Shown here piece after piece: positions 1 to 64,000 of a DNA stretch of 64,000 nucleotides. Every line of letters starts with the position of its first letter. Position 1 is the first letter of the stretch. Origin of the DNA: Haliea alexandrii (GTDB lineage: Bacteria > Pseudomonadota > Gammaproteobacteria > Pseudomonadales > Halieaceae); assembly GCF_003719295.1 (NCBI RefSeq), contig NZ_RFLW01000003.1:248001-312000 (forward strand). Reading direction: 5' to 3'. The translations under genes were made by a program, and so were the position numbers. A model generated the notes under the pieces. That model was not told the origin of the DNA. It ran no database searches and saw only the letters and a list, made by a program, of their open reading frames with translations.

Positions 1-89
1 TCAAAGTCACTTGCTAATGCAGCCTGAACCAGCAGTAAAGACTAAACCAGTATTTCCGAACGTTTCACCCAGAGGATAACGCATAAAGC

Positions 90-420
90 GCACTTTTATC
101 ACTTTCGCAGGGAATGGTTGCATGCCTTGCCTCTCCCATAGCCTACGCCGCTGATTCGTCTGGCACTCTGTGTTTGGGGGCCCCGAAAGGAAGACGGTCG
201 ACAATGTCTTCAGCCACCAGTCCGGTTACTCACCTTACGTTGGCCGCAATTTCCAAACATTCCCTTTTTTTGAGGATCCACATCTACACACCTCGCTCTC
301 CATGACTGCGCGCGCTTTAAGCGCCAGGCTGACACCAGCAGATGCCTACCGCTTCGCCCGTGGCGAAGAGGTCATTGCCTCCATGGGGCAAGGCACCAAA
401 CTGCCACGCCCACGCTTACG
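90..420 (+). pseudogene. DUF3604 family protein, N-terminal remnant
   Basis: Two overlapping frames together spell the beginning of a DUF3604 (PHP-like, metal-dependent) protein. A hydrophobic signal-peptide-like stretch ending in SPIAYAADSSGT is read in the frame of position 114. From about 170 the frame shifts by one or two bases and continues with FGGPERKTVDNVF, then DPHLHTSLS and LTPADAYRFARGEEV. The latter motifs match the intact paralogue at 11558-13405 (DTHLHTSLS, RTPADAYDLALGKEI). The first metal-ligand motif has decayed (D-T-H to D-P-H), and all similarity stops near 420 where the catalytic core should begin. This is a frameshifted, 3'-truncated fossil. The remaining bases to 629 show no gene. 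Confidence 0.72.
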
Positions 421-629
421 TCAGCGTAGTAGGGGACAAACTGTTGATTGCTATAATTCAGCCTTGAATCTGGCAACTTGTAATTCGCTTGCATCGCACT
501 GAGTGATAAACCTCATAAACCACAACGTACGCATCAATGTCCTATAGCTCAAAGCCGGTAAACGGGTGCTGCCGATGTTGCACTGCGCTAGACTGAAGTC
601 ACCGTTTGAGCATAAGTAGGTAGGCCACC

Positions 630-1346
630 ATGTGGAACGAGCGATACAACACCCAAGACTATATTTACGGTGAGGAGCCTAACACCTTCCTGGCGGCAAA
701 TTTTCAGATAATCCCCAAAGGCAAAGTATTATGCCTCGCTGAGGGCGAGGGCCGGAATGCAGTGTTCCTCGCCCGGCAGGGCTACGAGGTCACCGCTGTG
801 GACCAGTCCGATGTTGGCCTTGAAAAGGCGAAAAGATTGGCTACTAAACACGGCGTGCACATTCACTGCATCCACGCCGACCTGGAACATTTTGATCTTG
901 GCACTAACCAATGGGATGGAATAGTTTCCTTTTTCTGCCATGTACCACGCCAGCTTCGCGAAAGCCTGCACCGCAATGTAACTAAAGCACTGAAGCGCGG
1001 TGGCATTTTTCTGCTCGAGGCTTACACAGCAAAGCAACTGGACTACGGCACTGGAGGCCCGCCCGTTGCGGAACTGATGATGAGTAAGGCAGCCCTGGAA
1101 CAAGAACTAGCAGGGCTGCAGTTCGATTATCTTGAAGAACTTGAACGGGACGTCATCGAAGGAAGCCACCACACGGGACGCGGCGCCGTGGTTCAGGCGA
1201 TCGCGGTGAATCCCCTGCGACGCTATCAGGTATCAAGCAACCGCGGTTCGGCCACGCACAAGCTGCGTTATGTGGAATCGGGTGGCGGAGAACGTGACGC
1301 CAACTGCACCCTTTGCAAACCCGCCATCGCACCACGAGAAGACTAA
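630..1346 (+). CDS. class I SAM-dependent methyltransferase, TehB/thiopurine-like
   Basis: Predicted cytoplasmic methyltransferase of 238 residues. The SAM-binding motif I is visible as LAEGEGRNAVFLA at residues 36-48, followed by the acidic residue of motif II in TAVDQS (D58), and a GGIFLLEAY strand typical of post-motif III. The N-terminus MWNERY..YIYGEEPN is characteristic of the small TehB-like family whose substrates are often tellurite, thiopurines or unknown small molecules. Members usually end around residue 195-200 after the GRGAVVQAIA strand. Here a further ~40 residues of low-complexity, Arg/Gly/Cys-rich sequence follow, suggesting a lost stop or a fused tail. It stands alone between a pseudogene and a convergent cluster. 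Substrate unknown. Confidence 0.8.
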   Translation: MWNERYNTQDYIYGEEPNTFLAANFQIIPKGKVLCLAEGEGRNAVFLARQGYEVTAVDQSDVGLEKAKRLATKHGVHIHCIHADLEHFDLGTNQWDGIVSFFCHVPRQLRESLHRNVTKALKRGGIFLLEAYTAKQLDYGTGGPPVAELMMSKAALEQELAGLQFDYLEELERDVIEGSHHTGRGAVVQAIAVNPLRRYQVSSNRGSATHKLRYVESGGGERDANCTLCKPAIAPRED

Positions 1347-1514
1347 CAGGTGGATGCGGATGCCCATTCCCTTTGGGAAGACGGCTCGCCCTCAGGAGAA
1401 CGAGTGATGGAAATATAACGATTCTGCGAGGAAAGAACGGCCGCTAACAACATCTCCCGGCAGAGTTATGTGCAGCGAAATCTGCATGTTTATCCGGGTT
1501 CTCCGTCAGTGCAT

Positions 1515-3125
1515 CTAATCTATAGAGGGCATACTCTCTGCCATTTGTCGAAGCTCGGTTTTCGTGACCTTGTCCATTGTTCCTCTCGGTAAAGCATCGA
1601 TAAGGTAGACCGCGCGCGGTGCCTTGAAATCTGCCAACTTCTCTTTACAGTGCTCAAGAATCCTGGATTTCAATTCTTCTTGTTGTGCTTCCGAATCCAC
1701 ACTTGCCTCTATGAATGCGACGGATACCATATCCAGCATCGAATGATGCTTGGCAACCACAGCCACATCTGACACACCCGGCACCTCTCGAACGCAATTT
1801 TCCACCTCCAAAGCAGAAACATTTTCTCCGCCGACTTTCAGGACGTCTTTGTCACGATCGCAAAAGAAAAAGTTGCCTTCGGGCCCCAAACGCACCCAGT
1901 CGCCTGTTTTGAACCAGCCGTTTTTCGTGAAGGCTTTCTCGTTAGCTTCTTCGTTGTCGAAGTATTCCAGAAAGATCGTCACGCCTCGTGTGCCGTGGAC
2001 CCATAGCTCTCCTGTTTCTCCCTCTCCACAAAGCTCGCCCGTCTCAGGGTTGACTATCGCCAGATTGTAGCCTGGCACAGGTTTGCCGATAGAGTTTCTG
2101 GGATATTCTTGAAATTCACAGGATCGGGTTGCGTTGCTTACCATTTCGGTCATACCCCAACATGCATAGGGCCTGACTTTCAGCCATTCGCCAATTTCCG
2201 GCACAATTACGCCCATGGCCAGTACGCGCAGACTGTGTTGCTCTGGCACCGGATACGCCGCAATGGCCTTGAACACAAAAGAGACGACAGAACAATGGGT
2301 GACCTGGTGTTTCTGAATAACCTCCCAGAAACGACTCGACGAGAATTTCGGCTGCAGCACCAACGCGGCGCCAACCCCCAGAGAGCCCCAAACGCCCCAG
2401 CCCATCGCGTTAACGTGGAACAATGGAAGAAACGCCAGGAACTTGTCGCTACTGCGATAGTCCATCGAAGCGGTGCTCATCCTGCCTGCCCAAAGTGCAT
2501 TGGCATGCGTGTGCACAACAGCCTTGGGCCTGCTGGTCGTTCCTGATGTGTACATAATTCCGACCGGCAACATCGGCTCGGGATCTCGCGCTGGCGCCAT
2601 GGAAGCGTCGCCATAAAGCGCCTCGAACGATTCACAGGCATCAGGAATGCGATCGAGTTCGGGTGTCACACCAGAATCTGTGCTGGTAACAAAGACTGAC
2701 CGGCATGTTTGCGCGTTGGATAGCACCAGTGGAGCGTATTTTGGCTGCGTAATGGCGAGCACCGCGTTGGTATGCTCAGCGAAATACCGAATATCAGCAG
2801 CAACGCAACGTGTATTTGTTACTACACTAACCGCGCCTATTTTTGCGCAGGCATAGAAAACGAGTATCGTTTCAGGACAATTGTCAGCGTGAATCAGAAC
2901 CCTATCGCCCTTCTGCACACCCCTGGCGCACAAGCCCGCCGCAATTTCGTCGGACTCTTCATCCAGCTGCCGATAAGTCCAGACCGCTTCAATGCCGCTC
3001 TTGGGCTCCCATATCAGTGCCGGACGTTCCGCTTGATTTGCAGCACGCTGCCTAAGTAACGAAGGCACATCCTGCCCCGCGAATTCATAGGTTTGCGCCG
3101 CATGAATCGGATCTATGTCTATCAT
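1515..3125 (-). CDS. AMP-binding acyl-CoA synthetase
   Basis: ATP-dependent ligase of 536 residues that would activate a carboxylic acid to its CoA thioester through an acyl-adenylate. The nucleotide loop is at residues 191-201 (MYTSGTTSRPK, with Ser in place of the usual Gly). It is followed by WGMTE (A5), GWFKTGDW (A7) and DRDKDVLKVGGENVS (A8). The C-terminal catalytic lysine motif is PRGTMDKV near residue 519. No signal peptide. Its start overlaps the stop of the upstream hot-dog gene by four bases (ATGA), so the two are translationally coupled. With two hydratase-like genes upstream and a thiolase-like gene divergently placed, it probably starts a beta-oxidation-type degradation of a specialised acid. 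The actual acid cannot be told. Confidence 0.9.
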   Translation of the reverse strand: MIDIDPIHAAQTYEFAGQDVPSLLRQRAANQAERPALIWEPKSGIEAVWTYRQLDEESDEIAAGLCARGVQKGDRVLIHADNCPETILVFYACAKIGAVSVVTNTRCVAADIRYFAEHTNAVLAITQPKYAPLVLSNAQTCRSVFVTSTDSGVTPELDRIPDACESFEALYGDASMAPARDPEPMLPVGIMYTSGTTSRPKAVVHTHANALWAGRMSTASMDYRSSDKFLAFLPLFHVNAMGWGVWGSLGVGAALVLQPKFSSSRFWEVIQKHQVTHCSVVSFVFKAIAAYPVPEQHSLRVLAMGVIVPEIGEWLKVRPYACWGMTEMVSNATRSCEFQEYPRNSIGKPVPGYNLAIVNPETGELCGEGETGELWVHGTRGVTIFLEYFDNEEANEKAFTKNGWFKTGDWVRLGPEGNFFFCDRDKDVLKVGGENVSALEVENCVREVPGVSDVAVVAKHHSMLDMVSVAFIEASVDSEAQQEELKSRILEHCKEKLADFKAPRAVYLIDALPRGTMDKVTKTELRQMAESMPSID

Positions 3126-3565
3126 TTTCGAGGCAGCCTGATGGTTGCTTTGCCGGGTGTGGTCGGCCCATACTCGCTGTTTACAAGATTGATCTCGAGA
3201 TCGACAAGCGCCCTGCCGTCTTCGAATCTCTTTTCAACCACCTTTCCGCTGGCCGTCACCTCAGAACCCTGAGGGTTCATGCCGCGCATCTGAAACCCCA
3301 TGTTCTCGACCCAGCCGGAAGGCCCAATCCAGTCAGTCATCAACCTCCCGAGTAAGGCTGTCGTCCACCCCGTGTTATAGAAAATATTGGGAATGCCACT
3401 GTCCTTGGCGTAGTCAATATCGTGGTGTATCCGGCTCCAGTCCTGGGAACCGCTCACCTGAAGGACCATCGCAGTGCTATCGAGAGCGAGAGTAATTTCA
3501 GGCAGACAATCTCCGACCTGCACGTCATCCCAGTATCTTTCCGCTACAAAGTCTGTGTCGCTCAT
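3122..3565 (-). CDS. MaoC-like hot-dog dehydratase subunit
   Basis: A 147-residue single hot-dog protein. The stretch containing SQDWSRIHHDIDYAKDSGIPNIFYNTGW resembles the MaoC/R-hydratase signature (D/N-x-x-x-x-H plus downstream G-x-P). The Asp-x5-His pair (D42-H47/H48 region) is in the position of the catalytic dyad of R-specific enoyl-CoA hydratases. It lies 18 bases after the 188-residue hot-dog gene and overlaps the ligase start. Paired small MaoC-like genes commonly encode the two halves of a heteromeric enoyl-CoA hydratase, as in steroid side-chain degradation; I infer the same arrangement here. Partner and substrate need biochemical proof. Confidence 0.8.
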   Translation of the reverse strand: MSDTDFVAERYWDDVQVGDCLPEITLALDSTAMVLQVSGSQDWSRIHHDIDYAKDSGIPNIFYNTGWTTALLGRLMTDWIGPSGWVENMGFQMRGMNPQGSEVTASGKVVEKRFEDGRALVDLEINLVNSEYGPTTPGKATIRLPRK

Positions 3566-3583
3566 TGCTTCTCTCCCCCTTTC

Positions 3584-4150
3584 TCAGCTCGCTTTCCGCT
3601 CATCGTCTTCCGCTATTTGCGCCGGCGAACGATGAATCAACAACGTATTTCGCCACCTCGCAACCACTGCATCATCTTGATTGAAAAACGACGTTTCCGT
3701 AGTAATCCAGACCGCATAGGGATCGTATTTTATGGGCTTCACAATGACATCCGCTATTCGTAACTCAAGGCGCAGAGTATCGCCAACGCGAACAGGTTCC
3801 AGGAAGTCCCACTGCACCTCCATGTTCATGCCGCGATCACCGGGCACCGGAACCCCGAATGTTACCCCCCCCTCAGTCATCTCGACATCACCCTGCTCGG
3901 GAGGCCAGGGGCCGTTGGAAGCAAAGTAGGTCAGCAGCATTGAAGGCGGCACAATCACCGCGCCGTAGGGGCCTCTCTTTGCAATAGCGGGATCCAGAAA
4001 AGCGGGATTGCGATCTCCAACCATATGGCAATGTCTGCGTATGGGGTCGAGTTCTACGGGGTAGCGACCCTGGCTGGTGCTGATCAGGCGATTGATCCAG
4101 TTGTCGCGTACTTCGTCAATGTCATAATCCAAAGGGTGCACTCTGCTCAC
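3584..4150 (-). CDS. FAS1-like (MaoC N-terminal type) dehydratase subunit
   Basis: A 188-residue hot-dog protein of the 'FAS1-like dehydratase' class, recognised by the block DPIRRHCHMVGDRNPAFLDPAIAKRGPYGAVIVPPSML, an HxxVGDxNPxxxD..A...G...APP pattern. I choose the GTG at 4150 as start because a strong GAGGAG lies about seven bases upstream. The 32 extra codons available upstream are Cys/Trp-rich and unlike the family. It is the first gene of the minus-strand unit hydratase-hydratase-ligase and is divergent from the TetR gene. The C-terminal half carries the second strand set (NMEVQWDFLEPVRVGDTLRLELRI). Probably forms a heterodimer with the next gene product. Confidence 0.8.
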   Translation of the reverse strand: MSRVHPLDYDIDEVRDNWINRLISTSQGRYPVELDPIRRHCHMVGDRNPAFLDPAIAKRGPYGAVIVPPSMLLTYFASNGPWPPEQGDVEMTEGGVTFGVPVPGDRGMNMEVQWDFLEPVRVGDTLRLELRIADVIVKPIKYDPYAVWITTETSFFNQDDAVVARWRNTLLIHRSPAQIAEDDERKAS

Positions 4151-4299
4151 ATAAAACTCCTCAAACCACGTCGTGTACACAGCACCGATCCCGCTGCAGA
4201 GACACCACACGGATGCGCTCGACCAGTGAAACGGCCTTGTCTGCACAAATAATACACGCGGACCTCTTTTTTACAATCTATTTGTATTTTTATTATCTA

Positions 4300-4335
4300 T
4301 TGGCATTATATTTGTTAGCGCGTAGAATTTTACGC
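4300..4335 (+). promoter_or_regulatory. sigma70-type promoter with overlapping palindromic operator for the TetR gene
   Basis: A -35 hexamer TTGGCA (4300-4305) and a -10 hexamer TAGAAT (4323-4328) are separated by exactly 17 bases and point to the TetR gene at 4352. The -10 sits inside a near-perfect 16-base palindrome, GCGTAGAATTTTACGC (4320-4335, one mismatched pair), a typical TetR-family operator geometry. Binding there would block transcription, so autorepression is the natural reading. The divergent hydratase promoter region is within 200 bases and may share control. Confidence 0.6.
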
Positions 4336-4351
4336 TCTCAGAGGGTAGACA

Positions 4352-5053
4352 ATGAACTTGCACGAAAGAGGCAAAACAAGACGCAAGCAACGTATCCTCG
4401 ATGCAGTTGTCGAGATCGTGGACGATGAGGGCATAGCTGGCCTGACAGTATCTCGGGTTAGCGAGAGAGCGGAAGTTAGCGTCAAGACACTCTATAACCT
4501 GGTGGGATCACTGCCTGAGATTCTCGATGAAATGTCAGGCGCACTGTTCAGCAGTTTGAAAGACCAGCTTCAAGCCATCGATAACGCCGAGGATCCAAAA
4601 CGGTATTTCGACGAATTCGTCGAGAAGAGTAAGCTGTTCCTGCAGAGCGATGAAAAAAGGTACCGCGCGGCACTCACGGCCATCCTGTATAGCAATATCG
4701 CGAGCGGTCGATCATACCGCCATACGCCCTCTGCTAGCGGTCAGTTCAAGTTCATTGCGAAAGGAATCCGTCTTTTTCGAGATCAAGGCTACCTCCGATC
4801 AACGGTCAACATAGAACTGTTGGCGGAGCAAATGCTATATGCCGAAGCAATGCTGCTCGAATTATGGGCAACAAAGCTGATTGATTTGGAGAGGTACGAT
4901 CTAACCTACAGATACCATCTTTGGACGCTCATCAGAGCCTGGGCGGCTGAATCTTTTACCGGCTATGCCGACAGCGCCATTCTTGATGTGCAAAAAAGGC
5001 TGGTTTCTCTTGAAAGTGATCGTCACTCACCAACAACACTGCAAGGAATTTAG
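4352..5053 (+). CDS. TetR/AcrR family transcriptional regulator
   Basis: A 233-residue TetR-type repressor. The N-terminal helix-turn-helix runs over about residues 10-55 (RRKQRILDAVVEIVDDEG..GLTVSRVSERAEVSVKTLYNLVGS). The C-terminal ~170 residues are a helical ligand domain without obvious homology. The start has AGAGGG about six bases upstream. It is divergent from the acyl-CoA ligase/hydratase unit and one base upstream of the thiolase-like gene, so it likely senses a CoA ester or acid of this pathway. Recognition residues lie in SVKTLYNLVG, with VKTLYN instead of the more common RGTLYH/Y. Confidence 0.88.
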   Translation: MNLHERGKTRRKQRILDAVVEIVDDEGIAGLTVSRVSERAEVSVKTLYNLVGSLPEILDEMSGALFSSLKDQLQAIDNAEDPKRYFDEFVEKSKLFLQSDEKRYRAALTAILYSNIASGRSYRHTPSASGQFKFIAKGIRLFRDQGYLRSTVNIELLAEQMLYAEAMLLELWATKLIDLERYDLTYRYHLWTLIRAWAAESFTGYADSAILDVQKRLVSLESDRHSPTTLQGI

Positions 5054-5054
5054 G

Positions 5055-6533
5055 ATGAAAGACCTGCCAAAATCTACACCTGTTATTGTTGGTATCGGTA
5101 TTAGAAACCAAAAAGAATCAGATCCCACATTAGCGGCCAATGCCATTGAACTCATGATTGCCTCTGTCAATGCGGCTGCGGAAGATGCAGGGACCAACAA
5201 GCTACTCGAGGAATGCGACACCATCATGGTTCCCCACGGGTTGTGGAGCTACAGTGATCCCGCGCGACTGATTGCTCGCGCAGTGGGCGCACACAAGAGC
5301 ACAACACTGCTGGCAGAGGTTGGCGTATTACAGACAACACTCTTGGGTGAAGCGGCAAAGCGCATCGCCAACAAGGAAGCGGAGGTGGTGGTTGTCACGG
5401 GTGGGGAGGCTCGGTACCGCGGCTTGATGGGTGAAATCAATGGCTTGGAGCTGGACGATACTGTGCAGGAAAACGAGGCGCCAGATGAGCTATTGAAACC
5501 AAAGGCAGACATGTGGCTAAAGGCTGAAAGCAATGCCGGTCTGGGAATGCCCGTTGGCTACTACGCGATACTGGAGATTGCACGGAGACACGCTTTACAT
5601 CAGAACGTTGAAGAACACAGGGATTACCTCGGCAAGCTGTATAGTCATTTCGCCGATATTGCGATGAAGAATCCACATGCATGGAAGCAAGAGGCGGTGA
5701 CCGCAGATGAGATTCGCAACCCGTCGGGGAAAAATAGCATGCTTGCCTTTCCGTACACCAAGAAGCACAACACGTCCTGGAACGTTGACCAATCGTCAGC
5801 CCTTATTTTTTGCTCAGTTGAAAAAGCCGAAGCCCTGAACATACCGCGCTCACAGTGGATATTCCCCAGAGCCATTGTCGAATCCAACCACATGAATTGT
5901 GTCTCCCAAAACGCTGACCTATCACGATCGATTGGCGCTGATATCGCAGCGCAACGCACACTTGAAGTGGCAAGCATGAACGCCGCGGATTTGGACTATA
6001 TCGACCTGTATAGTTGTTTCCCGATTGCGGTCCAGTCTTACGCTACCGCTTTGCAAGTTGCGTCTACACAGGAATACACCTTCACGGGCGGCATGCCATT
6101 CGCCGGCGGCCCACTGAACAACTACGTTTTGCAAACTACGTGTCGGCTCGTGGAGCTGCTACGCACGAAAACCAAGTCTCACGGCTTGATCAGTGCCGTA
6201 TCAGGAATGCTGACAAAACAGGGGTTTGGAATATTTTCCACTCTTCCACCGGAGTCAGGATTCATCTTTGACGATGTGACCAAACAGGTCGCTCAAGAGA
6301 ATCCGCCTTTGGAGGTACTGGAGAGTTATGTAGGCAATGCAAAAATAGCGAGTTACACCGTTCTTTATGAACAGGGAACGCCATCGCGGTTGGTAGCGAT
6401 TTGCGATACCCCAACTCGACAACGCGTGGTAGCCGTCAATGAAGAGCAAGATGTCATGGATCGAGCGATGCGTGATGATTTATGCGAAAAGGCGGTATCG
6501 ATCAATGGCAACCAGCTGGCCTTGAGTCGATAA
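5055..6533 (+). CDS. thiolase-superfamily protein (SCP2/acetyl-CoA acetyltransferase-like)
   Basis: A 492-residue thiolase-fold protein. The start at 5055 (MKDLPK) follows AAGGA and begins one base after the TetR stop; the longer frame overlapping tetR is discarded. Family features are VIVGIG near the N-terminus, VVVVTGGEA around residue 110-115, DLDYIDLYSCFPIAVQ in the SCP2-thiolase 'HDCF' position, and MPFAGGPLNNYVLQTTCRL. The usual nucleophilic cysteine of the first half is not seen at its expected place (VGVLQTTLLGEA), and the C-terminal CxG motif is SGMLTKQG. It may therefore be a non-thiolytic carbon-carbon lyase (retro-aldolase type) or acyl carrier rather than a true thiolase. The last ~100 residues resemble an OB-like extension. 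Confidence 0.78.
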   Translation: MKDLPKSTPVIVGIGIRNQKESDPTLAANAIELMIASVNAAAEDAGTNKLLEECDTIMVPHGLWSYSDPARLIARAVGAHKSTTLLAEVGVLQTTLLGEAAKRIANKEAEVVVVTGGEARYRGLMGEINGLELDDTVQENEAPDELLKPKADMWLKAESNAGLGMPVGYYAILEIARRHALHQNVEEHRDYLGKLYSHFADIAMKNPHAWKQEAVTADEIRNPSGKNSMLAFPYTKKHNTSWNVDQSSALIFCSVEKAEALNIPRSQWIFPRAIVESNHMNCVSQNADLSRSIGADIAAQRTLEVASMNAADLDYIDLYSCFPIAVQSYATALQVASTQEYTFTGGMPFAGGPLNNYVLQTTCRLVELLRTKTKSHGLISAVSGMLTKQGFGIFSTLPPESGFIFDDVTKQVAQENPPLEVLESYVGNAKIASYTVLYEQGTPSRLVAICDTPTRQRVVAVNEEQDVMDRAMRDDLCEKAVSINGNQLALSR

Positions 6534-6598
6534 AGAAAAGGCTCAAAGCACGCACGCAAGTCAATGCTTTATCCTTTCAAAGCCACCTCGACGCTGCT

Positions 6599-7258
6599 TT
6601 AATCCAGCTTCAACCATTTCCTGAGGCTACGCCCAATTTCCTCAATTTCCTCCATGCACACTTCGTGTTGCATGGGGTACGTGCGGTACTTTGGCGCAAA
6701 GCCCATGCTTTGTAGTATCTGGCTCGCAGTATGGCCCATTGTTTCCGGAACCATGGGATCTTGAGTGCCATGAAAAATATCGATAGGCAGCGCCTTGTTT
6801 GCGTCCGACAGGCTCACTTCCCTGGCGGTAGCGAAATAGGTAGAAAGCGCCAACAAGCCTGCCAGGGGCTTTGGGTAGGACAACGCCGTATGGTAGGCAA
6901 CCGCACCTCCCTGACTGAACCCGGCAATCACGATCCGCTCACTCGCTATACCGGCTTCCAATTCACGCAGGATCAGTTCCCGAACGGAGGCTGAGGACGA
7001 TTCTATTTGCTCCAGGTCAATCTCTCGCTCAATCGACATGGCAAGTATGTCGTACCACGCCGGCATCACCCTACCGCTATTAATAGTGATGGGGATCTCA
7101 GGGGCATGGGGAAAAATGAAACGCACACAATGACCCTTGGGCAATCCCAGATGTGGAACGACCGGCACAAAATCGTGGCCGCTCGCCCCTAAACCATGCA
7201 GCCAAATTACCGAGGCGTCCGCCGGCCCATTGGGTTCCAATATTTCACAATCAAGCAA
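6599..7258 (-). CDS. carboxylesterase/phospholipase of the EstB (acyl-protein thioesterase-like) family
   Basis: A 219-residue cytoplasmic serine esterase. It opens with VIWLHGLGASGHDFVPV (oxyanion HGLG loop). Ser115 lies in GFSQGG, Asp167 in HGTQDP and His198 in YPMQHEV, a complete catalytic triad at normal family spacing. The start is a TTG (7258) with GGGGAG eight to nine bases upstream, unusual but best supported. Convergent with the thiolase-like gene, 65 bases away. Family members hydrolyse short-chain esters or lysophospholipids; a role with the neighbouring acyl-CoA pathway is only suggested by position. Confidence 0.87.
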   Translation of the reverse strand: MLDCEILEPNGPADASVIWLHGLGASGHDFVPVVPHLGLPKGHCVRFIFPHAPEIPITINSGRVMPAWYDILAMSIEREIDLEQIESSSASVRELILRELEAGIASERIVIAGFSQGGAVAYHTALSYPKPLAGLLALSTYFATAREVSLSDANKALPIDIFHGTQDPMVPETMGHTASQILQSMGFAPKYRTYPMQHEVCMEEIEEIGRSLRKWLKLD

Positions 7259-7480
7259 GATCCAACTCCCCAGTATGCAGAATGTCTTCAGGATATCATG
7301 GCTTTCTCTGGCAAAAAATTTAGCCGTGACTTACCCCCGCGCTGGGAACAGCAGTTCATGGTTGCAATCGCTTATTCCATAAGCTGATTGGTATAACCAT
7401 GCGAATTACCAAGCGCAAACGATACTCAACAAGCTCTCTCGAACTCGTCTACCGAACCTCCTGGCGACGAAATTTACGAC

Positions 7481-9493
7481 TCAACGCCCGAATTTCATGC
7501 GAACGCCGGCGTTGGCAATAAACCCTTCAAGTGGCGCCCAAGCGTCCACAGTCCAGCGGCCATCCGGAGCTCGGTTGGGCAAAACCAGCGAGTCCTCCCG
7601 AGTCTGACGAACATCCAGCAGATTCTCGAGATTTAGAAAGAGACTGAAGCGACCCAGTACGATCTCGCCGAGGAGGCCGATGTGAAGATAAGAATCACTG
7701 GTGTTCCGATACGGATTATTCTCCAGTGCCTGCTCACCTGTGTAGTACAGCTCAAGGCCGATGCGACCACGGTCGTGGTCCTCCCACATCGCTACCACCC
7801 CCCATGAATGGCGAGGCGTCAGTGGAACACTCCGCCGACCGGACGCATCGTCCGTCGCTTCGCTGGCATCGAGATAAAGATAGCTGGCTGTAACGACATA
7901 CGGTGTCTGACGCCAACGCAGCAACGCTTCGACGCCGCGCGTGCGGGTGACACCCTCCTGATTAATGAGCCGCACTCGGTCCGAGGCCGCAGTTTGCAAG
8001 CGCACCGCTTCGTCAATGTCTGAAGCGAACAAAGTCAGCCCGCTCTCAAACGCGCCCACTGTATGACCAAAGTCGAGTGACAGGGTCTCTGCGCTCTCGA
8101 CATCCATACCTTTCAAGGGCTCGAGCCGTGAAAGCCCGGCAGCCTCGGTCTCCTCGACGAAGGGCGTCGGCGCATAGAAACCGCGGCCCCAGGACGCGCG
8201 GACTGTCCAGGGCCCGGGCCGATAGAGCATTGAAAGCCGTGGACTGAACTGGCCTCCGTACTCGCTGTGTTCATCCCAGCGGGCACTCGCGGCAAAGCTG
8301 ATATCCTCCGCCAGATCGTGGTCCAGCTGCGCGAAGAGCGCCGGCGCCTCATAGTGGTAGTTGAACACAGGGAACGTAGCGGACTCGTAATCGTCTGCCT
8401 GATAGGCGAGGCCACCAACCCAGGAGGTGGTCGTTGCCTCGCCCGCTATAGAGGCCTCGATCAACATCGTTTCGTGCTGGTCTTCCTCGAGCAAATCGCC
8501 GAAGCGGTGGTCGTGGGATTGTCGCGTCGCAGATGAGCGCAGCTGAGCTACCCCCCAATTCGAAACGGGACGTTCGAGCACAATGCCCACATCAAAGCGC
8601 CGCGTGTCCTGGTTCTGCGGGAAGGGTTGCCCGTCGGGCACCACCCCTCCGCCTTCCGTGCCGCCCCGCCGATCCTCTGCCATGGCACCGAGGGTTAGAT
8701 AGGCGCTCGAGCCATCTGGCCCGTCATAGAATAGTCGGGGACGAATAGCGATGCGCTCGTAGCCCGGCATATCGATCCAGTCGTCGTCATCAAGATCCTG
8801 TGTCGATTGGCGGTTATAGTTCGACAGCAGCGATGCGCTCCAGTTGGATGAGAGCGGTGTGGCCCCGTAGGCGGAAAGGTCCTGTGCGTCACGTGTGGTG
8901 GCGTTCAGGATCATCTCACCCTCCGCGTCCGGTCCCGGTCGCTTCGACACCAGGTTGATCACGCCGCCCAACGCCTGGCCGCCATACAAGGCCGACGAAG
9001 CCCCCTTGATGATCTCGACCTGACCGAGGTCGCTGGGCGGTACCTGGAGCAAACCCAGGGAGGACGCCTGACCTCCATACAGCGGCAAACCGTCAGCCAG
9101 CAACTGGGTGTAGCGTCCGCGCATGCCGTGAATCCGGACGTTGGCAGACCCGAGGGCTGGCGAAGTCACCTGCACTCGCAGGCCTCCCGTTTCGTTTAGC
9201 ATCATCGAGATGTTGCCCGGCCGCATGAGCAGCTTTTCCTCGATTTCTTCCTGCGATAGCACCTCGACGCGGATCGGTTCGTCCTGCACACGGCGCCTTG
9301 AACGCGTCGCCTGAACGATGACTTCCTCCAACTCTCCAGTATGGTGCTCATGCGCGTGTTCATTCGCCTGGCTGCGGGCTGCAGAAGGTAACGCCATCAT
9401 GCCGAGCAAGAGCGTTACAAGAATCCGTAGGCTGCCTTGCCCGGCTCGTGAGGACCCCGGATTGACGACTTTATAGTTGCGGTATTGATTCAT
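7481..9493 (-). CDS. TonB-dependent outer-membrane receptor, His-rich N-terminus (metal-linked)
   Basis: A 670-residue TonB-dependent receptor. Signal peptide about residues 1-42 (hydrophobic ILVTLLLGMMALPSAARSQA), then a His cluster H46, H48, H50, H51, a TonB-box-like EEVIVQATR, and the plug with GGQALGGVINLVSKRP. The barrel ends in aromatic-rich strands and a final KFGR. The histidines and a divergent MerR-type metal sensor with its own classical promoter point to transport or sensing of a metal ion or metal complex across the outer membrane. The predicted transcription start lies only about two bases before the ATG, so either the mRNA is nearly leaderless or a slightly downstream start (MMALPS) is used. 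Confidence 0.88.
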   Translation of the reverse strand: MNQYRNYKVVNPGSSRAGQGSLRILVTLLLGMMALPSAARSQANEHAHEHHTGELEEVIVQATRSRRRVQDEPIRVEVLSQEEIEEKLLMRPGNISMMLNETGGLRVQVTSPALGSANVRIHGMRGRYTQLLADGLPLYGGQASSLGLLQVPPSDLGQVEIIKGASSALYGGQALGGVINLVSKRPGPDAEGEMILNATTRDAQDLSAYGATPLSSNWSASLLSNYNRQSTQDLDDDDWIDMPGYERIAIRPRLFYDGPDGSSAYLTLGAMAEDRRGGTEGGGVVPDGQPFPQNQDTRRFDVGIVLERPVSNWGVAQLRSSATRQSHDHRFGDLLEEDQHETMLIEASIAGEATTTSWVGGLAYQADDYESATFPVFNYHYEAPALFAQLDHDLAEDISFAASARWDEHSEYGGQFSPRLSMLYRPGPWTVRASWGRGFYAPTPFVEETEAAGLSRLEPLKGMDVESAETLSLDFGHTVGAFESGLTLFASDIDEAVRLQTAASDRVRLINQEGVTRTRGVEALLRWRQTPYVVTASYLYLDASEATDDASGRRSVPLTPRHSWGVVAMWEDHDRGRIGLELYYTGEQALENNPYRNTSDSYLHIGLLGEIVLGRFSLFLNLENLLDVRQTREDSLVLPNRAPDGRWTVDAWAPLEGFIANAGVRMKFGR

Positions 9494-9501
9494 ACCTCGG
9501 C

Positions 9502-9532
9502 ACCCTACACCTTATACTTACTATAAGGTCAA
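9502..9532 (-). promoter_or_regulatory. MerR-type promoter/operator driving the TonB receptor
   Basis: On the minus strand a -35 TTGACC (9532-9527) and a -10 TAGGGT (9507-9502) are separated by 19 bases, the over-long spacing diagnostic of MerR-activated promoters. Between and overlapping them is a perfect 8-base inverted repeat, ACCTTATA-N5-TATAAGGT (9509-9529). It closely resembles the TTGACCTT..AAGG operators of CueR/ZntR-type genes. The MerR-family gene is immediately divergent at 9557, so regulator and site pair up naturally. Confidence 0.85.
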
Positions 9533-9556
9533 GGCTGTTCAGGAGATAAACCCGTA

Positions 9557-10006
9557 GTGAGTAACCTGGCATACACCGTTGGTAAATTGGCTCAGGCATC
9601 AGACACCAAAACAGTGACGATCCGCTACTACGAGCGCGAGGGCCTGATGCCCAGCCCGCCTCGCACGCGCGGGGGATATCGGCTGTACAGTGACGCTCAC
9701 CTGGATCGGTTACTGTTCATTCGTCGCAGCAGGTGTTTGGGCTTCAGTCTGGACAGCGTGAAAAAGTTGCTCGAGATCGCGGATCGCCAAGATGCGCCGT
9801 GCGCCAATGTGGATATCCAGGTCGCGCAGCATCTCAGCGAAGTGCGAGAGCGACTGGCGCAGTTAGGCGCTCTGGAAGCAGAACTGCAGCGCCTGAGCGC
9901 CTGCTGCAAAGGAGAGGGCGTCATCCGCAATTGCCGTATTATCGAGGCGCTATCAGGAAATGGCAGTGCGCCACAACACACTCAGGAAGAACAATACGAA
10001 CGGTAG
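9557..10006 (+). CDS. MerR family metal-responsive regulator (MerR/ZntR/PbrR type)
   Basis: A 149-residue MerR-type activator starting at a GTG with AGGAGA ten bases upstream. The N-terminal winged helix covers residues 1-70 (YTVGKLAQASDTKTVTIRYYEREGL). It is followed by a dimerisation helix and a Cys-containing metal loop. Cysteines are at 60, 82, 116, 117 and 126. The set C82/C117/C126 with eight residues between the last two matches both the Hg sensor of Tn501 and the Zn/Pb/Cd sensors, so the metal cannot be named. There is no His in the loop, unlike ZntR. It should bind the dyad at 9509-9529 and switch on the receptor gene. Confidence 0.88.
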   Translation: MSNLAYTVGKLAQASDTKTVTIRYYEREGLMPSPPRTRGGYRLYSDAHLDRLLFIRRSRCLGFSLDSVKKLLEIADRQDAPCANVDIQVAQHLSEVRERLAQLGALEAELQRLSACCKGEGVIRNCRIIEALSGNGSAPQHTQEEQYER

Positions 10007-10205
10007 CACAAGCTCTGATGTCCAGCAGGGATGTTGGCGGCCTGACACTTCTTGGTATCACCGGCGAGCAATAGCATCAACCGTTCGCCAACCTTGCCAA
10101 ATAAGTCCGACAACCGAAGCCGATACCAGCATTCAACTCCTGGAGGCTGGCTCTCACGGTTTTCAGTCCACGCCATATGCACGCAGTGGACAACTGATGC
10201 AACCG

Positions 10206-11126
10206 CTAGCGGCGCCGAATGCGCTCGGCCTCGACAGTACCGTCGCTCAATACCCGACCGCGCACTTCAACGTAGTCGCCGGAAACCGGGGACTTGTCGA
10301 CCCGCAGGCGCGCAGCCGGCTGCAGCTGGAGACCGTCCACCGCCCAACGACCGCTGAGCCGGCCGTGCACGCGCAACGTCGCACCCACTGGCAACGGCGA
10401 TGGATTGCCCTGTGCGTCGCGAGCGCCCTCATCAACCCAGCGCACGATCAGATCAATCTCATCGTCGCTCAGGTAAGGCGGCCCGTCGAAAGGCATGCGT
10501 GGCCTCGCATCCCCGCGGATCCGTCGCACCAGCTCGCTGGCCGCGGCATTACCCGGTACCACCCGCGCACGATCGACCGACGACAGCGTGTGCTCCAGGG
10601 AAGTGAGCCGATACCCCTCCGGTGGCGCGCCCATCAGTCCCTTGTCGCTGTGACATTTCGCGCAATGGCGGGCGAGGATCGGAGCGACATGCGTGTAGAT
10701 CACCGGGCCGTCGGCGCGGGGCAGCGCAGTTGGCGCAGGCTCCGCTGCGGCTACCGAGACACCGCCCTCCGGCATCCCGGCCTGGATCCATGCATCGAAC
10801 TTCGCTATCTCCTCATCACTGAGGAAAGGCGGCCCCGTCATCGGCATGCGCGGCTGGCTGCTCCCTTTCAGGCGACGGATCAGCTCACTTACCGCCGGAT
10901 CTCCCCGGCGCACTACAGGGCCTTTCGTGCTGCCCTTGATAACATTGGCATAGCTATCCAAAGCAAGGCCCAGTGGCGCACTGGGGCCCGCATGGCAAAG
11001 GGTGCAGCGGGTGTTGAAAATTGGCGCCAGGTCGGCATAGGTGACAGACTCGGCAGGGACGGTCGCAGACCAGCCCACGAGCGCGAGCAGGACGCATACG
11101 GAAGTGATTGGCAACCGGTCGATCAT
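10206..11126 (-). CDS. periplasmic diheme c-type cytochrome with C-terminal DUF5666-like domain
   Basis: Start set at 11126 (MIDRLPITSV, preceded by GGAGAGAGAAG), giving 306 residues. Signal peptide about 1-26. Two heme c attachment sites, C41-x2-C44-H45 (CTLCH) and C155-x2-C158-H159 (CAKCH), each lie in a 'PIFNTRC/PILARHC ... PRMPMTGPP/PRMPFDGPP ... LSDEEI' repeat, so two duplicated cytochrome modules with Met ligands near 95 and 211. The last ~55 residues (GATLRVHGRLSG...VEVRGRVLSDGTVEAERIR) look like the small beta domain DUF5666. Such PSD1/Cyt-C-type proteins act as periplasmic electron carriers. Downstream of the MerR gene but on the opposite strand; convergent, so not obviously co-regulated. 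Confidence 0.8.
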   Translation of the reverse strand: MIDRLPITSVCVLLALVGWSATVPAESVTYADLAPIFNTRCTLCHAGPSAPLGLALDSYANVIKGSTKGPVVRRGDPAVSELIRRLKGSSQPRMPMTGPPFLSDEEIAKFDAWIQAGMPEGGVSVAAAEPAPTALPRADGPVIYTHVAPILARHCAKCHSDKGLMGAPPEGYRLTSLEHTLSSVDRARVVPGNAAASELVRRIRGDARPRMPFDGPPYLSDDEIDLIVRWVDEGARDAQGNPSPLPVGATLRVHGRLSGRWAVDGLQLQPAARLRVDKSPVSGDYVEVRGRVLSDGTVEAERIRRR

Positions 11127-11254
11127 GACTTCTCTCTCCACGTCACGCCACTGGCTGCCGGTCCATGGGTAAGGATTCGGGGCAGAAAGCACTTGATGGC
11201 TTCAGCGACATGGCACAGCGGCAAACGGATACGGGCGATTATTACACGGTTCGC

Positions 11255-11269
11255 TGGGTCAGTGACCCA
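11255..11269. promoter_or_regulatory. 15-base perfect palindrome upstream of the diheme cytochrome gene
   Basis: TGGGTCAGTGACCCA is symmetric about its central G. It lies about 130 bases upstream of the cytochrome start and could be an operator or a weak hairpin. No U-tract follows on either strand, which argues against a terminator. Confidence 0.4.
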
Positions 11270-11420
11270 TCGCAACGAGTCCGAAGACGAAAAAGAGCAG
11301 TGCTGCTGCCCTGTGAACCCATTGCGCTGGAATCCATAATAACGCCTCTTCGAATGTATTCAGCCTATGCGCCAAATTCCGGTTACTGCCAGGCGTTGTG
11401 AGGACAAGCGGCTATCTGGC

Positions 11421-11496
11421 CTGATCACGCAGTTCTGTATCGAGTCTGTGCTGTGTGTATGGCTATCGGAAGATTCATCGTGATGTGACGCCTAAT
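11421..11496 (+). pseudogene. IS3-family transposase (OrfB) scrap
   Basis: Reading LITQFCIESV in one frame and, after a one-base shift, CVYGYRKIHRDV in the next recreates the region just before and including the conserved '(Y/F)GYR(K/R)IH' signature of IS3-family OrfB proteins. Only about 25 codons survive and no IS ends are visible. The rest of the gap 11127-11557 shows no gene apart from the palindrome noted separately. Confidence 0.42.
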
Positions 11497-11557
11497 GTAC
11501 TGCAGAGGCTATTTTATCCGGCTGCGCCGAAAGCTTCTGAAATGGGCGCAGGGCCTG

Positions 11558-13405
11558 TTATTCCCGCCCCGGGCTGTACCAAATGGGTGAGCTATAGGCC
11601 CGCTCCTGCAGAGTCATTGGCACGTCTTCGTCCATTTTCTGAGCAAAGCGTTTGGCATCATAGGCTGTCCACCTCGGAGTCGGTATCTCCAGTATACGCA
11701 CATAGTAGAAGGCGCTCTGGTCAGGATCAAAATCAGGGTCGTGCCAGAGTGCACTTAATTGCGACTCACCAATACTGTTAACCCAGGTAGCTTCGGCAAC
11801 GTTAACCGTGTTGCCAACGGACGGTAATTTGCCACGCTTATCGGGCACCCGTGCACCACTCCAGACAACATCGTAGACCCTTTCATGGGTTTGATTATCT
11901 GTGTCCAGCCAACCCTTTATGACCTGTACCCGATCGAGATTCCCGCCCAGCGGGTCCTTCTGCGCCATCACCATTAAGGCCGGGGCTTTACCCTTGGGTG
12001 CCGCCGACAGATCGCCCCCCATGGGTACACCCCCGGCATAACCGCGCTGGACACTATCAAAGGCCTCAAGATCGTGGCTGGTGAAATCCCAGCCTGCAAA
12101 TACCCTGAGCACAATACGCGACCCTGTAGTGGCATAGGCCTCGCGCCGATTCATCGCGTCAAATAACGACGCCCTGGTGTTTTCGCTGGCCCAAACCGCA
12201 GTTAATCCAGCGGCGGCGTATTCCCAGCCGTCCTGCAGTGTCGCCTTGCGATGCTTCTTCCAGCGCCCTTCGCGCGGCTCAGTATTCACGAATTTACCCC
12301 AGAAGTTCGACTCCTCCGACGCCGTTACCGAGGTGTGCGAATCGGTGGCACCCACCATCCCGAATTTGTATGGATTAACGCCCGTTAACTGTTCAATACC
12401 CAGTCCACTTTTCAACGCTTCCCGAGCATATTCACCTGCCAGCATCGACGCTGTCTTGGCTTGTGAGCCGTCGAGATTGCCGTTATCCCATGTGTCGAAA
12501 TCCGCAAACTCGTCATTGCGCGACAAAAGCGGATGAGCCTCGCTATCTCCCTTAATCTGTGAGACTTCCAGCAGTGGCTCCCAGCGCGATCGCGCTGCGG
12601 CATGTGCCGCAGTCAGCGGCGCGCCGTCCCAGTCAAGCAGTGGAAACATCATTCCATTTGAGAGGTTGGGATTATGGGGGATAGCGAGAACCCTCCCCCC
12701 GGTTTTATTCTCATAATCACCCATCCAGGCCCAGAGCTTCTCGGGGTTCATACCACTGACATTACTGTCAAGAGGAACAATATTCTCCACTGTTTTACTG
12801 TCGTCGCGAAATATGACCACCCGGTGAAGATTATTGCCACGAACCAGGGATGACCATTCGAAACCCAGCATCGCCGAGAATGTTCCCGGTTCGTTATAGG
12901 CTTCAGCGGTACGCAACGCGTCGAGCCAGGTACTGCGAGCGATGGCGGGGCCTTGTTCAAACACGACATCAGGCACTCTACCGTTTGCCTGGGCCGCGAT
13001 CATCTCTCTCCCCGCGCGCACATTCTCGCCCTCAGCGATCAACCTTGCCCATCGTTGCACGGTAGTGTCGGCAAGCAGGGCCATGTTGCCCGCCATAATC
13101 GCCGTGACCATGCCATAACCCTCCGCGTGGTCAGCAATTACCAGAAAATCCAGCGGCCGCATTAGTTTTATGGTTTTGCCGTTACCTGCAGCAATCTCCT
13201 TACCCAGTGCCAGATCGTAAGCATCAGCGGGGGTACGCAACAGGCCAAAAGCGATCGCATCACCGGAAAGACTCGTGTGCAGATGAGTATCCCCCCAGAA
13301 CACCTGCTGTGGCTGCGCGCTGTCCACAGCAAACAAAGGGCTAGCATGCAGCACGGCGCATACAACCGGAATGAGCACATTATATAGCCTGGATCGTCTC
13401 TTCAT
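11558..13405 (-). CDS. DUF3604 domain protein, exported
   Basis: A 615-residue protein (start MKRRSRLYNV at 13405; a six-codon longer start is possible). Signal peptide about 1-26 ending ...PLFAVDS. Metal-ligand motifs of the PHP-like DUF3604 fold are present: GDTHLHTS (D39, H41, H43), LVIADHAEGYG, and GATDSHTS. The protein is about the usual family length and looks intact. Enzymatic role is unknown; members are secreted or periplasmic and are frequent near TonB receptors in marine bacteria. It is the last gene of the minus-strand run TonB receptor, flavoprotein, GlpD, FGGY kinase, separated from the kinase by 105 bases. A ruined paralogue sits at the left edge of the window. Confidence 0.85.
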   Translation of the reverse strand: MKRRSRLYNVLIPVVCAVLHASPLFAVDSAQPQQVFWGDTHLHTSLSGDAIAFGLLRTPADAYDLALGKEIAAGNGKTIKLMRPLDFLVIADHAEGYGMVTAIMAGNMALLADTTVQRWARLIAEGENVRAGREMIAAQANGRVPDVVFEQGPAIARSTWLDALRTAEAYNEPGTFSAMLGFEWSSLVRGNNLHRVVIFRDDSKTVENIVPLDSNVSGMNPEKLWAWMGDYENKTGGRVLAIPHNPNLSNGMMFPLLDWDGAPLTAAHAAARSRWEPLLEVSQIKGDSEAHPLLSRNDEFADFDTWDNGNLDGSQAKTASMLAGEYAREALKSGLGIEQLTGVNPYKFGMVGATDSHTSVTASEESNFWGKFVNTEPREGRWKKHRKATLQDGWEYAAAGLTAVWASENTRASLFDAMNRREAYATTGSRIVLRVFAGWDFTSHDLEAFDSVQRGYAGGVPMGGDLSAAPKGKAPALMVMAQKDPLGGNLDRVQVIKGWLDTDNQTHERVYDVVWSGARVPDKRGKLPSVGNTVNVAEATWVNSIGESQLSALWHDPDFDPDQSAFYYVRILEIPTPRWTAYDAKRFAQKMDEDVPMTLQERAYSSPIWYSPGRE

Positions 13406-13510
13406 TACCGCTTCTGGTCCCATATCATTGAACTAACATAGCCACCCAACTCGTGCCGCCGGTAACGGCATCCGGGTAGTTTGCTGGCTGACCCGCATGC
13501 ATATGCTGGG

Positions 13511-15076
13511 TCATTGCGGATAGCCGGTTATTTCCTGAATTGCCCTGTAGCGTGGCCGCAAGCTGGGGTAAATCTTCTGATATACCTCCCGAAAGAGCTG
13601 GTCATACAGCTTCTGGTGAGCAGGTATGGGCATGAAGCGCTTGCCAGGGTGAACCATTGCAGCGGTCGCTGACCTGAAATCCGGATAAACTCCCGCCCCT
13701 AATGCTGCGGCCATCGCCGCGCCGAGACCAGACGTTTCAAAAGTATGGGACCGCTCGACAGGCAATCCAAAGATATCAGCGGTCATTTGCATAATCTGGT
13801 CACTTTGGGAACCACCGCCGGATACACGCAGGGTCGTCAACTGTGCACCGGCTCGTTTTACAACGGTTTCCATTCCTTCACGCAACGCATAGGTAAGCCC
13901 CTCTATCAACGCTCGATAAATATGCGCCCGGGTGTGTATGTCACCGAAGCCGACGATAGCCCCCTTGGCTTCCGGGCCAGTCGCACCGGGTCCACCGGAC
14001 CAATAAGGCTGCAGTGTCAACCCCATTGACCCTGGGGGCACCAAGGATAACAAGTCATCAAACAATACCTCGGGCGCCAGACCCTGAACTGCTGCAAGCT
14101 GCTCCTCCAGCAAGCCGAACTCTCTTCTGAACCAACTCACCATCCAATAGCCACGTGGAACTGCGACCTCAATATTGTAGGTTCCCGGAATCACACCGGG
14201 ATAAGGAGGATAAGGCGGCAGACCCTCAACATAGCGTTCGCTAAAAAGATTGAACGTGGCTGTTGTACCATAGCTCAAGCTACCAATAGTGGTGTTCACG
14301 CAGCCTGAACCGAGTAACTCACACGCCTTGTCAGAACCGGACGCCACCAGCGGCAGCCCCTGGGGGATGCCGGTCTCCTCTGAAGCCACACCCGAGATGT
14401 GGCCCAGTATACCGCCCGCGGGAACCAGCTCAGGCAGCATACCGAGCGTTACAGGCAGGGCGCGCCACTGCCAGTTATTTGCAGCCGCCCATTGCAATTG
14501 CTTGAAGTCGAAGGGTACATACCCGACCTGGCTGGCAATGGCATCCTTGAATTTACCGGTCAATCGATAGATATGATAACCGGACAGCAGCAGGAGCTTA
14601 TCTGTTTTACTCCATAGGTCAGGTTCGTTCTGTGCGATCCAGTTGGCTTGTGCCCGCGCATGAAATTCGTCAATGGTATCCCTGTCTCCCGTAACCCGAA
14701 CTGCCAGTGACTCCCACCACCTCAGGCTGGGACGGGTATCCACCCGGCGCTGGTCAAGCCAGGTAATGGCCGGACGGACAGGCTGACCGTGCTGGTCTAG
14801 CGGCACCACCGTCGCTCTTTGCGTGGTAACCGATACCGCCTTGATAGCGGCCCGGGGTATATCCGTTTCGCACCAGAGTCGTTCACAGGCGCGGCAAAGC
14901 ACCTGCCAATAGTAACTGGCCTGCTGCTCAGCCCAACCCACCTTTGGGGACTGGTAGGGCTCAATATCAATCTGGGACTTGGCGTGTAATTCACCGAATT
15001 GATCAAACAACATTGCCCGGACACTTTGGGTCCCGTTATCAATCGCGAGAAAATACTGAAGCTCCGGATCAGCCAT
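13511..15076 (-). CDS. FGGY-family carbohydrate/polyol kinase
   Basis: A 521-residue ATP-dependent sugar or polyol kinase. The N-terminal phosphate-1 loop is AIDNGTQSVRAMLFD (about residues 11-25). The ATPase beta-strand motif GSLSYGTTATFNLFS lies in the middle, and RVSGGGSQSDQIMQMTADIFGLPV in the C-terminal lobe is the FGGY adenosine motif. It resembles glycerol/xylulose kinases but the 'GWAEQ' substrate loop and length do not allow a substrate call. It begins four bases after the GlpD stop, so kinase and dehydrogenase are clearly co-translated. The natural guess is phosphorylation of a glycerol-like or modified polyol, whose phosphate the GlpD neighbour then oxidises. Confidence 0.88.
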   Translation of the reverse strand: MADPELQYFLAIDNGTQSVRAMLFDQFGELHAKSQIDIEPYQSPKVGWAEQQASYYWQVLCRACERLWCETDIPRAAIKAVSVTTQRATVVPLDQHGQPVRPAITWLDQRRVDTRPSLRWWESLAVRVTGDRDTIDEFHARAQANWIAQNEPDLWSKTDKLLLLSGYHIYRLTGKFKDAIASQVGYVPFDFKQLQWAAANNWQWRALPVTLGMLPELVPAGGILGHISGVASEETGIPQGLPLVASGSDKACELLGSGCVNTTIGSLSYGTTATFNLFSERYVEGLPPYPPYPGVIPGTYNIEVAVPRGYWMVSWFRREFGLLEEQLAAVQGLAPEVLFDDLLSLVPPGSMGLTLQPYWSGGPGATGPEAKGAIVGFGDIHTRAHIYRALIEGLTYALREGMETVVKRAGAQLTTLRVSGGGSQSDQIMQMTADIFGLPVERSHTFETSGLGAAMAAALGAGVYPDFRSATAAMVHPGKRFMPIPAHQKLYDQLFREVYQKIYPSLRPRYRAIQEITGYPQ

Positions 15077-15080
15077 AAGA

Positions 15081-16703
15081 CTAACGCTCGACGGCAGCGA
15101 TCAACTGCGCCGGGAGACTGTAATATAACTGCCAAATATGTTTATAGCGATCCAGCTCAACCTGCCACTGCAGATCATTCCACCCACGCTCTTCTGCAAA
15201 GAGTAACCTGAGCTGCTCAAACAGCGCTTCGCCGCCCGCCGGTAACAGTTGACCCAGACGGGTGCGTCGAAGCAATAAATCGTCTAGATGAAGAACAGAC
15301 TCACGTTGTAAGGCCCAGCGACATTCCGCCATGCAAAAATCGGTACCGACTATTCGCCTGTGCTCGGCGGCCGGAGCTATCGCGAGTAGTATCGTCGCAA
15401 GAGAGCCGTAACGACCGAGCAACCGCTGACCCCATTCAGGATCTGAAGGCATAAGCTCGCAGGCCAATCTATCAGGTGGGGTAAAAATCTGCTCTTGCAA
15501 GCACTCTTCTACCACCGGCAATCGCGCGGCGGCGGCTTTGAGAGCATCGAGAGCTATAAGCCGGAATGTCGTAAGTTTACCTCCACTCACACTCACCAGC
15601 CCACTATCACACCAGACTGCGTGATCCCGTCGTTCCTTCGAGGGATCCGTTGCATGCTCGGCACCAATCACCGGGCGAACCCCTGACCATGTCGAAATAA
15701 TATCGGCCAGACCAATCTGTGCATCGGGAAATTGATGGTCTACCATCGACAACAGATAGTGTACTTCCTGTTCTGTAATACTTGCCTCTGTGTTCGGGTC
15801 GCCCGTGTGATCGAGGTCGGTAGTACCGATAACAGTGGTTCCCTCCCAGGGAAAGATAAACACAGCACGCTTGTCCTGTGGATGTAGTAGAGCAAGTGCT
15901 TGCGACACGTGTAAACGGGATTGCGGAATAACCAGATGGCTTCCACGTAGCGGCCGTATTCGTTTCTCCGGATTCACCTCATTACGCAGATTGTCAGCCC
16001 AGGCGCCCGTTGCATTAATAACAACGGAGGCCCTGATGGGAAGTATTGCGCCACTAGCCGGGTCTTCAACCAGCACGCCTCTAACGTCGCCGCCTTCCTT
16101 CAGCAGCTGCTTCACCGGCAAGTAATTCAGTGCCTTCCCACCCGCCAGAAATGCTTCCTGCAGCACGCGTAAAACAAGGCGTGAATCATCTGTAACTGCA
16201 TCGGTGTAATAACAGGCACCTTTGAGATCACTGCAGGACAAACCCGGATAGTTTTCCACCAGTTCATCGTTATTACACGCACGGTGATCACGCACACCCG
16301 CGATCCAATCATAAACCGCCAGAACGAGTGACATCACCAAACGATTGGGGAAGGTTTTTTTGCGCACAGTAAAGTAGTAACCCATGCGGTCAACCAGTCC
16401 GGGGGCCTCACGCAAGAGCCTCTCCCGCTCCCTCAGGGAGTCTCTGGTCAGCTTGTAGTCTCCCGATGCCAGATAGCGTAAGCCCCCGTGTACCATCTTT
16501 GAGGAGCGGCTCGAAGTGCCCCAGCTATAATCCTGCTGTTCAAGCAGCAGGGCACGGTATCCACGTCGCGCCGCTTCTCGCAAAACTCCGGCCCCGGTAA
16601 TACCACCCCCCACAACAATCAGGTCCCATGGCGGAGCATCACCGTCGCGGAGCTGCCCGAGCACGGTCTGACGATCGGGAAATGAAAAATCACCAAGCGC
16701 CAT
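15081..16703 (-). CDS. FAD-dependent glycerol-3-phosphate dehydrogenase-like protein
   Basis: A 540-residue flavoenzyme of the GlpD family. The Rossmann FAD motif VVGGGITGAG is at residues 30-39, then LLEQQDYSWGTSSRSSKMVHGGLRYL, the signature of aerobic glycerol-3-phosphate dehydrogenase. A second conserved block is FIFPWEGTTVIGTTDLDHTGDP, and a C-terminal helical domain is present. Expected to work at the inner membrane, passing electrons to quinone. It is encoded between the alkyl-DHAP-synthase-like flavoprotein (3-base gap) and the FGGY kinase (4-base gap). In this setting it may act on a glycerol-phosphate derivative rather than on glycerol-3-phosphate of central metabolism. Confidence 0.88.
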   Translation of the reverse strand: MALGDFSFPDRQTVLGQLRDGDAPPWDLIVVGGGITGAGVLREAARRGYRALLLEQQDYSWGTSSRSSKMVHGGLRYLASGDYKLTRDSLRERERLLREAPGLVDRMGYYFTVRKKTFPNRLVMSLVLAVYDWIAGVRDHRACNNDELVENYPGLSCSDLKGACYYTDAVTDDSRLVLRVLQEAFLAGGKALNYLPVKQLLKEGGDVRGVLVEDPASGAILPIRASVVINATGAWADNLRNEVNPEKRIRPLRGSHLVIPQSRLHVSQALALLHPQDKRAVFIFPWEGTTVIGTTDLDHTGDPNTEASITEQEVHYLLSMVDHQFPDAQIGLADIISTWSGVRPVIGAEHATDPSKERRDHAVWCDSGLVSVSGGKLTTFRLIALDALKAAAARLPVVEECLQEQIFTPPDRLACELMPSDPEWGQRLLGRYGSLATILLAIAPAAEHRRIVGTDFCMAECRWALQRESVLHLDDLLLRRTRLGQLLPAGGEALFEQLRLLFAEERGWNDLQWQVELDRYKHIWQLYYSLPAQLIAAVER

Positions 16704-16706
16704 AGG

Positions 16707-18323
16707 TCAGCACCTGCTCTCTGGAAGCAGCTTACCCGGATTCATATGCTCATCTGGATCGAACAGGTCACACAGGCTTCGAATTGCGGCGATGCCCAGC
16801 ACACCCTTCTCAGCCGCTAAATAATTGCGGTGATCAGCCCCCACGCCATGTTGATGACTTATGGTGCCACCGCAGGCAACAATCTGCTCTGCCCCGGCCG
16901 CTTTCAGCTTGCGCCAACGTGCCATGGTTTCCACATAGCTGGGGCCATAGGGAAATATATAGGTGGTGTAAACACTGGAGCCCTGACCATACACATGGGA
17001 CAAGTGAGAATACACATGAACAGCAACACCCTCGCTCTCGAGGGCTTCACGGATTGCCTTCTCAACACCGTACATCATCCGGGGCAAGCGCACCCAGTCC
17101 ACCGCCGTTTCCATGGTATCTACGGCATAACCAGCCATTCCCAGCGGTTCACGCAGGTATGGCGCGCGAAACCGGCCATGCTGCCAGCGTTGCCCCAGTT
17201 CGGGCGCGGCATAGACACCGCCCAGTGCCGAGCAACAGTCATCAAGTTGATCCCGTGAGCTCTGGCACTGACGATGGGTACCGGTGATACCCACCGTCAT
17301 CATCACTTTAAGGTCGCCAACGCCTTGAACAAGCAAGGATTCTTCGAGCGCCGCGACTGCCTCTGAGTCACTACCCATGTGCAATAAACTGATAGTCTCC
17401 AGTGCATTGCTCAGACGCACCATAGAAAGAGGCACCTTCTGCTGCACCAATTGTTTCGCTGCAGCCATGCCACTATCCCAGTCAGGAAAAAAGATCACGT
17501 GGAAGCTTTCATGCTCTGGTAGCGGAGTAACACGAACAACCACTTCTGTGATAACGCCCATGCGGCCCTCTGACCCCATCACCATCTCACGCAGGTCTGG
17601 GCCTGCTGAGGAGGCAGGAATGGTAGGAACATCAAGTGTGCCTGCCGGGGACTCCATTTTGCAGCCAGCGAACATTTGCTCAATACGCCCGTAGTGCAGT
17701 GATTGCTGACCACTGGAGCGGCTGGCAACCCAACCACCCACCGTTGACAGTTCCCAGGACTGTGGGTAGTGGCCAAGCGTGTAACCCCTGGCCTGCAACT
17801 GTGCTTCTATTTTGGGGCCCGGGGTACCGGCGCCGAAAGTCGCCAGTTGGCTATCCTCATCCAGCGCAATCAGTGTATCCAGGCGTGCAAGACTCAGCGT
17901 TAATACCGGGCGAACTCCTGATTCAGGGTTGATATGACCCGCAACAGACGTACCGCCTCCGTAGGGAATAACGGTTATGCCCTGCTCGATTGCGAACCGC
18001 AGCAACTGCGCCACCGCAGCAGAAGTTTCAGGGGTCGCAACACCATCTGGAAACTCGCCGATCTCTCCACTGCGCACGGCCAACCAGTCCGGCAGGCTTT
18101 GACCTCGGGCATGACGCAACCGGGATTCTGCGGATGTATCTATCAGGGAGTGCGCAGGCATGCGAGATGGGGGCACTCTTGCCAGTACATCTTCCAACGT
18201 CGATTCCGGCAGTGGGTTGCCGGGACCCACCAGGTTTTCCAGGACTTGCCTCAAATTATCTGTCAATTCCGAGGTGTATTCACTGCCCTCGTTTCCCCAG
18301 CTATTCCATCGTCGCGTTGTCAT
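16707..18323 (-). CDS. FAD-linked oxidase, alkyldihydroxyacetonephosphate-synthase-like
   Basis: Start placed at MTTRRWNSWGNEG (18323), the usual N-terminus of this family, giving 538 residues. The PCMH-type FAD domain shows VIPYGGGTSVAGH and YTLGHYPQSWELSTVGGWVASRSSGQ, which is almost diagnostic for alkyl-DHAP synthase. The C-terminal part has VYSHLSHVYGQGSSVYTTYIFPY and GGTISHQHGVG, with the HHHG motif of the eukaryotic enzyme changed to HQHG. The eukaryotic enzyme swaps the acyl of acyl-DHAP for a fatty alcohol to make ether lipids. In bacteria related proteins are of uncertain function. Its tight linkage with GlpD- and kinase-like genes suggests metabolism of a glycerol-ether or similar compound. 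Confidence 0.83.
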   Translation of the reverse strand: MTTRRWNSWGNEGSEYTSELTDNLRQVLENLVGPGNPLPESTLEDVLARVPPSRMPAHSLIDTSAESRLRHARGQSLPDWLAVRSGEIGEFPDGVATPETSAAVAQLLRFAIEQGITVIPYGGGTSVAGHINPESGVRPVLTLSLARLDTLIALDEDSQLATFGAGTPGPKIEAQLQARGYTLGHYPQSWELSTVGGWVASRSSGQQSLHYGRIEQMFAGCKMESPAGTLDVPTIPASSAGPDLREMVMGSEGRMGVITEVVVRVTPLPEHESFHVIFFPDWDSGMAAAKQLVQQKVPLSMVRLSNALETISLLHMGSDSEAVAALEESLLVQGVGDLKVMMTVGITGTHRQCQSSRDQLDDCCSALGGVYAAPELGQRWQHGRFRAPYLREPLGMAGYAVDTMETAVDWVRLPRMMYGVEKAIREALESEGVAVHVYSHLSHVYGQGSSVYTTYIFPYGPSYVETMARWRKLKAAGAEQIVACGGTISHQHGVGADHRNYLAAEKGVLGIAAIRSLCDLFDPDEHMNPGKLLPESRC

Positions 18324-18470
18324 AATCGTTTCCGTAAAGGAGCTAATGCTCACTGGGTCAATTAGTCAGCATTAAGAGAAATCATGCCGTATCGGCTCAT
18401 GCACCTGCTAGCGCCTGCGATGAGCCTCTATACGAATTCGCCAGACTTTCCACGACTGTTTTTTATCGCG

Positions 18471-20831
18471 CTAGAAATTGTATCTGGCCTGCAACAGGAA
18501 GCTCCGGGGTGCATCTATGTGCTGGAAGTAGGTTCCGGAAAATCCCTGCGCCGCTAACGGTACATCGTTACCCCAAACCGTCGTCTTCTCATCGGTGAGA
18601 TTCTTACCTACCAGGGCAAGGCTCCAGGTATCGCCGATATTAGCGAGCTGGATACGCGCATTAAACTTCCAGTAGGCATCCTGGTTGAGTTTGTCATCCT
18701 GGTCGTTGGCGACAACATATTCATCTGAATACATGGCGTCCAAGCCAAACTTCATCTCCAGAGTATCAGTCACCCTTACGTAATATACCGCCGCCAGGTT
18801 GGCAGACCATTCCGGGGCGAATTGCAATGGCGCCCCGGACAAATCCTGGGTGCAGGTAGGCCGAGTGCCACCGTCGGCTATCCAGTCGACTACCTGTGCT
18901 TCGCTACAGGCGGCATCTTCAAACGACTTGTAATCGGCTTTCAGATAGGCAAGACCCCCACTCAACGTCAACGCGTCTGTGACCGCAATAGTACCGTCTA
19001 TCTCTACGCCCCTGGTTTCTGCCTTGGCGGCATTACCCACAGTGAACCCTGAGTTACCATCAAATGTACTAACCTGAACATCTTCAAATTGACTGGAGAA
19101 GGCCGCCATATTCATCCGGGCACGACCATCCCAGAGATCCATCTTGGCACCGACTTCTACACCCTCGACACGCTCGTCTTCAAACGCAGCCTGATCGACT
19201 CGTCCGCGCACGTTATTCTCGTCAAAGCCGCCAGCCTTATAGCCATTGCCGATTTTCACATAACTCATGAGCTGATCTGTTATGTCCCATTGCACTGTAA
19301 AGTCACCGGTCCAATGGGTTTCATCACGTTTGTTCGTGAAGTCCGGAAACTCAGAACACACATAGGCAAGGGTTTTACAGACGACCGCGCCACTGGAATT
19401 AAATTCATGATCTGTCTGGAAATTGAGTATCTGGTCATAAATCCCCGCCAATTGCTGGTTTCTCTCTGACGTAAAGGGATCACTCGCATAAAGCGCTTTC
19501 TCAAATTCCTTCTGGTCATCACTGTAGCGCAGCCCACCAATAACCCGGATATTGTCACTCGCATTCCAGGTCAGCTGAACGAAGGTTGACCAGGTCTCTG
19601 CATCCTGCTGGAATGACCCCACACCAGTGGCATCCAGGTTCCCGTTGCCAATACCGGCCGCGGACAGTATCGCGTCAGTAAAACTGTCGTGTTGAAGATC
19701 TTCCTGCTGATAATACAAACCGGCCAGGTATTCCAATGCTCCGCCGGTTGGCGAAGAAAGTAAAAATTCCTGTGAGAACTGCTCGTGAGCCTCATCTCGT
19801 CCACGGCCCAGGAATGCAAGGGGCCCGTAATCTACATCAAGGTAGTTATCAAAACTGTAGTCGACATAGCCGGTAATCGAGTTCAGGGTGTGCTCGCCCA
19901 ACATCCAATCAATGGTCAATGCCGCTATAGCCCACTCACTGTCATGAACATCGGTATCCGACCGAATGTCGCCGACATTTGCCATGGACTTGTTATATGA
20001 AAACGCGGGTGAGAAGTTTGGGTCTGCGGTCTGATACAGGGAAATGGCCGTATCAGAGGCGATAGAAATCATATTCTGCCGTCCGACGCGCTCGGACTCA
20101 CCTATCTCGTATTTGAAGCGAACATCAAGGTCATCGGAAGGTGTCCAACGTAGTACAAGGCGCGCCACGGTATCCTTACCCTGGACTTCATCCTGGCCGA
20201 GCAGGGTATTATCCATATAGCCATCGGTTTCATCACGCTTGATGACGAAACGCGCGCCCAATGTGTCAGTGACCGGGCCAGACAACATCGTTGTTATATT
20301 CCAGTGGCCAAATTCCGGCTCTAGACCTGCCTCAATCAATCCTTCGAATTCGTCTCCCGGCGCCGCCGTCGTTATATTAATCGCTCCCGCTATCGTATTC
20401 TTGCCAAACAGGGCACTCTGCGGTCCTTTAAGAATCTCAACTCTGGCAACATCAAGAAAAGTGGAACGGGAAGCCTGCCCACGACCAAAGTAGACGCCAT
20501 CAATAAAGGTGCCCACCGACTGCTCAAAGCCATAGTTTACGCCCGAACCGATGCCTCTGATGAAGAGCTGGTCACCACCTCCCGCTTCGGCGATGTGTAC
20601 ATTGGGCATAAAAATAGCCAGGTCTTCAAGCGAGTCTAAGCCCTGCTCGGTGATCTTTTCACCACTCATGACAGATAAAGCGACAGGGACATCCTGCAGG
20701 CCCGAGGGACGCTTTGTGGCAGTGACCAGCACCTCCTCAAGCATAGGTTGTGCGCTTGCGATTGGTGACGTTATAGCCACCGCGATAGCTAGAATCGTAT
20801 GAGCTGAATTGGGCTTCTTGTCACTCTTCAT
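18471..20831 (-). CDS. TonB-dependent receptor
   Basis: A 786-residue outer-membrane receptor. Signal peptide about 1-27 (..IASAQP), TonB box around MLEEVLVTATKRP, then the plug (VPVALSVMSGEKITEQGLDSLEDLA, IRGIGSGVNYGFEQSVGTFIDGV, LKGPQSALFGKNTIAGAINITTAAP). The 22-strand barrel ends in RSFLLQARYNF, with terminal Phe as expected for BAM-assembled proteins. The sequence type (FGKNTIAGAIN) is that of the large marine IroR/'substrate unknown' TonB receptor group, often taking up lipids or aromatic compounds. Strong GAGGA before the ATG. It is divergent from an AraC regulator and upstream of the flavoprotein/GlpD/kinase unit, so it probably imports that pathway's substrate. Confidence 0.9.
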   Translation of the reverse strand: MKSDKKPNSAHTILAIAVAITSPIASAQPMLEEVLVTATKRPSGLQDVPVALSVMSGEKITEQGLDSLEDLAIFMPNVHIAEAGGGDQLFIRGIGSGVNYGFEQSVGTFIDGVYFGRGQASRSTFLDVARVEILKGPQSALFGKNTIAGAINITTAAPGDEFEGLIEAGLEPEFGHWNITTMLSGPVTDTLGARFVIKRDETDGYMDNTLLGQDEVQGKDTVARLVLRWTPSDDLDVRFKYEIGESERVGRQNMISIASDTAISLYQTADPNFSPAFSYNKSMANVGDIRSDTDVHDSEWAIAALTIDWMLGEHTLNSITGYVDYSFDNYLDVDYGPLAFLGRGRDEAHEQFSQEFLLSSPTGGALEYLAGLYYQQEDLQHDSFTDAILSAAGIGNGNLDATGVGSFQQDAETWSTFVQLTWNASDNIRVIGGLRYSDDQKEFEKALYASDPFTSERNQQLAGIYDQILNFQTDHEFNSSGAVVCKTLAYVCSEFPDFTNKRDETHWTGDFTVQWDITDQLMSYVKIGNGYKAGGFDENNVRGRVDQAAFEDERVEGVEVGAKMDLWDGRARMNMAAFSSQFEDVQVSTFDGNSGFTVGNAAKAETRGVEIDGTIAVTDALTLSGGLAYLKADYKSFEDAACSEAQVVDWIADGGTRPTCTQDLSGAPLQFAPEWSANLAAVYYVRVTDTLEMKFGLDAMYSDEYVVANDQDDKLNQDAYWKFNARIQLANIGDTWSLALVGKNLTDEKTTVWGNDVPLAAQGFSGTYFQHIDAPRSFLLQARYNF

Positions 20832-20946
20832 TATGGGGTCCTCATGAGACTATTTATTGTATTTTTCAAGGCACCAGGTCGGAATAACGCTGGCGCTTGG
20901 CGATTCAGGGACATCCCACTTACAGTGCAACCGCACCCACCGTTAT

Positions 20947-20974
20947 GTGACTCAACGTCGGCCTGGTTTATACT
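20947..20974 (+). promoter_or_regulatory. putative promoter of the AraC gene
   Basis: GTGACT (20947-20952) and TATACT (20969-20974) are 16 bases apart and point toward the AraC gene. The -10 lies inside the longest open frame, supporting the shorter start at 21042. Confidence 0.4.
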
Positions 20975-21041
20975 AAAGGCTGGAAATAAGGCTGCACTGT
21001 CCGAAAGCGACACCGGAGTCTCACTTTCTGCCAATGAGAAC

Positions 21042-22100
21042 ATGTTAGGGAAACACGCTACCGTGGAAGTACCGGGTCAGGCATCTGTGCCAGCTTTAAA
21101 ACAATACCTGTATTGCGCGCAAGCGCAGGGTGTTGATTATTTACCCCTGCTTGAGATGGTCGGGGTTGACAGTGCGATACTTAAGGACAATAACCGCAGC
21201 ATTTCCAGCAGCGCGATGCAACGGCTGGTAATTTTATTGGCACAAGCCAGCGGCGATGCCTGTCTGGGCCTGCATGCTGCACGCTATGTAGAGCCCGCCT
21301 CTTACAGTGTACTGGGCTATATCACGATGAGTTGCGCCAACCTGGCCGAGGTTATCGTCAAAATACCCATTTACGAAAAAATAGTGGGCGACATGGGTGT
21401 GTCTTCTACTCTCAACCTACCGGATCATGTTCTACTGAGTTGGACTTGCCAATTTACAGACAAAATGGCGCGTCGACACGAAGTCGAGACGGTTATAGCG
21501 TCTTGGTACCAGTACGCCCGCAATTTTTTACATGTGGAGGCTTCATTCGCCGATTGTATTTGGCTGGAACACGCACCGCCTGACGACCCCGCCCTGCTAG
21601 CAGAATACGCTGACATATTTAATTGCGAGGTTCTATTCAACCAACAAGCCAGCGGAATCCTGGTCCGTCGCGATATGCTGGATCGACCGCTACCACAGGC
21701 GAATGAAAAGCTCTTGAAGACGCTTCTGGACCATGCCGCACAAATGGTGGTGGACATGGACTGCAACAAAACGGTAACGGAGCAAGTCAAGGACATGCTT
21801 CGATTAATGTTGAAGGACAGTACACCTTCCAGCACTCTGATAGCTGATAAACTCGGCATGAGTGGCAGGACGCTGCAGCGAAAATTGCAGGACGAGGGTT
21901 CTCACTACAAGGTAATCCTTAACGAACTGCGCCTGGAATTGGCTCTGTATTATTTAAGAAATACCCTCCTTTCACTGGAGAACATCGCTGGAAAATTAGG
22001 GTATACCGAGCCGCGGTCGTTTTACCGCAGCTTTAAGCAGTGGACAGGTCGAACTGCCGGCTCCTATCGCGCCTCTGTCACTTCGCCCCCACAATACTGA
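21042..22100 (+). CDS. AraC family regulator with arabinose-binding-like (OruR type) sensor domain
   Basis: I choose ATG 21042 (MLGKHATVEVPGQAS, 352 residues). A longer frame to 20844 exists but its extra 66 residues are unlike the family and contain a promoter. The N-terminal ~200 residues are an AraC-type 'Arabinose_bd' sensor (QASGDACLGLHAARYVEPASYSVLGYITMSC). The C-terminal HTH pair is clear (SSTLIADKLGMSGRTLQRKLQDEGSHYKVILNELRLELALYYL, then ENIAGKLGYTEPRSFYRSFKQWTG). It is divergent from the TonB receptor gene and is the evident regulator of the uptake/flavoprotein/GlpD/kinase cluster. Confidence 0.88.
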   Translation: MLGKHATVEVPGQASVPALKQYLYCAQAQGVDYLPLLEMVGVDSAILKDNNRSISSSAMQRLVILLAQASGDACLGLHAARYVEPASYSVLGYITMSCANLAEVIVKIPIYEKIVGDMGVSSTLNLPDHVLLSWTCQFTDKMARRHEVETVIASWYQYARNFLHVEASFADCIWLEHAPPDDPALLAEYADIFNCEVLFNQQASGILVRRDMLDRPLPQANEKLLKTLLDHAAQMVVDMDCNKTVTEQVKDMLRLMLKDSTPSSTLIADKLGMSGRTLQRKLQDEGSHYKVILNELRLELALYYLRNTLLSLENIAGKLGYTEPRSFYRSFKQWTGRTAGSYRASVTSPPQY

Positions 22101-23057
22101 TGACCACCATGCCACTGCCATAATGCACCCGATGCAAAGGCACATCGCCTGTGCCCCCTCTGTCAGCATAATTGTCGTATAGGTACAGGCATCATTCATG
22201 TTCGCCCACTTCTGCAGCACGTGACGACGCTGCTCGGCATACGCCGTCTTGTTTTACACGGCACGCGAAGAACGTATCCTGGCGGGCCGGTAAGTCTCAG
22301 GCGTAAATATCAGCTCGATTTAATCGCGCGATCTGCCCAACCACCTTTTGTTCCGAATAAAATCTGTGCTTCGGTGGAATTTTGGGAAGCGGGGTTTCAT
22401 AAATAAGTTTGCCACATGAAGTCTTGGTGGTGCCCTGAGGTATACAATATTCCAAAACGATAGTTGGGTTGTCGGGCTCTCTGATACAACACAGCAATAG
22501 CTAAGAATAATGCCAGAACTTCTGTACTGAGATCCGCCAACCCGATACCTTGCTCTGCCAGCATATGCGGAAAAATAAATACTTTGCTGGGAGACCAACG
22601 GTTTTTGCCTGTGGCAACTCCTATCACGAGCACGACCACGCCTTCGGCAACGCTGTGGGATCTGGCCATTCCGGAATTACAAGCAGCGATATGAGCAACC
22701 TTCCGCAGCAAACCCAGCCTGGCGGGACTTTGCTTAAACGTCTGCGCGGCGTTTCCCGCAATGCGCGCGGGAAAAGCGCGCTTTGACGCGTAGGGAAAGT
22801 GAAACAATCAGGTTGATACTAAGCGACTTCGTAACAGTGGACGCATGACAGAACTGAAATAGCATGAGACTTCAATGCACATCAGTGAAAGGGAGCCTAC
22901 TCAGCGCTGTCGGCGGTATTGGGTGGCCCCGTATTATCCCGAAAAAACGAGTGCTGCTTTCAGGCCCTTTGAACAGAGGGCTCAGAGTGAATTCCTGGCT
23001 TCAGAGTCAGTCAGTGCCGAGCCTGGTTGAACTTGCCTGGCGCAGTACTCGTGGCGC
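22101..23057. other. long intergenic stretch without a recognisable gene
   Basis: About 950 bases between convergent AraC-type genes. The largest frame, on the minus strand at 22397-22807 (136 codons), has one hydrophobic run (LADLSTEVLALFLAIAVLY) but no motif I can assign and no good ribosome site. It may be a decayed membrane-protein gene. Nothing else, no RNA gene or terminator, is visible to me here. Confidence 0.4.
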
Positions 23058-23996
23058 TTAGAACGCACTTTGCCTACGGTGCGCCTGCGGACTAATTCCC
23101 CGAACACGTTTAAATGCCGCGCTGAATGCGTAGGCGGAAGAGTAGCCCACCTTCTCCGCAACAGTGCCAACAGATTCATTGGGCAAGCACAGTAAGTCCG
23201 CCGCCAACGCCATGCGCCAATTCTTCAGAAAGGTCATGGGCGGCTCCCCAACCAGATCGCTGAATTTTCGAGCCAGTGATGCGCGAGATGCACCTGTCTC
23301 TGCGGCGAGCGCTGCCATGGTCCATTGCCGAGCGGGATAATCGTGCATGAGACGCAAAGCACGCTCCACGACTCGGTCGCCCTGAAAACGCCACCATTCC
23401 GGCCGGTTAGCTTCATTTTTTGCGAACCATGCTTTAAGTACTGCCGTGACGAGCAGGTCGAGTAGCCGGTCCAGCACTGCGGCCTGTCCCGGCTCATCCT
23501 TCACTACCTCATCACACAACATAGGCACCAAAGGAGAATCCCAATCATCCACCGGCACGTAGATCACTGGCGGCAGCGCGCGCAACAATCGGTCGCTGAT
23601 GTCACTGAGGTGCTCGTAAGCACCAACCAAAAATACCGTTTTTCCTTGCGCGCTGTTGCCCCAAGTGCGCGTGCCTTGGGTCATCGACTCGAGCATCGAG
23701 TTGCCATCCAGATCACAACAATTCTGGCCAGGATGGATCAGAATCGTTGGTGATGTCGTCGGTGAATCCGCTACGTTGTAATGGTCCGGCGAACGTGTAA
23801 CCACGATGTCGCCGGGATGAACCTGAATCGGATCGCCTTCGTCCGGAATCACCCAACAGCGTCCGGAGATACCAGCGATCAGCGTTAGCGGCGATTCCGC
23901 GAGAATACGCATAGACCACGGTTCGCTCATAACCGTGCGTAGCGCGAAGGCACCCCGAGCGCGCGGTGCATCCAAGAGTCCACCAAGATTGTCCAT
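23058..23996 (-). CDS. AraC family regulator with N-terminal cupin
   Basis: A 312-residue AraC/CupC-type activator. The N-terminal ~110 residues are a cupin (ESPLTLIAGISGRCWVIPDEG..IQVHPGDIVVTRSPDHYNVAD) of the 'cupin_6' kind. The C-terminal HTH pair is WTMAALAAETGASRASLARKFSDLVGEPPMTFLKNWRMALAADLL followed by VAEKVGYSSAYAFSAAFKRVRGISPQAHRR. Divergent from the NAD(P)H-binding reductase gene at 24127, so it is the likely controller of that run. Regulators of this class usually sit next to oxidoreductases and respond to electrophiles or aldehydes; that is family knowledge, not seen here. Confidence 0.88.
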   Translation of the reverse strand: MDNLGGLLDAPRARGAFALRTVMSEPWSMRILAESPLTLIAGISGRCWVIPDEGDPIQVHPGDIVVTRSPDHYNVADSPTTSPTILIHPGQNCCDLDGNSMLESMTQGTRTWGNSAQGKTVFLVGAYEHLSDISDRLLRALPPVIYVPVDDWDSPLVPMLCDEVVKDEPGQAAVLDRLLDLLVTAVLKAWFAKNEANRPEWWRFQGDRVVERALRLMHDYPARQWTMAALAAETGASRASLARKFSDLVGEPPMTFLKNWRMALAADLLCLPNESVGTVAEKVGYSSAYAFSAAFKRVRGISPQAHRRQSAF

Positions 23997-24126
23997 TCAG
24001 CAATTCTAGACGATTTCGTATGACTTTGATCGTTTCTCGAATGGGCACGTGGCGCGCCCCCAGCTACAGTTTCTGCCGAGATCCAAACCCGCTATCGCGG
24101 CCACCAACAACCACCAGGAGATTCTC

Positions 24127-24969
24127 ATGCACAAAGAAATCCTAGTTCTCGGAGGAACCGGGAAAACCGGACGGCGCGTCGCTGACCAACTACGCAATAA
24201 AGGTATACCTGTGCGTATCGGATCACGTGCTGCTTCGACTCCATTCGATTGGAGCGACACCAGTACGTGGAAAGCTGCACTCGACAATGTTGCCAGCGTC
24301 TACCTGAGTTACGCCCCCGATCTTGCCGTACCCGGGGCGACAGACACGATTCGCGAGTTTGTAAGCCAAGCCATAGCGACGGGCGTGAAACGCTTTGTAT
24401 TGTTGTCCGGCCGTGGCGAAGAAGAAGCCCAGGCGTGTGAACGCATTGTTCAGGAAACCGATCTTGAGTGGACGATCGTGCGTGCAAGCTGGTTCATGCA
24501 GAACTTCTCAGAAGGAGAGTTCACTGGCATGGTCCTCGATGGCGCCATCACGCTTCCCGCAGCAGACATTCCGGAGCCGTTCATTGATATCAACGACATA
24601 GCCGATGTCGCAGTCGCCGCACTAACCGAAGAGGGCCATACGCATGAAATCTATGAGGTAACCGGACCACGGCTGATGACCTTTACGGACCTCGCGAGTG
24701 AAATTTCTTTCGCGGCGAAGCGTCCCGTAGCTTTTGTCCAGATACCCAGCGAGTCATTCGCCAACGCTATTGCCCAGTCGGCTGCACCCGGCGAAATCGC
24801 GTGGCTACTAAACTACTTGTTCGACACCGTACTTGATGGTCGCAATGCCTACCTCGCCGATGGTGTGCAACGTGCATTGGGACGCGAGCCGGCCGACTTC
24901 TCTGCCTTCGCAAATCGAATCGCCGAACGGGGCGTATGGGAAACTGATCCCGCGAGGAAGCTTGCATGA
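24127..24969 (+). CDS. NmrA-like NAD(P)-binding protein
   Basis: A 280-residue atypical short-chain dehydrogenase/NmrA-type protein starting at MHKEILVLGG (AGGAG about six bases upstream). The dinucleotide loop GGTGKTG is at residues 9-15. It continues with YAPDLAVPGA..IREFVSQAIATGVKRFVLLSGRG and DLEWTIVRASWFMQNF, as in NmrA/azoreductase-like and quinone-reductase-like members. No Tyr-x3-Lys active site is seen, in keeping with a redox sensor or a non-classical reductase. Its stop overlaps the next start (ATGA at 24966), so it leads the DUF4345/DUF1772 unit. Confidence 0.87.
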   Translation: MHKEILVLGGTGKTGRRVADQLRNKGIPVRIGSRAASTPFDWSDTSTWKAALDNVASVYLSYAPDLAVPGATDTIREFVSQAIATGVKRFVLLSGRGEEEAQACERIVQETDLEWTIVRASWFMQNFSEGEFTGMVLDGAITLPAADIPEPFIDINDIADVAVAALTEEGHTHEIYEVTGPRLMTFTDLASEISFAAKRPVAFVQIPSESFANAIAQSAAPGEIAWLLNYLFDTVLDGRNAYLADGVQRALGREPADFSAFANRIAERGVWETDPARKLA

Positions 24970-25397
24970 AGAAGACAATATTCCGAGTCTACTTTGTTAT
25001 CGCAGGGCTACTATTGTTTGCGATTGGCACAGCGATCTTGTTCGCGCCAACTGCATTCCACGCGGCGAATGGAGTTGCGCTAGGTAGTCATCCGAATCTA
25101 CTTTCGGAAATTCGGGCACCGGGCGCTCTGCTGGCAGGAAGTGGCATTCTTGTCCTGATGGGCGCGTTCCGACAAGCGAGACGTGCCCAGGCAGCACAAC
25201 TCAGCTTGCTCGTCTTCGGCACATTTGGTGTCGCACGTCTGGTCAGCATCGTCTTGGACGGCATACCGTCCGCCTCGTTGCTCGGCGCCACGGTGCTTGA
25301 ATTATCTATGGCGTCTGTGGGGCTTTTGATCTTGCTGCAACGACGATCCCAAGTGTCCCGGCCAATGCGCGTATCGGGAAGAGGGGTGATCGTATGA
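24966..25397 (+). CDS. DUF4345-type membrane protein
   Basis: A 143-residue inner-membrane protein with about four hydrophobic helices (FRVYFVIAGLLLFAIGTAILF; GALLAGSGILVLMGAF; LSLLVFGTFGVARLVSIVL; ATVLELSMASVGLLILL). The motif EIRAPGALLAGSGIL fits the small family DUF4345, of unknown function. Overlaps the NmrA-like gene by four bases, and its own stop overlaps the start of the tiny frame at 25394. Confidence 0.8.
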   Translation: MKKTIFRVYFVIAGLLLFAIGTAILFAPTAFHAANGVALGSHPNLLSEIRAPGALLAGSGILVLMGAFRQARRAQAAQLSLLVFGTFGVARLVSIVLDGIPSASLLGATVLELSMASVGLLILLQRRSQVSRPMRVSGRGVIV

Positions 25398-25486
25398 CTC
25401 GCAAGCAATTTTGCGCTCTCTGTGCTGTCACAGCCACACTGTTGCTGACCGGATTAGCGGTCTGGAAAAGAAATCATGAACTATGA
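25394..25486 (+). CDS. possible 30-residue single-span membrane peptide
   Basis: A short frame starts in an ATGA overlap with the DUF4345 stop and encodes MTRKQFCALCAV followed by TATLLLTGLAVW and KRNHEL. It has one hydrophobic span flanked by basic residues and ends inside the next gene start. The start/stop chaining favours real translation (coupling), but a peptide this small could also be a by-product. No function known. Confidence 0.42.
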   Translation: MTRKQFCALCAVTATLLLTGLAVWKRNHEL

Positions 25487-25979
25487 ATGGACACTCTACT
25501 TCTGCCTTTTTCTGGCGCTTTGGAGCGCTGTGATTGGAGGTGTATTTTCAGCCTTCTCCGAATTCGTCATGTCCGGATTGCTGAGAACAGCACACGCAGG
25601 CGGCATTGAGGCGATGCAGAATATCAACAGAACAGCTCTCAAAAGCCAGTTCGTTGCCGGAATTCTGTTAATCCCGGCCCTATCCGTCCTGTTCGCCATT
25701 TACGCCATGACCGTTTTCAACGGCACAGCGCTCATCATGATTATCCTTGCGCCACTTGTTTACCTTCCAACCGTTTTTCTTATGACGATGTTCGGCAACG
25801 TACCAATGAATAACAAGCTCGAAGGCCTTGCTCACACTTCCGCTGAGGCGGCGGCCTACTGGGTGGAATACGGCCGCGTTTGGACCAGGCTCAACCACGT
25901 CCGATCGGTCGGGAGTATCCTGACAGCCGGCATTTACATCATTACAGCCGTCATGCTCATCAAAACTGGTCAGGTTTGA
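25476..25979 (+). CDS. DUF1772 (anthrone oxygenase-like) membrane protein
   Basis: A 167-residue inner-membrane protein with four predicted helices. It carries the DUF1772 pattern: a first helix ending GGVFSAFSEFVMSG, then NINRTALKSQF, GNVPMNNKLEGLA, and YWVEYGRVWTRLNHVRSVGSI. The VPxNN and WTxxNHVR blocks are the conserved ones. Family members include fungal anthrone oxygenase, but most bacterial copies are uncharacterised. Part of the AraC-adjacent unit with the NmrA-like reductase, fitting an aromatic or quinone modification role (inference). Confidence 0.83.
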   Translation: MNYEWTLYFCLFLALWSAVIGGVFSAFSEFVMSGLLRTAHAGGIEAMQNINRTALKSQFVAGILLIPALSVLFAIYAMTVFNGTALIMIILAPLVYLPTVFLMTMFGNVPMNNKLEGLAHTSAEAAAYWVEYGRVWTRLNHVRSVGSILTAGIYIITAVMLIKTGQV

Positions 25980-26031
25980 TACCCATCGCCGTTCGCACAT
26001 CGAAACTTCACACATTAGAAAAGGAAATGAA

Positions 26032-26343
26032 ATGTCTACTTACTTGATTGCAAGCGGCTCCATCAAAGATGCTGAGAAATTTGCCGTCTACGGCGCTCAA
26101 GCCGCACCAACCTTCGCGCCCTATGGCGGCACACTGGTCCAGAAAGGCAAACTAAAAGCCACGCTCACGGGCACGCCCGGTAGCAGTATCACGGCCATAT
26201 TCGCATTTACAGACCCGGATGCCGCAATAGCCTGGCATGCCAGTGCTGCCTATCAGGCACTGCTCCCTTTGCGCGACGCGCCCTGCGAGATGTCTCTATC
26301 TGTCTACGCGGCGCCTGACCAGAAGGATATTTCCAGTGGCTAA
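26032..26343 (+). CDS. DUF1330 family small protein
   Basis: A 103-residue dimeric-alpha/beta-barrel type protein: MSTYLIASGSIKDAEKFAVYGAQAAPTFAPYGGTLV is the DUF1330 N-terminus (short strand, then Y..A.P....GG..L). The central AIFAFTDPDAAIAWHASAAYQALLPLR is the helix/strand that follows in this fold. Preceded by AAAGGAAATGAA, a good ribosome site. It ends eight bases into the following hydrolase gene. Function of the family is unknown; the fold is shared with monooxygenases and antibiotic biosynthesis monooxygenase-like proteins. Confidence 0.84.
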   Translation: MSTYLIASGSIKDAEKFAVYGAQAAPTFAPYGGTLVQKGKLKATLTGTPGSSITAIFAFTDPDAAIAWHASAAYQALLPLRDAPCEMSLSVYAAPDQKDISSG

Positions 26344-27610
26344 ATTTCTCATTCTGTTTTTCACGACACTCATCACGCTCATCGTCTGGAACGCGTCGAT
26401 ATTTCTTGCCGCCAGCGAGGGTTGGTTCAAATCACCTATTGTAGGGAAGGCCTCAGCTACATCCTTTCTCGATGCCGTAGAACGTACGGTGGCGCAAACT
26501 CACATTGGTAATTTCGCAATGATCCTGATTGAGGAGAATGAGGTGGCTGCAAGCTACTTCATGTCTTCCGGCGCGCCCGTTGATAAGTCCTCAGTCTTTC
26601 AAGTCGCGTCCCTCGGAAAGTGGCTCACGAGCTGGGGCGTTATGGTGCTCGTAGAGGACGGGCAGATCAGCCTCGACTTACCTGTCTCAAACTACCTCAA
26701 ACGCTGGCAGTTGCCGCCGAGCGAATTCGACAACTCTGCCATCACTGTACGCAACCTTCTGAGCCACACTGCCGGACTGGATGATGGTCTTGGCTACGAT
26801 GGCTTTGACAAGCCTGAGGATGTTCAGACTCTGGAAGCATCCCTAACCCGGGCCCTTGACGCTTCGTCCGGAAACACTGGAATCGTGAAACTTGGAGGCG
26901 AACCAGGATCCGGATGGAGCTATTCCGGAGGGGGCTATACGCTTCTCCAACTATTAATTGAAGACGTTTCTGGCATGCCGTTTAACGACTTCATGACAAC
27001 GCGCATCTTCGAGCCGCTCGGCATGGAGCAAACGACCTTCGATCATAAAATGGCCATAGAGAATGGGCTCGCTGAAAATTATGACCTGGCAGGACAGACC
27101 GAACCTTTTCGGTGGTATACCGCGCTTGCGGCCACATCGCTGTTCACATCAGCAGAGGATCTTTCCACCTTCATTACCGCGCAGATGGAGGAGGATGGGC
27201 AATCTGTCTTGTCAGACGACGCACTTCAGCTGATGCGGACGCCTCATGCCTCACAGATGGGTGCCGATATCTGGGGATTGGGATTGATGCTCTATGCTCC
27301 CAACAATGAGGCGGGATACATCATAGGCCATGACGGCAATAACGGCCCTGCCATCAACACAGTCGCTCGTTTCGACCCAGCCAATGGCAACGGAATCGTT
27401 ATCCTCTCGACTGGGAGCGACAGTCTGGCAACCCGAATGGCTGGGGAATGGGTCTTCTGGAAGACGGGCAATATCGACAGCCTTATGTTTATCATGGCCG
27501 TTGAGCGCATGCTTCTCTGGATGGCCATTGGCACGGGTCCAATCCTGATCGGCGGGCTGATCCTCGGATGGCGGTCGCGAAATGCTAGAGCAGGCTGTGC
27601 GCGCGCATGA
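26336..27610 (+). CDS. class C beta-lactamase-like serine hydrolase, membrane-anchored
   Basis: Start at GTG 26336 (AAGGA nine bases upstream), 424 residues. An N-terminal hydrophobic helix (LILFFTTLITLIVWNASIFLA) acts as signal anchor. The catalytic SxxK is S92-L-G-K95, and the second motif is Y196-S-G (WSYSGGGY; family YxN changed to YSG). Further conserved segments are LLSHTAGLDDG and GHDGNN (third box position). A second hydrophobic helix near the end (MLLWMAIGTGPILIGGLILGW) predicts a C-terminal membrane span. Such proteins are esterases/DD-peptidase relatives rather than antibiotic-resistance enzymes. Overlaps the DUF1330 gene by eight bases; last gene of the unit. Confidence 0.87.
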   Translation: MAKFLILFFTTLITLIVWNASIFLAASEGWFKSPIVGKASATSFLDAVERTVAQTHIGNFAMILIEENEVAASYFMSSGAPVDKSSVFQVASLGKWLTSWGVMVLVEDGQISLDLPVSNYLKRWQLPPSEFDNSAITVRNLLSHTAGLDDGLGYDGFDKPEDVQTLEASLTRALDASSGNTGIVKLGGEPGSGWSYSGGGYTLLQLLIEDVSGMPFNDFMTTRIFEPLGMEQTTFDHKMAIENGLAENYDLAGQTEPFRWYTALAATSLFTSAEDLSTFITAQMEEDGQSVLSDDALQLMRTPHASQMGADIWGLGLMLYAPNNEAGYIIGHDGNNGPAINTVARFDPANGNGIVILSTGSDSLATRMAGEWVFWKTGNIDSLMFIMAVERMLLWMAIGTGPILIGGLILGWRSRNARAGCARA

Positions 27611-27691
27611 CTGAAGAATCCCCGACCCTCCACATACTCTGCCAGACTGCGCGCCGCGCCCCGACCAAATGTCGATGCGCAACAGTGCCCG

Positions 27692-27706
27692 TCACTCCCA
27701 CTCGAT
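27692..27706. other. attachment-site core copy of the guaA 3' end (left island boundary)
   Basis: TCACTCCCACTCGAT here matches the guaA tail at 39746-39760 (TCATTCCCACTCAAT) at 13 of 15 bases in the same orientation. On the minus strand this copy still reads Ile-Glu-Trp-Glu-stop, the exact GuaA C-terminus, with only synonymous changes. The 3' end of guaA is a known target for genomic-island integrases. The copy marks the far end of an element about 12 kb long. Confidence 0.65.
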
Positions 27707-27764
27707 TATAAATAAGACTTTTTTCTCTCTTACTATCAAAGGCTTATTTTCCTGTAAATCGACA

Positions 27765-27784
27765 ATACCATGAAAAATACCATG
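27765..27784 (+). repeat. ATACCATG direct repeats at the left island end
   Basis: ATACCATG occurs at 27765-27772 and 27777-27784. The same octamer recurs near the guaA end (39466-39473, 39534-39541 and inverted at 39561-39568). Repeated short motifs flanking an attachment core are typical arm-type binding sites of tyrosine integrases. Confidence 0.5.
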
Positions 27785-27838
27785 CTCAGAAATTTCTTGA
27801 ATATATTCCTCTGGATGTTCTGCTAAACCCTTTGGGTA

Positions 27839-27974
27839 CGAGGGATTCGAACCCTGAGCTATGCCATTTTCCGCCTCGCAATGCCTCCTAATGCCCTTTA
27901 AATCAGAGAGTTAAAAAATGTGCCTGGCATTTGAGGGCATCTAAAGGCGTGAAGGTGGTCCCATGGTGGTCCCA
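27839..27974 (+). repeat. 136-bp direct repeat, copy 1 (tRNA T-arm/integrase arm module)
   Basis: Ungapped alignment with 38479-38614 gives about 83% identity by eye over 136 bases. Each copy starts with a tRNA T-arm-like segment (on the minus strand AGGGTTCGAATCCCT here), followed by an inverted-repeat region and ends in doubled GGTCCCA motifs (GGTGGTCCCATGGTGGTCCCA in two halves). It looks like half of an integrase recognition site. No integrase gene is seen beside it. Confidence 0.65.
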
Positions 27975-28511
27975 AGAATGTCCAATCCGAATTCCAGGGA
28001 AGCGCTCAATCGTCATTCTATTAAATCATTCACGCCCCCTCTCGCTGACCACAATATTGGTAGTGTTGCGCTGACTCTGCTTTCCGACAGCAACCGATTA
28101 GGACTGCGAAGACGCAAGGAAGAGACGCACGCAGGAACACACCCAGCAGATCTGATCTCCAACAGCAGTTTTACTGCACGCCTTGGACGTGGCATTACTC
28201 AAGCTACTGCCCCAATCTGGTTCGTTCCGCACCATGGGGACCCAAGGCGGAACCACCATGTTGGCACAAGGCAGCGATGGCCTCAGCAAACACTGCCTAC
28301 GAGCGCCATCAACCAGAGCAGGTCTCCCCGCATTGCTGAGCGACTAAAGTGATTAAACAGGGCCACGTAACCTTCACCTTGTGAAATGAATAGCTGTTCT
28401 ATAGTGGTATTTGCTTTGTAAGGCAAAGCACCCTGGTTTTTACCGTCAAACAACACTCTTTGACTTTCAATAGTGCCGATTTATTGAACCTGCTTGCTTG
28501 TAAAAATCAGA
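27975..28511. other. gene-poor stretch between repeat copy 1 and the hydrolase
   Basis: Frames of up to 129 codons exist on both strands but none carries a motif I know, a convincing ribosome site or a signal peptide. The region probably holds decayed mobile-element sequence. Near its end an 8-base inverted repeat (ACCTGCTT 28488-28495 / AAGCAGGT 28515-28522) straddles the hydrolase stop. Without a U-tract it is only a weak terminator candidate. Confidence 0.4.
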
Positions 28512-29480
28512 TTAAAGCAGGTGTTGGATAAACCAATTCATGGCTTCCTTGCGTGCGGAACTCAGGTTGTCACCTGTGTACATATCATAATGCCCGCCGG
28601 GAAAGGTGATATAACGCGAAGGCAGACGGTCTTTAATGGCATTGTACATCTGCTCTCCGTTATAGGCCGGGTCGTAGAGTGTCTCTCCCTCGGCTTCTAT
28701 GATCAGGGTGGGTGCAGTGAGTCGATCAAGGCTGGCCAGCGGATTAAAGTGCTTTAGCGCAACCCAATCAGGGTAGCCTTTGAGTTTTGCATCGCTATTT
28801 CCTTCTGGCCGCGGGTAAGGCGGAATATCGCCTCGCGCGGCCCTGGTTTCGGCCAGCCTCATCAGCCCAGAGGGTAAGTCCCTCAGGTTATAGGCATAGT
28901 TGACCGGCCCCATTTGGTTGACATAGGCCTTGATACGATCGTCACTTGTGGCGGTGACCAATGCCAATGCCCCACCCATGGACGTCCCAAATAAACCCAG
29001 ACTGTCGGGCACAACCTGTGGTTCACCACCAAGGTAATGCAGCGCTGCGCGCACGTCTGCCGACATTGAGAAAGGGTTCACTACCTTGCGTATGTGAACG
29101 GCTCTCACCTCGCCTTCAACCGCTTCTTCGGCAGGGGCCAACTTCGCGGAAGCCATCAAGGGCCCGTCACTTTCGCCCCAACTTTTGAAATCAAAGGCCA
29201 GCACAATAAACCCGGCTGCTGCGAAATGGACGGCATAATTCTTCCCCACATTCGCTTTACTGCCACCCCAGCCCGGAACCAGCAGGATGCCGGGCAGCTT
29301 CTGATCTGCTGCCATATTGCCAGGCTTGTAAATATCTCCAGCCAGGCGGACGCCCTGGCTCCAGATTACTACAGCCTCACGATCAACCCCTGCAGTCTCC
29401 CCGGCGAAAGTGATCAGCGAAAGCCCACTGCTTGCTAACACCAGCATGCTGAGCAGGTAGTATCCCGCGCGTGCTCTCAT
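28512..29480 (-). CDS. secreted alpha/beta hydrolase (dienelactone-hydrolase/peptidase-like)
   Basis: A 322-residue exported hydrolase. Signal peptide about 1-28 (LSMLVLASSGLSLITFAGETA). The fold is evident from LPGILLVPGWGGSKANVGKNYA, the nucleophile elbow GTSMGG with Ser167, the acid region LTAPTLIIEAEGETLYD, and the histidine in FPGGHYDMY near residue 298. It follows the TonB receptor with a 27-base gap and probably shares its promoter. That places a periplasmic ester- or amide-splitting step right after import. The substrate class cannot be decided from the sequence. Confidence 0.85.
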   Translation of the reverse strand: MRARAGYYLLSMLVLASSGLSLITFAGETAGVDREAVVIWSQGVRLAGDIYKPGNMAADQKLPGILLVPGWGGSKANVGKNYAVHFAAAGFIVLAFDFKSWGESDGPLMASAKLAPAEEAVEGEVRAVHIRKVVNPFSMSADVRAALHYLGGEPQVVPDSLGLFGTSMGGALALVTATSDDRIKAYVNQMGPVNYAYNLRDLPSGLMRLAETRAARGDIPPYPRPEGNSDAKLKGYPDWVALKHFNPLASLDRLTAPTLIIEAEGETLYDPAYNGEQMYNAIKDRLPSRYITFPGGHYDMYTGDNLSSARKEAMNWFIQHLL

Positions 29481-29507
29481 GGCAGTGCCCTGGTGTCTTC
29501 CACGCGT

Positions 29508-31943
29508 CTAGAAGTTGTAAGTCAACCTGAGCCCATAGGTACGCGGCGCTGTCAGGCTGTAAGCAGTGGTGTCATTGATGGTGCTAGGGCGCTCTTTAAA
29601 GAAGACTTCGCGGTCGTCGCCGATATTTTTGACATAGGCCGTGACTTCCCAGGTCAGGTCAGTTGAACCGGCAGTGAGTCGCGCGTCCCAGCGATCGTAA
29701 CTGTCGAGCAGATCATAATCATCGTTGTTAAACACCGAGGTGTATTGCTCGTCGGTAAACATGTAGCTGGTGGTAGCCGTCCAGTCCAGTGACAGCATTT
29801 CCCAGTTATAAATCAGGTTGGCAGAGAAACTGGTTTCCGGTGCCAAAGGGAAGCTGTTGCCAGAAAGGTCCTGTGTGCCGGTGCACAGCGGGTCCAGACC
29901 GTTACCCTCCCTGAGTGGACCGAGGCTGCAGGCGTTGTTGTCTACCGACTCGAAATCCTTGTACTCAGTGTCGTTATAAGACGCTGCCATACTGAAGGTC
30001 AGGCCCTCAGTGAGAAGCGCAATCAGTTCCGCCTCTAGCCCCCATGCCTCGGCTTCTTCAGCGTTTTCATAAACAGTAAGAGGGACGCCTTCGATGATAT
30101 CCGACTTGAGTACCTGCAGATCGCTGTAGTCGTAGAAGTAAGCAGCGGTTGTCAGGTTCAGGCGCTGATCCCAAAAGCTACCCTTGTAGCCAATTTCAAA
30201 GGACAGCAGATCCTCGGGGTCTACAGAACCGACCTCGTCACCACCAGTGGGAGTCATCAGGTTAAATCCACCTGAACGATACCCCGTTGCGGCAAATCCA
30301 TAGACAAAGTGATCGTCATTGAAGAAGTGGTCCAGCCCAATGCGCCAAGTCACTTTGTTCCAGTCATCCTTGATATCCCGATAAACCGTTGGATCGTCCG
30401 GGTCTCCTACCCATTGCACGAAATAATTGTCACTGGCATCTTTTTCATCGTAGGTATAGCGCAGCCCCACGGTCAGCACCGTGTCCTGGGTGAGATCCCA
30501 GTTCACCTGGCCATAAGCCGCGTAGGAGGTGGTATCGACGGTGGCGGCACCGTTAAACAGGTAGCCATTCTCCACATCGACCGGCACCGGCCCGCCACCT
30601 ACAAAGTTTGCCAGCACTGCATAGGTCTCCCGCAACTCCTGGTTATGCTCGATAAACGCAAGTGCCTGATCTTCTTCACTTTCGTAGTAATAGAGGCCAC
30701 CAATAAAGTTTATAGCGCCACCAAGATCGCTAATGAACTGCAGTTCATGGGAGGTGAACCTCGCGTCCTGGGAAAACGGGCGAGTGGTATCGGCGGGTGT
30801 CAATGTGTAACCCGTGAGCGCAGATATGGGTAGGCCGGGCGTCAGAAACAACTGACTCCAGTCGAGACCGGAATCCTGGGCACGGATCAGGTCTGCGTCG
30901 TAATCAGACGCGTATTCGAATTTGGAATAACCGAAGGTGTACTTCAGCGCGAAACTGTCAGCATCGTAGTCGCTGATGAAAATAGCGGTATCACGCTCAT
31001 TATCAACGAAGGGCTTACGATCGATTGAAACATCCTTATCATCTCGCAGGGCGGGGTTGTCCCGCGCCATCCCCTGCAGGGTGTTAACAAAACTTTCGCC
31101 CGGAAAAAAGCCGCCAAAGTTCAACTGGGCTCCGGTGTCCACATCGTTTACAGGCTGAATAAAGTCAGTCGAGAACGCATCAAGCACATAGGGGTTTTCT
31201 GGCGTGGTACTGCCATCGCGAGTAAAGACCTTTAAAGAGTTACTCCAGCCCTCAGTGGTGTCGTGGTTGAACGCGATAGTGCCGTAGGTACTCTCCGCCA
31301 GATCGTAATCCCGACCACTGTCTACATCCTCCTGAAACCCCTCTTTGCGTTCAATTTGCGACAGAGCGGCGAGCACGGATAACTTGTCGGTGACAGGCCC
31401 GCTAACAATACCCTGGAGAATATAGGAGTCGTAATTGCCGAGTTCCGCAACGACTTTACCTTCCCACGCTTGCGTCGGCTGTTTGCTGATAAAGTTGATT
31501 GCGCCGCCGATGGAGTTGCGCCCGTAGAGCGTGCCCTGTGGGCCGCGCAGCACTTCAATACGGTCGATATCGAGGAAGTTCGAGTAGCTGAACACATCAC
31601 TTTCCGTGTTGTACACGCCATCCCAATAGAGCCCGACACCCGGGTCAGATCCCAATGCAACGGTTGCGCGCCCGACTCCACGGATGCTGATACGGCTGGG
31701 GGCGACGGTGAGAGAGGGTGTGCGCACCGCAATATCCTGGGCATTCTCGATGCCCAACTGATCGCGCATTTCGGCATCAAACGCGGTGACCGCTGTGGCG
31801 GTTTCCATGAGGTTGGATTCCACTCGGTTGGCCACGACGACTATTTCTTCCAGCACCATTTGCGCACTGGCGGTAGACGCGGTCAAACCCACCCCTGCGG
31901 CCGCCAATGCTCGTACCAATATTTTCTTGCGGTTAAAACTCAT
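29508..31943 (-). CDS. TonB-dependent receptor of the island
   Basis: An 811-residue outer-membrane receptor. Signal peptide about 1-27 (..STASA/QM), TonB box MVLEEIVVVANRV, and plug motifs IRGVGRATVALGSDPGVGLYWDGVY and VLRGPQGTLYGRNSIGGAINFISKQP, the type often found in marine Sphingomonas/Haliea-like degraders. The C-terminal strand is APRTYGLRLTYNF with terminal Phe. It heads a two-gene unit with the secreted hydrolase. About 220 bases upstream is a perfect TGTCAC-N4-GTGACA site for the Crp/Fnr-type regulator encoded at 36976. Confidence 0.9.
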   Translation of the reverse strand: MSFNRKKILVRALAAAGVGLTASTASAQMVLEEIVVVANRVESNLMETATAVTAFDAEMRDQLGIENAQDIAVRTPSLTVAPSRISIRGVGRATVALGSDPGVGLYWDGVYNTESDVFSYSNFLDIDRIEVLRGPQGTLYGRNSIGGAINFISKQPTQAWEGKVVAELGNYDSYILQGIVSGPVTDKLSVLAALSQIERKEGFQEDVDSGRDYDLAESTYGTIAFNHDTTEGWSNSLKVFTRDGSTTPENPYVLDAFSTDFIQPVNDVDTGAQLNFGGFFPGESFVNTLQGMARDNPALRDDKDVSIDRKPFVDNERDTAIFISDYDADSFALKYTFGYSKFEYASDYDADLIRAQDSGLDWSQLFLTPGLPISALTGYTLTPADTTRPFSQDARFTSHELQFISDLGGAINFIGGLYYYESEEDQALAFIEHNQELRETYAVLANFVGGGPVPVDVENGYLFNGAATVDTTSYAAYGQVNWDLTQDTVLTVGLRYTYDEKDASDNYFVQWVGDPDDPTVYRDIKDDWNKVTWRIGLDHFFNDDHFVYGFAATGYRSGGFNLMTPTGGDEVGSVDPEDLLSFEIGYKGSFWDQRLNLTTAAYFYDYSDLQVLKSDIIEGVPLTVYENAEEAEAWGLEAELIALLTEGLTFSMAASYNDTEYKDFESVDNNACSLGPLREGNGLDPLCTGTQDLSGNSFPLAPETSFSANLIYNWEMLSLDWTATTSYMFTDEQYTSVFNNDDYDLLDSYDRWDARLTAGSTDLTWEVTAYVKNIGDDREVFFKERPSTINDTTAYSLTAPRTYGLRLTYNF

Positions 31944-32160
31944 GAGAACCCCTCATACTGATTATTTATTAGCGCGGACATCCCTTGCGCGTATAGCCGT
32001 CAACAAGTGGAGGACCAAAGGCTTCCTGGATAGCTATCGCGGGTATGTACTTGCCGGTGTTTACGCATTTCATCGCCAATCACTTATTTATACTTAAGCG
32101 CAATCTGGCGATGTGGCACTTCGGATACAGTCAATGTAAACGCAAAAAGAAACAGCGCAC

Positions 32161-32176
32161 TGTCACACAGGTGACA
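32161..32176 (-). promoter_or_regulatory. Crp/Fnr-type operator upstream of the island TonB receptor
   Basis: TGTCACACAGGTGACA is a perfect 6-base dyad with a 4-base spacer, i.e. TGTCA-N6-TGACA, the Crp/Fnr spacing. A -10-like TACATT lies on the minus strand at 32138-32133, placing the operator centre about 42 bases upstream of the predicted start, the class II activator position. It is nearly identical to the site at 36958-36973. Confidence 0.65.
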
Positions 32177-32274
32177 GGGGGTGGCAGATTCGTGAATCTC
32201 TTGATTTGCTCCCCAGGTGGAGCGATTGTAGAGCGTAATTGAGTCGGTCATCCTGTCCGGACGAGGTCGCCCTT

Positions 32275-33261
32275 TTACCGCAGGTCGGTGTCGCCGGAGA
32301 AAAACGCCCAGATGACCTCTGCGGTTGTGAACTCGTGGCTGGTTCTACCCAGTATTCGTGGCAACCGGTATTTTTCGTTCGGCACCGAGTGGCCTCCCCC
32401 TTTCACGGTGATTAGCCCGACCGACACACCAGTAGGTGAGGACCACTTGGCGCTGGTGATGGTGGTGCCGTCATCCGGCGCCCGGTCATCCCAGGCCTGC
32501 TGCTGTGCGGCCCCACTGTAGCCCGCTAATGCCGCCCAGTAGCGCGCGGTATCAAAACTCGACAGGACATGCCCGCGACTGGTCTCGCCGAACACATCAA
32601 CCAGGCCTCCTGCATACGGATTGACGGGGTCCTCTGTGCCATTGATGATCAGTGTCGCGACCGCCTTGCCAGACGGCTCACAGTCCATGTTGTCCGGCAC
32701 AGGCAGATTGGCCGCGATGGGCGCAATGCCAGCAATCAAATCAGGCGCCTCCAGCGCGAGACGGAAGGCCATATGCCCGCCGTTGGAGAGCCCTGTCGCG
32801 TAGACATGGCGCGGGTCGGCGTTGTAGCGCTCTTCGAGCACCGCGACCAGGGCGCGGAAGAAACCCACGTCATCAATATTTTCAAGGTTAGCGCTGTATG
32901 AGGCGCCGCCCCGGCAATCATTCCAGTGGTTCTCATAACCATCTGCATAGACAATCACCAGACCCTCACGGTCAGCCAGCAGTTCAAACGCGCGATAGCT
33001 GGCTTTGCGCATCTGGGTGGCACTGCCCATGGACCCATGCAAAACGAAAAGCACCGGCGGCTGACCCGCCAGGGAAGATGGCGCATACGTTTGCCACGTC
33101 CGCACCTTGCCCCGGTGCTCCAGCGACCCGTGTTCCAGACGCCCCTCAGGTTCAGGCCCTTGGTATGCAGGAGAAGAGAACAACCACCAGGCCCCGGCCG
33201 CGACAACCGCAGCAGCGAGCAAGACAAGCCCGGCCAATAGTTTTAACAGTTTTTTTCGCAC
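32275..33261 (-). CDS. PHB-depolymerase/feruloyl-esterase-like (LpqC family) hydrolase, membrane-anchored
   Basis: Start taken at GTG 33261 (VRKKLLKLLAG, 328 residues), because upstream codons overlap the symporter and lack family similarity; an ATG at 33312 is an alternative. An N-terminal hydrophobic helix (LLAGLVLLAAAVVAAGAWWLF) serves as anchor or signal. Esterase family 1 motifs are VLFVLHGSMGSATQM, the nucleophile Ser159 in GLSNGG, Asp211 in NGTEDPVNPY, and His in KGGGHSVPN. This family includes secreted polyhydroxyalkanoate depolymerases, feruloyl and acetylxylan esterases. Last gene of the ADC-HAD-symporter-esterase unit, following the symporter by about 125 bases. Confidence 0.83.
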   Translation of the reverse strand: MRKKLLKLLAGLVLLAAAVVAAGAWWLFSSPAYQGPEPEGRLEHGSLEHRGKVRTWQTYAPSSLAGQPPVLFVLHGSMGSATQMRKASYRAFELLADREGLVIVYADGYENHWNDCRGGASYSANLENIDDVGFFRALVAVLEERYNADPRHVYATGLSNGGHMAFRLALEAPDLIAGIAPIAANLPVPDNMDCEPSGKAVATLIINGTEDPVNPYAGGLVDVFGETSRGHVLSSFDTARYWAALAGYSGAAQQQAWDDRAPDDGTTITSAKWSSPTGVSVGLITVKGGGHSVPNEKYRLPRILGRTSHEFTTAEVIWAFFSGDTDLR

Positions 33262-33388
33262 AGCACTCAACCTGCCCTTTTCTTTATCTTGACGCCCGAC
33301 GGGTGCGAACATATCGCTGAAGGTCTGCAACCGCGCCAAAATCGCCTGCACACAACAACCCATACAAAAAGTTGCAAGACAGCCTGGC

Positions 33389-34861
33389 TTAGCCGCTCTT
33401 ACCCGCGGCAATGCCCGCCATAATCTCCTGATGACGCCGCCCGGTCATCGGGTAACGATTGGAAACCAGCACCGTGGCGACAAAGAGTATCAGCATCACC
33501 GGGCCAGAGAATACCGCAAGGCTGAGTACAGCCTCCTGTGACACCGTGTCTGGCGTGGCACTGCGAGGGAAGCGAATAATGTCCAGGCCCACGCCGGCAA
33601 AGAAACTGCCCAGCCCGTAGCTGGCCTTGGTGGCAAACGAGCGTGCGGCAAAAAACAGCCCTTCTTCGCGCTTGCCGCTGTCCAGCTCATGCTCGTCGAT
33701 ACTGTCTGAAAGCATGGAGTCCAGGAGAATGATATAAGCGATGAAAAACACCTGTGAGACGCCATTGACGACAAAAATCAACAGGAACTTGGTGGTCGTG
33801 CTCATCAGCGGAAGCAAGCCGCCAAAGTAGAGAATCTGTGGCGAGAAGGCGAAGACGCCCCCGGTAATCGCACAGATCGCCAACGCCTTTTTCTTGTCGA
33901 ACCGGCGCGACAGCGACTGTGCCACCAGCGAGGCAAAGATAATACCTACCAGCACAGAACTCGCCAGGCCCGCCAGGTGTTCGGGCTGGAACTCGAAGAC
34001 ATAAGTCGCCACATACACCAACAGTGTCTGGGTGACGCCGGCGAGCGTGCTGAAAATCAGCACCGAGGCGAACAGGATGCGAAAGGAATGCTGTTTCAAT
34101 GTGCTGAATACGTCCAGCAGCGCCAGCAGTGGCGTGCGGTCTGATGCCATTGTTACCGGCTTGCTCAGATAAGGAATCGATTTACGCGTCCCAAAGACTG
34201 ACAAAAGCATCGCTACCGTACCCAGTACTCCGCAAAACAGGCCGAAGGCTGGATAGCTGGCAGGGTTGAGCATACCGTTTGCGAAGCTCTCAGAGGGGGG
34301 AAAAAAAACCGCAAAGCCAATAACGCTGGTTACCAGAATACCGGCGTAGGTAAAAAACACGCGGTAACCGATCAACGAAGTGCGCCCATGATAGTCCGTG
34401 GCCAGTTCAGCCCCCAGGGACAGGTGGGGAACGAAGAACAGCGTCAACATAAGCCTCACCGCGATGGCGCCGCCCAACATCCAGCTGAACAGCCCCATCT
34501 CTCCCAGCGCACCCGGCGGATTGAACAGCATCGCCATGGCCAGGCCAAAGGGTATCGCGCCGGCGAGCATGAAAGGGTGCCGCCTGCCCCAGCGCGAGCG
34601 GAAGCGGTCGGATACCTGCCCCACCATCGGATCTGTGATGGCGTCGACCATCAGCGCCAGCAATGCGGCCAGGCCGGCCAGGCTCCCCGGCAGACCCAGC
34701 ACCTGGTTGTAGTAAAAGAAAAGAAATGTGCTGAAGGCGGATTGTTTAATCCCGTCCGAGAGCTGACCTACGCCATAGTAGAGGCGAACACGCAGAGGAA
34801 TTTCCGCTGCCTTGCCGATGCGCGAGCGCAACGCATCGTTTTTACCCGGTTGAGAGCTCAT
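33389..34861 (-). CDS. GPH-family (MelB-like) cation symporter
   Basis: A 490-residue inner-membrane transporter with twelve predicted helices. It has the GPH/MelB N-terminal look (RLYYGVGQLSDGIKQSAFSTFLFFYYNQVLGLPGSLAGLAALLALMVDAITDPMVGQVSDRFRSRWGRRHPFML), where the conserved Asp residues of helix II (D-AITDPMVG-..D) bind the coupling cation. The start ATG overlaps the stop of the dehydrogenase gene (ATGA), so it is translationally coupled. GPH members carry glycosides, hexuronides and, in some branches, steroid-like or sulfonated compounds, so substrate remains open. Likely brings the product of the periplasmic hydrolases into the cell. Confidence 0.88.
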   Translation of the reverse strand: MSSQPGKNDALRSRIGKAAEIPLRVRLYYGVGQLSDGIKQSAFSTFLFFYYNQVLGLPGSLAGLAALLALMVDAITDPMVGQVSDRFRSRWGRRHPFMLAGAIPFGLAMAMLFNPPGALGEMGLFSWMLGGAIAVRLMLTLFFVPHLSLGAELATDYHGRTSLIGYRVFFTYAGILVTSVIGFAVFFPPSESFANGMLNPASYPAFGLFCGVLGTVAMLLSVFGTRKSIPYLSKPVTMASDRTPLLALLDVFSTLKQHSFRILFASVLIFSTLAGVTQTLLVYVATYVFEFQPEHLAGLASSVLVGIIFASLVAQSLSRRFDKKKALAICAITGGVFAFSPQILYFGGLLPLMSTTTKFLLIFVVNGVSQVFFIAYIILLDSMLSDSIDEHELDSGKREEGLFFAARSFATKASYGLGSFFAGVGLDIIRFPRSATPDTVSQEAVLSLAVFSGPVMLILFVATVLVSNRYPMTGRRHQEIMAGIAAGKSG

Positions 34862-36039
34862 TCACCTATTTCTTCAGCGTTCAAATAGGTCAGGACAAGC
34901 GCGGCCTTCCGGCGGTCTATGCGCGATGCGCCCACCTCTTGTTCCACCGCGGCCTGGAACGACTCGTGCCCCAGTTTGGCGAGTATCTCAAATGGGCCTG
35001 CATCAAGATAAGTACCTACCTTCCATGCCCGATCTATCTCCCCGGGCTGCGCTACCCCGGCCATCGCGATCAGGACAGCATTGCCAATCAGGGCCACATT
35101 TAAAGCGCCGGAAACCACTTCGGACGGGCTACCGGGATTAGCAGAGTGTAAAAAGTCCGGGTGCTGATAGGCCGGTTGCGGGTACTGGTAAAAGCCCTCA
35201 CCCGCCTTCATACCCAGCTTCCCCTTCTCTGTATAGCTTCTCAGGAACTGAATGGCGCGTTCCCGAAGTGCGGGCAAATGGTGCTTCCTTCCCGCATCTT
35301 CCCAGCTGTCCAAAATGACGCCCAGCCCAAAGAGATCAATCATTCCGAAGGGACCCATGGCCGCATTCCGGTCAATCATCCAGGTACGGTCAACATCCTC
35401 AATACCAGCAGCACCGTCCAGCATCAGCGCCTGTGCGGTGCTCAAAGCGGGCCCCAACAGCGCATTCAGCACGTAACCGGGATATTCTTTTTGCAGTACC
35501 AGGGGAACCCCGTTGATACTGAGGACGTAACGCCGCAACAAGTCGATAACCGCTGCATCTGTCCTCGGCCCAGGTACAACATCCACCAAAGGCGACCCCA
35601 AATGGGAGTGCAGCGCGGCAAAGCGGTCACCCCGTGAAACCACGTCCTCAATCTGGGAAACCAGTAATACGGAGGAATTGGTGGTGAGAATGGTCCCGGG
35701 GGGGCAGACTTCATCCAGCCGCCGGTGGATGGCGCGCTTCACGTCCAGTCGCTCATAAACCGATTCGCTGACCAGGTCGGCAGCTGCAGTCGCGTCGCCC
35801 AGGTCCGCGCAAATACGCACGCGCGCCAACGCCGGGGCTATGTCCTCCTGGGCACAATATCCCCCGCCTACGAACATCGCTGCAAATTCACTTTGCCGCT
35901 GCGCTACCTGATCCAGCGTCGCCTCATCCACATCATACAAGGCGACCTCATAGCCGCAGATGGCCGCGGCCAAGGCGTTATAGCAACCCATGGTCCCGGC
36001 TCCAACGTAACAGACGCGTTTGATCTCATTGAGCGGCAT
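34858..36039 (-). CDS. 3-hydroxyacyl-CoA dehydrogenase family protein
   Basis: Start at ATG 36039 (MPLNEIKRVCYVG, 393 residues), joined to the upstream decarboxylase-family stop as TAATG; the longer frame is rejected. The Rossmann loop G13-A-G15-T-M-G18 and downstream acidic residue (ALYDVDEA) indicate NAD binding. LTTNSSVLLVSQIEDVVSRGDRFAALHSHLGSPLVDVVPGPRTD corresponds to the catalytic Ser/His-Glu region of L-3-hydroxyacyl-CoA dehydrogenases, with NSSVL in place of NTSSL. KEYPGYVLNALLGPAL fits the dimerisation region. It probably oxidises a 3-hydroxyacid or its CoA ester. A second C-terminal half (residues ~290 on) resembles the duplicated HAD C-domain. Confidence 0.85.
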   Translation of the reverse strand: MPLNEIKRVCYVGAGTMGCYNALAAAICGYEVALYDVDEATLDQVAQRQSEFAAMFVGGGYCAQEDIAPALARVRICADLGDATAAADLVSESVYERLDVKRAIHRRLDEVCPPGTILTTNSSVLLVSQIEDVVSRGDRFAALHSHLGSPLVDVVPGPRTDAAVIDLLRRYVLSINGVPLVLQKEYPGYVLNALLGPALSTAQALMLDGAAGIEDVDRTWMIDRNAAMGPFGMIDLFGLGVILDSWEDAGRKHHLPALRERAIQFLRSYTEKGKLGMKAGEGFYQYPQPAYQHPDFLHSANPGSPSEVVSGALNVALIGNAVLIAMAGVAQPGEIDRAWKVGTYLDAGPFEILAKLGHESFQAAVEQEVGASRIDRRKAALVLTYLNAEEIGE

Positions 36040-36848
36040 TAGCGGATCACTCGCGGCAACCTGTCGGGGACAATCAGGTTTGTACTGCCGCGCACCACCA
36101 GTGCCGGACGCCAGGCGACTACCGGCAGGTCGGCCAGCGCGTTGACTATATGGTACTGGGTGGGGTTTTGCTCCCAGGACAGCTGTTGCCATTTCGCAGC
36201 ACCTTCTCCCACCCAGGCTTCCTTGATCACGTTTTCAGACGGAAACGTGGTGAACTCGTTCGTGCCCTCGTTGAAGCCACCGACGCCGGGAAAAAAGCGC
36301 CAGGCCATGGGGTTATCCCTGCCCCGGGTTACCTCTTCATTGGCGGCAATCTCAGCTGCAGTAGGTTCGCGCAAGTGTGCAATATCGATATCAAGAAACT
36401 TGTGGCCAAAGTGACTGGCGTTGGTGTGCCACGCCCCGGCAATGACACTGTGATCCTGAATGTCGGCGAAGACTTTGGGTATTCCCTGTAACTCCCTGCC
36501 CGTGAGGATGGGATCAGCGAGGTTCTCCCACATGACCAGGGTATAGTCGCCCGACAGCGTGTCATCATCGCCCTCGAACTCAGCCGCTGCGCTTACCGCG
36601 ACCAGGTTGTAGCCATGCCCTGCGAGCCAGTCTACCTCGCGGTTGCAGGCATACGTAATCGTGACCACGGCATCCTCTGCCACAGAAAAAGGCGCAGGGA
36701 GGTATTTGGCCAATTTGTCTCGATCGGTCACGAAAGATACCACCATACTGGTGACGTCTCTGTACCAGCCAGAAGCCCTGGGGGAAAACGGCCGCGCGCC
36801 GAAATGCGCGGGCATCATGTAACTCGCCGCTGGATCCAGTTCAAACAT
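36039..36848 (-). CDS. acetoacetate decarboxylase (ADC) family enzyme
   Basis: Start set at MFELDPAASYMMP (36848; AGGA upstream), 269 residues. Matches the ADC fold. Lys125 in TGRELQGIPKVF corresponds to the Schiff-base lysine of acetoacetate decarboxylase, and Glu119 of GRE is also conserved in the family. Bacterial ADC-like enzymes include true decarboxylases and C-C or aldolase-like variants, so the reaction is not certain. Being first in a transcription unit with a hydroxyacyl-CoA dehydrogenase and a symporter, it fits a beta-keto acid split or decarboxylation step. A regulator site sits just upstream at 36958. Confidence 0.86.
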   Translation of the reverse strand: MFELDPAASYMMPAHFGARPFSPRASGWYRDVTSMVVSFVTDRDKLAKYLPAPFSVAEDAVVTITYACNREVDWLAGHGYNLVAVSAAAEFEGDDDTLSGDYTLVMWENLADPILTGRELQGIPKVFADIQDHSVIAGAWHTNASHFGHKFLDIDIAHLREPTAAEIAANEEVTRGRDNPMAWRFFPGVGGFNEGTNEFTTFPSENVIKEAWVGEGAAKWQQLSWEQNPTQYHIVNALADLPVVAWRPALVVRGSTNLIVPDRLPRVIR

Positions 36849-36928
36849 TGCCAGTCCTGTTTTTATCAAGACAGGTTCCAAAGGCATGCAGACTGGAACC
36901 CGTGTACGTTACAAAACGATCAGGCGCA

Positions 36929-36973
36929 GAGACTAGCAGGCGACCTTGAAAGTACCCTGTCACTTAGGTGACT
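36929..36973 (-). promoter_or_regulatory. Crp/Fnr-type operator and -10 for the ADC unit
   Basis: TGTCACTTAGGTGACT at 36958-36973 has 11 of 12 arm bases in dyad and the same half-sites as the element at 32161. A -10-like TAGTCT is found at 36934-36929 on the minus strand, so the operator centre falls about 42-44 bases upstream of the predicted start, the same geometry as at the TonB receptor. It begins two bases beyond the stop of the regulator gene. Confidence 0.6.
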
Positions 36974-36975
36974 GG

Positions 36976-37674
36976 TCACTCGAACAGGCTTAATTCCCGT
37001 TGCAGGTCTTCGATATTGGGAATCAGCAGACGGTCTTCATGACTAACCACGACACCGCGCTCGGTCCAATCACGAAATATCTTATTGACCCGCTGCCGGG
37101 AACCCAGGGATAGGCGGGCAAATTCATTCTGGCTGACCTTGATATCCAGCAGCACGCCATTGTCGACCTGTTTACCGTGGTCGCGCGCAAAGTCCAGCAG
37201 ACGACCTGCCACCCGCGACTGCAATGGGTAAAACAGAATCCCCGCCATCAACACGTGCAGGTCGCGGATGGTCTGTTGATTGTGGCGAAACAGGTTGCGG
37301 TACATGATCGGGTACCGGTCTCCCACCGCCAGCACCACGTCGCGGGATATGACCAGTATGCGGCACGCTTCGATGACCCGGGCGTCGATGACCCTCTCCT
37401 GATCACCCAGCAACGACGGCAACCCCAGCCAGGTACCCGCCTCATGATCCACCAGGGCAAACTCCTGGTCATTGGGACTGGAAATGGATACCCGCACCCG
37501 GCCTGAAAGCAGGCAGCATATCTCACGCGTAGGCAGCCCCTGTTCATAGATATAACTTGACACAGAGAGCTCCCTCTCCGTGGCAGAAGCGGTCAGTTCA
37601 TCGAGTGCGATGTCCGGCAGTCCTTGAAACCACGGACTGTCCTGCACAATTTCACGGGGACTGTTGCCTGCCAT
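36976..37674 (-). CDS. Crp/Fnr family regulator, non-cAMP type
   Basis: A 232-residue regulator with the N-terminal cyclic-nucleotide-binding fold (residues ~15-130) and a C-terminal winged helix (VSQNEFARLSLGSRQRVNKIFRDW). The cAMP-pocket R-S pair of Crp is missing (ERVIDARVIE instead of ..RSA..), and there are no Cys clusters for an FeS centre, so the ligand is unknown. The recognition helix GSRQRVNK differs from Crp (CSRETVGR) at the residues that read TGTGA, consistent with the TGTCA half-sites found in the island. It sits just upstream of the ADC unit on the same strand. Confidence 0.87.
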   Translation of the reverse strand: MAGNSPREIVQDSPWFQGLPDIALDELTASATERELSVSSYIYEQGLPTREICCLLSGRVRVSISSPNDQEFALVDHEAGTWLGLPSLLGDQERVIDARVIEACRILVISRDVVLAVGDRYPIMYRNLFRHNQQTIRDLHVLMAGILFYPLQSRVAGRLLDFARDHGKQVDNGVLLDIKVSQNEFARLSLGSRQRVNKIFRDWTERGVVVSHEDRLLIPNIEDLQRELSLFE

Positions 37675-37809
37675 CCGCTTGATCCTGTTTCGGTTCTGTA
37701 AACGTGCCTCAAGTATAGCGCCCAGCAGCCCCCAATGTGTTGCCGATGCGGCAGTGAAGCCAGTAAACGTTAGTCAAAGGGGCGCGTTTCCTGCAAACTC
37801 TATTGCGCT

Positions 37810-38256
37810 ATGCTGACACTACTACACTGCCTGACCCTGCTACTGTTGCTATTGACCCTGGCCCCGCTGTCGCGACGGCCCCAGTGGTGGATACGAGGCC
37901 TGGACTTTCCGCGTTTGCAACTGCTGGCGCTGGCGACTGCCCTGGCGGCCTTGTACATGGTCCCTCTGCTCAATAGTAAAGCACCCGCTCACGTACTAGT
38001 CATTGGACTGGCGATAAGCCTCGGTTGTGCAATCGAACACGGCAGAAGGCTCATTGCCTACAGCAGGTTTGCGCGCCCGGAACTAGAGTCTTGCCCCGCA
38101 ACCGGTGAGCAATCGGTAGTGCGTATCATGATCGCCAACGTGTTAATGAGTAACCGTCAATATTCCAAACTGGTGGAGCTGGTCTCGGCACAGGAGCCAG
38201 ACCTGGTGCTCTTCCTGGAAAGCGACAAGGCATGGGTACACTCCGCAGGGGAATAG
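37810..38256 (+). pseudogene. endonuclease/exonuclease/phosphatase (EEP) membrane protein, N-terminal fragment
   Basis: 148 codons. Hydrophobic helices LTLLHCLTLLLLLLTL and FPRLQLLALATALAALYM, then HVLVIGLAISLGCAIEH, are followed by VVRIMIANVLMSNRQYSKLVELVSAQEPDLVLFLESD, which is the first EEP strand-helix (the N..N and E motifs). Full members are above 320 residues and carry the D..N/H catalytic core; here the frame terminates just after the first motif (real similarity ends around 38237). It is cut by a rearrangement that joins it to an oppositely oriented thioredoxin fragment. Confidence 0.7.
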
Positions 38257-38347
38257 CCCTCGCCTCGGCAGTTTTGTGGTACATGAATCCAACTTCCGCA
38301 TCAAATTTTTGGCACGCTCCACAGTCTGGACTGAAAAAGTACAGCAA
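38245..38347 (-). pseudogene. thioredoxin-like (SoxS/W type) protein fragment
   Basis: MLYFFSPDCGACQKFDAEVGFMYHKTAEARAIPLR is read here. The CxxC (CGAC) followed by a K/R-rich 'P.Y.KT.E.R..PLR' is characteristic of small thioredoxin-like SoxS/W proteins. Only the N-terminal active-site part remains, directly abutting the broken EEP gene on the other strand. Confidence 0.52.
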
Positions 38348-38402
38348 TTCGGCGTCAGGGTCTGAGATATGCAGAGCCCTCTTCTAGGGGTTTCTGAAGG
38401 TT

Positions 38403-38420
38403 TGGTCCCAAAATGGTCCC
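38403..38420 (+). repeat. GGTCCCAAA doublet, integrase arm-type repeats
   Basis: Two copies of TGGTCCCAAA lie in tandem immediately left of the tRNA-Ser-like core. The same GGTCCCA unit is doubled again at the other side of the core (end of repeat copy 2) and at the end of repeat copy 1. Confidence 0.5.
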
Positions 38421-38468
38421 AAACGGAGCAGGGAAGAGATCTTATTCCAATGAAATCAACCCGTTATA

Positions 38469-38495
38469 TGGCGGAGAGCGAGGGATCCGAACCCT
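38469..38495 (-). other. tRNA-Ser 3'-end-like attachment core
   Basis: On the minus strand these 27 bases read AGGGTTCGGATCCCT then CGCTCTCCGCCA, i.e. T-loop, T-stem 3' strand, acceptor 3' strand and an encoded CCA as in tRNA-Ser. The 5' part of a tRNA is absent, so it is an attachment-site scar, not a gene. GGTCCCA arm repeats flank it on both sides, which is the layout of an attP. Confidence 0.6.
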
Positions 38496-38614
38496 GAGCC
38501 ATGCATTTTTACGCCTCGTCATGCCCTCTAATGCCTTATAAATCAGAGAGTTAAAAATTGGACCCGGCATGAGGGGGCGTCAGAAGGCGTGAGGATGGTC
38601 CCATGGTGGTCCCA
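38479..38614 (+). repeat. 136-bp direct repeat, copy 2
   Basis: Matches 27839-27974 without gaps at about 83% (23 differences counted by eye) in the same orientation, with the segment AAATCAGAGAGTTAAAA fully conserved. The two copies bracket about 10.6 kb containing the receptor/hydrolase/symporter/regulator genes. Confidence 0.65.
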
Positions 38615-38640
38615 CAGAAACACTCCAACACAGAAAGAAA

Positions 38641-38943
38641 TCAAGCTACGATGGGCTTGGCTTTCTCGATTCGCGCTCTGCGCTTTGGCGTGTTCAGCGC
38701 TTTCCCCAACTCGTTTCGCTGCTGCGAATTCAACCAAAAGTCAGCCGTATCGCTAGAGACCATGGCAAGCATCAATGCGGTGTCCGCCGTCACGGCGCGA
38801 CGATTTCTACACGACTCGTTGACAGTTTTTCGACTACTTCCCATCGATTCGGCAAGTTGCCCCTGGGTCAATCCCATAGGCATGAGAAATTCCTCTGTGA
38901 TCATTTCGCCCACACTGACGGGTTGTCGTTTCGTAATATTCAT
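38641..38943 (-). CDS. HigA-type antitoxin, apparently orphaned
   Basis: A 100-residue XRE-fold protein starting at MNITKRQPVSVGEM (GAGGCAGG upstream). ITEEFLMPMGLTQGQLAESMGSSRKTVNESCRNRRAVTADTALMLA is the helix-turn-helix of HigA antitoxins, and ALMLAMVSSDTADFWLNSQQR is the conserved post-HTH helix. HigB toxins are normally encoded just upstream on the same strand, but that space (38956-39240) is filled by an IS5-type remnant whose end lies about 55 bases away. I see no toxin frame. It may still autoregulate. Confidence 0.8.
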   Translation of the reverse strand: MNITKRQPVSVGEMITEEFLMPMGLTQGQLAESMGSSRKTVNESCRNRRAVTADTALMLAMVSSDTADFWLNSQQRNELGKALNTPKRRARIEKAKPIVA

Positions 38944-38998
38944 CGCCTGCCTCATCGATAATCGTGGTTATCCAGACAAATGTCTTTAGCCTCGCCTC

Positions 38999-39387
38999 GG
39001 CCTTGTTGCATGACTCAATGACGAGTCGATCTCTATGTTGAAGCGTTCTCATTACGTGATGCGATAGCCATCCGCTATCCGTAGCTGCGTCATTCTGTTC
39101 AAAATCGTGCACGCAAGTGCAGCCTCTGTCTTCTTTGACGCCACAGTGCGACTTCGCATGGAACCGCCGATGATCGCTTTGCATCGCCACATTGCAGTTT
39201 CCACCAAGCTACGTCGAGTATAGCCTTAGTCATGCGCCCTCCGTCTGTGGCCAGTGGCACCAATCGCTTGGATGGTCGCGTTGCGTTGACTAGATATGCT
39301 GGCCCCGCTCCGCGTCTGTGCATCCTGTCGGGGTGGTATCAGGATCTGCGGTGTTCCCGGACCGCGAGCCTTGATCGCGGTATAGAC
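38999..39387 (-). pseudogene. IS5-family transposase, C-terminal remnant with terminal repeat
   Basis: One minus-strand frame runs from 39387 to the TAA at 39054 (111 codons) with a single internal TAA at 39228. Before it: VYTAIKARGPGTPQILIPPR. After it: GYTRRSLVETAMWRCK and ALACTILNRMT. The Y-(2)-R-(3)-E-(6)-K signature of IS4/IS5 DDE transposases is intact (Y TR R SLV E TAMWRC K), with the final catalytic Glu. The plus-strand sequence GGCCTTGTTGCATGACTC at 38999-39016 resembles an IS5/IS903 terminal inverted repeat. The N-terminal half is missing; the remnant joins abruptly to an integrase start at about 39388. Confidence 0.7.
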
Positions 39388-39442
39388 ACTTGTAGATCTT
39401 GTCCTTGGGCTTCAAGTTGCGCAGCTTGGTATCTGTCAGCAT
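39388..39442 (-). pseudogene. tyrosine integrase (P4/DUF4102 type), N-terminal stub
   Basis: From ATG 39442, preceded by a strong GGGAGGA, the frame reads MLTDTKLRNLKPKDKIYK, the standard first 18 residues of P4-like integrases (DUF4102 arm-binding domain). Immediately afterwards the sequence switches to the transposase remnant. Position and orientation (reading away from guaA, about 300 bases from its stop) are those expected of the integrase of a guaA-targeting island. Confidence 0.68.
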
Positions 39443-39745
39443 CACAAGTCCTCCCGTAGAAAATAATACCATGATTCTATACGGTATATTTTTCTATATA
39501 TCCTCTTCTATATCAGTAAGTTAGCTTATTTTAATACCATGAATGAACTGAAAAATGTAGCATGGTATTTCGTCATAGCCCTGACGTTCCAGAGAACAGC
39601 ACCATGTTTTATACCATTGAAAAAGTTTGCTTGGAGGTGCCAGAGCGTGCCAGCCGCTGCCAGACAAAAAGGAGAATAACTCTATATTTATAGTACTTTA
39701 ATGATATTTATTGCTTGCAGGTGCCCGCCAGTGCCAGACGCGAAA
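39443..39745. other. AT-rich attachment arm region next to guaA
   Basis: No gene is visible. Contains ATACCATG at 39466 and 39534, its inverse at 39561, a near copy at 39611, and a run of GTGCCAG/GCCAG repeats (about 39634-39660 and 39721-39738), all plausible integrase/excisionase sites. The base composition is distinctly lower in GC than the adjacent guaA. Confidence 0.5.
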
Positions 39746-39760
39746 TCATTCCCACTCAAT
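39746..39760. other. attachment-site core at the guaA stop (right island boundary)
   Basis: TCATTCCCACTCAAT is the last four codons plus the stop of guaA on the opposite strand. Its partner is at 27692-27706. The truncated integrase stub and arm-type repeats lie immediately inside this boundary. Confidence 0.65.
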
Positions 39761-41323
39761 AGTCGCCGGCGGCTTGCTGCTCACGTCATAGGTCACCCGT
39801 GAAACACCCGATATCTCATTGATAATCCGATTCGACACCGTTTCCAGCAGCTCATAGGGCAAATGCGCCCAGCGCGCTGTCATGAAATCCACGGTTTCCA
39901 CTGCACGCAGGGCAATCACCCATTCATAGCGACGACCATCCCCCACCACGCCCACGGATTTCACCGGCAGAAACACGGCAAAGGCCTGGCTGGTTTTGTG
40001 GTACCAGTCGGCGCGATGCAACTCTTCTATGAAGATGGCATCGGCGCGCCGCAGCAGCTCGGCGTATTCCTTTTTCACTTCGCCAAGAATCCGTACGCCA
40101 AGGCCCGGGCCGGGGAAGGGGTGGCGGTACACCATGTCGTAGGGCAGCCCCAGTTCGAGGCCGATGCGCCGCACCTCGTCCTTGAACAGTTCGCGCAGCG
40201 GCTCAACCAGCTCCATCGCCATGTCATCCGGCAGGCCACCCACGTTGTGGTGTGACTTGATCACATGCGCCTTGCCGGTTTTCGCACCGGCAGATTCAAT
40301 CACGTCCGGGTAGATAGTGCCCTGCGCCAGCCAGTTCACATCCTTCAGCGTGGTGGCTTCTTCGTCGAATACCTCAATGAAGGTGTTGCCGATGATCTTG
40401 CGCTTGGCTTCCGGGTCCGCCTCGCCGGCGAGCTTGCCGAGGAAAAGGTCCTCGGCATTCACACGAATGACCTTCACACCCATGTTGCGCGCAAACATTT
40501 CCATGACCTGGTCGCCCTCATTCAGGCGCAACAGTCCATTGTCGACAAACACGCAGGTCAACTGGTCGCCAATGGCTCGGTGCAATAGCGCCGCCACGAC
40601 GGACGAATCCACACCGCCCGACAGGCCCAGCAGCACCTTGCCGCTGCCCACGGTATCGCGCACGCGCGCGATCGCATCCTCGACAATATTGGCCGGCGTC
40701 CACAATGCCTCGCAACCACACAGTTCCAGCACAAAATGCTCGAAGATGCGCTTGCCCTGCAGAGTGTGGGTCACTTCGGGGTGAAACTGGATGCCGTAAA
40801 AGGGCTTGCTGCGGTGTGCCATGCCGGCAATCGGGCAACTGTCGGTGGCCGCCACCAGCTCAAAGTCGGGTGGCAGCTTGACGACCTTGTCTCCGTGGCT
40901 CATCCACACATCCAGCAAGCTGTTGCCGGCGCTGTCGAAGTGATCCCGGATGTCGTGGAACAGCCCGGCCTGGGTCACCAGGCGAATTTGTGCGTAGCCG
41001 AATTCACTGGTCGGCGATGCGCTTACCTGCCCACCAAACTGCTCCGCCATGGTCTGCATGCCGTAGCAAATGCCCAGCACCGGCACGCCCAGCTCGAACA
41101 CGCAGACCGGTGCCCGCGGTGAGCCGGGGGAAGGCACGGATTCGGGGCCGCCGGACAGGATAACGCCGCTGGGCGCAAACTCGCGAATCTCGCTTTCACT
41201 CATGTCGAAGGCGCGTATCTCGCTGTATACGCCCACCTCCCGCACACGACGCGCAATCAGCTGGGTGTACTGGGACCCGAAATCCAGTATGAGGATCCGG
41301 CTGGCGTGAATATCTGCTGTCAT
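39746..41323 (-). CDS. guaA: GMP synthase (glutamine-hydrolysing)
   Basis: A 525-residue cytosolic enzyme that aminates XMP to GMP using glutamine and ATP. The N-terminal class I glutamine amidotransferase domain shows [17 protein letters not shown] and [15 protein letters not shown], with the Cys nucleophile and the G(F/I)QFHPEV His motif ([11 protein letters not shown]). The ATP-pyrophosphatase domain has [12 protein letters not shown], and the C-terminal dimerisation/XMP domain ends PPATIEWE. Twelve bases downstream of guaB, so the two form the normal guaBA operon. Its last five codons form the attachment core of the genomic island lying to the left. Confidence 0.98.
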
Positions 41324-41335
41324 TGCGGTTGGGCC

Positions 41336-42805
41336 CTAGCGCACCGGGTAGTTCGGCGCTTCCTTGGTGATCGAGACGTCGTGCACGTGGCTTTCGGACA
41401 TGCCCGCGGCGGTAACCCGCACAAACTCGGGGCGGGTGCGCATGTCATCGATGGTAGGGCTGCCGGTATAGCCCATGGCGGAACGCACACCGCCCATCAG
41501 CTGGTGAATAATCGCAGACACTGGGCCCTTGTAGGGCACGCGACCCTCGATACCTTCCGGCACGAGCTTCTCTGCGCCTTTTCCGGCATCCTGGAAGTAG
41601 CGGTCGGAGGACCCCTGGGTACGCGACATGGCGCCCAGTGAGCCCATGCCGCGGTAGGCCTTGTAAGTACGCCCCTGATAGAGCTCCACTTCGCCAGGTG
41701 CTTCTTCCGTGCCGGCGAACATGCTGCCCATCATCACCGCGTGGGCACCGGCCACCAGCGCCTTGGCGATGTCACCCGAGAAACGAATGCCACCGTCGGC
41801 AATCACGGGCACATCGTGCTCTGCCAGCGCCGCAATCACATTGGAAATGGCGCTGATCTGCGGCACCCCGGTGCCGGTCACAATGCGTGTGGTGCAAATC
41901 GACCCCGGACCGATACCGACTTTGACACCATCCGCACCGGCCTGGGCCAGCGCCAGCGCCGCGGCCGCGGTGGCGATATTGCCGCCGATTACCTGAACCG
42001 AGGGAAAGTCAGCCTTGATCTGCCGTACGCGGTCGATGACATTGCGGGAGTGGCCGTGTGCCGTGTCGACGACCAGCACATCCACTCCGGCGCGGATCAA
42101 GGCCGCCACACGGTCACCCGTGTCGGGGCTGGTACCCACCGAAGCGCCCACCCGCAATTGGCCGTACGAGTCCTTGCAGGCCATGGGAAAGCTCTCAGCC
42201 TTGTCGAAGTCCTTCACCGTAATCATGCCACGCAGTTCGAAATTCTCGCTGACCACGAGAATCTTCTCGATACGGTGGTGGTGCAGCAGGCGCTGGACCT
42301 GCTCGGAGCTGGCCCCCTCGCGAACCGTGACCAGTTTGTCCTTGGGCGTCATCAGCTCGGACACGGATTTGGTCGGGTCGGACTCGAAGCGGGTGTCGCG
42401 GCGCGTCACAATGCCCACCAGATCCTTGCCATTGAGCACCGGCACCCCGGAGAAGCCGTGGGCGTTGGTCAGTTCCCGCAGCTCTGCCAGCGAAGCGTTC
42501 TGTTGGATGGTGATGGGGTCCTTGACCACGCCGCTCTCGAACTTCTTCACGCGGCGCACCTGCTCGGCCTGCTCCGCAATGGTCATGCTCTTGTGGATGA
42601 TGCCGATGCCGCCTTCCTGCGCAAGGGCAATGGCCAGGCGCGCTTCGGTCACTGTATCCATGGCCGCCGACACCAGCGGTATATTCAGCTCGATGCCGCG
42701 GGTGAGCCGGGTACGCAGCGATACATCACTGGGGATGACATCGGAGTACCCGGGCAGCAGCAATACGTCATCGAAAGTGAGGGCTTCCTGGGCGATACGC
42801 AACAT
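41336..42805 (-). CDS. guaB: IMP dehydrogenase
   Basis: Start at [21 protein letters not shown] (42805; GGAG upstream), 489 residues. It oxidises IMP to XMP with NAD, the committed step of GMP synthesis. The catalytic barrel has [14 protein letters not shown], the active-site cysteine loop [13 protein letters not shown], and [25 protein letters not shown]. Between them is a pair of CBS domains ([17 protein letters not shown]..., [49 protein letters not shown]). Flap residues RYFQDA and C-terminal [11 protein letters not shown] are normal. First gene of guaBA, divergent from xseA. Confidence 0.98.
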
Positions 42806-42842
42806 GGGAATCTCCGGCTGGCGGGTAGCAGCTAAACGTGCA

Positions 42843-42872
42843 ATTATAAATCTTCTGGCCACTACAGGTAAA
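42843..42872 (-). promoter_or_regulatory. guaBA promoter
   Basis: On the minus strand TTTACC (42872-42867) and a consensus TATAAT (42848-42843) are 18 bases apart, giving a leader of about 30 bases before guaB. It lies in the short divergent interval with xseA. Confidence 0.6.
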
Positions 42873-42881
42873 CCAAAGTCC

Positions 42882-44240
42882 GTGCTGCAACACCCTACTT
42901 CCGGCAATCTGCCCACGCTGACCGTCGGCCAACTGAACCGTGAAGCGCGGCGCCTGCTGGAAAGCCACTTCGACTACGTATGGGTTGAGGGTGAAATCAG
43001 CAACTTTGCCGCCCCCTCCTCCGGCCACTGGTATTTCTCCCTCAAAGACAGCGGTGCACAGGTGCGCTGTGCCATGTTCCGCAATCGCAACCAGCATATG
43101 CGCGTCAAACCCGCCAATGGCATGGCCATAAGGCTGCGCTGCCGGGTTTCGCTGTATGAAGGTCGCGGCGAATTCCAGCTCATTGTGGAGCACTTGGAGC
43201 ACGCGGGGGCAGGTGCGCTACAAGCAGCATTCGAGCGCCTGCGCGACAAGCTCCAGGTGGAGGGATTGTTTGCCGCGGAGCGCAAACGCGCCCTGCCGGC
43301 GGAGGTGCGCACGCTGGGCGTGATTACCTCCGCCAGCGGCGCCGCCATTCACGACGTGCTCACCGTCCTGCGACGGCGCTGCCCCGGCATGCGGGTTCTG
43401 CTGTTGCCGGTGGCAGTGCAGGGGGAGGCCGCAGCCGGCGAGATCGCCGCCGCCCTGGCACAGGCCAATCGCTGGCAGGCGGCGGGCGAGGCGCACTTCG
43501 ACGCCCTGCTCGTAACCCGCGGCGGCGGTTCGCTGGAGGATCTCTGGGCTTTCAATGAAGAGGTGGTTGCGCGGGCCATTGCCGCCAGCGCGCTGCCCGT
43601 GGTGAGCGCAGTGGGCCACGAGGTCGATATCAGCATCGCCGATATGGTGGCAGACCAGCGCGCGCCCACCCCCTCTGCCGCGGCGGAGCTACTGAGCCCC
43701 GACCAGCGCGAGCGCGCCGCCCTGCTGCACCGGCTTGAACAGGCCATGGTCGGGCGCATGCGCCTGCGGTTGGAACGGGCCGGTCGCGACCTGTATCACC
43801 TGCGGCAGCGCCTGCGCCACCCCGGCCAGCTGCTGCGTGAACAATCGCAAAGGCTGGACGAGCTGGAGCAGCGCCTGCTGCGAGCCCAGCGCGGTCATTT
43901 GCGTGAACAGCGTGGGCGGCTGGCAGTACTGGAGCATCGCATCCGGGCGCGCTCACCCGAAGCGCGCCTGCACACACTGACTAATCAGGTGATGCAGCTG
44001 GACCAGCGCCTGCAGCGCGGGGTGCAACAGCAGCTGCGCGGCGCGGCATCCCGCCTGAGCCACCTCTCCCAATTGCTGGATTCAGTCAGCCCGCTGGCCA
44101 CCTTGACCCGCGGCTACAGTATTCTGCGTGACGAACACGGGGCTGTTGTGCGGGATGCCGACAGCGTGCGGGAGGGTTCGCAGCTGGACGCCCGGCTGGC
44201 CCGGGGCGAGCTACGGTTACAGGTACTGGCGAAGCGCTAG
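42882..44240 (+). CDS. xseA: exodeoxyribonuclease VII large subunit
   Basis: Start at GTG 42882 ([19 protein letters not shown]), 452 residues; the longer frame overlapping guaB is rejected. The N-terminal OB-fold ([44 protein letters not shown]) is the ssDNA-binding domain. The catalytic region includes [40 protein letters not shown] and [28 protein letters not shown], the XseA signature. The C-terminal half is a long Arg/Gln/Leu-rich coiled coil that binds multiple XseB subunits. It degrades ssDNA from both ends in repair. Confidence 0.96.
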
Positions 44241-44250
44241 CCCCGCCCAC

Positions 44251-44898
44251 TCAGTACTTGGCGGGCAGCCGGGTATTAATGATGATGTGGCGGCCCTCAA
44301 AACGAATGTACTCGCCGATGGTGAGGTCCTTCAAGATGCGCGCCACCATCTCCCGTGAAGCACCCACCCGGTCCGCAATGTCCTGCTGGGTGAGTTTTTC
44401 CGGGATGAACAGCGTGCCATCGCCGCGCTCTTCGGACAGGTCCATCAGCACATTGGCGACGCGACCATACACATCCTGCAGTGCCAGGCTCTTGACGTCC
44501 GCCGTGAGCTTGCGCACACGCTGGGCCAGGTTGCTGATGAGCTTGCGCGCAATACTCGGGTGCTCATCGAGCACGCGATTAAAGTCTTCCTTGAAGATGA
44601 TACAGAAGGAGCACTTCTCTACCGTACGCACCGAGGCAGACCGCAAAGAGTCGTCGAGCAACGCCAGCTCACCGAAATAGTCGCCGGCGCCCTGGGTGTT
44701 CATGATGAATTCTTTGCCGTTCTTGTCACTGCAGTAGACCTTGACCTTGCCACTTTCGATCACGAACAGCGAATCGGCCGGATCATTTTCATGGATCACG
44801 ACGGTGTTCTTCGGAAATGACCGGCTGGTACTGCTGCTGGCCAGTGCGTCCAGTTCCTCTCGCGAGAGCCCCTGAAATATTTCTACTTGCTGCAACAT
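44251..44898 (-). CDS. Crp-like cyclic-nucleotide-responsive regulator
   Basis: Start at MLQQVEIFQGLS (44898; AGGA nine bases upstream), 215 residues. Cyclic-nucleotide domain with VVIHENDPADSLFVIESGKVKVYCSDKNGKEF and FGELALLDDSLRSASVRT, where the Arg-Ser pair that grips the cAMP phosphate is present. The HTH (LTQQDIADRVGASREMVARILKDLTIGEYI) has the SRE..AR recognition pattern of Crp. It therefore plausibly binds cAMP or cGMP and TGTGA-type sites. Convergent with xseA (10-base gap); the class III cyclase at 45111 is the next gene upstream, oriented away. Confidence 0.9.
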   Translation of the reverse strand: MLQQVEIFQGLSREELDALASSSTSRSFPKNTVVIHENDPADSLFVIESGKVKVYCSDKNGKEFIMNTQGAGDYFGELALLDDSLRSASVRTVEKCSFCIIFKEDFNRVLDEHPSIARKLISNLAQRVRKLTADVKSLALQDVYGRVANVLMDLSEERGDGTLFIPEKLTQQDIADRVGASREMVARILKDLTIGEYIRFEGRHIIINTRLPAKY

Positions 44899-45110
44899 GC
44901 TTGTTATTCCTGCCTCATGCAAAGCCTGTCCCTGAAGCCATGTCCACATACTACCTCAAGTGTCACGGCAAACACACCTGTCAGGGCAATTACCACCCGG
45001 TACCGGCAAGCATCACCACCCTTCTTATATAACGAATGAAAGTCCGATTTCCACAGTAATCCGCGCATCGCTATACTGCAGGCCACTATGCGACCCGGAA
45101 CCCGCGCCAC

Positions 45111-46553
45111 GTGAGCAACCACAGCACAGACTCGCCCGACCTCTGGAGCCATATTGTGCGCGGCGCTGTTACCGACCTGCGCGCGCAGGCCAGCGCCAGT
45201 GGTGAAGCCATGCCGCCCTCCGCACTCGAGGATCTGCAGCGTATTTTCAGCCTCGCCAGCACGTTGGAAGAACAGCTGGCAGCGCTACACAGTCACCATG
45301 ACCTGATGAACACGATCTCAGCCATGCGCGGCTATGCGGAAATGCTGCAGGAGGACATCGGTGCGCAACAGCCGGCGCTGAACGACAGCCTCACGCGGCT
45401 CCTGAAAGCTACCGCGAACGCCGCCGCGAGCGCCACCAACGGTGCGGACGCGCAACGCCCACCCGTTATGGCGGCGGAGCCCGGCTTTATACTGGCCGTG
45501 GACGACTTGGCGGAAAACCGCGAGTTGGTGGCCCGCTACCTGTCACGGTCCGGCCACCTGGTGGTGACCGCCGCCAGCGGTGCCGAGGCACTGCGCGCGC
45601 TGGCGGAATCGGATGTCGACGTCGTCCTCCTCGACCTGATGATGCCCGACATGGACGGCCGCGAGGTGTTGCGGCGTATCAAGGCGAATCCGGACTGGCG
45701 CGCCACACCGGTCATCGTCATTTCCGGCAGCCAGGACATGGACGGTATCATTGCCTGCATCGAAGCCGGCGCCGACGACTACCTGTTCAAGCCCTTCAAC
45801 CCGGTGCTCCTGCAGGCGCGGATCAAGGCGGGTATTGAACGCAAACGCTGGCACGACCGTGAGGAGCAGTACCGGCAGCAGCTTGAACGCAATGAGAAAT
45901 TCATCCGCGCCACCTTCGGGCGCTACCTGTCCGATGAGATCGTCACCGACATCCTTGAGCGCCCCGAAGGCCTGGAGCTGGGCGGCGATCTGCGCGAGGT
46001 GACTATCATGATGTCGGATATTCGCGGTTTTACCAGCCTCAGCGAGCACCTCGGCCCGGCAGAGGTGGTCGCCATGCTGAATCGCTACCTCGGCACCATG
46101 ACGGACATCATCATGGCACACAGCGGCACGATCGACGAATTCATCGGCGATGCCATACTGGCGGTATTCGGCGCCCCGCAAAGGCGCGATGACGACGCCG
46201 ACCGCGCCGTCCGCTGCGCGCTGGCCATGCAGGCCGCCATGCAGGGCATCAACACCGACAACGCCGCCGCCGGCCTGCCCGCTCTGACCACCGGTATCGC
46301 CCTCAACACCGGCGCTGTGATCGCCGGCAACATCGGTTCCGAACGGCGCAGCAAATATGGCTTCGTCGGCCACCCCATGAATGTCACCTCGCGCATTGAA
46401 GACCATTGCCGGGGCGGCGAAATACTCATATCGGACAGCACCGCGGTGAAGCTCAGCGGCCGCTACACGCTGAGCGACCGCCGCGAGCTGGAGGCCCGCG
46501 GGCTCGACCAGACGGTGGTGGTGCACCGCATCGAGGAGTACCGTGATGGCTGA
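45111..46553 (+). CDS. response regulator with class III nucleotide cyclase output
   Basis: A 480-residue protein (GTG start). Residues ~55-95 contain LHSHHDLMNTISAMRGYAEMLQEDIG, a histidine-kinase-like H-box helix without an ATPase domain. Residues ~126-240 are a receiver (acidic D131/D132, phosphorylatable D175 in LLDLMMPDMDG, K227). Then comes a short coiled linker and a class III cyclase domain with metal ligands D303 (SDIRGFTS) and D347 (DEFIGDA) and the N424/R428 transition-state pair. Base-selecting positions are E343 and G417 instead of the Lys/Asp of adenylate cyclases. Operon with REC and kinase genes; likely makes cAMP or cGMP under phosphorelay control. Confidence 0.9.
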   Translation: MSNHSTDSPDLWSHIVRGAVTDLRAQASASGEAMPPSALEDLQRIFSLASTLEEQLAALHSHHDLMNTISAMRGYAEMLQEDIGAQQPALNDSLTRLLKATANAAASATNGADAQRPPVMAAEPGFILAVDDLAENRELVARYLSRSGHLVVTAASGAEALRALAESDVDVVLLDLMMPDMDGREVLRRIKANPDWRATPVIVISGSQDMDGIIACIEAGADDYLFKPFNPVLLQARIKAGIERKRWHDREEQYRQQLERNEKFIRATFGRYLSDEIVTDILERPEGLELGGDLREVTIMMSDIRGFTSLSEHLGPAEVVAMLNRYLGTMTDIIMAHSGTIDEFIGDAILAVFGAPQRRDDDADRAVRCALAMQAAMQGINTDNAAAGLPALTTGIALNTGAVIAGNIGSERRSKYGFVGHPMNVTSRIEDHCRGGEILISDSTAVKLSGRYTLSDRRELEARGLDQTVVVHRIEEYRDG

Positions 46554-46920
46554 ACAGGCGCCGATCCTGCTGGTTGAAGACAACGAAATCAATTGCGAGA
46601 TGCTGAGCCGACGTCTGACCCGCGCCGGGCTCAGCGTAATCACCGCCGCCGATGGCGAGCAGGCCCTGCAGCTCATGGCCAGCGCACAACCCGCACTGGT
46701 GCTGATGGATATGAACCTGCCGGTGATGGACGGCTGGAGTGCCTGCCGTGCGGCGCGCCAGAACGCGTCGCTGAGCGATATCCCCATCATCGCCCTCACC
46801 GCGCACGCCATGGAGACCGACCGGCAAAGTGCACTGGCCGCGGGCTGCGATGACTATGCCACCAAGCCGATCGATTTCCCCGACCTGCTGAGCAAAATTC
46901 GCCGGTTGCTGCCCGCATGA
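46546..46920 (+). CDS. single-domain response regulator
   Basis: A 124-residue CheY-like receiver from ATG 46546 (eight bases inside the cyclase gene). The acidic pair is E11/D12 (VEDNEIN), the phospho-acceptor D55 is in [13 protein letters not shown], the Thr is in IIALTAHAM, and K107 is in ATKPID. There is no output domain, so it would shuttle phosphate between the downstream kinase and the cyclase, or be a phosphate sink. It overlaps both neighbours (ATGA at 46917), tying the three-gene unit together. Confidence 0.93.
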
Positions 46921-48452
46921 GCTTGCGTCGCCGCCTCACGCTCTCCCTCTGCACCATTCTGGTGCTGTTCTCGATCAACGTGGGAACACACTTCTGGGGG
47001 AGCTATGCGCGGCAGGAGAGCATGCTCGCCTACCGCAGTTCGGTCACCGCGGCACAGCTATCGACAGATGCGGCGCAGTTGCTCGAAAACCAGCGCCAGC
47101 AGATTCTGGTATTGGAAACCCTGCGCGAAACCACGGGCGACAAGCTGGACAGTGAAGAACTGGTGGACGCGGAAACGGACATCGCCACCATCGACAGTAA
47201 ACTCAGCGAACTCGGCGCACTGACCAGCGAAGTCACACGGCCCCAGTATGAGCGCCTGCAACAGGCCAGCCGCTACCTGCTGGACAGCTGGCTGGCCTTC
47301 TACCGCAACTTCAACGATCCCGATTTCGATAGCGACATTGACGACCCCCTGCCCTTCGTGGAAACGCTCGAGCATTTGCGCCAGCTGGAGCAACGCCAGG
47401 CCTTCATCGCCGCGCAACGCTCTACCATCATCGATCGCACCATTGCCCTCACCGACCGCATTACGGTAATCGGTTTTGTCGCCACCATTTTTCTCACCGC
47501 GTTACTCGGCTTCTTCCTGCTGCGCTACACCAAGCGCTCCCTGAAACGGCTCAAGCGCGGCACCCAGCGCATCGGCATGGGTGATCTGGACTACCGCATC
47601 GACGACTTCGACGACCGCGGCGAACTGGGCGACCTGGCGAAGGCCTTCAACGACATGTCAGACAAGTTGCGCCGGGCCATCGAGGATGTACGTCAGGCCA
47701 AGGACGACGCCGATGATGCCAACGCGGCCAAGAGCCGCTTCCTCGCCAATGTCAGCCACGAGTTGCGCACACCACTCAACGCCATTATCGGCTATAGCGA
47801 AATGTTGCAGGACGAGCTGGGGGACCCCGGCGAAGTGGACCGCGAGCAGTTTCACAGCGACCTGGAAAAAATTGTGCGCTCGGGGCGCCAACTGCTGGCC
47901 CTGATCAACGACATCCTCGACCTGTCGAAAATCGAAACCGGGAAGATGACGCTGCATCTGGAGACTTTTGCAACAGGCGATATCCTGCAGCAAGTATGCG
48001 ATGCCATGACCCCGCTGCTTCGCGACCGCAACAACCGCTTGCATGTGCCGGACTGGACCACCCTGCCACCCCTGCACAACGACGCTACGCGCTTCCGGCA
48101 AATCTTCCTCAATCTGCTGAGCAACGCCTGCAAGTTCACCCGCGATGGGGACGTGCACCTCACGGCGACGCCCTCCCACCGCAATGGGCAGGGCTGCTGG
48201 CAGTTTACGGTGCGCGATACCGGCATCGGCATGGACGCCGCGCAGCAGGCGCGTATATTCGATGCCTTCGTACAGGCCGAAAATACCACCAGTGCCAATT
48301 ATGGCGGCACGGGCCTGGGGCTGGCGATTTGCCGGGAGTACTGCGAGCTGATGGGCGGCGATATCCGCGTGGAGAGCACGCCCGGTATGGGCTCTGCGTT
48401 TACGGTTGAACTGCCCGCGAAGGCCCCAACGTCAGCTCCCGCAAACGCTTGA
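46917..48452 (+). CDS. membrane sensor histidine kinase
   Basis: A 511-residue kinase. TM1 is about residues 8-28 and TM2 about 182-204 ([21 protein letters not shown]), enclosing a ~150-residue periplasmic helical sensor (CHASE3-like). HAMP follows ([16 protein letters not shown]), then HisKA with H281 in [23 protein letters not shown]. HATPase motifs are [13 protein letters not shown] (N box), DTGIGMD (G1) and [19 protein letters not shown] (G2). Its stimulus is unknown. It phosphorylates, by position, the single REC and the REC-cyclase protein encoded upstream. Its last 53 bases overlap, on the other strand, the lipoprotein gene. Confidence 0.95.
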
Positions 48453-49008
48453 TCGCCTCCTCGCGTTTCTGCAGATCTTCACGCAGCGTCGCGTTGCTGC
48501 TTTCCAGATCGGAAATATGCCGATTGAGCAGTGCGAAAGCGGCCAGTGAGTCGCGCATGAGCAGCGCAGTCGGGTGCACCTGCATTTCCGCGGTGAACTG
48601 CGCCACCAGCCTGCGGAAGGTCGCCTCGGCCGCGTCGTGGTCGTAGAACGGGCTATCCGGCAGCATGCCCAGATAGGCAATGGCGATATCCGCCTCCCAC
48701 TGCGCGGCGGGCTCCACCTCCAGGCGCTTGTAGCGCTGGAAGTGCTGCAGCGCGGCGACGGCCTCACCTTCACTCAAAGCACGATAGCCCCGCTCAAGAA
48801 AGGTGTAGTCGCGGCTGGCGGGCGTGGCACAGGCACACTCGGACTGCGAGGGCAGGTTCAGGGTGAGCTCCGGGGCAGGGGCGGCCGGCACGCCAGCCTC
48901 GGCGGCTTGTGCCTGCTGCGGAGGGTCAGCCGCTTCCGGCACGGTGGCGCAGGCCGATAAGCCAAGCAACATACTCGCCAACAGCAGCGGCGCCGACAGA
49001 TTACTCAC
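48400..49008 (-). CDS. lipoprotein with C-terminal coiled coil, QseG-like
   Basis: A 202-residue lipoprotein: signal and lipobox [12 protein letters not shown] (Cys20), then a Pro/Ala-rich linker. A helical domain with a TPR-like look ([50 protein letters not shown]) leads to a coiled coil at the end ([32 protein letters not shown]). The layout (lipoprotein, helical repeats, C-terminal coiled coil, next to a sensor kinase) recalls QseG, the outer-membrane partner of QseE. I assign resemblance only. Convergent with and overlapping the kinase gene by 53 bases. Confidence 0.7.
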
Positions 49009-49093
49009 GGGAATACCCTCGCACTGAACCCCAGACCATCAGTGTAACACCGCGGCGTGAACACCGCTAAGGCGCGAGCAGGTAAGGCTGACC

Positions 49094-50590
49094 TCATTCC
49101 GGGCGCAGGTGCGGGAACAGCAGGACATCGCGAATCGACGGCGCATCGGTCAGCAGCATGACCAGCCGGTCGATGCCGATACCCTCACCCGCGGTGGGTG
49201 GCATGCCGTATTCCAGTGCGCGAATATAATCCGCATCGTAATGCATGGCCTCTTCATCACCGGCATCTTTCTCGGCGACCTGGGCGCGGAAACGCTCCGC
49301 CTGGTCCTCGGCATCATTCAACTCCGAAAAGCCATTGGCGATCTCTCGCCCGCCGACGAAAAACTCAAATCGGTCGGTCACGAAGGGATCAGCATCGCTG
49401 CGCCGGGCAAGCGGCGAGACCTCGGTGGGATAAGCAGTGATAAAGGTCGGCTGGTCTAACCGGTGCTCAACGGTTTTCTCGAAGATCTCGATTTGCACCT
49501 TGCCCAGCCCCCAGCTCGGCTTCAGCGGAATACCCAGCTCCTCGGCAATGGCGCGCGCGCCCTGCTCATCCGCCAGCGCTTCGGCGTCCATACCGGGGTT
49601 GTGGCTGAGAATGGCCTCGACCACCGTCATGCGCTGGAAGGGCCGCGAGAAGTCGTACTCCGAGCCCTGGTAGACCACCCGCGTATCACCCAGCACGCTG
49701 GCCGTGAGCTGCCGCAGCATGTCTTCGGTGAGGTCCATGGCGTCGCGGTAGTCCGCGTAGGCCCAGTAGAACTCGAGCATGGTGAACTCAGGGTTGTGCC
49801 GGGTCGAAAGCCCTTCATTGCGGAAGTTGCGATTGATTTCATACACCTGTTCGAAACCACCGACTACAAGGCGCTTGAGGTACAGCTCCGGCGCAATGCG
49901 CAGGTACATGTCCAGGTCCAGCGCATTGTGATGGGTAACGAAGGGTTTGGCCGCCGCACCGCCGGGAATGACCTGCATCATGGGGGTTTCCACCTCCATG
50001 AAGCCGCGCCCGTCCATGTAGTCACGGATGAAACGCACAATGCGCGAACGCAGGGTGAACACGGCGCGGGACTCGGCGTTTACAATCAGGTCTACATAGC
50101 GCTGGCGGTAGCGCAGCTCCTGGTCTGACAGACCATGGTATTTATCCGGCAGGGGGCGCAGCGCCTTGGTCAGCAGGCGCGCGCTGTTCATGTTGATGTA
50201 CAGATCGCCCTTGCCTGACTTGTGCACAGGCCCTTCCGCACAAACGATATCACCCAGGTCCCAGCTCTTGATCTCGGCCAGGGTCGCCTCGTCGAGGCCC
50301 TTGCGGTTGAGGTACAGCTGGATCTGACCAGAGCCATCCTGAATCAGCAGGAACGCGCCGCGGTTGCGAATCAAACGCCCGGCGACAGCGAAGCGCTGGT
50401 CGTCCTCTTCGAGCTGTTCCTTGCTGCTCGCGCCGTATTCGCGCTGCAGGTCAGCTGCCCAGCCCGTGCGCCGGAAGTCGTTGGGGAAGGCGTTGCGCTG
50501 TGTGCGCAGCTGGCGCAGCTTGCCGCGCCGCTCGGCGACCAGCTTGTTCTCCTCGTCCGGGCCGCGCACGGCCTGATCCTGCTCTTTCAT
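49094..50590 (-). CDS. lysS: lysyl-tRNA synthetase, class II
   Basis: A 498-residue class II synthetase charging tRNA-Lys. The N-terminal anticodon-binding OB domain (residues ~70-150) includes [28 protein letters not shown]. The catalytic core has motif 1 [13 protein letters not shown], motif 2 [29 protein letters not shown], and motif 3 [15 protein letters not shown]. Length and motif order are normal. Immediately downstream of prfB with a 9-base gap, an arrangement (prfB-lysS) conserved across gammaproteobacteria. Confidence 0.98.
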
Positions 50591-50599
50591 AATGGTGTC

Positions 50600-51698
50600 C
50601 TACAGCCCTTTCTTCAGTGAGGCTTCGATAAACAGATCGATATCCCCGTCCAGCACCGCCTGGGTATTGCTCGTCTCCACGCCGGTGCGCAAGTCTTTGA
50701 TACGCGACTGATCCAGTACGTAGGAACGGATCTGGCTGCCCCAGCCGATATCGGCCTTGCTGTCCTCGGTGGCCTGCTTGGCCTCGCTGCGCTTGAGCAT
50801 CTCCAGCTCGTACAGTTTGGCGCGCAGCATTTTCATCGCCCGGTCCCGGTTCTGGTGCTGCGAGCGCTCGGTCTGGCAGGACACTACAACGCCGCTCGGG
50901 TTGTGCGTGATCCGCACGGCGGAATCGGTCTTGTTCACGTGCTGACCGCCCGCGCCGCTGGAGCGGTAGGTATCCACGCGCAAGTCCGCGGGGTTGATGT
51001 CGATTTCGATATCGTCGTCAATCTCAGGCGCCACGAATACCGAAACGAATGACGTGTGGCGCCGGTTGCCGGAATCGAACGGTGATTTGCGCACCAGACG
51101 GTGCACACCGGTTTCCGTGCGCAACCAGCCGAAGGCGTACTCACCCTCGAAGTGAATCGTAGCGCTCTTGATACCGGCCACTTCCCCGGCCGACACTTCG
51201 ATCAAATCGGTCTTGAAGCCGCTCGCTTCGCCCCAGCGCAAGTACATACGCAAGAGCATTTCCGCCCAGTCCTGGGCCTCCGTACCGCCAGAGCCGGACT
51301 GGACATCCAGGTAGGCGTTGTTGGGGTCCATTTCGCCGGAGAACATGCGCCGAAACTCCAGCTGCTCCAACTGTTTGACCAGCGCGTCGATATCGGCGCG
51401 CACTTCGGCGACTGTTCCCTCGTCATCCTCCACCGCTGCCAGTTCCAGCAGGTCGGCGGCATCACCCGTAGCACCGTCCAGGTGCTCAATAGTGGAGACG
51501 ATTTTTTCCAGCGCCGCGCGCTCACGGCCCAACTCCTGCGCGCGCTCAGGCTTATCCCATACGCTGGGTTCGGCGAGCTCCAGCTCTACTTCGGCAAGAC
51601 GTTCCTTACGGGTATCGAAGTCAAAGATACCCCCTCAGCACGGCGGTGCGTGCCTCGATATCCTTGAGGGTTTGTAACAACGGGTTGATCTCTAACAT
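50600..51698 (-). CDS. prfB: peptide chain release factor 2 with programmed frameshift
   Basis: The full product is 365 residues after a +1 shift. The first 25 codons (ATG at 51698) end at CTT followed by in-frame TGA at 51623, and reading continues as GAC TTC... to the stop at 50600. The SPF tripeptide that reads UGA/UAA is in [15 protein letters not shown], and the GGQ hydrolysis loop is [19 protein letters not shown]2 levels are thus self-regulated: scarce RF2 leaves the TGA unread and favours shifting. Located between recJ and lysS on the same strand. It is the same length as the E. coli protein. Confidence 0.98.
51621..51635 (-). promoter_or_regulatory. RF2 programmed +1 frameshift site
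   Basis: On the minus strand AGGGGGTATCTTTGAC contains the internal Shine-Dalgarno-like AGGGGG (51635-51630), the slippery CTT and the stop TGA (51623-51621) followed by C. The spacing and sequence are identical to the E. coli element. Confidence 0.97.
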
Positions 51699-51800
51699 GG
51701 TGAGCGAGTCCTGCAGGAAAAGGCGCGCAGTGTACCGTAGCGAACAAAAACAGGCCACAGGCGACCGCGCGGCACAGGGTCGGAACAGGCTGCCTGGACG

Positions 51801-53543
51801 CTACAGCGCTTCGAGCTGCTCGACCATAAGCTGCAAGGTACGCCGCCCTCGGAAGGCGTTTACATCCAGCCGGAAAGCGGCGTGTACCCATTCCCTGCTC
51901 TCATCCGGCCACAGATCGAGGTCCACATTGAAGGCGATGGCGTCGAATACGTCGCTTGACCCCGGCCGGCCAAGCACCAGCTTGAGGTGTTTGCCCCCCA
52001 CCAGCCGCTGCTGCACGATGCGGAACCGGCCGTCGAACAGCGGTTCCGGAAAGTGCTGCCCCCAGGGCCCGCCCAGGCGCAGGGTTTCAGCAAGCGAGAG
52101 ATCAAAGTCCGCCGCCTCAAGCTCACCATCCGACGCCAGCACCGCCTCCAGGTCGAGGTCCCGCCCGTGTCGCTCAACTTCCGCCACGAAAGCCGCCGCA
52201 AATGCAGCGTAGTGAGCCCGTGGCAAGGTGAGGCCGGCGGCCATGGCGTGGCCGCCAAAGCGGGTGAGCAGCCCCGGGTGGCGCGTTGCCACGGCATCCA
52301 GCACATCGCGCACATGGATACCCTGGATGGATCGCGCAGACCCCTTCAGGTCGTCGCTATCGGCGCCTGCGTCGGCAAATACGATAGTCGGTCGGTGCAG
52401 CCGCTCCTTCACCCGCGAGGCGAGGATGCCGATCACGCCCTGATGCCAGCCGGGTTCATACAGCGTAATGCCCGCCGGCACACCGCCCTCACGGGACACG
52501 GGCCCCAGGCCCTCCAGCAGTGCCAGGGCTTCCTCCTGCATGCCCTGCTCTATGCGGCGGCGCTCTTCGTTCAGGCGCTGCAAACGGCCCGCATAGTCAC
52601 TGGCGACGGCGCGATTGGGCGCCAGCAGGCATTCGATGCCGATGGACATGTCATCCAGCCGTCCGGCGGCATTGAGACGCGGCCCCACCGTGAAACCCAG
52701 GTCGGAGGCCACGGCATTGCCGGGGTCGCGGCCGGCTACCTCCAGCAGGGCGAGAACGCCCGGACGCGCCTGGCCGCGCCGAATACGCTGCAACCCCGCG
52801 GCCACCAGAATGCGGTTATTGCGATCCAGTGGCACCACATCGGCCACAGTCCCCAACGCCACCAGGTCCAGATACTCGGCCAGGTTCGGTTCGGGCAGCG
52901 CCTGTTGTTGAAACCAGCCGCGACGGCGCAGCTCGGCGCGCAGCGCCAGCATGACGTAGAAGATCACGCCTACGCCGGCCAGTGCCTTGCTGGCGAAGCC
53001 ACAACCCGGCTGGTTCGGGTTGACGATGACCTCTGCGGCCGGCAGCTCGCTGCCTGCCAGGTGATGATCGGTGACCAGCGTGACAATACCCAGCGCGCGC
53101 GCCGCCAGCACGCCGTCAATGCTGGCAATGCCATTATCCACGGTGATGATCAGGTCCGGCTGCCGGTTCGCCGCGAGCGCTACGATTTCGGGGGTGAGGC
53201 CGTAACCGTACTCGAAACGGTTCGGCACCAGGTAGTCAACATGCGCGGCACCGAGCGCGCGCAGCGCGCCGAGCGCCACTGCCGTGCTGGTTGCGCCGTC
53301 GGCATCGAAATCACCGATGACCAGCAGTCGCTGTCCGGCAGCGAGCGCGTCGGCCAGCAGGCGCGCTGCCGCATCGGTTCCCGTCAGCGTATCCGGTGGC
53401 AGCAGCTCCTGCAGGGACATCTGCAACTCGGCGGATTGCCTGACGCCGCGGTTGGCGTAGACCCGTGCCAACAGCGGTGACAATTCACCCGAGGAGAGCA
53501 GCGGCACCGCTTCCGGCGCGCGCCGAACAACCCGTCGAATCAT
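51801..53543 (-). CDS. recJ: single-stranded-DNA 5'-3' exonuclease
   Basis: A 580-residue DHH-family nuclease used in recombination and mismatch repair. Motifs: VIGDFDADGATST (motif I), VDNGIASIDGV, VTDHHLAGSELPAAEVIVNPNQPGC (DHH, motif III), VGPRLNAAGRLDDM, and the DHHA1-associated GGHAMAAGLTL near the C-terminus, then the OB-fold end. All catalytic Asp/His residues are in place. Length matches the family. Lies between thrC and prfB, as in many gammaproteobacteria. Confidence 0.97.
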   Translation of the reverse strand: MIRRVVRRAPEAVPLLSSGELSPLLARVYANRGVRQSAELQMSLQELLPPDTLTGTDAAARLLADALAAGQRLLVIGDFDADGATSTAVALGALRALGAAHVDYLVPNRFEYGYGLTPEIVALAANRQPDLIITVDNGIASIDGVLAARALGIVTLVTDHHLAGSELPAAEVIVNPNQPGCGFASKALAGVGVIFYVMLALRAELRRRGWFQQQALPEPNLAEYLDLVALGTVADVVPLDRNNRILVAAGLQRIRRGQARPGVLALLEVAGRDPGNAVASDLGFTVGPRLNAAGRLDDMSIGIECLLAPNRAVASDYAGRLQRLNEERRRIEQGMQEEALALLEGLGPVSREGGVPAGITLYEPGWHQGVIGILASRVKERLHRPTIVFADAGADSDDLKGSARSIQGIHVRDVLDAVATRHPGLLTRFGGHAMAAGLTLPRAHYAAFAAAFVAEVERHGRDLDLEAVLASDGELEAADFDLSLAETLRLGGPWGQHFPEPLFDGRFRIVQQRLVGGKHLKLVLGRPGSSDVFDAIAFNVDLDLWPDESREWVHAAFRLDVNAFRGRRTLQLMVEQLEAL

Positions 53544-53554
53544 CCGATGGGCGC

Positions 53555-54952
53555 TCAGGCGCCGAGGTTGTTCGCCATGAAGGCCTGCACGGCGGCCAGG
53601 TCGCAGGGCTGCACTTCAAAGCGCTCTGTGCGGTCAAACAGGTCCGAGAGATGCAACGGCAAAGGGGGCTCACAACCCACCACCGCGCGCTGAATCGCCT
53701 GAGGGAACTTCGCCGGGTGCGCGGTCGCGAGGGTCACCACCGGAATGCCGTCACCGATGCCCGAGGCCAGCGCTGCCTTTACCCCGATCGCGCTGTGCGG
53801 ATCGAGCAGGTACTCAGACTCCTGCCACACGGCGGCAATTTGCGCACAGGTTTCCTCGTCGGGCACACGATAGCTGGAAAACAGGGCGCGGGCGCGCTGC
53901 ATCGCGGTATCCGTGAAGTGGACATCGCCGCCATCGAAATCGCGCATCATGGCAGCCACGGCATGGCCATCACGGTCGTACAAATCAAACAGCAGGCGTT
54001 CGAAGTTGCTGGACACGGTGATGTCCATACTCGGCGACAGCGTGTGCTCCAGCGACTGCCGGCCGTAGGTAGCCGTGGTCATCACCCGGTGCAGCACGTC
54101 GTTGCGGTTGGTGGCGATGATCAGCTGCGCAACAGGCAGGCCCATCTGGTGCGCCAGGTAGCCGGCGAAAATATCACCGAAGTTGCCCGTCGGCACCGAA
54201 AACGCCACGGGCCGTGCCGGACCGCCCAAGGCAACGGCGGCATAGAAGTAATACACGATCTGCGCCATGATGCGCGCCCAGTTGATCGAGTTGACGGCCA
54301 CCAGGTGGCGGTCGTCCGGCAGGAAACTGCGATCACCGAAACTGGCCTTGACCATGGCCTGGCAGTCATCGAAGTTGCCCTGCACGGCGATGTTGTGAAT
54401 GTTGTCACCCACCACCGTGGTCATCTGCCGCCGCTGCACCTCGGATACGCGGTCGTGCGGGTGCAGGATGAAAATGTCGATGTTCTTGCAGCGTTTGCAG
54501 CCTTCGATGGCCGCGGAACCGGTGTCTCCGGAGGTCGCCCCCATGATCACCACTTTCTGGTGGCGGCGTTCCAGCACATAGTCCAGCAGGCGCCCCAGCA
54601 ACTGCAGCGCGAAGTCCTTGAAAGCCAGCGTGGGCCCGTGGAAAAGCTCCAGCACCCATTGATTGTGGCCAATCTGCACCAGCGGGGCGACCGCACCGTG
54701 GCGAAACACCGCGTACGTATCGGCGATGATCTCGCGCAGATCCTCGCGGGGAATACAGTCGCCGACAAAAGGTTCGATGATGCGCTGCGCCAGCTGCGCA
54801 TAGTCCATACCCGCCATGGCGGCGATCTCGTCGCGGCTGAACTGCGGCAGTGTCTGCGGCACATACAGGCCGCCATCGGAGGCGAGGCCGGTCAGCAGGA
54901 CCTCCTCGAAGTTCAGGGCGGGGGCCTGGCCCCGAGTGCTGATGTATTGCAT
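53555..54952 (-). CDS. thrC: threonine synthase
   Basis: A 465-residue PLP enzyme converting O-phosphohomoserine to threonine. Lys112 in HGPTLAFKDFALQ is the PLP lysine. GATSGDTGSAAIEG binds the cofactor phosphate, and FSVPTGNFGDIFAGYLA lies at the substrate site. The N-terminus MQYISTRGQAPALNFEEVLLTGLASDGGLY is that of the long (plant/gamma) group. Eleven bases downstream of hom, so homoserine-to-threonine genes are paired. Confidence 0.97.
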   Translation of the reverse strand: MQYISTRGQAPALNFEEVLLTGLASDGGLYVPQTLPQFSRDEIAAMAGMDYAQLAQRIIEPFVGDCIPREDLREIIADTYAVFRHGAVAPLVQIGHNQWVLELFHGPTLAFKDFALQLLGRLLDYVLERRHQKVVIMGATSGDTGSAAIEGCKRCKNIDIFILHPHDRVSEVQRRQMTTVVGDNIHNIAVQGNFDDCQAMVKASFGDRSFLPDDRHLVAVNSINWARIMAQIVYYFYAAVALGGPARPVAFSVPTGNFGDIFAGYLAHQMGLPVAQLIIATNRNDVLHRVMTTATYGRQSLEHTLSPSMDITVSSNFERLLFDLYDRDGHAVAAMMRDFDGGDVHFTDTAMQRARALFSSYRVPDEETCAQIAAVWQESEYLLDPHSAIGVKAALASGIGDGIPVVTLATAHPAKFPQAIQRAVVGCEPPLPLHLSDLFDRTERFEVQPCDLAAVQAFMANNLGA

Positions 54953-54963
54953 GTTTGCTCCTG

Positions 54964-56307
54964 TTAGCCGTCCAGCGGCTCGACCCGGATCCTGACCACC
55001 TGGCCGGTGATCGTGTCCAGCGCCTCGATTTCCGCCACGGCCGCATCCACGCGGCCCTGTGCCGCGCGATTGGTCAGCACGATCAGCGGGACCGTCGCCT
55101 GCCCCGCCGCCGGCGCCTTCTGGATCAGCGCTTCAATGCTGATGCCGTGGTCGCTGAAGATGGTCGCGATGCGCGACAACACACCCGTGCGGTCCTCGGC
55201 TTCCATACGCAGGTACCAGGGTGTTTCGACCTCGGCCATCGGCACAATCGGCAGATCACGCAGTGCTTCATTGGAGAACGACAGGGACGGTACCCGGCTC
55301 ACCTGGCCGGCGCTGAGGTCGCGCGCCAGATCTACCAGATCCGCCACGACTGCCGAAGCGGTCGGCTTGCCGCCCGCACCCGCGCCATAATAGAGCGTGG
55401 GGCCGACCGCACTGCCCTCAACCAAAACGGCGTTTTTGACACCGTTCACGTTGGCCAGCAGACGATCTTCAGGAATCAGCGTGGGGTGCACGCGTAACTC
55501 CACCCCGCTCGGCCCCTGTTTGGCAATACCCAGGTGCTTCACCCGATACCCCAGCTCTTCTGCATAATCCAGATCCTGGGGCGTGAGGCGCGTAATGCCC
55601 TCGGTGTACACGGATTCAAACTGCAGCGGGATGCCAAAAGCGATAGAGGCGAGTATCACCAGTTTATGCGCGGCATCGATGCCCTCCACATCAAAGGTGG
55701 GGTCTGCCTCGGCGTAACCCAGGGCCTGCGCCTCCGCCAGCACATCGGAAAACTCCCGGCGGTGCTCGCGCATCTCGCTGAGGATGAAGTTGCCCGTACC
55801 GTTGATGATGCCCGCCAGCCACTCGATATGGTTGCCCGCCAGGCCCTCGCGCAACGCCTTGATGATGGGGATACCACCGGCTACCGCGGCTTCATAGCGC
55901 ACTGCAACGTTATGCTCCGCCGCCAGCGCAAACAGCGCATTGCCGTGTTCGGCAATGAGCGCCTTGTTGGCCGTCACCACGTGCTTGCCGGCGCGGATGG
56001 CGGCTTCCACCAGCTCACGGGCAACGGTGGTGCCGCCGATCAATTCCACCAGCACGTCAACGTCCGGGTCGGCCACGACATCGAAAATGTCCCGGCTGAC
56101 TCGCACACTGCCGGTATCGCAGGCAGGATTGTCGCGCCGCGCGCCAATGTGCACGACGGCCAGAGGCGCCTGCGCGCGCGCGGCGATCGCCTCGGCGTTT
56201 TCCTGCAGCAAGTTGAAGGTGCCGCCGCCTACTGTACCCAGGCCGCAGATTCCGATTCTCACGGGTTGCACTGGAGATCCCCCTGTTGCTTCATCATGCA
56301 TCGTCAC
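54964..56307 (-). CDS. hom: homoserine dehydrogenase
   Basis: A 447-residue monofunctional enzyme reducing aspartate-semialdehyde to homoserine. The N-terminal NAD(P) loop is [16 protein letters not shown]. The substrate region is [36 protein letters not shown], with the catalytic [21 protein letters not shown]-terminal ACT domain ([34 protein letters not shown]) predicts threonine feedback control. The start is GTG 56307 overlapping the previous stop (GTGA); ATG 56301 is an alternative two codons in. Confidence 0.96.
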
Positions 56308-57500
56308 ACCGTTCCCACGTGGCCATCGGCGCGGAACATGCGCTTGATATTACGCAGGGCCTGACGCGTGCGGTGTTCATTTTCAATCAGGCCAAAACGC
56401 ACATAGCCCTCACCGTATTCACCAAAACCGACGCCCGGCGACACCGCCACCTGTGCCTCCTGCAACAGCTTCTTGCTGAATTCCAGCGACCCCATTTCCT
56501 GATAGAAGTCAGGAATGCGTGCCCAGACAAACATGGTCGCCCGGGGTGGCGTGACCGGCCAACCCAGTGCATTGAGGCCACTGCACAGCACATCACGACG
56601 CGCTTTATACATGGCCGTGATTTCCTGCACACAGCTCTGGTCACCCTCCAGCGCGGCAATCGCGGCCACCTGAATAGGCGTGAACATGCCGTAGTCGAGA
56701 TAGGACTTCATGCGCCCCAGCGCGCCGACCAGCTGCTTGTTGCCGCAGCAGAAGCCCACCCGCCAACCCGGCATATTGTAGCTCTTGGACATGCTGAAGA
56801 ATTCCACCGCCACCTCACGTGCGCCCTCCACCTGCAGAATCGACGGCGCGACGTAGCCGTCGTAGCAGAGGTCAGCGTAGGCGAGATCCTGCACCACCCA
56901 GATCTGGTGCTCACGGGCAACGGCGATAACCCGCTCGAAAAACTCCAGCTCCACCACCTGCCCGGTAGGGTTGGAGGGAAAGCTCAGCACCAGCATCTTG
57001 GGCCGCGGCCAGCTGTTGCGGATGGCGTTCTCCAGCTCATCGAAGAAGCTGTTTTCATCGCCCATCGGCACGTGGCGGATATCCGCGCCCGAAATCACGA
57101 AACCGTAGGGGTGAATGGGATACGCCGGATTCGGCACCAGAATCGCATCACCCGGGCCGGTGGTGGCGAGCGCCAGGTGCGCCAGGCCTTCCTTGGAACC
57201 GAGCGTAACTATGGCCTCGGTGGCGGGGTCCAGCGTGACGTCGTAGCGGCGCTGGTACCAGTCGCAGATAGCCTTGCGCAGGCGCGGTATGCCCTTGGAC
57301 TGCGAATAGCGGTGGGTGTCGCCCCGACGCGCTGTTTCTACCAGCTTGTCGACGATGTGCGAAGGCGTTGGCTGATCGGGATTGCCCATGCCGAAATCAA
57401 TGATGTCTTCACCTGCCGCACGCGCCTGCTGCTTCAGTTCACCGATAATATTGAACACATAGGGGGGCAAGCGCTGTATGCGCTGAAACTGGTCTTCCAC
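56304..57500 (-). CDS. PLP-dependent aminotransferase, AlaC/LL-DAP-aminotransferase-like
   Basis: A 398-residue fold type I aminotransferase. Typical pieces: [84 protein letters not shown], and the PLP lysine in [15 protein letters not shown]. Gammaproteobacterial homologues next to hom/thrC are annotated as alanine transaminase AlaC or glutamate-dependent aminotransferases. The exact amino donor is not readable. Overlaps hom by four bases, implying one mRNA. Confidence 0.92.
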
Positions 57501-57618
57501 GGCACAGGGACTCGGTTGGGCAGCCCGCTACAGGCTGCAAACTAAAAAGGTGGCAAACAGTACTGAGTACACCCGTGGCTGTCAACGGAGGGAGCCGGCT
57601 AAACACGCCGGCCGGGGG

Positions 57619-58368
57619 CTATTGCAGGCCAAGCGTACCCATCAGCTCGTCCGCGGGCTGGTAACCGGGAATCATCTGGCCGCTGGCCGTGATAATGGCC
57701 GGCGTACCGCGCACGCCCATCGACTGGCCGAGCTGGTACTGGTCGGCCACGGGGGAACCCTGGCACACGTTCTCGGCCACGGACTCGCCGTTCTTCAGGC
57801 GCGTGAGGACGTCGGCGCGGTCATTGGCACACCACGCCGTTGCCAGCTTGCGATACCCCTCGGAGGCCAGGCCAGAACGCGGATAGGCGAGGTAGCGCAC
57901 CTCGACGCCGCGCTTGTTCAGCTCCGGGACTTCGCGATGCAGCTTCTGACAGTAAAAACAGGTGACATCGGTGAATACCGTGATATGGGACCGTGTCTCC
58001 CCCTTGGCAGGGAATATGATCATGTCAGCCGGCGAGAGTGTCGCGAGCCGCTCGGCGCGCTCACCATCGCGGCGCTTCTCCGCGAGGTTCACATAACCCG
58101 CAGGCCCCACCGTGAACAGGTCGCCCACAATAAAGAACTGACCGGTGCGGCTGGCATAGACCAGCGGGCCGTCGACCAGCTGTACCGCGTACATGCCCTC
58201 AATTTCACTGGGTTCAATCGTCGCCACTTTGAGCCCATCGGCCGGGCTTTCGAGCATCTGACGCAGGGAGTCCGCCACGTCCGCAGGCACAGGGTCGGCA
58301 GCTCTGACGGAGACAACAGCACCCGCAAACAGGCAGGCCAGCAGAACAGTTAGGACTCGGTTGATCAT
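57619..58368 (-). CDS. dsbC: thiol:disulfide interchange protein DsbC
   Basis: Start at MINRVLTVLLACLFAGA (58368; GAGGA six bases upstream), 249 residues. Signal peptide about 1-23. N-terminal dimerisation domain, then the thioredoxin-like catalytic domain with C137-F-Y-C140 in DVTCFYCQKLHREV and the cis-Pro loop VRGTPAII. A periplasmic isomerase that reshuffles wrong disulfides; normally kept reduced by DsbD. Located between xerD and the aminotransferase on the same strand. Confidence 0.95.
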   Translation of the reverse strand: MINRVLTVLLACLFAGAVVSVRAADPVPADVADSLRQMLESPADGLKVATIEPSEIEGMYAVQLVDGPLVYASRTGQFFIVGDLFTVGPAGYVNLAEKRRDGERAERLATLSPADMIIFPAKGETRSHITVFTDVTCFYCQKLHREVPELNKRGVEVRYLAYPRSGLASEGYRKLATAWCANDRADVLTRLKNGESVAENVCQGSPVADQYQLGQSMGVRGTPAIITASGQMIPGYQPADELMGTLGLQ

Positions 58369-58464
58369 GAACATTCCTCGGTTACGGACGGCCTCTGCCG
58401 CCGGAGTTCGTGGTGCCGCGGCAGTTTGGAACACACGGCTTGTGACAAGTTCCACGGCGCTTGT

Positions 58465-59370
58465 TCACCCGCGCGGGTGATGCCGGGCGTGCAGTTCCTG
58501 CATGCGCTGCCGGGCGACGTGGGTGTAAATCTGGGTTGTGGTCAGGTCGCTGTGCCCCAGCAACATCTGCACCACACGCAGGTCTGCGCCGTGGTTCAGC
58601 AAGTGCGTGGCAAACGCGTGACGCAATGTGTGCGGCGATAGTGGTTTACTGATCCCCGCACGCCGCGCATAGATTTTAATACGATACCAGAAGGCTTGGC
58701 GAGTCATCATGCTGCCGCGACGGCTGGGAAACACGGCCTCGCTGGGCACCCCCCTGAGCAGCTCCTGGCGCGGACCCACCAGAAAACGCTGCAACCAGCT
58801 CAACGCCTCCTCCCCCATGGGCACCAGTCGCTCCTTGCTGCCCTTGCCAAATACCCGCAGCACGCCCTGATTCAGGCTGACCTGCACCAGCTGTAACCCG
58901 GTCAGCTCCGACACCCGCAAACCGCAGGCGTAGAGCAGCTCCAGCATGGCGCGGTCACGAAACTCCAGGGCATCACCGGTATCCGGCGCCGCCAACAGGC
59001 GCTCCACATCCTGCTCCGACAACGACTTGGGCAACGGGCGCCCCAGCTGCGGACTGTCGATATCCAATGTCGGGTCCGCGTCGAGGCGCCCTTCGCGCAG
59101 CAGATAGCGATAGAAGCCGCGCGCGCAGGACATGAAGCGCGCTGTCGACCGCGGTGATTGTCCCTTGCCGAGGCGTGCGGCGAGGTAGGCCTGCAAGTCG
59201 ACGCGATCGGCCTCGAGGAGCCTCGCCTTGCGGCCCGCAAGCCACTGCTGATAGTGGCCGAGATCGCGGCGGTAGGCGTCCAGCGTATTGCCACTCAGGC
59301 CTTTCTCCAACCACAGCGCATCGAGATATTGCTCAATGGCTGGGTCTAGTGAATCGGGCTGGGCACGCAT
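58465..59370 (-). CDS. xerD: site-specific tyrosine recombinase XerD
   Basis: A 301-residue recombinase. N-terminal SAM-like arm domain (residues 8-95; EQYLDALWLEKGLSGNTLDAYRRDL). The catalytic domain includes LLYACGLRVSELTGLQLVQV (first Arg), PLSPHTLRHAFATHLLNHGADLRVVQMLLGHSDLTTTQIYTHV (H-R-H) and the Tyr nucleophile in IYTHVARQRMQ. With XerC it resolves chromosome dimers at dif. It follows rplS and its terminator, heading the stretch toward dsbC. Confidence 0.97.
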   Translation of the reverse strand: MRAQPDSLDPAIEQYLDALWLEKGLSGNTLDAYRRDLGHYQQWLAGRKARLLEADRVDLQAYLAARLGKGQSPRSTARFMSCARGFYRYLLREGRLDADPTLDIDSPQLGRPLPKSLSEQDVERLLAAPDTGDALEFRDRAMLELLYACGLRVSELTGLQLVQVSLNQGVLRVFGKGSKERLVPMGEEALSWLQRFLVGPRQELLRGVPSEAVFPSRRGSMMTRQAFWYRIKIYARRAGISKPLSPHTLRHAFATHLLNHGADLRVVQMLLGHSDLTTTQIYTHVARQRMQELHARHHPRG

Positions 59371-59424
59371 GGGCCGCTAGCCTAGCACCGTTTGCCACGG
59401 CACAGAACTGCCGGATACGCAGGC

Positions 59425-59453
59425 ACAAAAAAAGCGGCCAGGTGGGCCGCTTT
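59425..59453 (-). terminator. rho-independent terminator after rplS
   Basis: On the minus strand AGCGGCC-cacct-GGCCGCT, a perfect 7-bp stem with a 5-base loop (59451-59433), is followed by a run of T on that strand (A-tract 59426-59433 on the plus strand). It ends the rpsP-rimM-trmD-rplS unit about 20 bases after the rplS stop. Confidence 0.93.
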
Positions 59454-59471
59454 CGATACTGCTTGCACGCC

Positions 59472-59831
59472 TTACCTGGCGGTCAGCTTTTCCTTGATAC
59501 GAGCCGCTTTACCAGACAGTTCGCGCAGGTAGTACAGCTTGGCCTGACGCACGTCACCGCGACGTTTGACGGTCACACTGTCCACCAGGGGGCTGTACGC
59601 CTGAAAGGTACGCTCGACGCCCACACCGTGGGAGATCTTGCGCACGGTGAAGGCAGAGTTCAGGCCGCGGCTGCGCTTGGCAATGCACACGCCCTCAAAC
59701 GCCTGCAGACGCTCGCGGTTGCCTTCCTTCACTTTTACCTGCACCACCACCGTGTCACCGGGGCTGAACTCGGGCAGATCTTTTTGCATCTGTTCAGCGT
59801 CAAGCTGAGAGATAATCTTGTTGGTGCTCAT
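59472..59831 (-). CDS. rplS: 50S ribosomal protein L19
   Basis: A 119-residue protein at the 30S-50S interface. [40 protein letters not shown] and [48 protein letters not shown] are the standard L19 body. Last gene of the conserved rpsP-rimM-trmD-rplS operon, with a clear terminator downstream. Confidence 0.98.
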
Positions 59832-59876
59832 GGTGCGCTCCTGTCATTTACCGTGCGTAGCTTCACAGCTAGCGAA

Positions 59877-60620
59877 TCAACTCAAATCCCGTTCCTGGCA
59901 GTACAAAGCCAGCAATTCCTGTTCCTCGGCCGTCAGGGCCCTGTCCTCCAGCAGATCCGGGCGCCGATCCAGCGTGCGACCCAGCGCCTGCTTGAGGCGC
60001 CAGCGACGAATCCGCTCGTGATCGCCGCTCAACAAAACCTCCGGTACCGCCTGCTCCCGATAATTCTCCGGGCGGGTGTAATGTGGGCAATCCAGCAATC
60101 CGTCGGCGAAGGAATCCTCCTGCGCCGACAGCGCGTGGCCCAACACACCCGGCAACTGCCGGATCACCGCGTCCATGACCACCATGGCCGCCAGCTCTCC
60201 ACCTGAGAGCACGTAGTCGCCGATGGATAACTCCTCGTCGACCTCGCGCTCGATCAGGCGCTCATCAATGCCCTCGTAGCGCCCCGCAATCAACACCAGG
60301 GCAGACTCCCGCGCCAGGCTGACCGCCTTGCGGTGATCGAACCTGCGCCCCTGGGGGGACAGGTAGATTACCCGCGCTGGCTGCTTCGCCTGCTCCCTGG
60401 CAGCGCGAATCGCCTGCTCGAGAGGCGCCACTTTCATCACCATGCCGGGGCCGCCGCCAAACGGGCGATCGTCCACCGTGCGGTGGCGGTCTTCGGTGAA
60501 GTCCCTGGGGTTGCTGTGGCTCAGGCCCACCAGCCCCTGCTGCACCGCGCGCCCGGTTATACCGTGCTCGCTGACCGCGTCGAACATCTCCGGAAACAGG
60601 CTCACCAAAGCAATATGCAT
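59877..60620 (-). CDS. trmD: tRNA (guanine-N1-)-methyltransferase
   Basis: Start at [16 protein letters not shown] (60620), 247 residues; upstream codons overlap rimM. A SPOUT enzyme making m1G37 in tRNAs. Knot motifs: [50 protein letters not shown] and [46 protein letters not shown] is the tRNA-binding linker. Operon position and length as expected. Confidence 0.98.
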
Positions 60621-60649
60621 GTGTGCCACCCGCCTCCCGTGAACGGCTC

Positions 60650-61186
60650 CTAGTCTTCCGGAAACCAATCCACTTCGATCCTTCCCGACTCCTCGTCCAC
60701 CTGCCGCACCGTGGTGCCGGGCAGCCAGGGAATGAGCCGTTCCCGCTGGTCGGTACTGCCCTCACAGGCCTTCACCACCAGCACATCGTTTGCTCCGGTC
60801 TCGATCAGGTAGTCGACTACGCCGAGCAACACCTGTCCGCTATCCGTATGGCACCACACCTGCAAACCCTGCAGCTGGTGCCAGTAGTAATCGCCTTCCT
60901 CCAGCTCGGGTAACGCGCTGCCGGCAACGCTCACCTCAAGACCCCGGAAGGACTCGGCAAGATCGCGGTCATCAACACCGCGAATGTGGGCCACCAGCCC
61001 CTTGCCCTGCCTGCGCCCGCCATCGAACTCGATGGCTTCATAAGCGCCGCGCCGCTGCACCTTGAACCCACTGAACTCGAGGAAATTTTCCATCGGTTCA
61101 GTGTATGAGTGAATCCGTACCCAGCCCTTGATGCCATAACAGCCGGTTATACGGCCGATGACCAGGCGCTCAGCGGCCTCACTCAT
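60650..61186 (-). CDS. rimM: ribosome maturation factor RimM
   Basis: Start at [29 protein letters not shown] (61186), 178 residues. The N-terminal RimM barrel binds S19 in 30S assembly, and the PRC-barrel follows ([43 protein letters not shown]). The C-terminus carries the conserved [24 protein letters not shown]. Upstream extension overlaps rpsP and is rejected. Confidence 0.97.
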
Positions 61187-61202
61187 GCCCGGCGACGCTG
61201 GC

Positions 61203-61454
61203 TCAGGCCGCTGCTGCGCCCGCTTCCTTGACCAGCTTGGCCACGCGATCGGACAGCTGTGCACCCTGGCTCTGCCAGAACGCCACGCGCTCGGCGTCGA
61301 CATTCAGACGCACTTCCTGACCACGGGCGACCGGGTTGAAGAAGCCCACGCGCTCGATGAAACGACCGTCGCGTGACTTGCGGCTGTCAGTCACCGTCAG
61401 ATGATAGAAAGGGCGCTTCTTGGCACCACCACGAGAAAGACGAATTGTTACCAT
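61203..61454 (-). CDS. rpsP: 30S ribosomal protein S16
   Basis: Start at [21 protein letters not shown] (61454), 83 residues, the normal size. [48 protein letters not shown] is the rest of the S16 fold. First gene of the operon with rimM, trmD and rplS; ffh lies 160 bases upstream on the same strand. Confidence 0.98.
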
Positions 61455-61574
61455 ATTCCGTAATTTCCTGAAAATGAGTCGGGATCTGCGGCTAACCTGC
61501 CGCCTCATCCACGACAAACACCGGCACTACGGCCGCAAAGGTGGCGTATCATACGGAACTTCGGCCGGTTTTGA

Positions 61575-61616
61575 AAGCCCCGCACAGCGGAATTTTTCAA
61601 GGATTCTGCGGGCTTA
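61575..61616 (-). terminator. imperfect hairpin at the ffh stop
   Basis: The minus strand can pair AAGCCCGCA (61615-61607) with TGCGGGGCTT (61584-61575, one bulged G). The stem overlaps the ffh stop codon. A clear U-tract is lacking, so it might attenuate rather than end transcription before rpsP. Confidence 0.35.
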
Positions 61617-62993
61617 CCGGAAGGGGAAACCACCCCCACCGCCGCCGCCCGGCGGCATCATGCCACCGAGGCCGCGCATCATGCGCTCCATGCCGCCACC
61701 CTTCATCTTTTTCATCATCTTCTGCATTTGCTTATGCTGCTTGAGCAGACGATTGAGGTCCTGCACCTGGGTGCCCGAACCCAGGCAGATGCGGCGCTTG
61801 CGCGAACCCGCGATGAGATCCGGGTTGCGCCGCTCCTTCACCGTCATGGAGTTGATCATGGCCTCCATGCGCGCAAACATCTTCATGTCGAGGTTCTGCT
61901 GCGCCATCTGCGCCATGTTGCCCATACCCGGCAGTTTGTCGAGCATGCCGGTAATACCGCCCATGTTGTTCATCTGCTGCAGCTGGTCGCGGAAATCTTC
62001 CAGGTCGAAACGACCGCCCTTCTTCACCTTGCGCGCGAGCCGCTCGGCTTTCTGTTTGTCGACCTTCTGCTCCGCTTCCTCGATCAGCGAGAGCACATCC
62101 CCCATGCCGAGGATACGCGATGCCAGGCGGTCCGGGTGGAAGGGGTCCAGCGCCTGGGTTTTCTCACCCACCCCGAGGAACTTGATCGGCTTGCCAGTGA
62201 TGGTGCGCACCGACAGTGCGGCACCACCGCGGGTATCCGCATCCACCTTGGTCAGGATTACACCGGTGAGGGGCAGCGCTTCGCCAAAGGCCTTGGCCGT
62301 ATTGGCGGCATCCTGGCCGGTCATGGCGTCGACCACGAACAGGGTTTCCACCGGCTGGGTAACCCGGTGCAGCTCGGCAATCTCGGCCATCATGGCCTCG
62401 TCGACCGCCAGCCGACCCGCAGTATCCACAATCAGCACATCGCTGAAACGGATACGGGCGTGCTCCATGGCCGCACGGGCAATATCCACCGGCGCCTGCT
62501 GGGCCTCGCTGGGGAAGAAGTCCACGCCCACCTCTGCCGCCAGGGTCTCCAGCTGCTTGATTGCCGCCGGGCGATACACGTCGGCACTCACTACCGTCAC
62601 CGACTTCTTGTCGCGTTCCTTGAGCAGGCGCGCCAGCTTGGCGACCGAGGTGGTCTTGCCCGCGCCCTGCAGGCCGGCCATGAGAATGATCGCCGGCGGC
62701 TGCGTGGCGAGGTTCAGCCCCTCGTTGGCCGTGCCCATCACCGCTTCCAGTTCCGCCTGCACAATGCGCAGGAACGCCTGGCCCGGGCTCAGGCTCTTGC
62801 TGACCTCCTGCCCCAGGGCGCGTTGCTTCACCGCCTCGACAAAATCTTTCACCACCGGCAGCGCGACATCCGCTTCCAGCAGCGCCATGCGCACTTCGCG
62901 CAGCGTTTCCTGAATGTTGTCCTCGGTGAGCCGCGCCTTGCCGGTAATGGCGCGCAAACTCTGGGACAGGCGATCGGACAGACTCTCGAACAT
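61614..62993 (-). CDS. ffh: signal recognition particle protein Ffh
   Basis: A 459-residue SRP54 homologue. N domain to about residue 90, G domain with GLQGAGKTTSVAKLA, DVYRPAAIKQL, DTAGRL and TKVDADTRGG, and the methionine-rich M domain (MNNMGGITGMLDKLPGMGNMAQM, KERRNPDLIAGSRKRRI) which binds 4.5S RNA and signal sequences. The C-terminus is a Gly-rich tail (GGMMPPGGGGGGGFPF). Divergent from the CcsA-like gene at 63092. Confidence 0.98.
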   Translation of the reverse strand: MFESLSDRLSQSLRAITGKARLTEDNIQETLREVRMALLEADVALPVVKDFVEAVKQRALGQEVSKSLSPGQAFLRIVQAELEAVMGTANEGLNLATQPPAIILMAGLQGAGKTTSVAKLARLLKERDKKSVTVVSADVYRPAAIKQLETLAAEVGVDFFPSEAQQAPVDIARAAMEHARIRFSDVLIVDTAGRLAVDEAMMAEIAELHRVTQPVETLFVVDAMTGQDAANTAKAFGEALPLTGVILTKVDADTRGGAALSVRTITGKPIKFLGVGEKTQALDPFHPDRLASRILGMGDVLSLIEEAEQKVDKQKAERLARKVKKGGRFDLEDFRDQLQQMNNMGGITGMLDKLPGMGNMAQMAQQNLDMKMFARMEAMINSMTVKERRNPDLIAGSRKRRICLGSGTQVQDLNRLLKQHKQMQKMMKKMKGGGMERMMRGLGGMMPPGGGGGGGFPFR

Positions 62994-63091
62994 CAGCGGA
63001 ACTCTCGGCAGCAGGCGGCCACTATTGCCAATGGCCGGACAAATCGGTACAAAGGTGCGCAGTATACGTCACCCGGGTCCAAGCCCCAACC

Positions 63092-63895
63092 ATGCCACTG
63101 CCACTGCTCGCCATTGCTGCCGCGCTGCTCTACCTGGCCGCCGCAGGGCTCCACCTGATGCACATCCTGCAGCGCAAGCCGCGCCTCAGCACCTCGGTCA
63201 TCGCGCTGGGCGCCATTGCCTTGGTGTGTCACGCCCTGGTGGCGTGGTCGAGCATTTTCGACGAGCACAGCGTGCACCTCGGCCTCTACCGCATCCTCGC
63301 GCTGATCTCGTTTGTCATCAACCTTGCCTGCATCTCCTGGCTGGTACGCTGGCCGCTGCAGAATCTGCTGATTGTGCTGCTGCCACTGTCCGCCTCGACG
63401 GTGCTGATTTCAGCCTTTGCACCGCAAACCGGCAGCACACCCGAGGCACTCGGCCACGGCCTGCTGCTGCATATTGCGTCCTCCATTCTGGCCTATGCGG
63501 TACTGACCCTCGCCGCGGTGCAAGCCGTATTGGTCGCGATACAGGACCGGCAACTGAAACAGCACCGCGCCACCGGCATCGTCAGTTTCCTGCCACCGCT
63601 GCAACTCATGGAAACCATGCTTTTCGAGCTGGTATGGATGGGCGTTGTGCTACTCACTGTGGCTATCGCTACCGGCTTCCTCTTCGTCGACGATTTCTTT
63701 GCCCAGCATCTGGTGCATAAAACCGTGCTGACGCTGGTTGCCTGGGTGATTTACTCCACCCTGCTCTGGGGTCGCTACCAACTCGGCTGGCGCAGCCAGA
63801 CCGCGGCGCGCTTCACCATCGGGGGCTTTATTCTGCTGATGCTGGCTTTCCTCGGCTCGAAACTGGTCCTGGAACTGTTACTGCAGCGCGGATGA
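63092..63895 (+). CDS. CcsA/YpjD-like cytochrome c assembly membrane protein
   Basis: A 267-residue inner-membrane protein with seven to eight helices: LLAIAAALLYLAAAGLHL, ALGAIALVCHALVAW, ILALISFVINLACISWLV, LLIVLLPLSASTVLI, and, after GHGLLLHIASSILAYAVLTLAAVQAVLVAI, ETMLFELVWMGVVLLTVAIATGF. The HGLLLHIASSILAYA and LVHKTVLTLVAW blocks hold the conserved histidines of the CcsA/CcmC heme-handling superfamily (YpjD group). Gammaproteobacterial homologues sit divergently from ffh just as here. The WWD motif is not present in the usual form. Confidence 0.9.
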   Translation: MPLPLLAIAAALLYLAAAGLHLMHILQRKPRLSTSVIALGAIALVCHALVAWSSIFDEHSVHLGLYRILALISFVINLACISWLVRWPLQNLLIVLLPLSASTVLISAFAPQTGSTPEALGHGLLLHIASSILAYAVLTLAAVQAVLVAIQDRQLKQHRATGIVSFLPPLQLMETMLFELVWMGVVLLTVAIATGFLFVDDFFAQHLVHKTVLTLVAWVIYSTLLWGRYQLGWRSQTAARFTIGGFILLMLAFLGSKLVLELLLQRG

Positions 63896-64000
63896 CCCAC
63901 AGGGGTTGCCCCCACCTGCCTTTTTCTTCAAGATAACCGGTCCGCTCACGCCAAAGGTTCGCCCCCGCTTTGAACGAAGCCCCGCTGGGTCTCCTGTCGT
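63896..64000. other. right window edge, no gene seen
   Basis: Contains the GGGG-TTG-CCCC hairpin at 63902-63912 followed by a T-rich run at 63920-63928, a possible weak terminator for the CcsA-like gene. No open frame is long enough here to call. Confidence 0.3.

Follow-up and report, generated by a model that had tools for sequence, protein, structure and literature searches.

How an acquired block of 12 kb came to lie at the 3′ end of guaA in Haliea alexandrii, framed by att sites and with a broken integrase, was addressed using a stretch of 64,000 nucleotides from contig NZ_RFLW01000003.1 (here called the window). The host is marine and comparisons were made within a Halieaceae set of 140 family genomes, including seven other genomes of the genus; individual genomes carry G numbers. 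Window ORFs were called mechanically and the Pfam scan took in nine block ORFs, leaving out small ones. Features on the guaA side and at the far end are as follows.

39746–41323, minus strand: guaA (GMP synthase), the intact target gene (97–99% identity to five of seven congeners, 93% to G004)
39746–39760, minus strand: attL core ATTGAGTGGGAATGA, the last codons of guaA (IEWE-stop), by pattern search
39443–39745, minus strand: attL region, CTGGCA-type repeats adjoining guaA followed by ATACCATG arms (88.5% to the G142 attL; GC 39%)
39374–39442, minus strand: integrase stub, the first 23 codons of a P4-type (GIsul2-type) integrase and then a break, by homology to intact integrases
39000–39373, minus strand: debris past the stub, in part weakly like a DDE transposase C-terminus (PF01609, E = 0.13, not reaching the cut-off)
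38641–38955, minus strand: HTH protein (PF01381), HigA-like by eye, 82% amino acid identity to G002
27692–27805, minus strand: attR, two CATGGTAT arms, an AT-rich spacer and the core, arm-to-core 78 bp, by alignment
27692–27706, minus strand: attR core ATCGAGTGGGAGTGA, by pattern search

With a probability of roughly nine in ten, the block is an island of the GIsul2/guaA type in the guaA 3′ end that has since lost its integrase, holds a nested unit in its right end and has kept two att sites. Such an island would have entered by tyrosine-recombinase recombination between GAGTGGGA cores, its own copy of the last codons rebuilding guaA and the older tail being displaced to 27692, at the far end. 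A second unit with tRNA-Ser-like cores, carrying the catabolic operon, would have become nested in the right end and the guaA integrase would have been lost after codon 23, probably in this order. The present unit has no integrase but both att sites, attL and attR, preserved in structure, and so resembles a cis-mobilizable element (CIME).

The boundaries were located by pattern search. TCAYTCCCACTCRAT matched the window exactly twice, at 27692–27706 and 39746–39760 on the same strand, while any match was found in 0 of 100 shuffles; with two mismatches allowed the same two sites were returned, a number then reached in 7 of 100 shuffles. Across 112 kb of the contig, running from guaA to tadA, these two cores were likewise the sole codon-degenerate IEWE matches. 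As annotated initially, the guaA tail at 27692 is in the right orientation with synonymous changes only, and the island extends over about 12 kb; the changes number two in 15 bases, and the distance from core to core is 12,054 bp. The reservation that the copy is short has been overtaken: the 15-mer forms the outermost part of a conserved right end of ~115–283 bp, and the sequence evidence for an island is stronger than was first thought. The core form GGGAAT occurs at all seven guaA genes that precede an intact or contig-cut guaA integrase; it is not exclusive to them, as it is also seen at five extra cores, and G022 combines GGGAGT with an integrase stub.

Both ends are homologous to those of integrase-bearing islands. 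The guaA-side end together with the first 23 integrase codons is 88.5% identical to integrase-bearing G142 over 372 bp, and the far end is 87% identical over 115 bp to G046, which also bears an integrase; the attR composite reaches 72.7% over 275 bp to G142. The 111-bp far-end module was found, whole or in part, in 25 of the 140 family genomes. Arm-type repeats had been noted inside both ends, which holds for ATACCATG: seven copies lie in the window (1.36 expected; 0/100 shuffles reach seven), five of them in the two ends (27765, 27777, 39466, 39534, 39561). The second arm type, CTGGCACT, is weaker when taken alone (six in the window, one of them in the guaA-side end; 3/100 shuffles reach six) and draws its support from alignment with intact islands. 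Within 1.63 Mb of regions, partly picked by attR search and some chosen for holding the arm-core module, all 28 CATGGTA arm pairs were on one strand, with a core 77–78 bp away in 22 and none in six. In the same 1.63 Mb, strict cores with a stop-like triplet numbered 73 on the guaA strand and 0 on the opposite strand, real guaA ends being counted. A copy of 597 bp of guaA in G006 was set aside as a general mechanism because the other arm-bearing cores displayed carry the tail only. A 53-codon frame running in frame through attR into IEWE-stop is probably due to chance, since by eye it is closed in the related module of G009.

The integrase is broken. Its ATG, at 39442, lies 303 bp past the guaA stop and is followed by 23 homologous codons, which bears out the annotated P4-type integrase start adjoining guaA. 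In six relatives the start is 303–308 bp behind the guaA stop (the G056 distance being taken from coordinates), and a guaA core was found 200–420 bp upstream of this integrase type at 74 of 80 named loci. Because the stub lies at the usual position and is followed by debris, presumably IS5-like where it resembles a transposase, an integrase gene was once present. Apart from the stub, no convincing integrase piece was recognised in the block, and the closest relatives of the guaA integrase in this genome are 31–32% identical. The initial reading, of an island targeted to guaA whose core is repeated, which has arm sites and whose P4-type integrase was destroyed, is supported by the structure of integrase-bearing relatives. 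The window unit shares with the GIsul2 family the insertion at the guaA 3′ end, the GAGTGGGA core repeated at the far end and end modules homologous to those of integrase-bearing members; of the intact guaA-adjacent P4-type integrase of that family it keeps 23 codons, and it is a remnant, not an active member. Since integrase-bearing relatives span 72–101 kb to the first far core and the window unit 12 kb, the latter is either a remnant or rebuilt. Island backbone genes were not recognised among the nine ORFs scanned with Pfam. Taken as a single locus, the remnant is well preserved and ordinary. In G002, where the congener comparison gave guaA as fragments only, a block related to the HTH-protein region follows an extra guaA core.

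Islands associated with guaA, located at its 3′ end and with P4-type integrases as in the window, were reportedly described by Song et al. in 2012, as cited in PMC7775301. That guaA 3′ ends are island targets, as initially stated, agrees with the published descriptions of GIsul2 and ICERspD18B (PMC9376610, PMC7775301), and the block is a further case of this type. By its published description, GIsul2/CR2-sul2 shares with the window the guaA 3′ end, the GAGTGGGA core, an integrase adjoining guaA and an internal hybrid att site framing an integrase-less unit, whereas the window has a dead integrase, a catabolic operon as cargo and a nested tRNA-Ser-like unit (PMC9376610); sul2 and rcr2 were absent among the nine block ORFs scanned. 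ICERspD18B of Rheinheimera sp. D18 is described as using the same site and core, but as a 28.5-kb conjugative element that transfers (PMC7775301), whereas no conjugation or transfer gene was found in the nine block ORFs scanned with Pfam, small ORFs being left out. The related integrase at guaA in strain D18 is 88% identical to the query integrase family.

Inside the block a direct repeat of 136 bp, missed at first reading, lies at 27839 and 38479 (83% identity, spacing 10,640) and brackets a nested 10.6-kb unit that holds the cargo operon.

38403–38614, minus strand: inner (guaA-side) junction, with a TGGGACCA arm pair, a tRNA-Ser 3′-end-like core near 38496 and a second arm pair at 38403–38421
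37810–38256, plus strand: ORF of 148 aa without Pfam match, by eye probably cut at the inner junction
28512–37674, minus strand: cargo, comprising alpha/beta hydrolase, TonB receptor, esterase, MFS_2 transporter, 3-hydroxyacyl-CoA dehydrogenase, acetoacetate decarboxylase and Crp-type regulator
27995–28321, minus strand: fragment common to the G001 hotspot (88%), by sequence match
27839–27975, minus strand: outer junction, with a TGGGACCA arm pair and tRNA-Ser-like core, joined to the guaA attR

These repeats, with three TGGGACCA pairs in one orientation and an integrase gene adjoining the inner copy in Parahaliea mediterranea (G149), could mean that the tRNA-Ser-like unit defines the block, having dropped into an empty or collapsed older guaA island. 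This is conceivable at about one chance in three: it is compatible with the guaA frame, but the composite of tRNA-Ser-like module and guaA attR is colinear at the right end in five other genomes (G005, G038, G048, G142, G149), single TGGGACCA sites are not rare (seven present; 5/100 shuffles reach seven) and the G149 inner copy is 71% identical only. Using the P4-type profile, no integrase was found near the tRNA-Ser-like modules of G009, G014, G018 and G007. ARAGORN returned no tRNA gene in the window, and a tRNA target within the block was therefore rejected; the inner repeats do hold a tRNA-Ser 3′-end-like core. Two direct cores with arm sites are present, and the nested unit may have been mobile in its own right. 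At cut-offs of 30% identity and 60% length the cargo had no match in 24 other guaA-side regions, and tblastn gave remote matches (23–35%) for the TonB receptor only. The cargo may have come with this unit and not with the guaA island.

It is somewhat less probable, and on balance unlikely, that an integrase-less cassette was placed in trans, never having had its own integrase for this insertion, and that the stub stems from another, earlier or later island whose body was deleted. A full P4-type integrase is missing from 23 of 27 att-bounded segments of 1 to 46 kb, in a set that leaves out ~1–1.6 kb beside known pieces in G009 and G014. The check relied on the P4-type profile, individual P4-type sequences and a single XerD query, so that other integrase types, thereby searched lightly, could be missed; the XerD query matched one ORF inside the first G038 segment (E = 3.1e-8). 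According to the published account, CR2-sul2 is such an integrase-less guaA unit, which the GIsul2 integrase excises and integrates (PMC9376610). Against trans placement, the window stub stands at the normal 303 bp with debris behind it. The term decayed, used initially, is perhaps just half right, because integrase-less att units are common here and CR2-sul2 is described as experimentally mobile; an integrase supplied by a newcomer at guaA could still move the window unit. Matches to its far-end module were found on 3,935 PLSDB plasmid records (3,908 at 80–90%), near sul2 in both of the two records examined. Tentatively, the Halieaceae guaA site might be a cassette-like system of short integrase-less units, each closed by a common arm-plus-guaA-tail module, stacked in one orientation and moved in trans by a broad-host guaA integrase. 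CR2-sul2, on resistance plasmids, and the window block would then be members of an old environmental pool, the latter holding another integrase system within its right end. If integrase-less units are mobile in trans, guaA would be an acquisition site with one integrase and many cargoes, and a possible environmental source of CR2-sul2-like units.

Chance likeness of the 15-mer amid unrelated repeats has a negligible probability, for the 15-mer alone is short but was matched in none of the 100 shuffles, and the end module conserved in 25 of 140 genomes refutes it.

The DNA left of the block contains the following features.

27681–27691, minus strand: CGGGCACTG, probable remnant of the left arm of the next, older unit, by sequence match
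1–27680, no strand: further hotspot DNA, not backbone (GC 54–55%; tadA distance)

The serine-hydrolase gene of this flank had been taken as old chromosome. Of the 140 family genomes seven contain the gene, this one among them, and the seven other genomes of the genus lack it (E 1e-40); being rare in the family and inside the gap between guaA and its usual neighbour tadA, ~109 kb here and low in GC where it lies in the window, it is not backbone. GC falls from 62.8% right of guaA to ~54–55% on the left, with the step at guaA. By distances computed by hand from coordinates, guaA and tadA are 15–341 bp apart in 5 of 22 genomes with both on one contig, and the site is a hotspot. An empty site was not seen among the six other serine-hydrolase genomes, three of which had guaA located, elsewhere from the serine hydrolase. 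The gap of this marine bacterium is linked to an attachment module that is also present on thousands of plasmid records. Its 12-kb block is the layer nearest guaA in the 109-kb acquired stack and probably the newest. Genes common with G001, G005 and G006 increase by fifths away from guaA (0/14, 3/14, 5/15, 14/19, 13/14), in agreement with serial insertion beside guaA, the gradient being more uneven in G001 and G005. Islands lying in tandem behind a single gene are also described for Dehalococcoides, with a serine recombinase and ssrA as against a tyrosine recombinase and guaA here; 15 of those islands are reported without integration module, and a fixed syntenic zone lies past the last repeat (PMC3146451). 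Finally, the CGGGCACTG remnant and the adjoining eight core bases agree with the published CR2 terIS at 17 of 19 positions (PMC9376610).

The guaA tail (IEWE-stop) proved to be duplicated, as the initial annotation had claimed: TCAYTCCCACTCRAT, which is IEWE-stop reverse-complemented with the synonymous codons seen here, has 2 copies in the window, whereas 0 of 100 shuffles contained it. The core reads ATTGAGTGGGAATGA at guaA and ATCGAGTGGGAGTGA at the far end. This base difference is consistent with a recombination event through which guaA receives its new end from the element, since each of the seven guaA genes with an intact or contig-cut guaA integrase behind it has the GGGAAT form (genomes G046, G056, G141 and G142, together with G003, Halieaceae bacterium UBA5044; G136, Halioglobus sp. 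HKST-UBA220; and G149, Parahaliea mediterranea DSM 21924, a member of Halieaceae). The form is not exclusive: genome G022 carries an integrase stub yet has GGGAGT, and GGGAAT also occurs in extra cores of G009, G027, G038, G046 and G047.

The ends of the block and of the unit nested in it are located as follows.

39745-39374, guaA-side end (attL) with the integrase start
38479-38614, one copy of a 136-bp direct repeat
27839-27974, the other copy, 83% identical
27692, far end (attR) with the second core

The attL end with the integrase start was 88.5% and 87.7% identical to its counterparts in G142 and G046, respectively, and 68-74% identical to five further integrase-bearing loci. From the stop of guaA to the integrase ATG there are 303 bp, a distance shared with G142 and G046, and homology to the guaA integrase ends after 23 codons, bearing out the proposed P4-type integrase start of which the rest was destroyed. 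The block yielded no other convincing fragment of this integrase or of a second integrase family; remaining matches had E ≥ 0.002, the one at 0.002 falling on the stub itself. DNA behind the stub weakly resembles a DDE transposase end (E = 0.13). In G003, which belongs to the window's genus, a full 398-aa integrase with Phage_integrase and Arm-DNA-bind_3 domains occupies the position of the stub, and integrases 92-96% identical are located behind guaA in G136, G149, G046, G142 and G056. The block itself is probably immobile at present, because no close guaA integrase was found in its own genome (3.96 Mb, the window being 248001-312000 of contig C6), where the nearest are only 31-32% identical.

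Of 356 integrase relatives found in the collection of named genomes, the best 80 were analyzed. The guaA core was present 200-420 bp upstream of the integrase at 74 of these 80 loci, and tblastn placed a guaA end 306-334 bp from the integrase at 73. Of the six loci without the core, L266 and L303 had too little upstream sequence, and L289, L291, L292 and L327 are real exceptions without a core within 600 bp. One integrase locus, L297, is from Rheinheimera sp. D18, host of ICERspD18B, for which transfer into E. coli guaA is described (PMC7775301).

Arm-type repeats inside both ends had also been proposed, and both ends agree: attL aligns with integrase-bearing islands, and the pair-to-core spacing at attR is 78 bp, as in relatives. 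In 43 regions (1.63 Mb), partly picked because they held the attR module, 28 CATGGTA pairs were found on the guaA-sense strand versus none on the opposite strand; the core followed 77-78 bp downstream in 22 of the 28, and no core was found downstream of the other six. The 111-bp far-end module was present, whole or partial, at 45 places in 25 of 140 family genomes, its best matches (88%) being in G046 and G142, at the far ends of their integrase-bearing islands. Among 72,556 plasmid records, 3,935 also matched it (3,908 at 80-90%), as did 7 of 50,697 phage-collection records, six of them labelled Acinetobacter. In the two plasmid records examined, sul2 was located ~0.2 kb and ~2 kb (within 2.2 kb) from the module. 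GIsul2 shares its core, GAGTGGGA, with the window island (PMC9376610), and 17 of the 19 bases of terIS, as given in that paper, are matched by the far-core end plus 11 bases beyond.

tadA and purL were located in relatives, and guaA-tadA gaps were obtained by coordinate subtraction. guaA and tadA were on one contig in 22 of 38 genomes: five of these have gaps of 15, 19, 64, 113 and 341 bp, eight have 1.5-31 kb between the two genes, and another nine have 59-109 kb. The window's genome has the largest (~109.5 kb), and the whole window left of guaA therefore falls inside it, in agreement with a GC content of 62.8% right of guaA, 54-55% in 1-27690 and 56% in the cargo. The serine-hydrolase gene, taken by the initial annotation as a flank, thus lies within the gap and is rejected as a chromosomal flank; at E 1e-40 the 140 family genomes gave 7 carriers, the window's own among them, and none of the seven other genomes of the genus has it. 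It did not adjoin guaA in G046, G050 and G014, the three other carriers with guaA located.

Among 76 hotspot ORFs of at least 150 aa, 33, 20 and 19 had a 60% homologue in the hotspots of genomes G005, G001 and G006, respectively. By fifths from guaA to tadA the shared fraction rose (0/14, 3/14, 5/15, 14/19 and 13/14), as expected if insertions at guaA recurred and left the younger layers beside it and the older ones towards tadA. The trend was the same for G006 (0/8, 4/8, 9/9, 10/12, 8/9) and less regular for G005 (4/8, 7/9, 9/9, 8/10, 8/8) and G001 (6/13, 0/11, 9/15, 11/12, 7/11). No further IEWE core was found beyond 27692 up to tadA, across the older 97 kb. Genes for an FAD oxidase, an FAD-dependent oxidoreductase and an FGGY kinase are consecutive at 13511-18353, with no match in other guaA-side regions at the cut-offs used.

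Codon-degenerate IEWE matches numbered 40 on the guaA strand versus 3 on the opposite strand (962 kb, real guaA ends counted). Arm-bearing cores close 27 segments, of which four (72, 75, 84 and 101 kb) held a full P4-type integrase and 23 (1-46 kb) did not, one of the latter, in G038, having a XerD-like ORF. Four such integrase-less segments lie within 14 kb in G017, and two of 5 kb follow the integrase-bearing island of G046. These tandem units resemble the Dehalococcoides ssrA islands, 15 of which are reported without integration module and for which cis-mobilizable elements were suggested (PMC3146451); for GIsul2, an internal att site is described that lets its integrase move an integrase-less CR2-sul2 unit (PMC9376610). 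Among the titles listed by literature searches, none described guaA arrays in Halieaceae.

Both 136-bp copies hold a TGGGACCA pair and a core resembling a tRNA-Ser 3′ end, the inner copy having a second TGGGACCA pair on its other side. Its last 28-31 bases match short stretches in many relatives, putatively tRNA-Ser gene ends, and the outer copy matches 16 bases within a tRNA-Ser(GCT) gene of the window's genome. From the tRNA-Ser-like module to the guaA core, the right end aligns colinearly at 71-73% with G142, G149 and G048 and at 81-82% with G005 and G038, the G038 match ending before the core. A second P4-type integrase comes after the inner copy of G149, which is 71% identical to that of the window, and the window's nested unit looks like this counterpart minus the integrase. 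A tRNA gene was near 13 of the 16 retrieved integrases >45% identical to this second integrase, ten being tRNA-Pro and none tRNA-Ser, so it is position that ties the integrase to the tRNA-Ser-like core. Judged by domain names, the cargo of the nested unit looks catabolic (transporter, TonB receptor, hydrolases, 3-hydroxyacyl-CoA dehydrogenase, decarboxylase and regulator). It had no match in other guaA-side regions at the cut-offs used; relatives of the dehydrogenase, up to 65%, occur in 21 of 139 other family genomes.

From the site, core, arms, spacing, integrase remnant, hotspot and gradient, all of them observed, a course of events can be proposed. Tyrosine recombination within GAGTGGGA would have rebuilt guaA; the nested unit may have entered the right end, and the integrase would have been severed after codon 23. 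The unit might still move upon arrival of a guaA integrase.

An in-frame 53-codon reading frame, probably due to chance, runs through attR into IEWE-stop (27692-27853, minus strand). On contig C3 of G014, tRNA-Ser-like modules lie 17.6 kb apart (L260/L261) near very long ORFs, of which one (1272 aa) matched PADLOC models (PDC-M27C, E = 1.9e-74) and one (1888 aa) matched no PADLOC model. Additional guaA copies were also observed. In G006, ~597 bp of guaA (L038; residues 327-525, 98% aa) lie 2.2 kb behind the full gene and end in their own IEWE core, with two arm-bearing cores 5 and 9 kb beyond. Contig C18 of G152 carries two near-full copies 8.6 kb apart (L248), a third lying near the end of another contig. 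The second guaA of G005 (L042; 90% identical, on the short contig C30) is a genuine duplicate or else derives from contamination.
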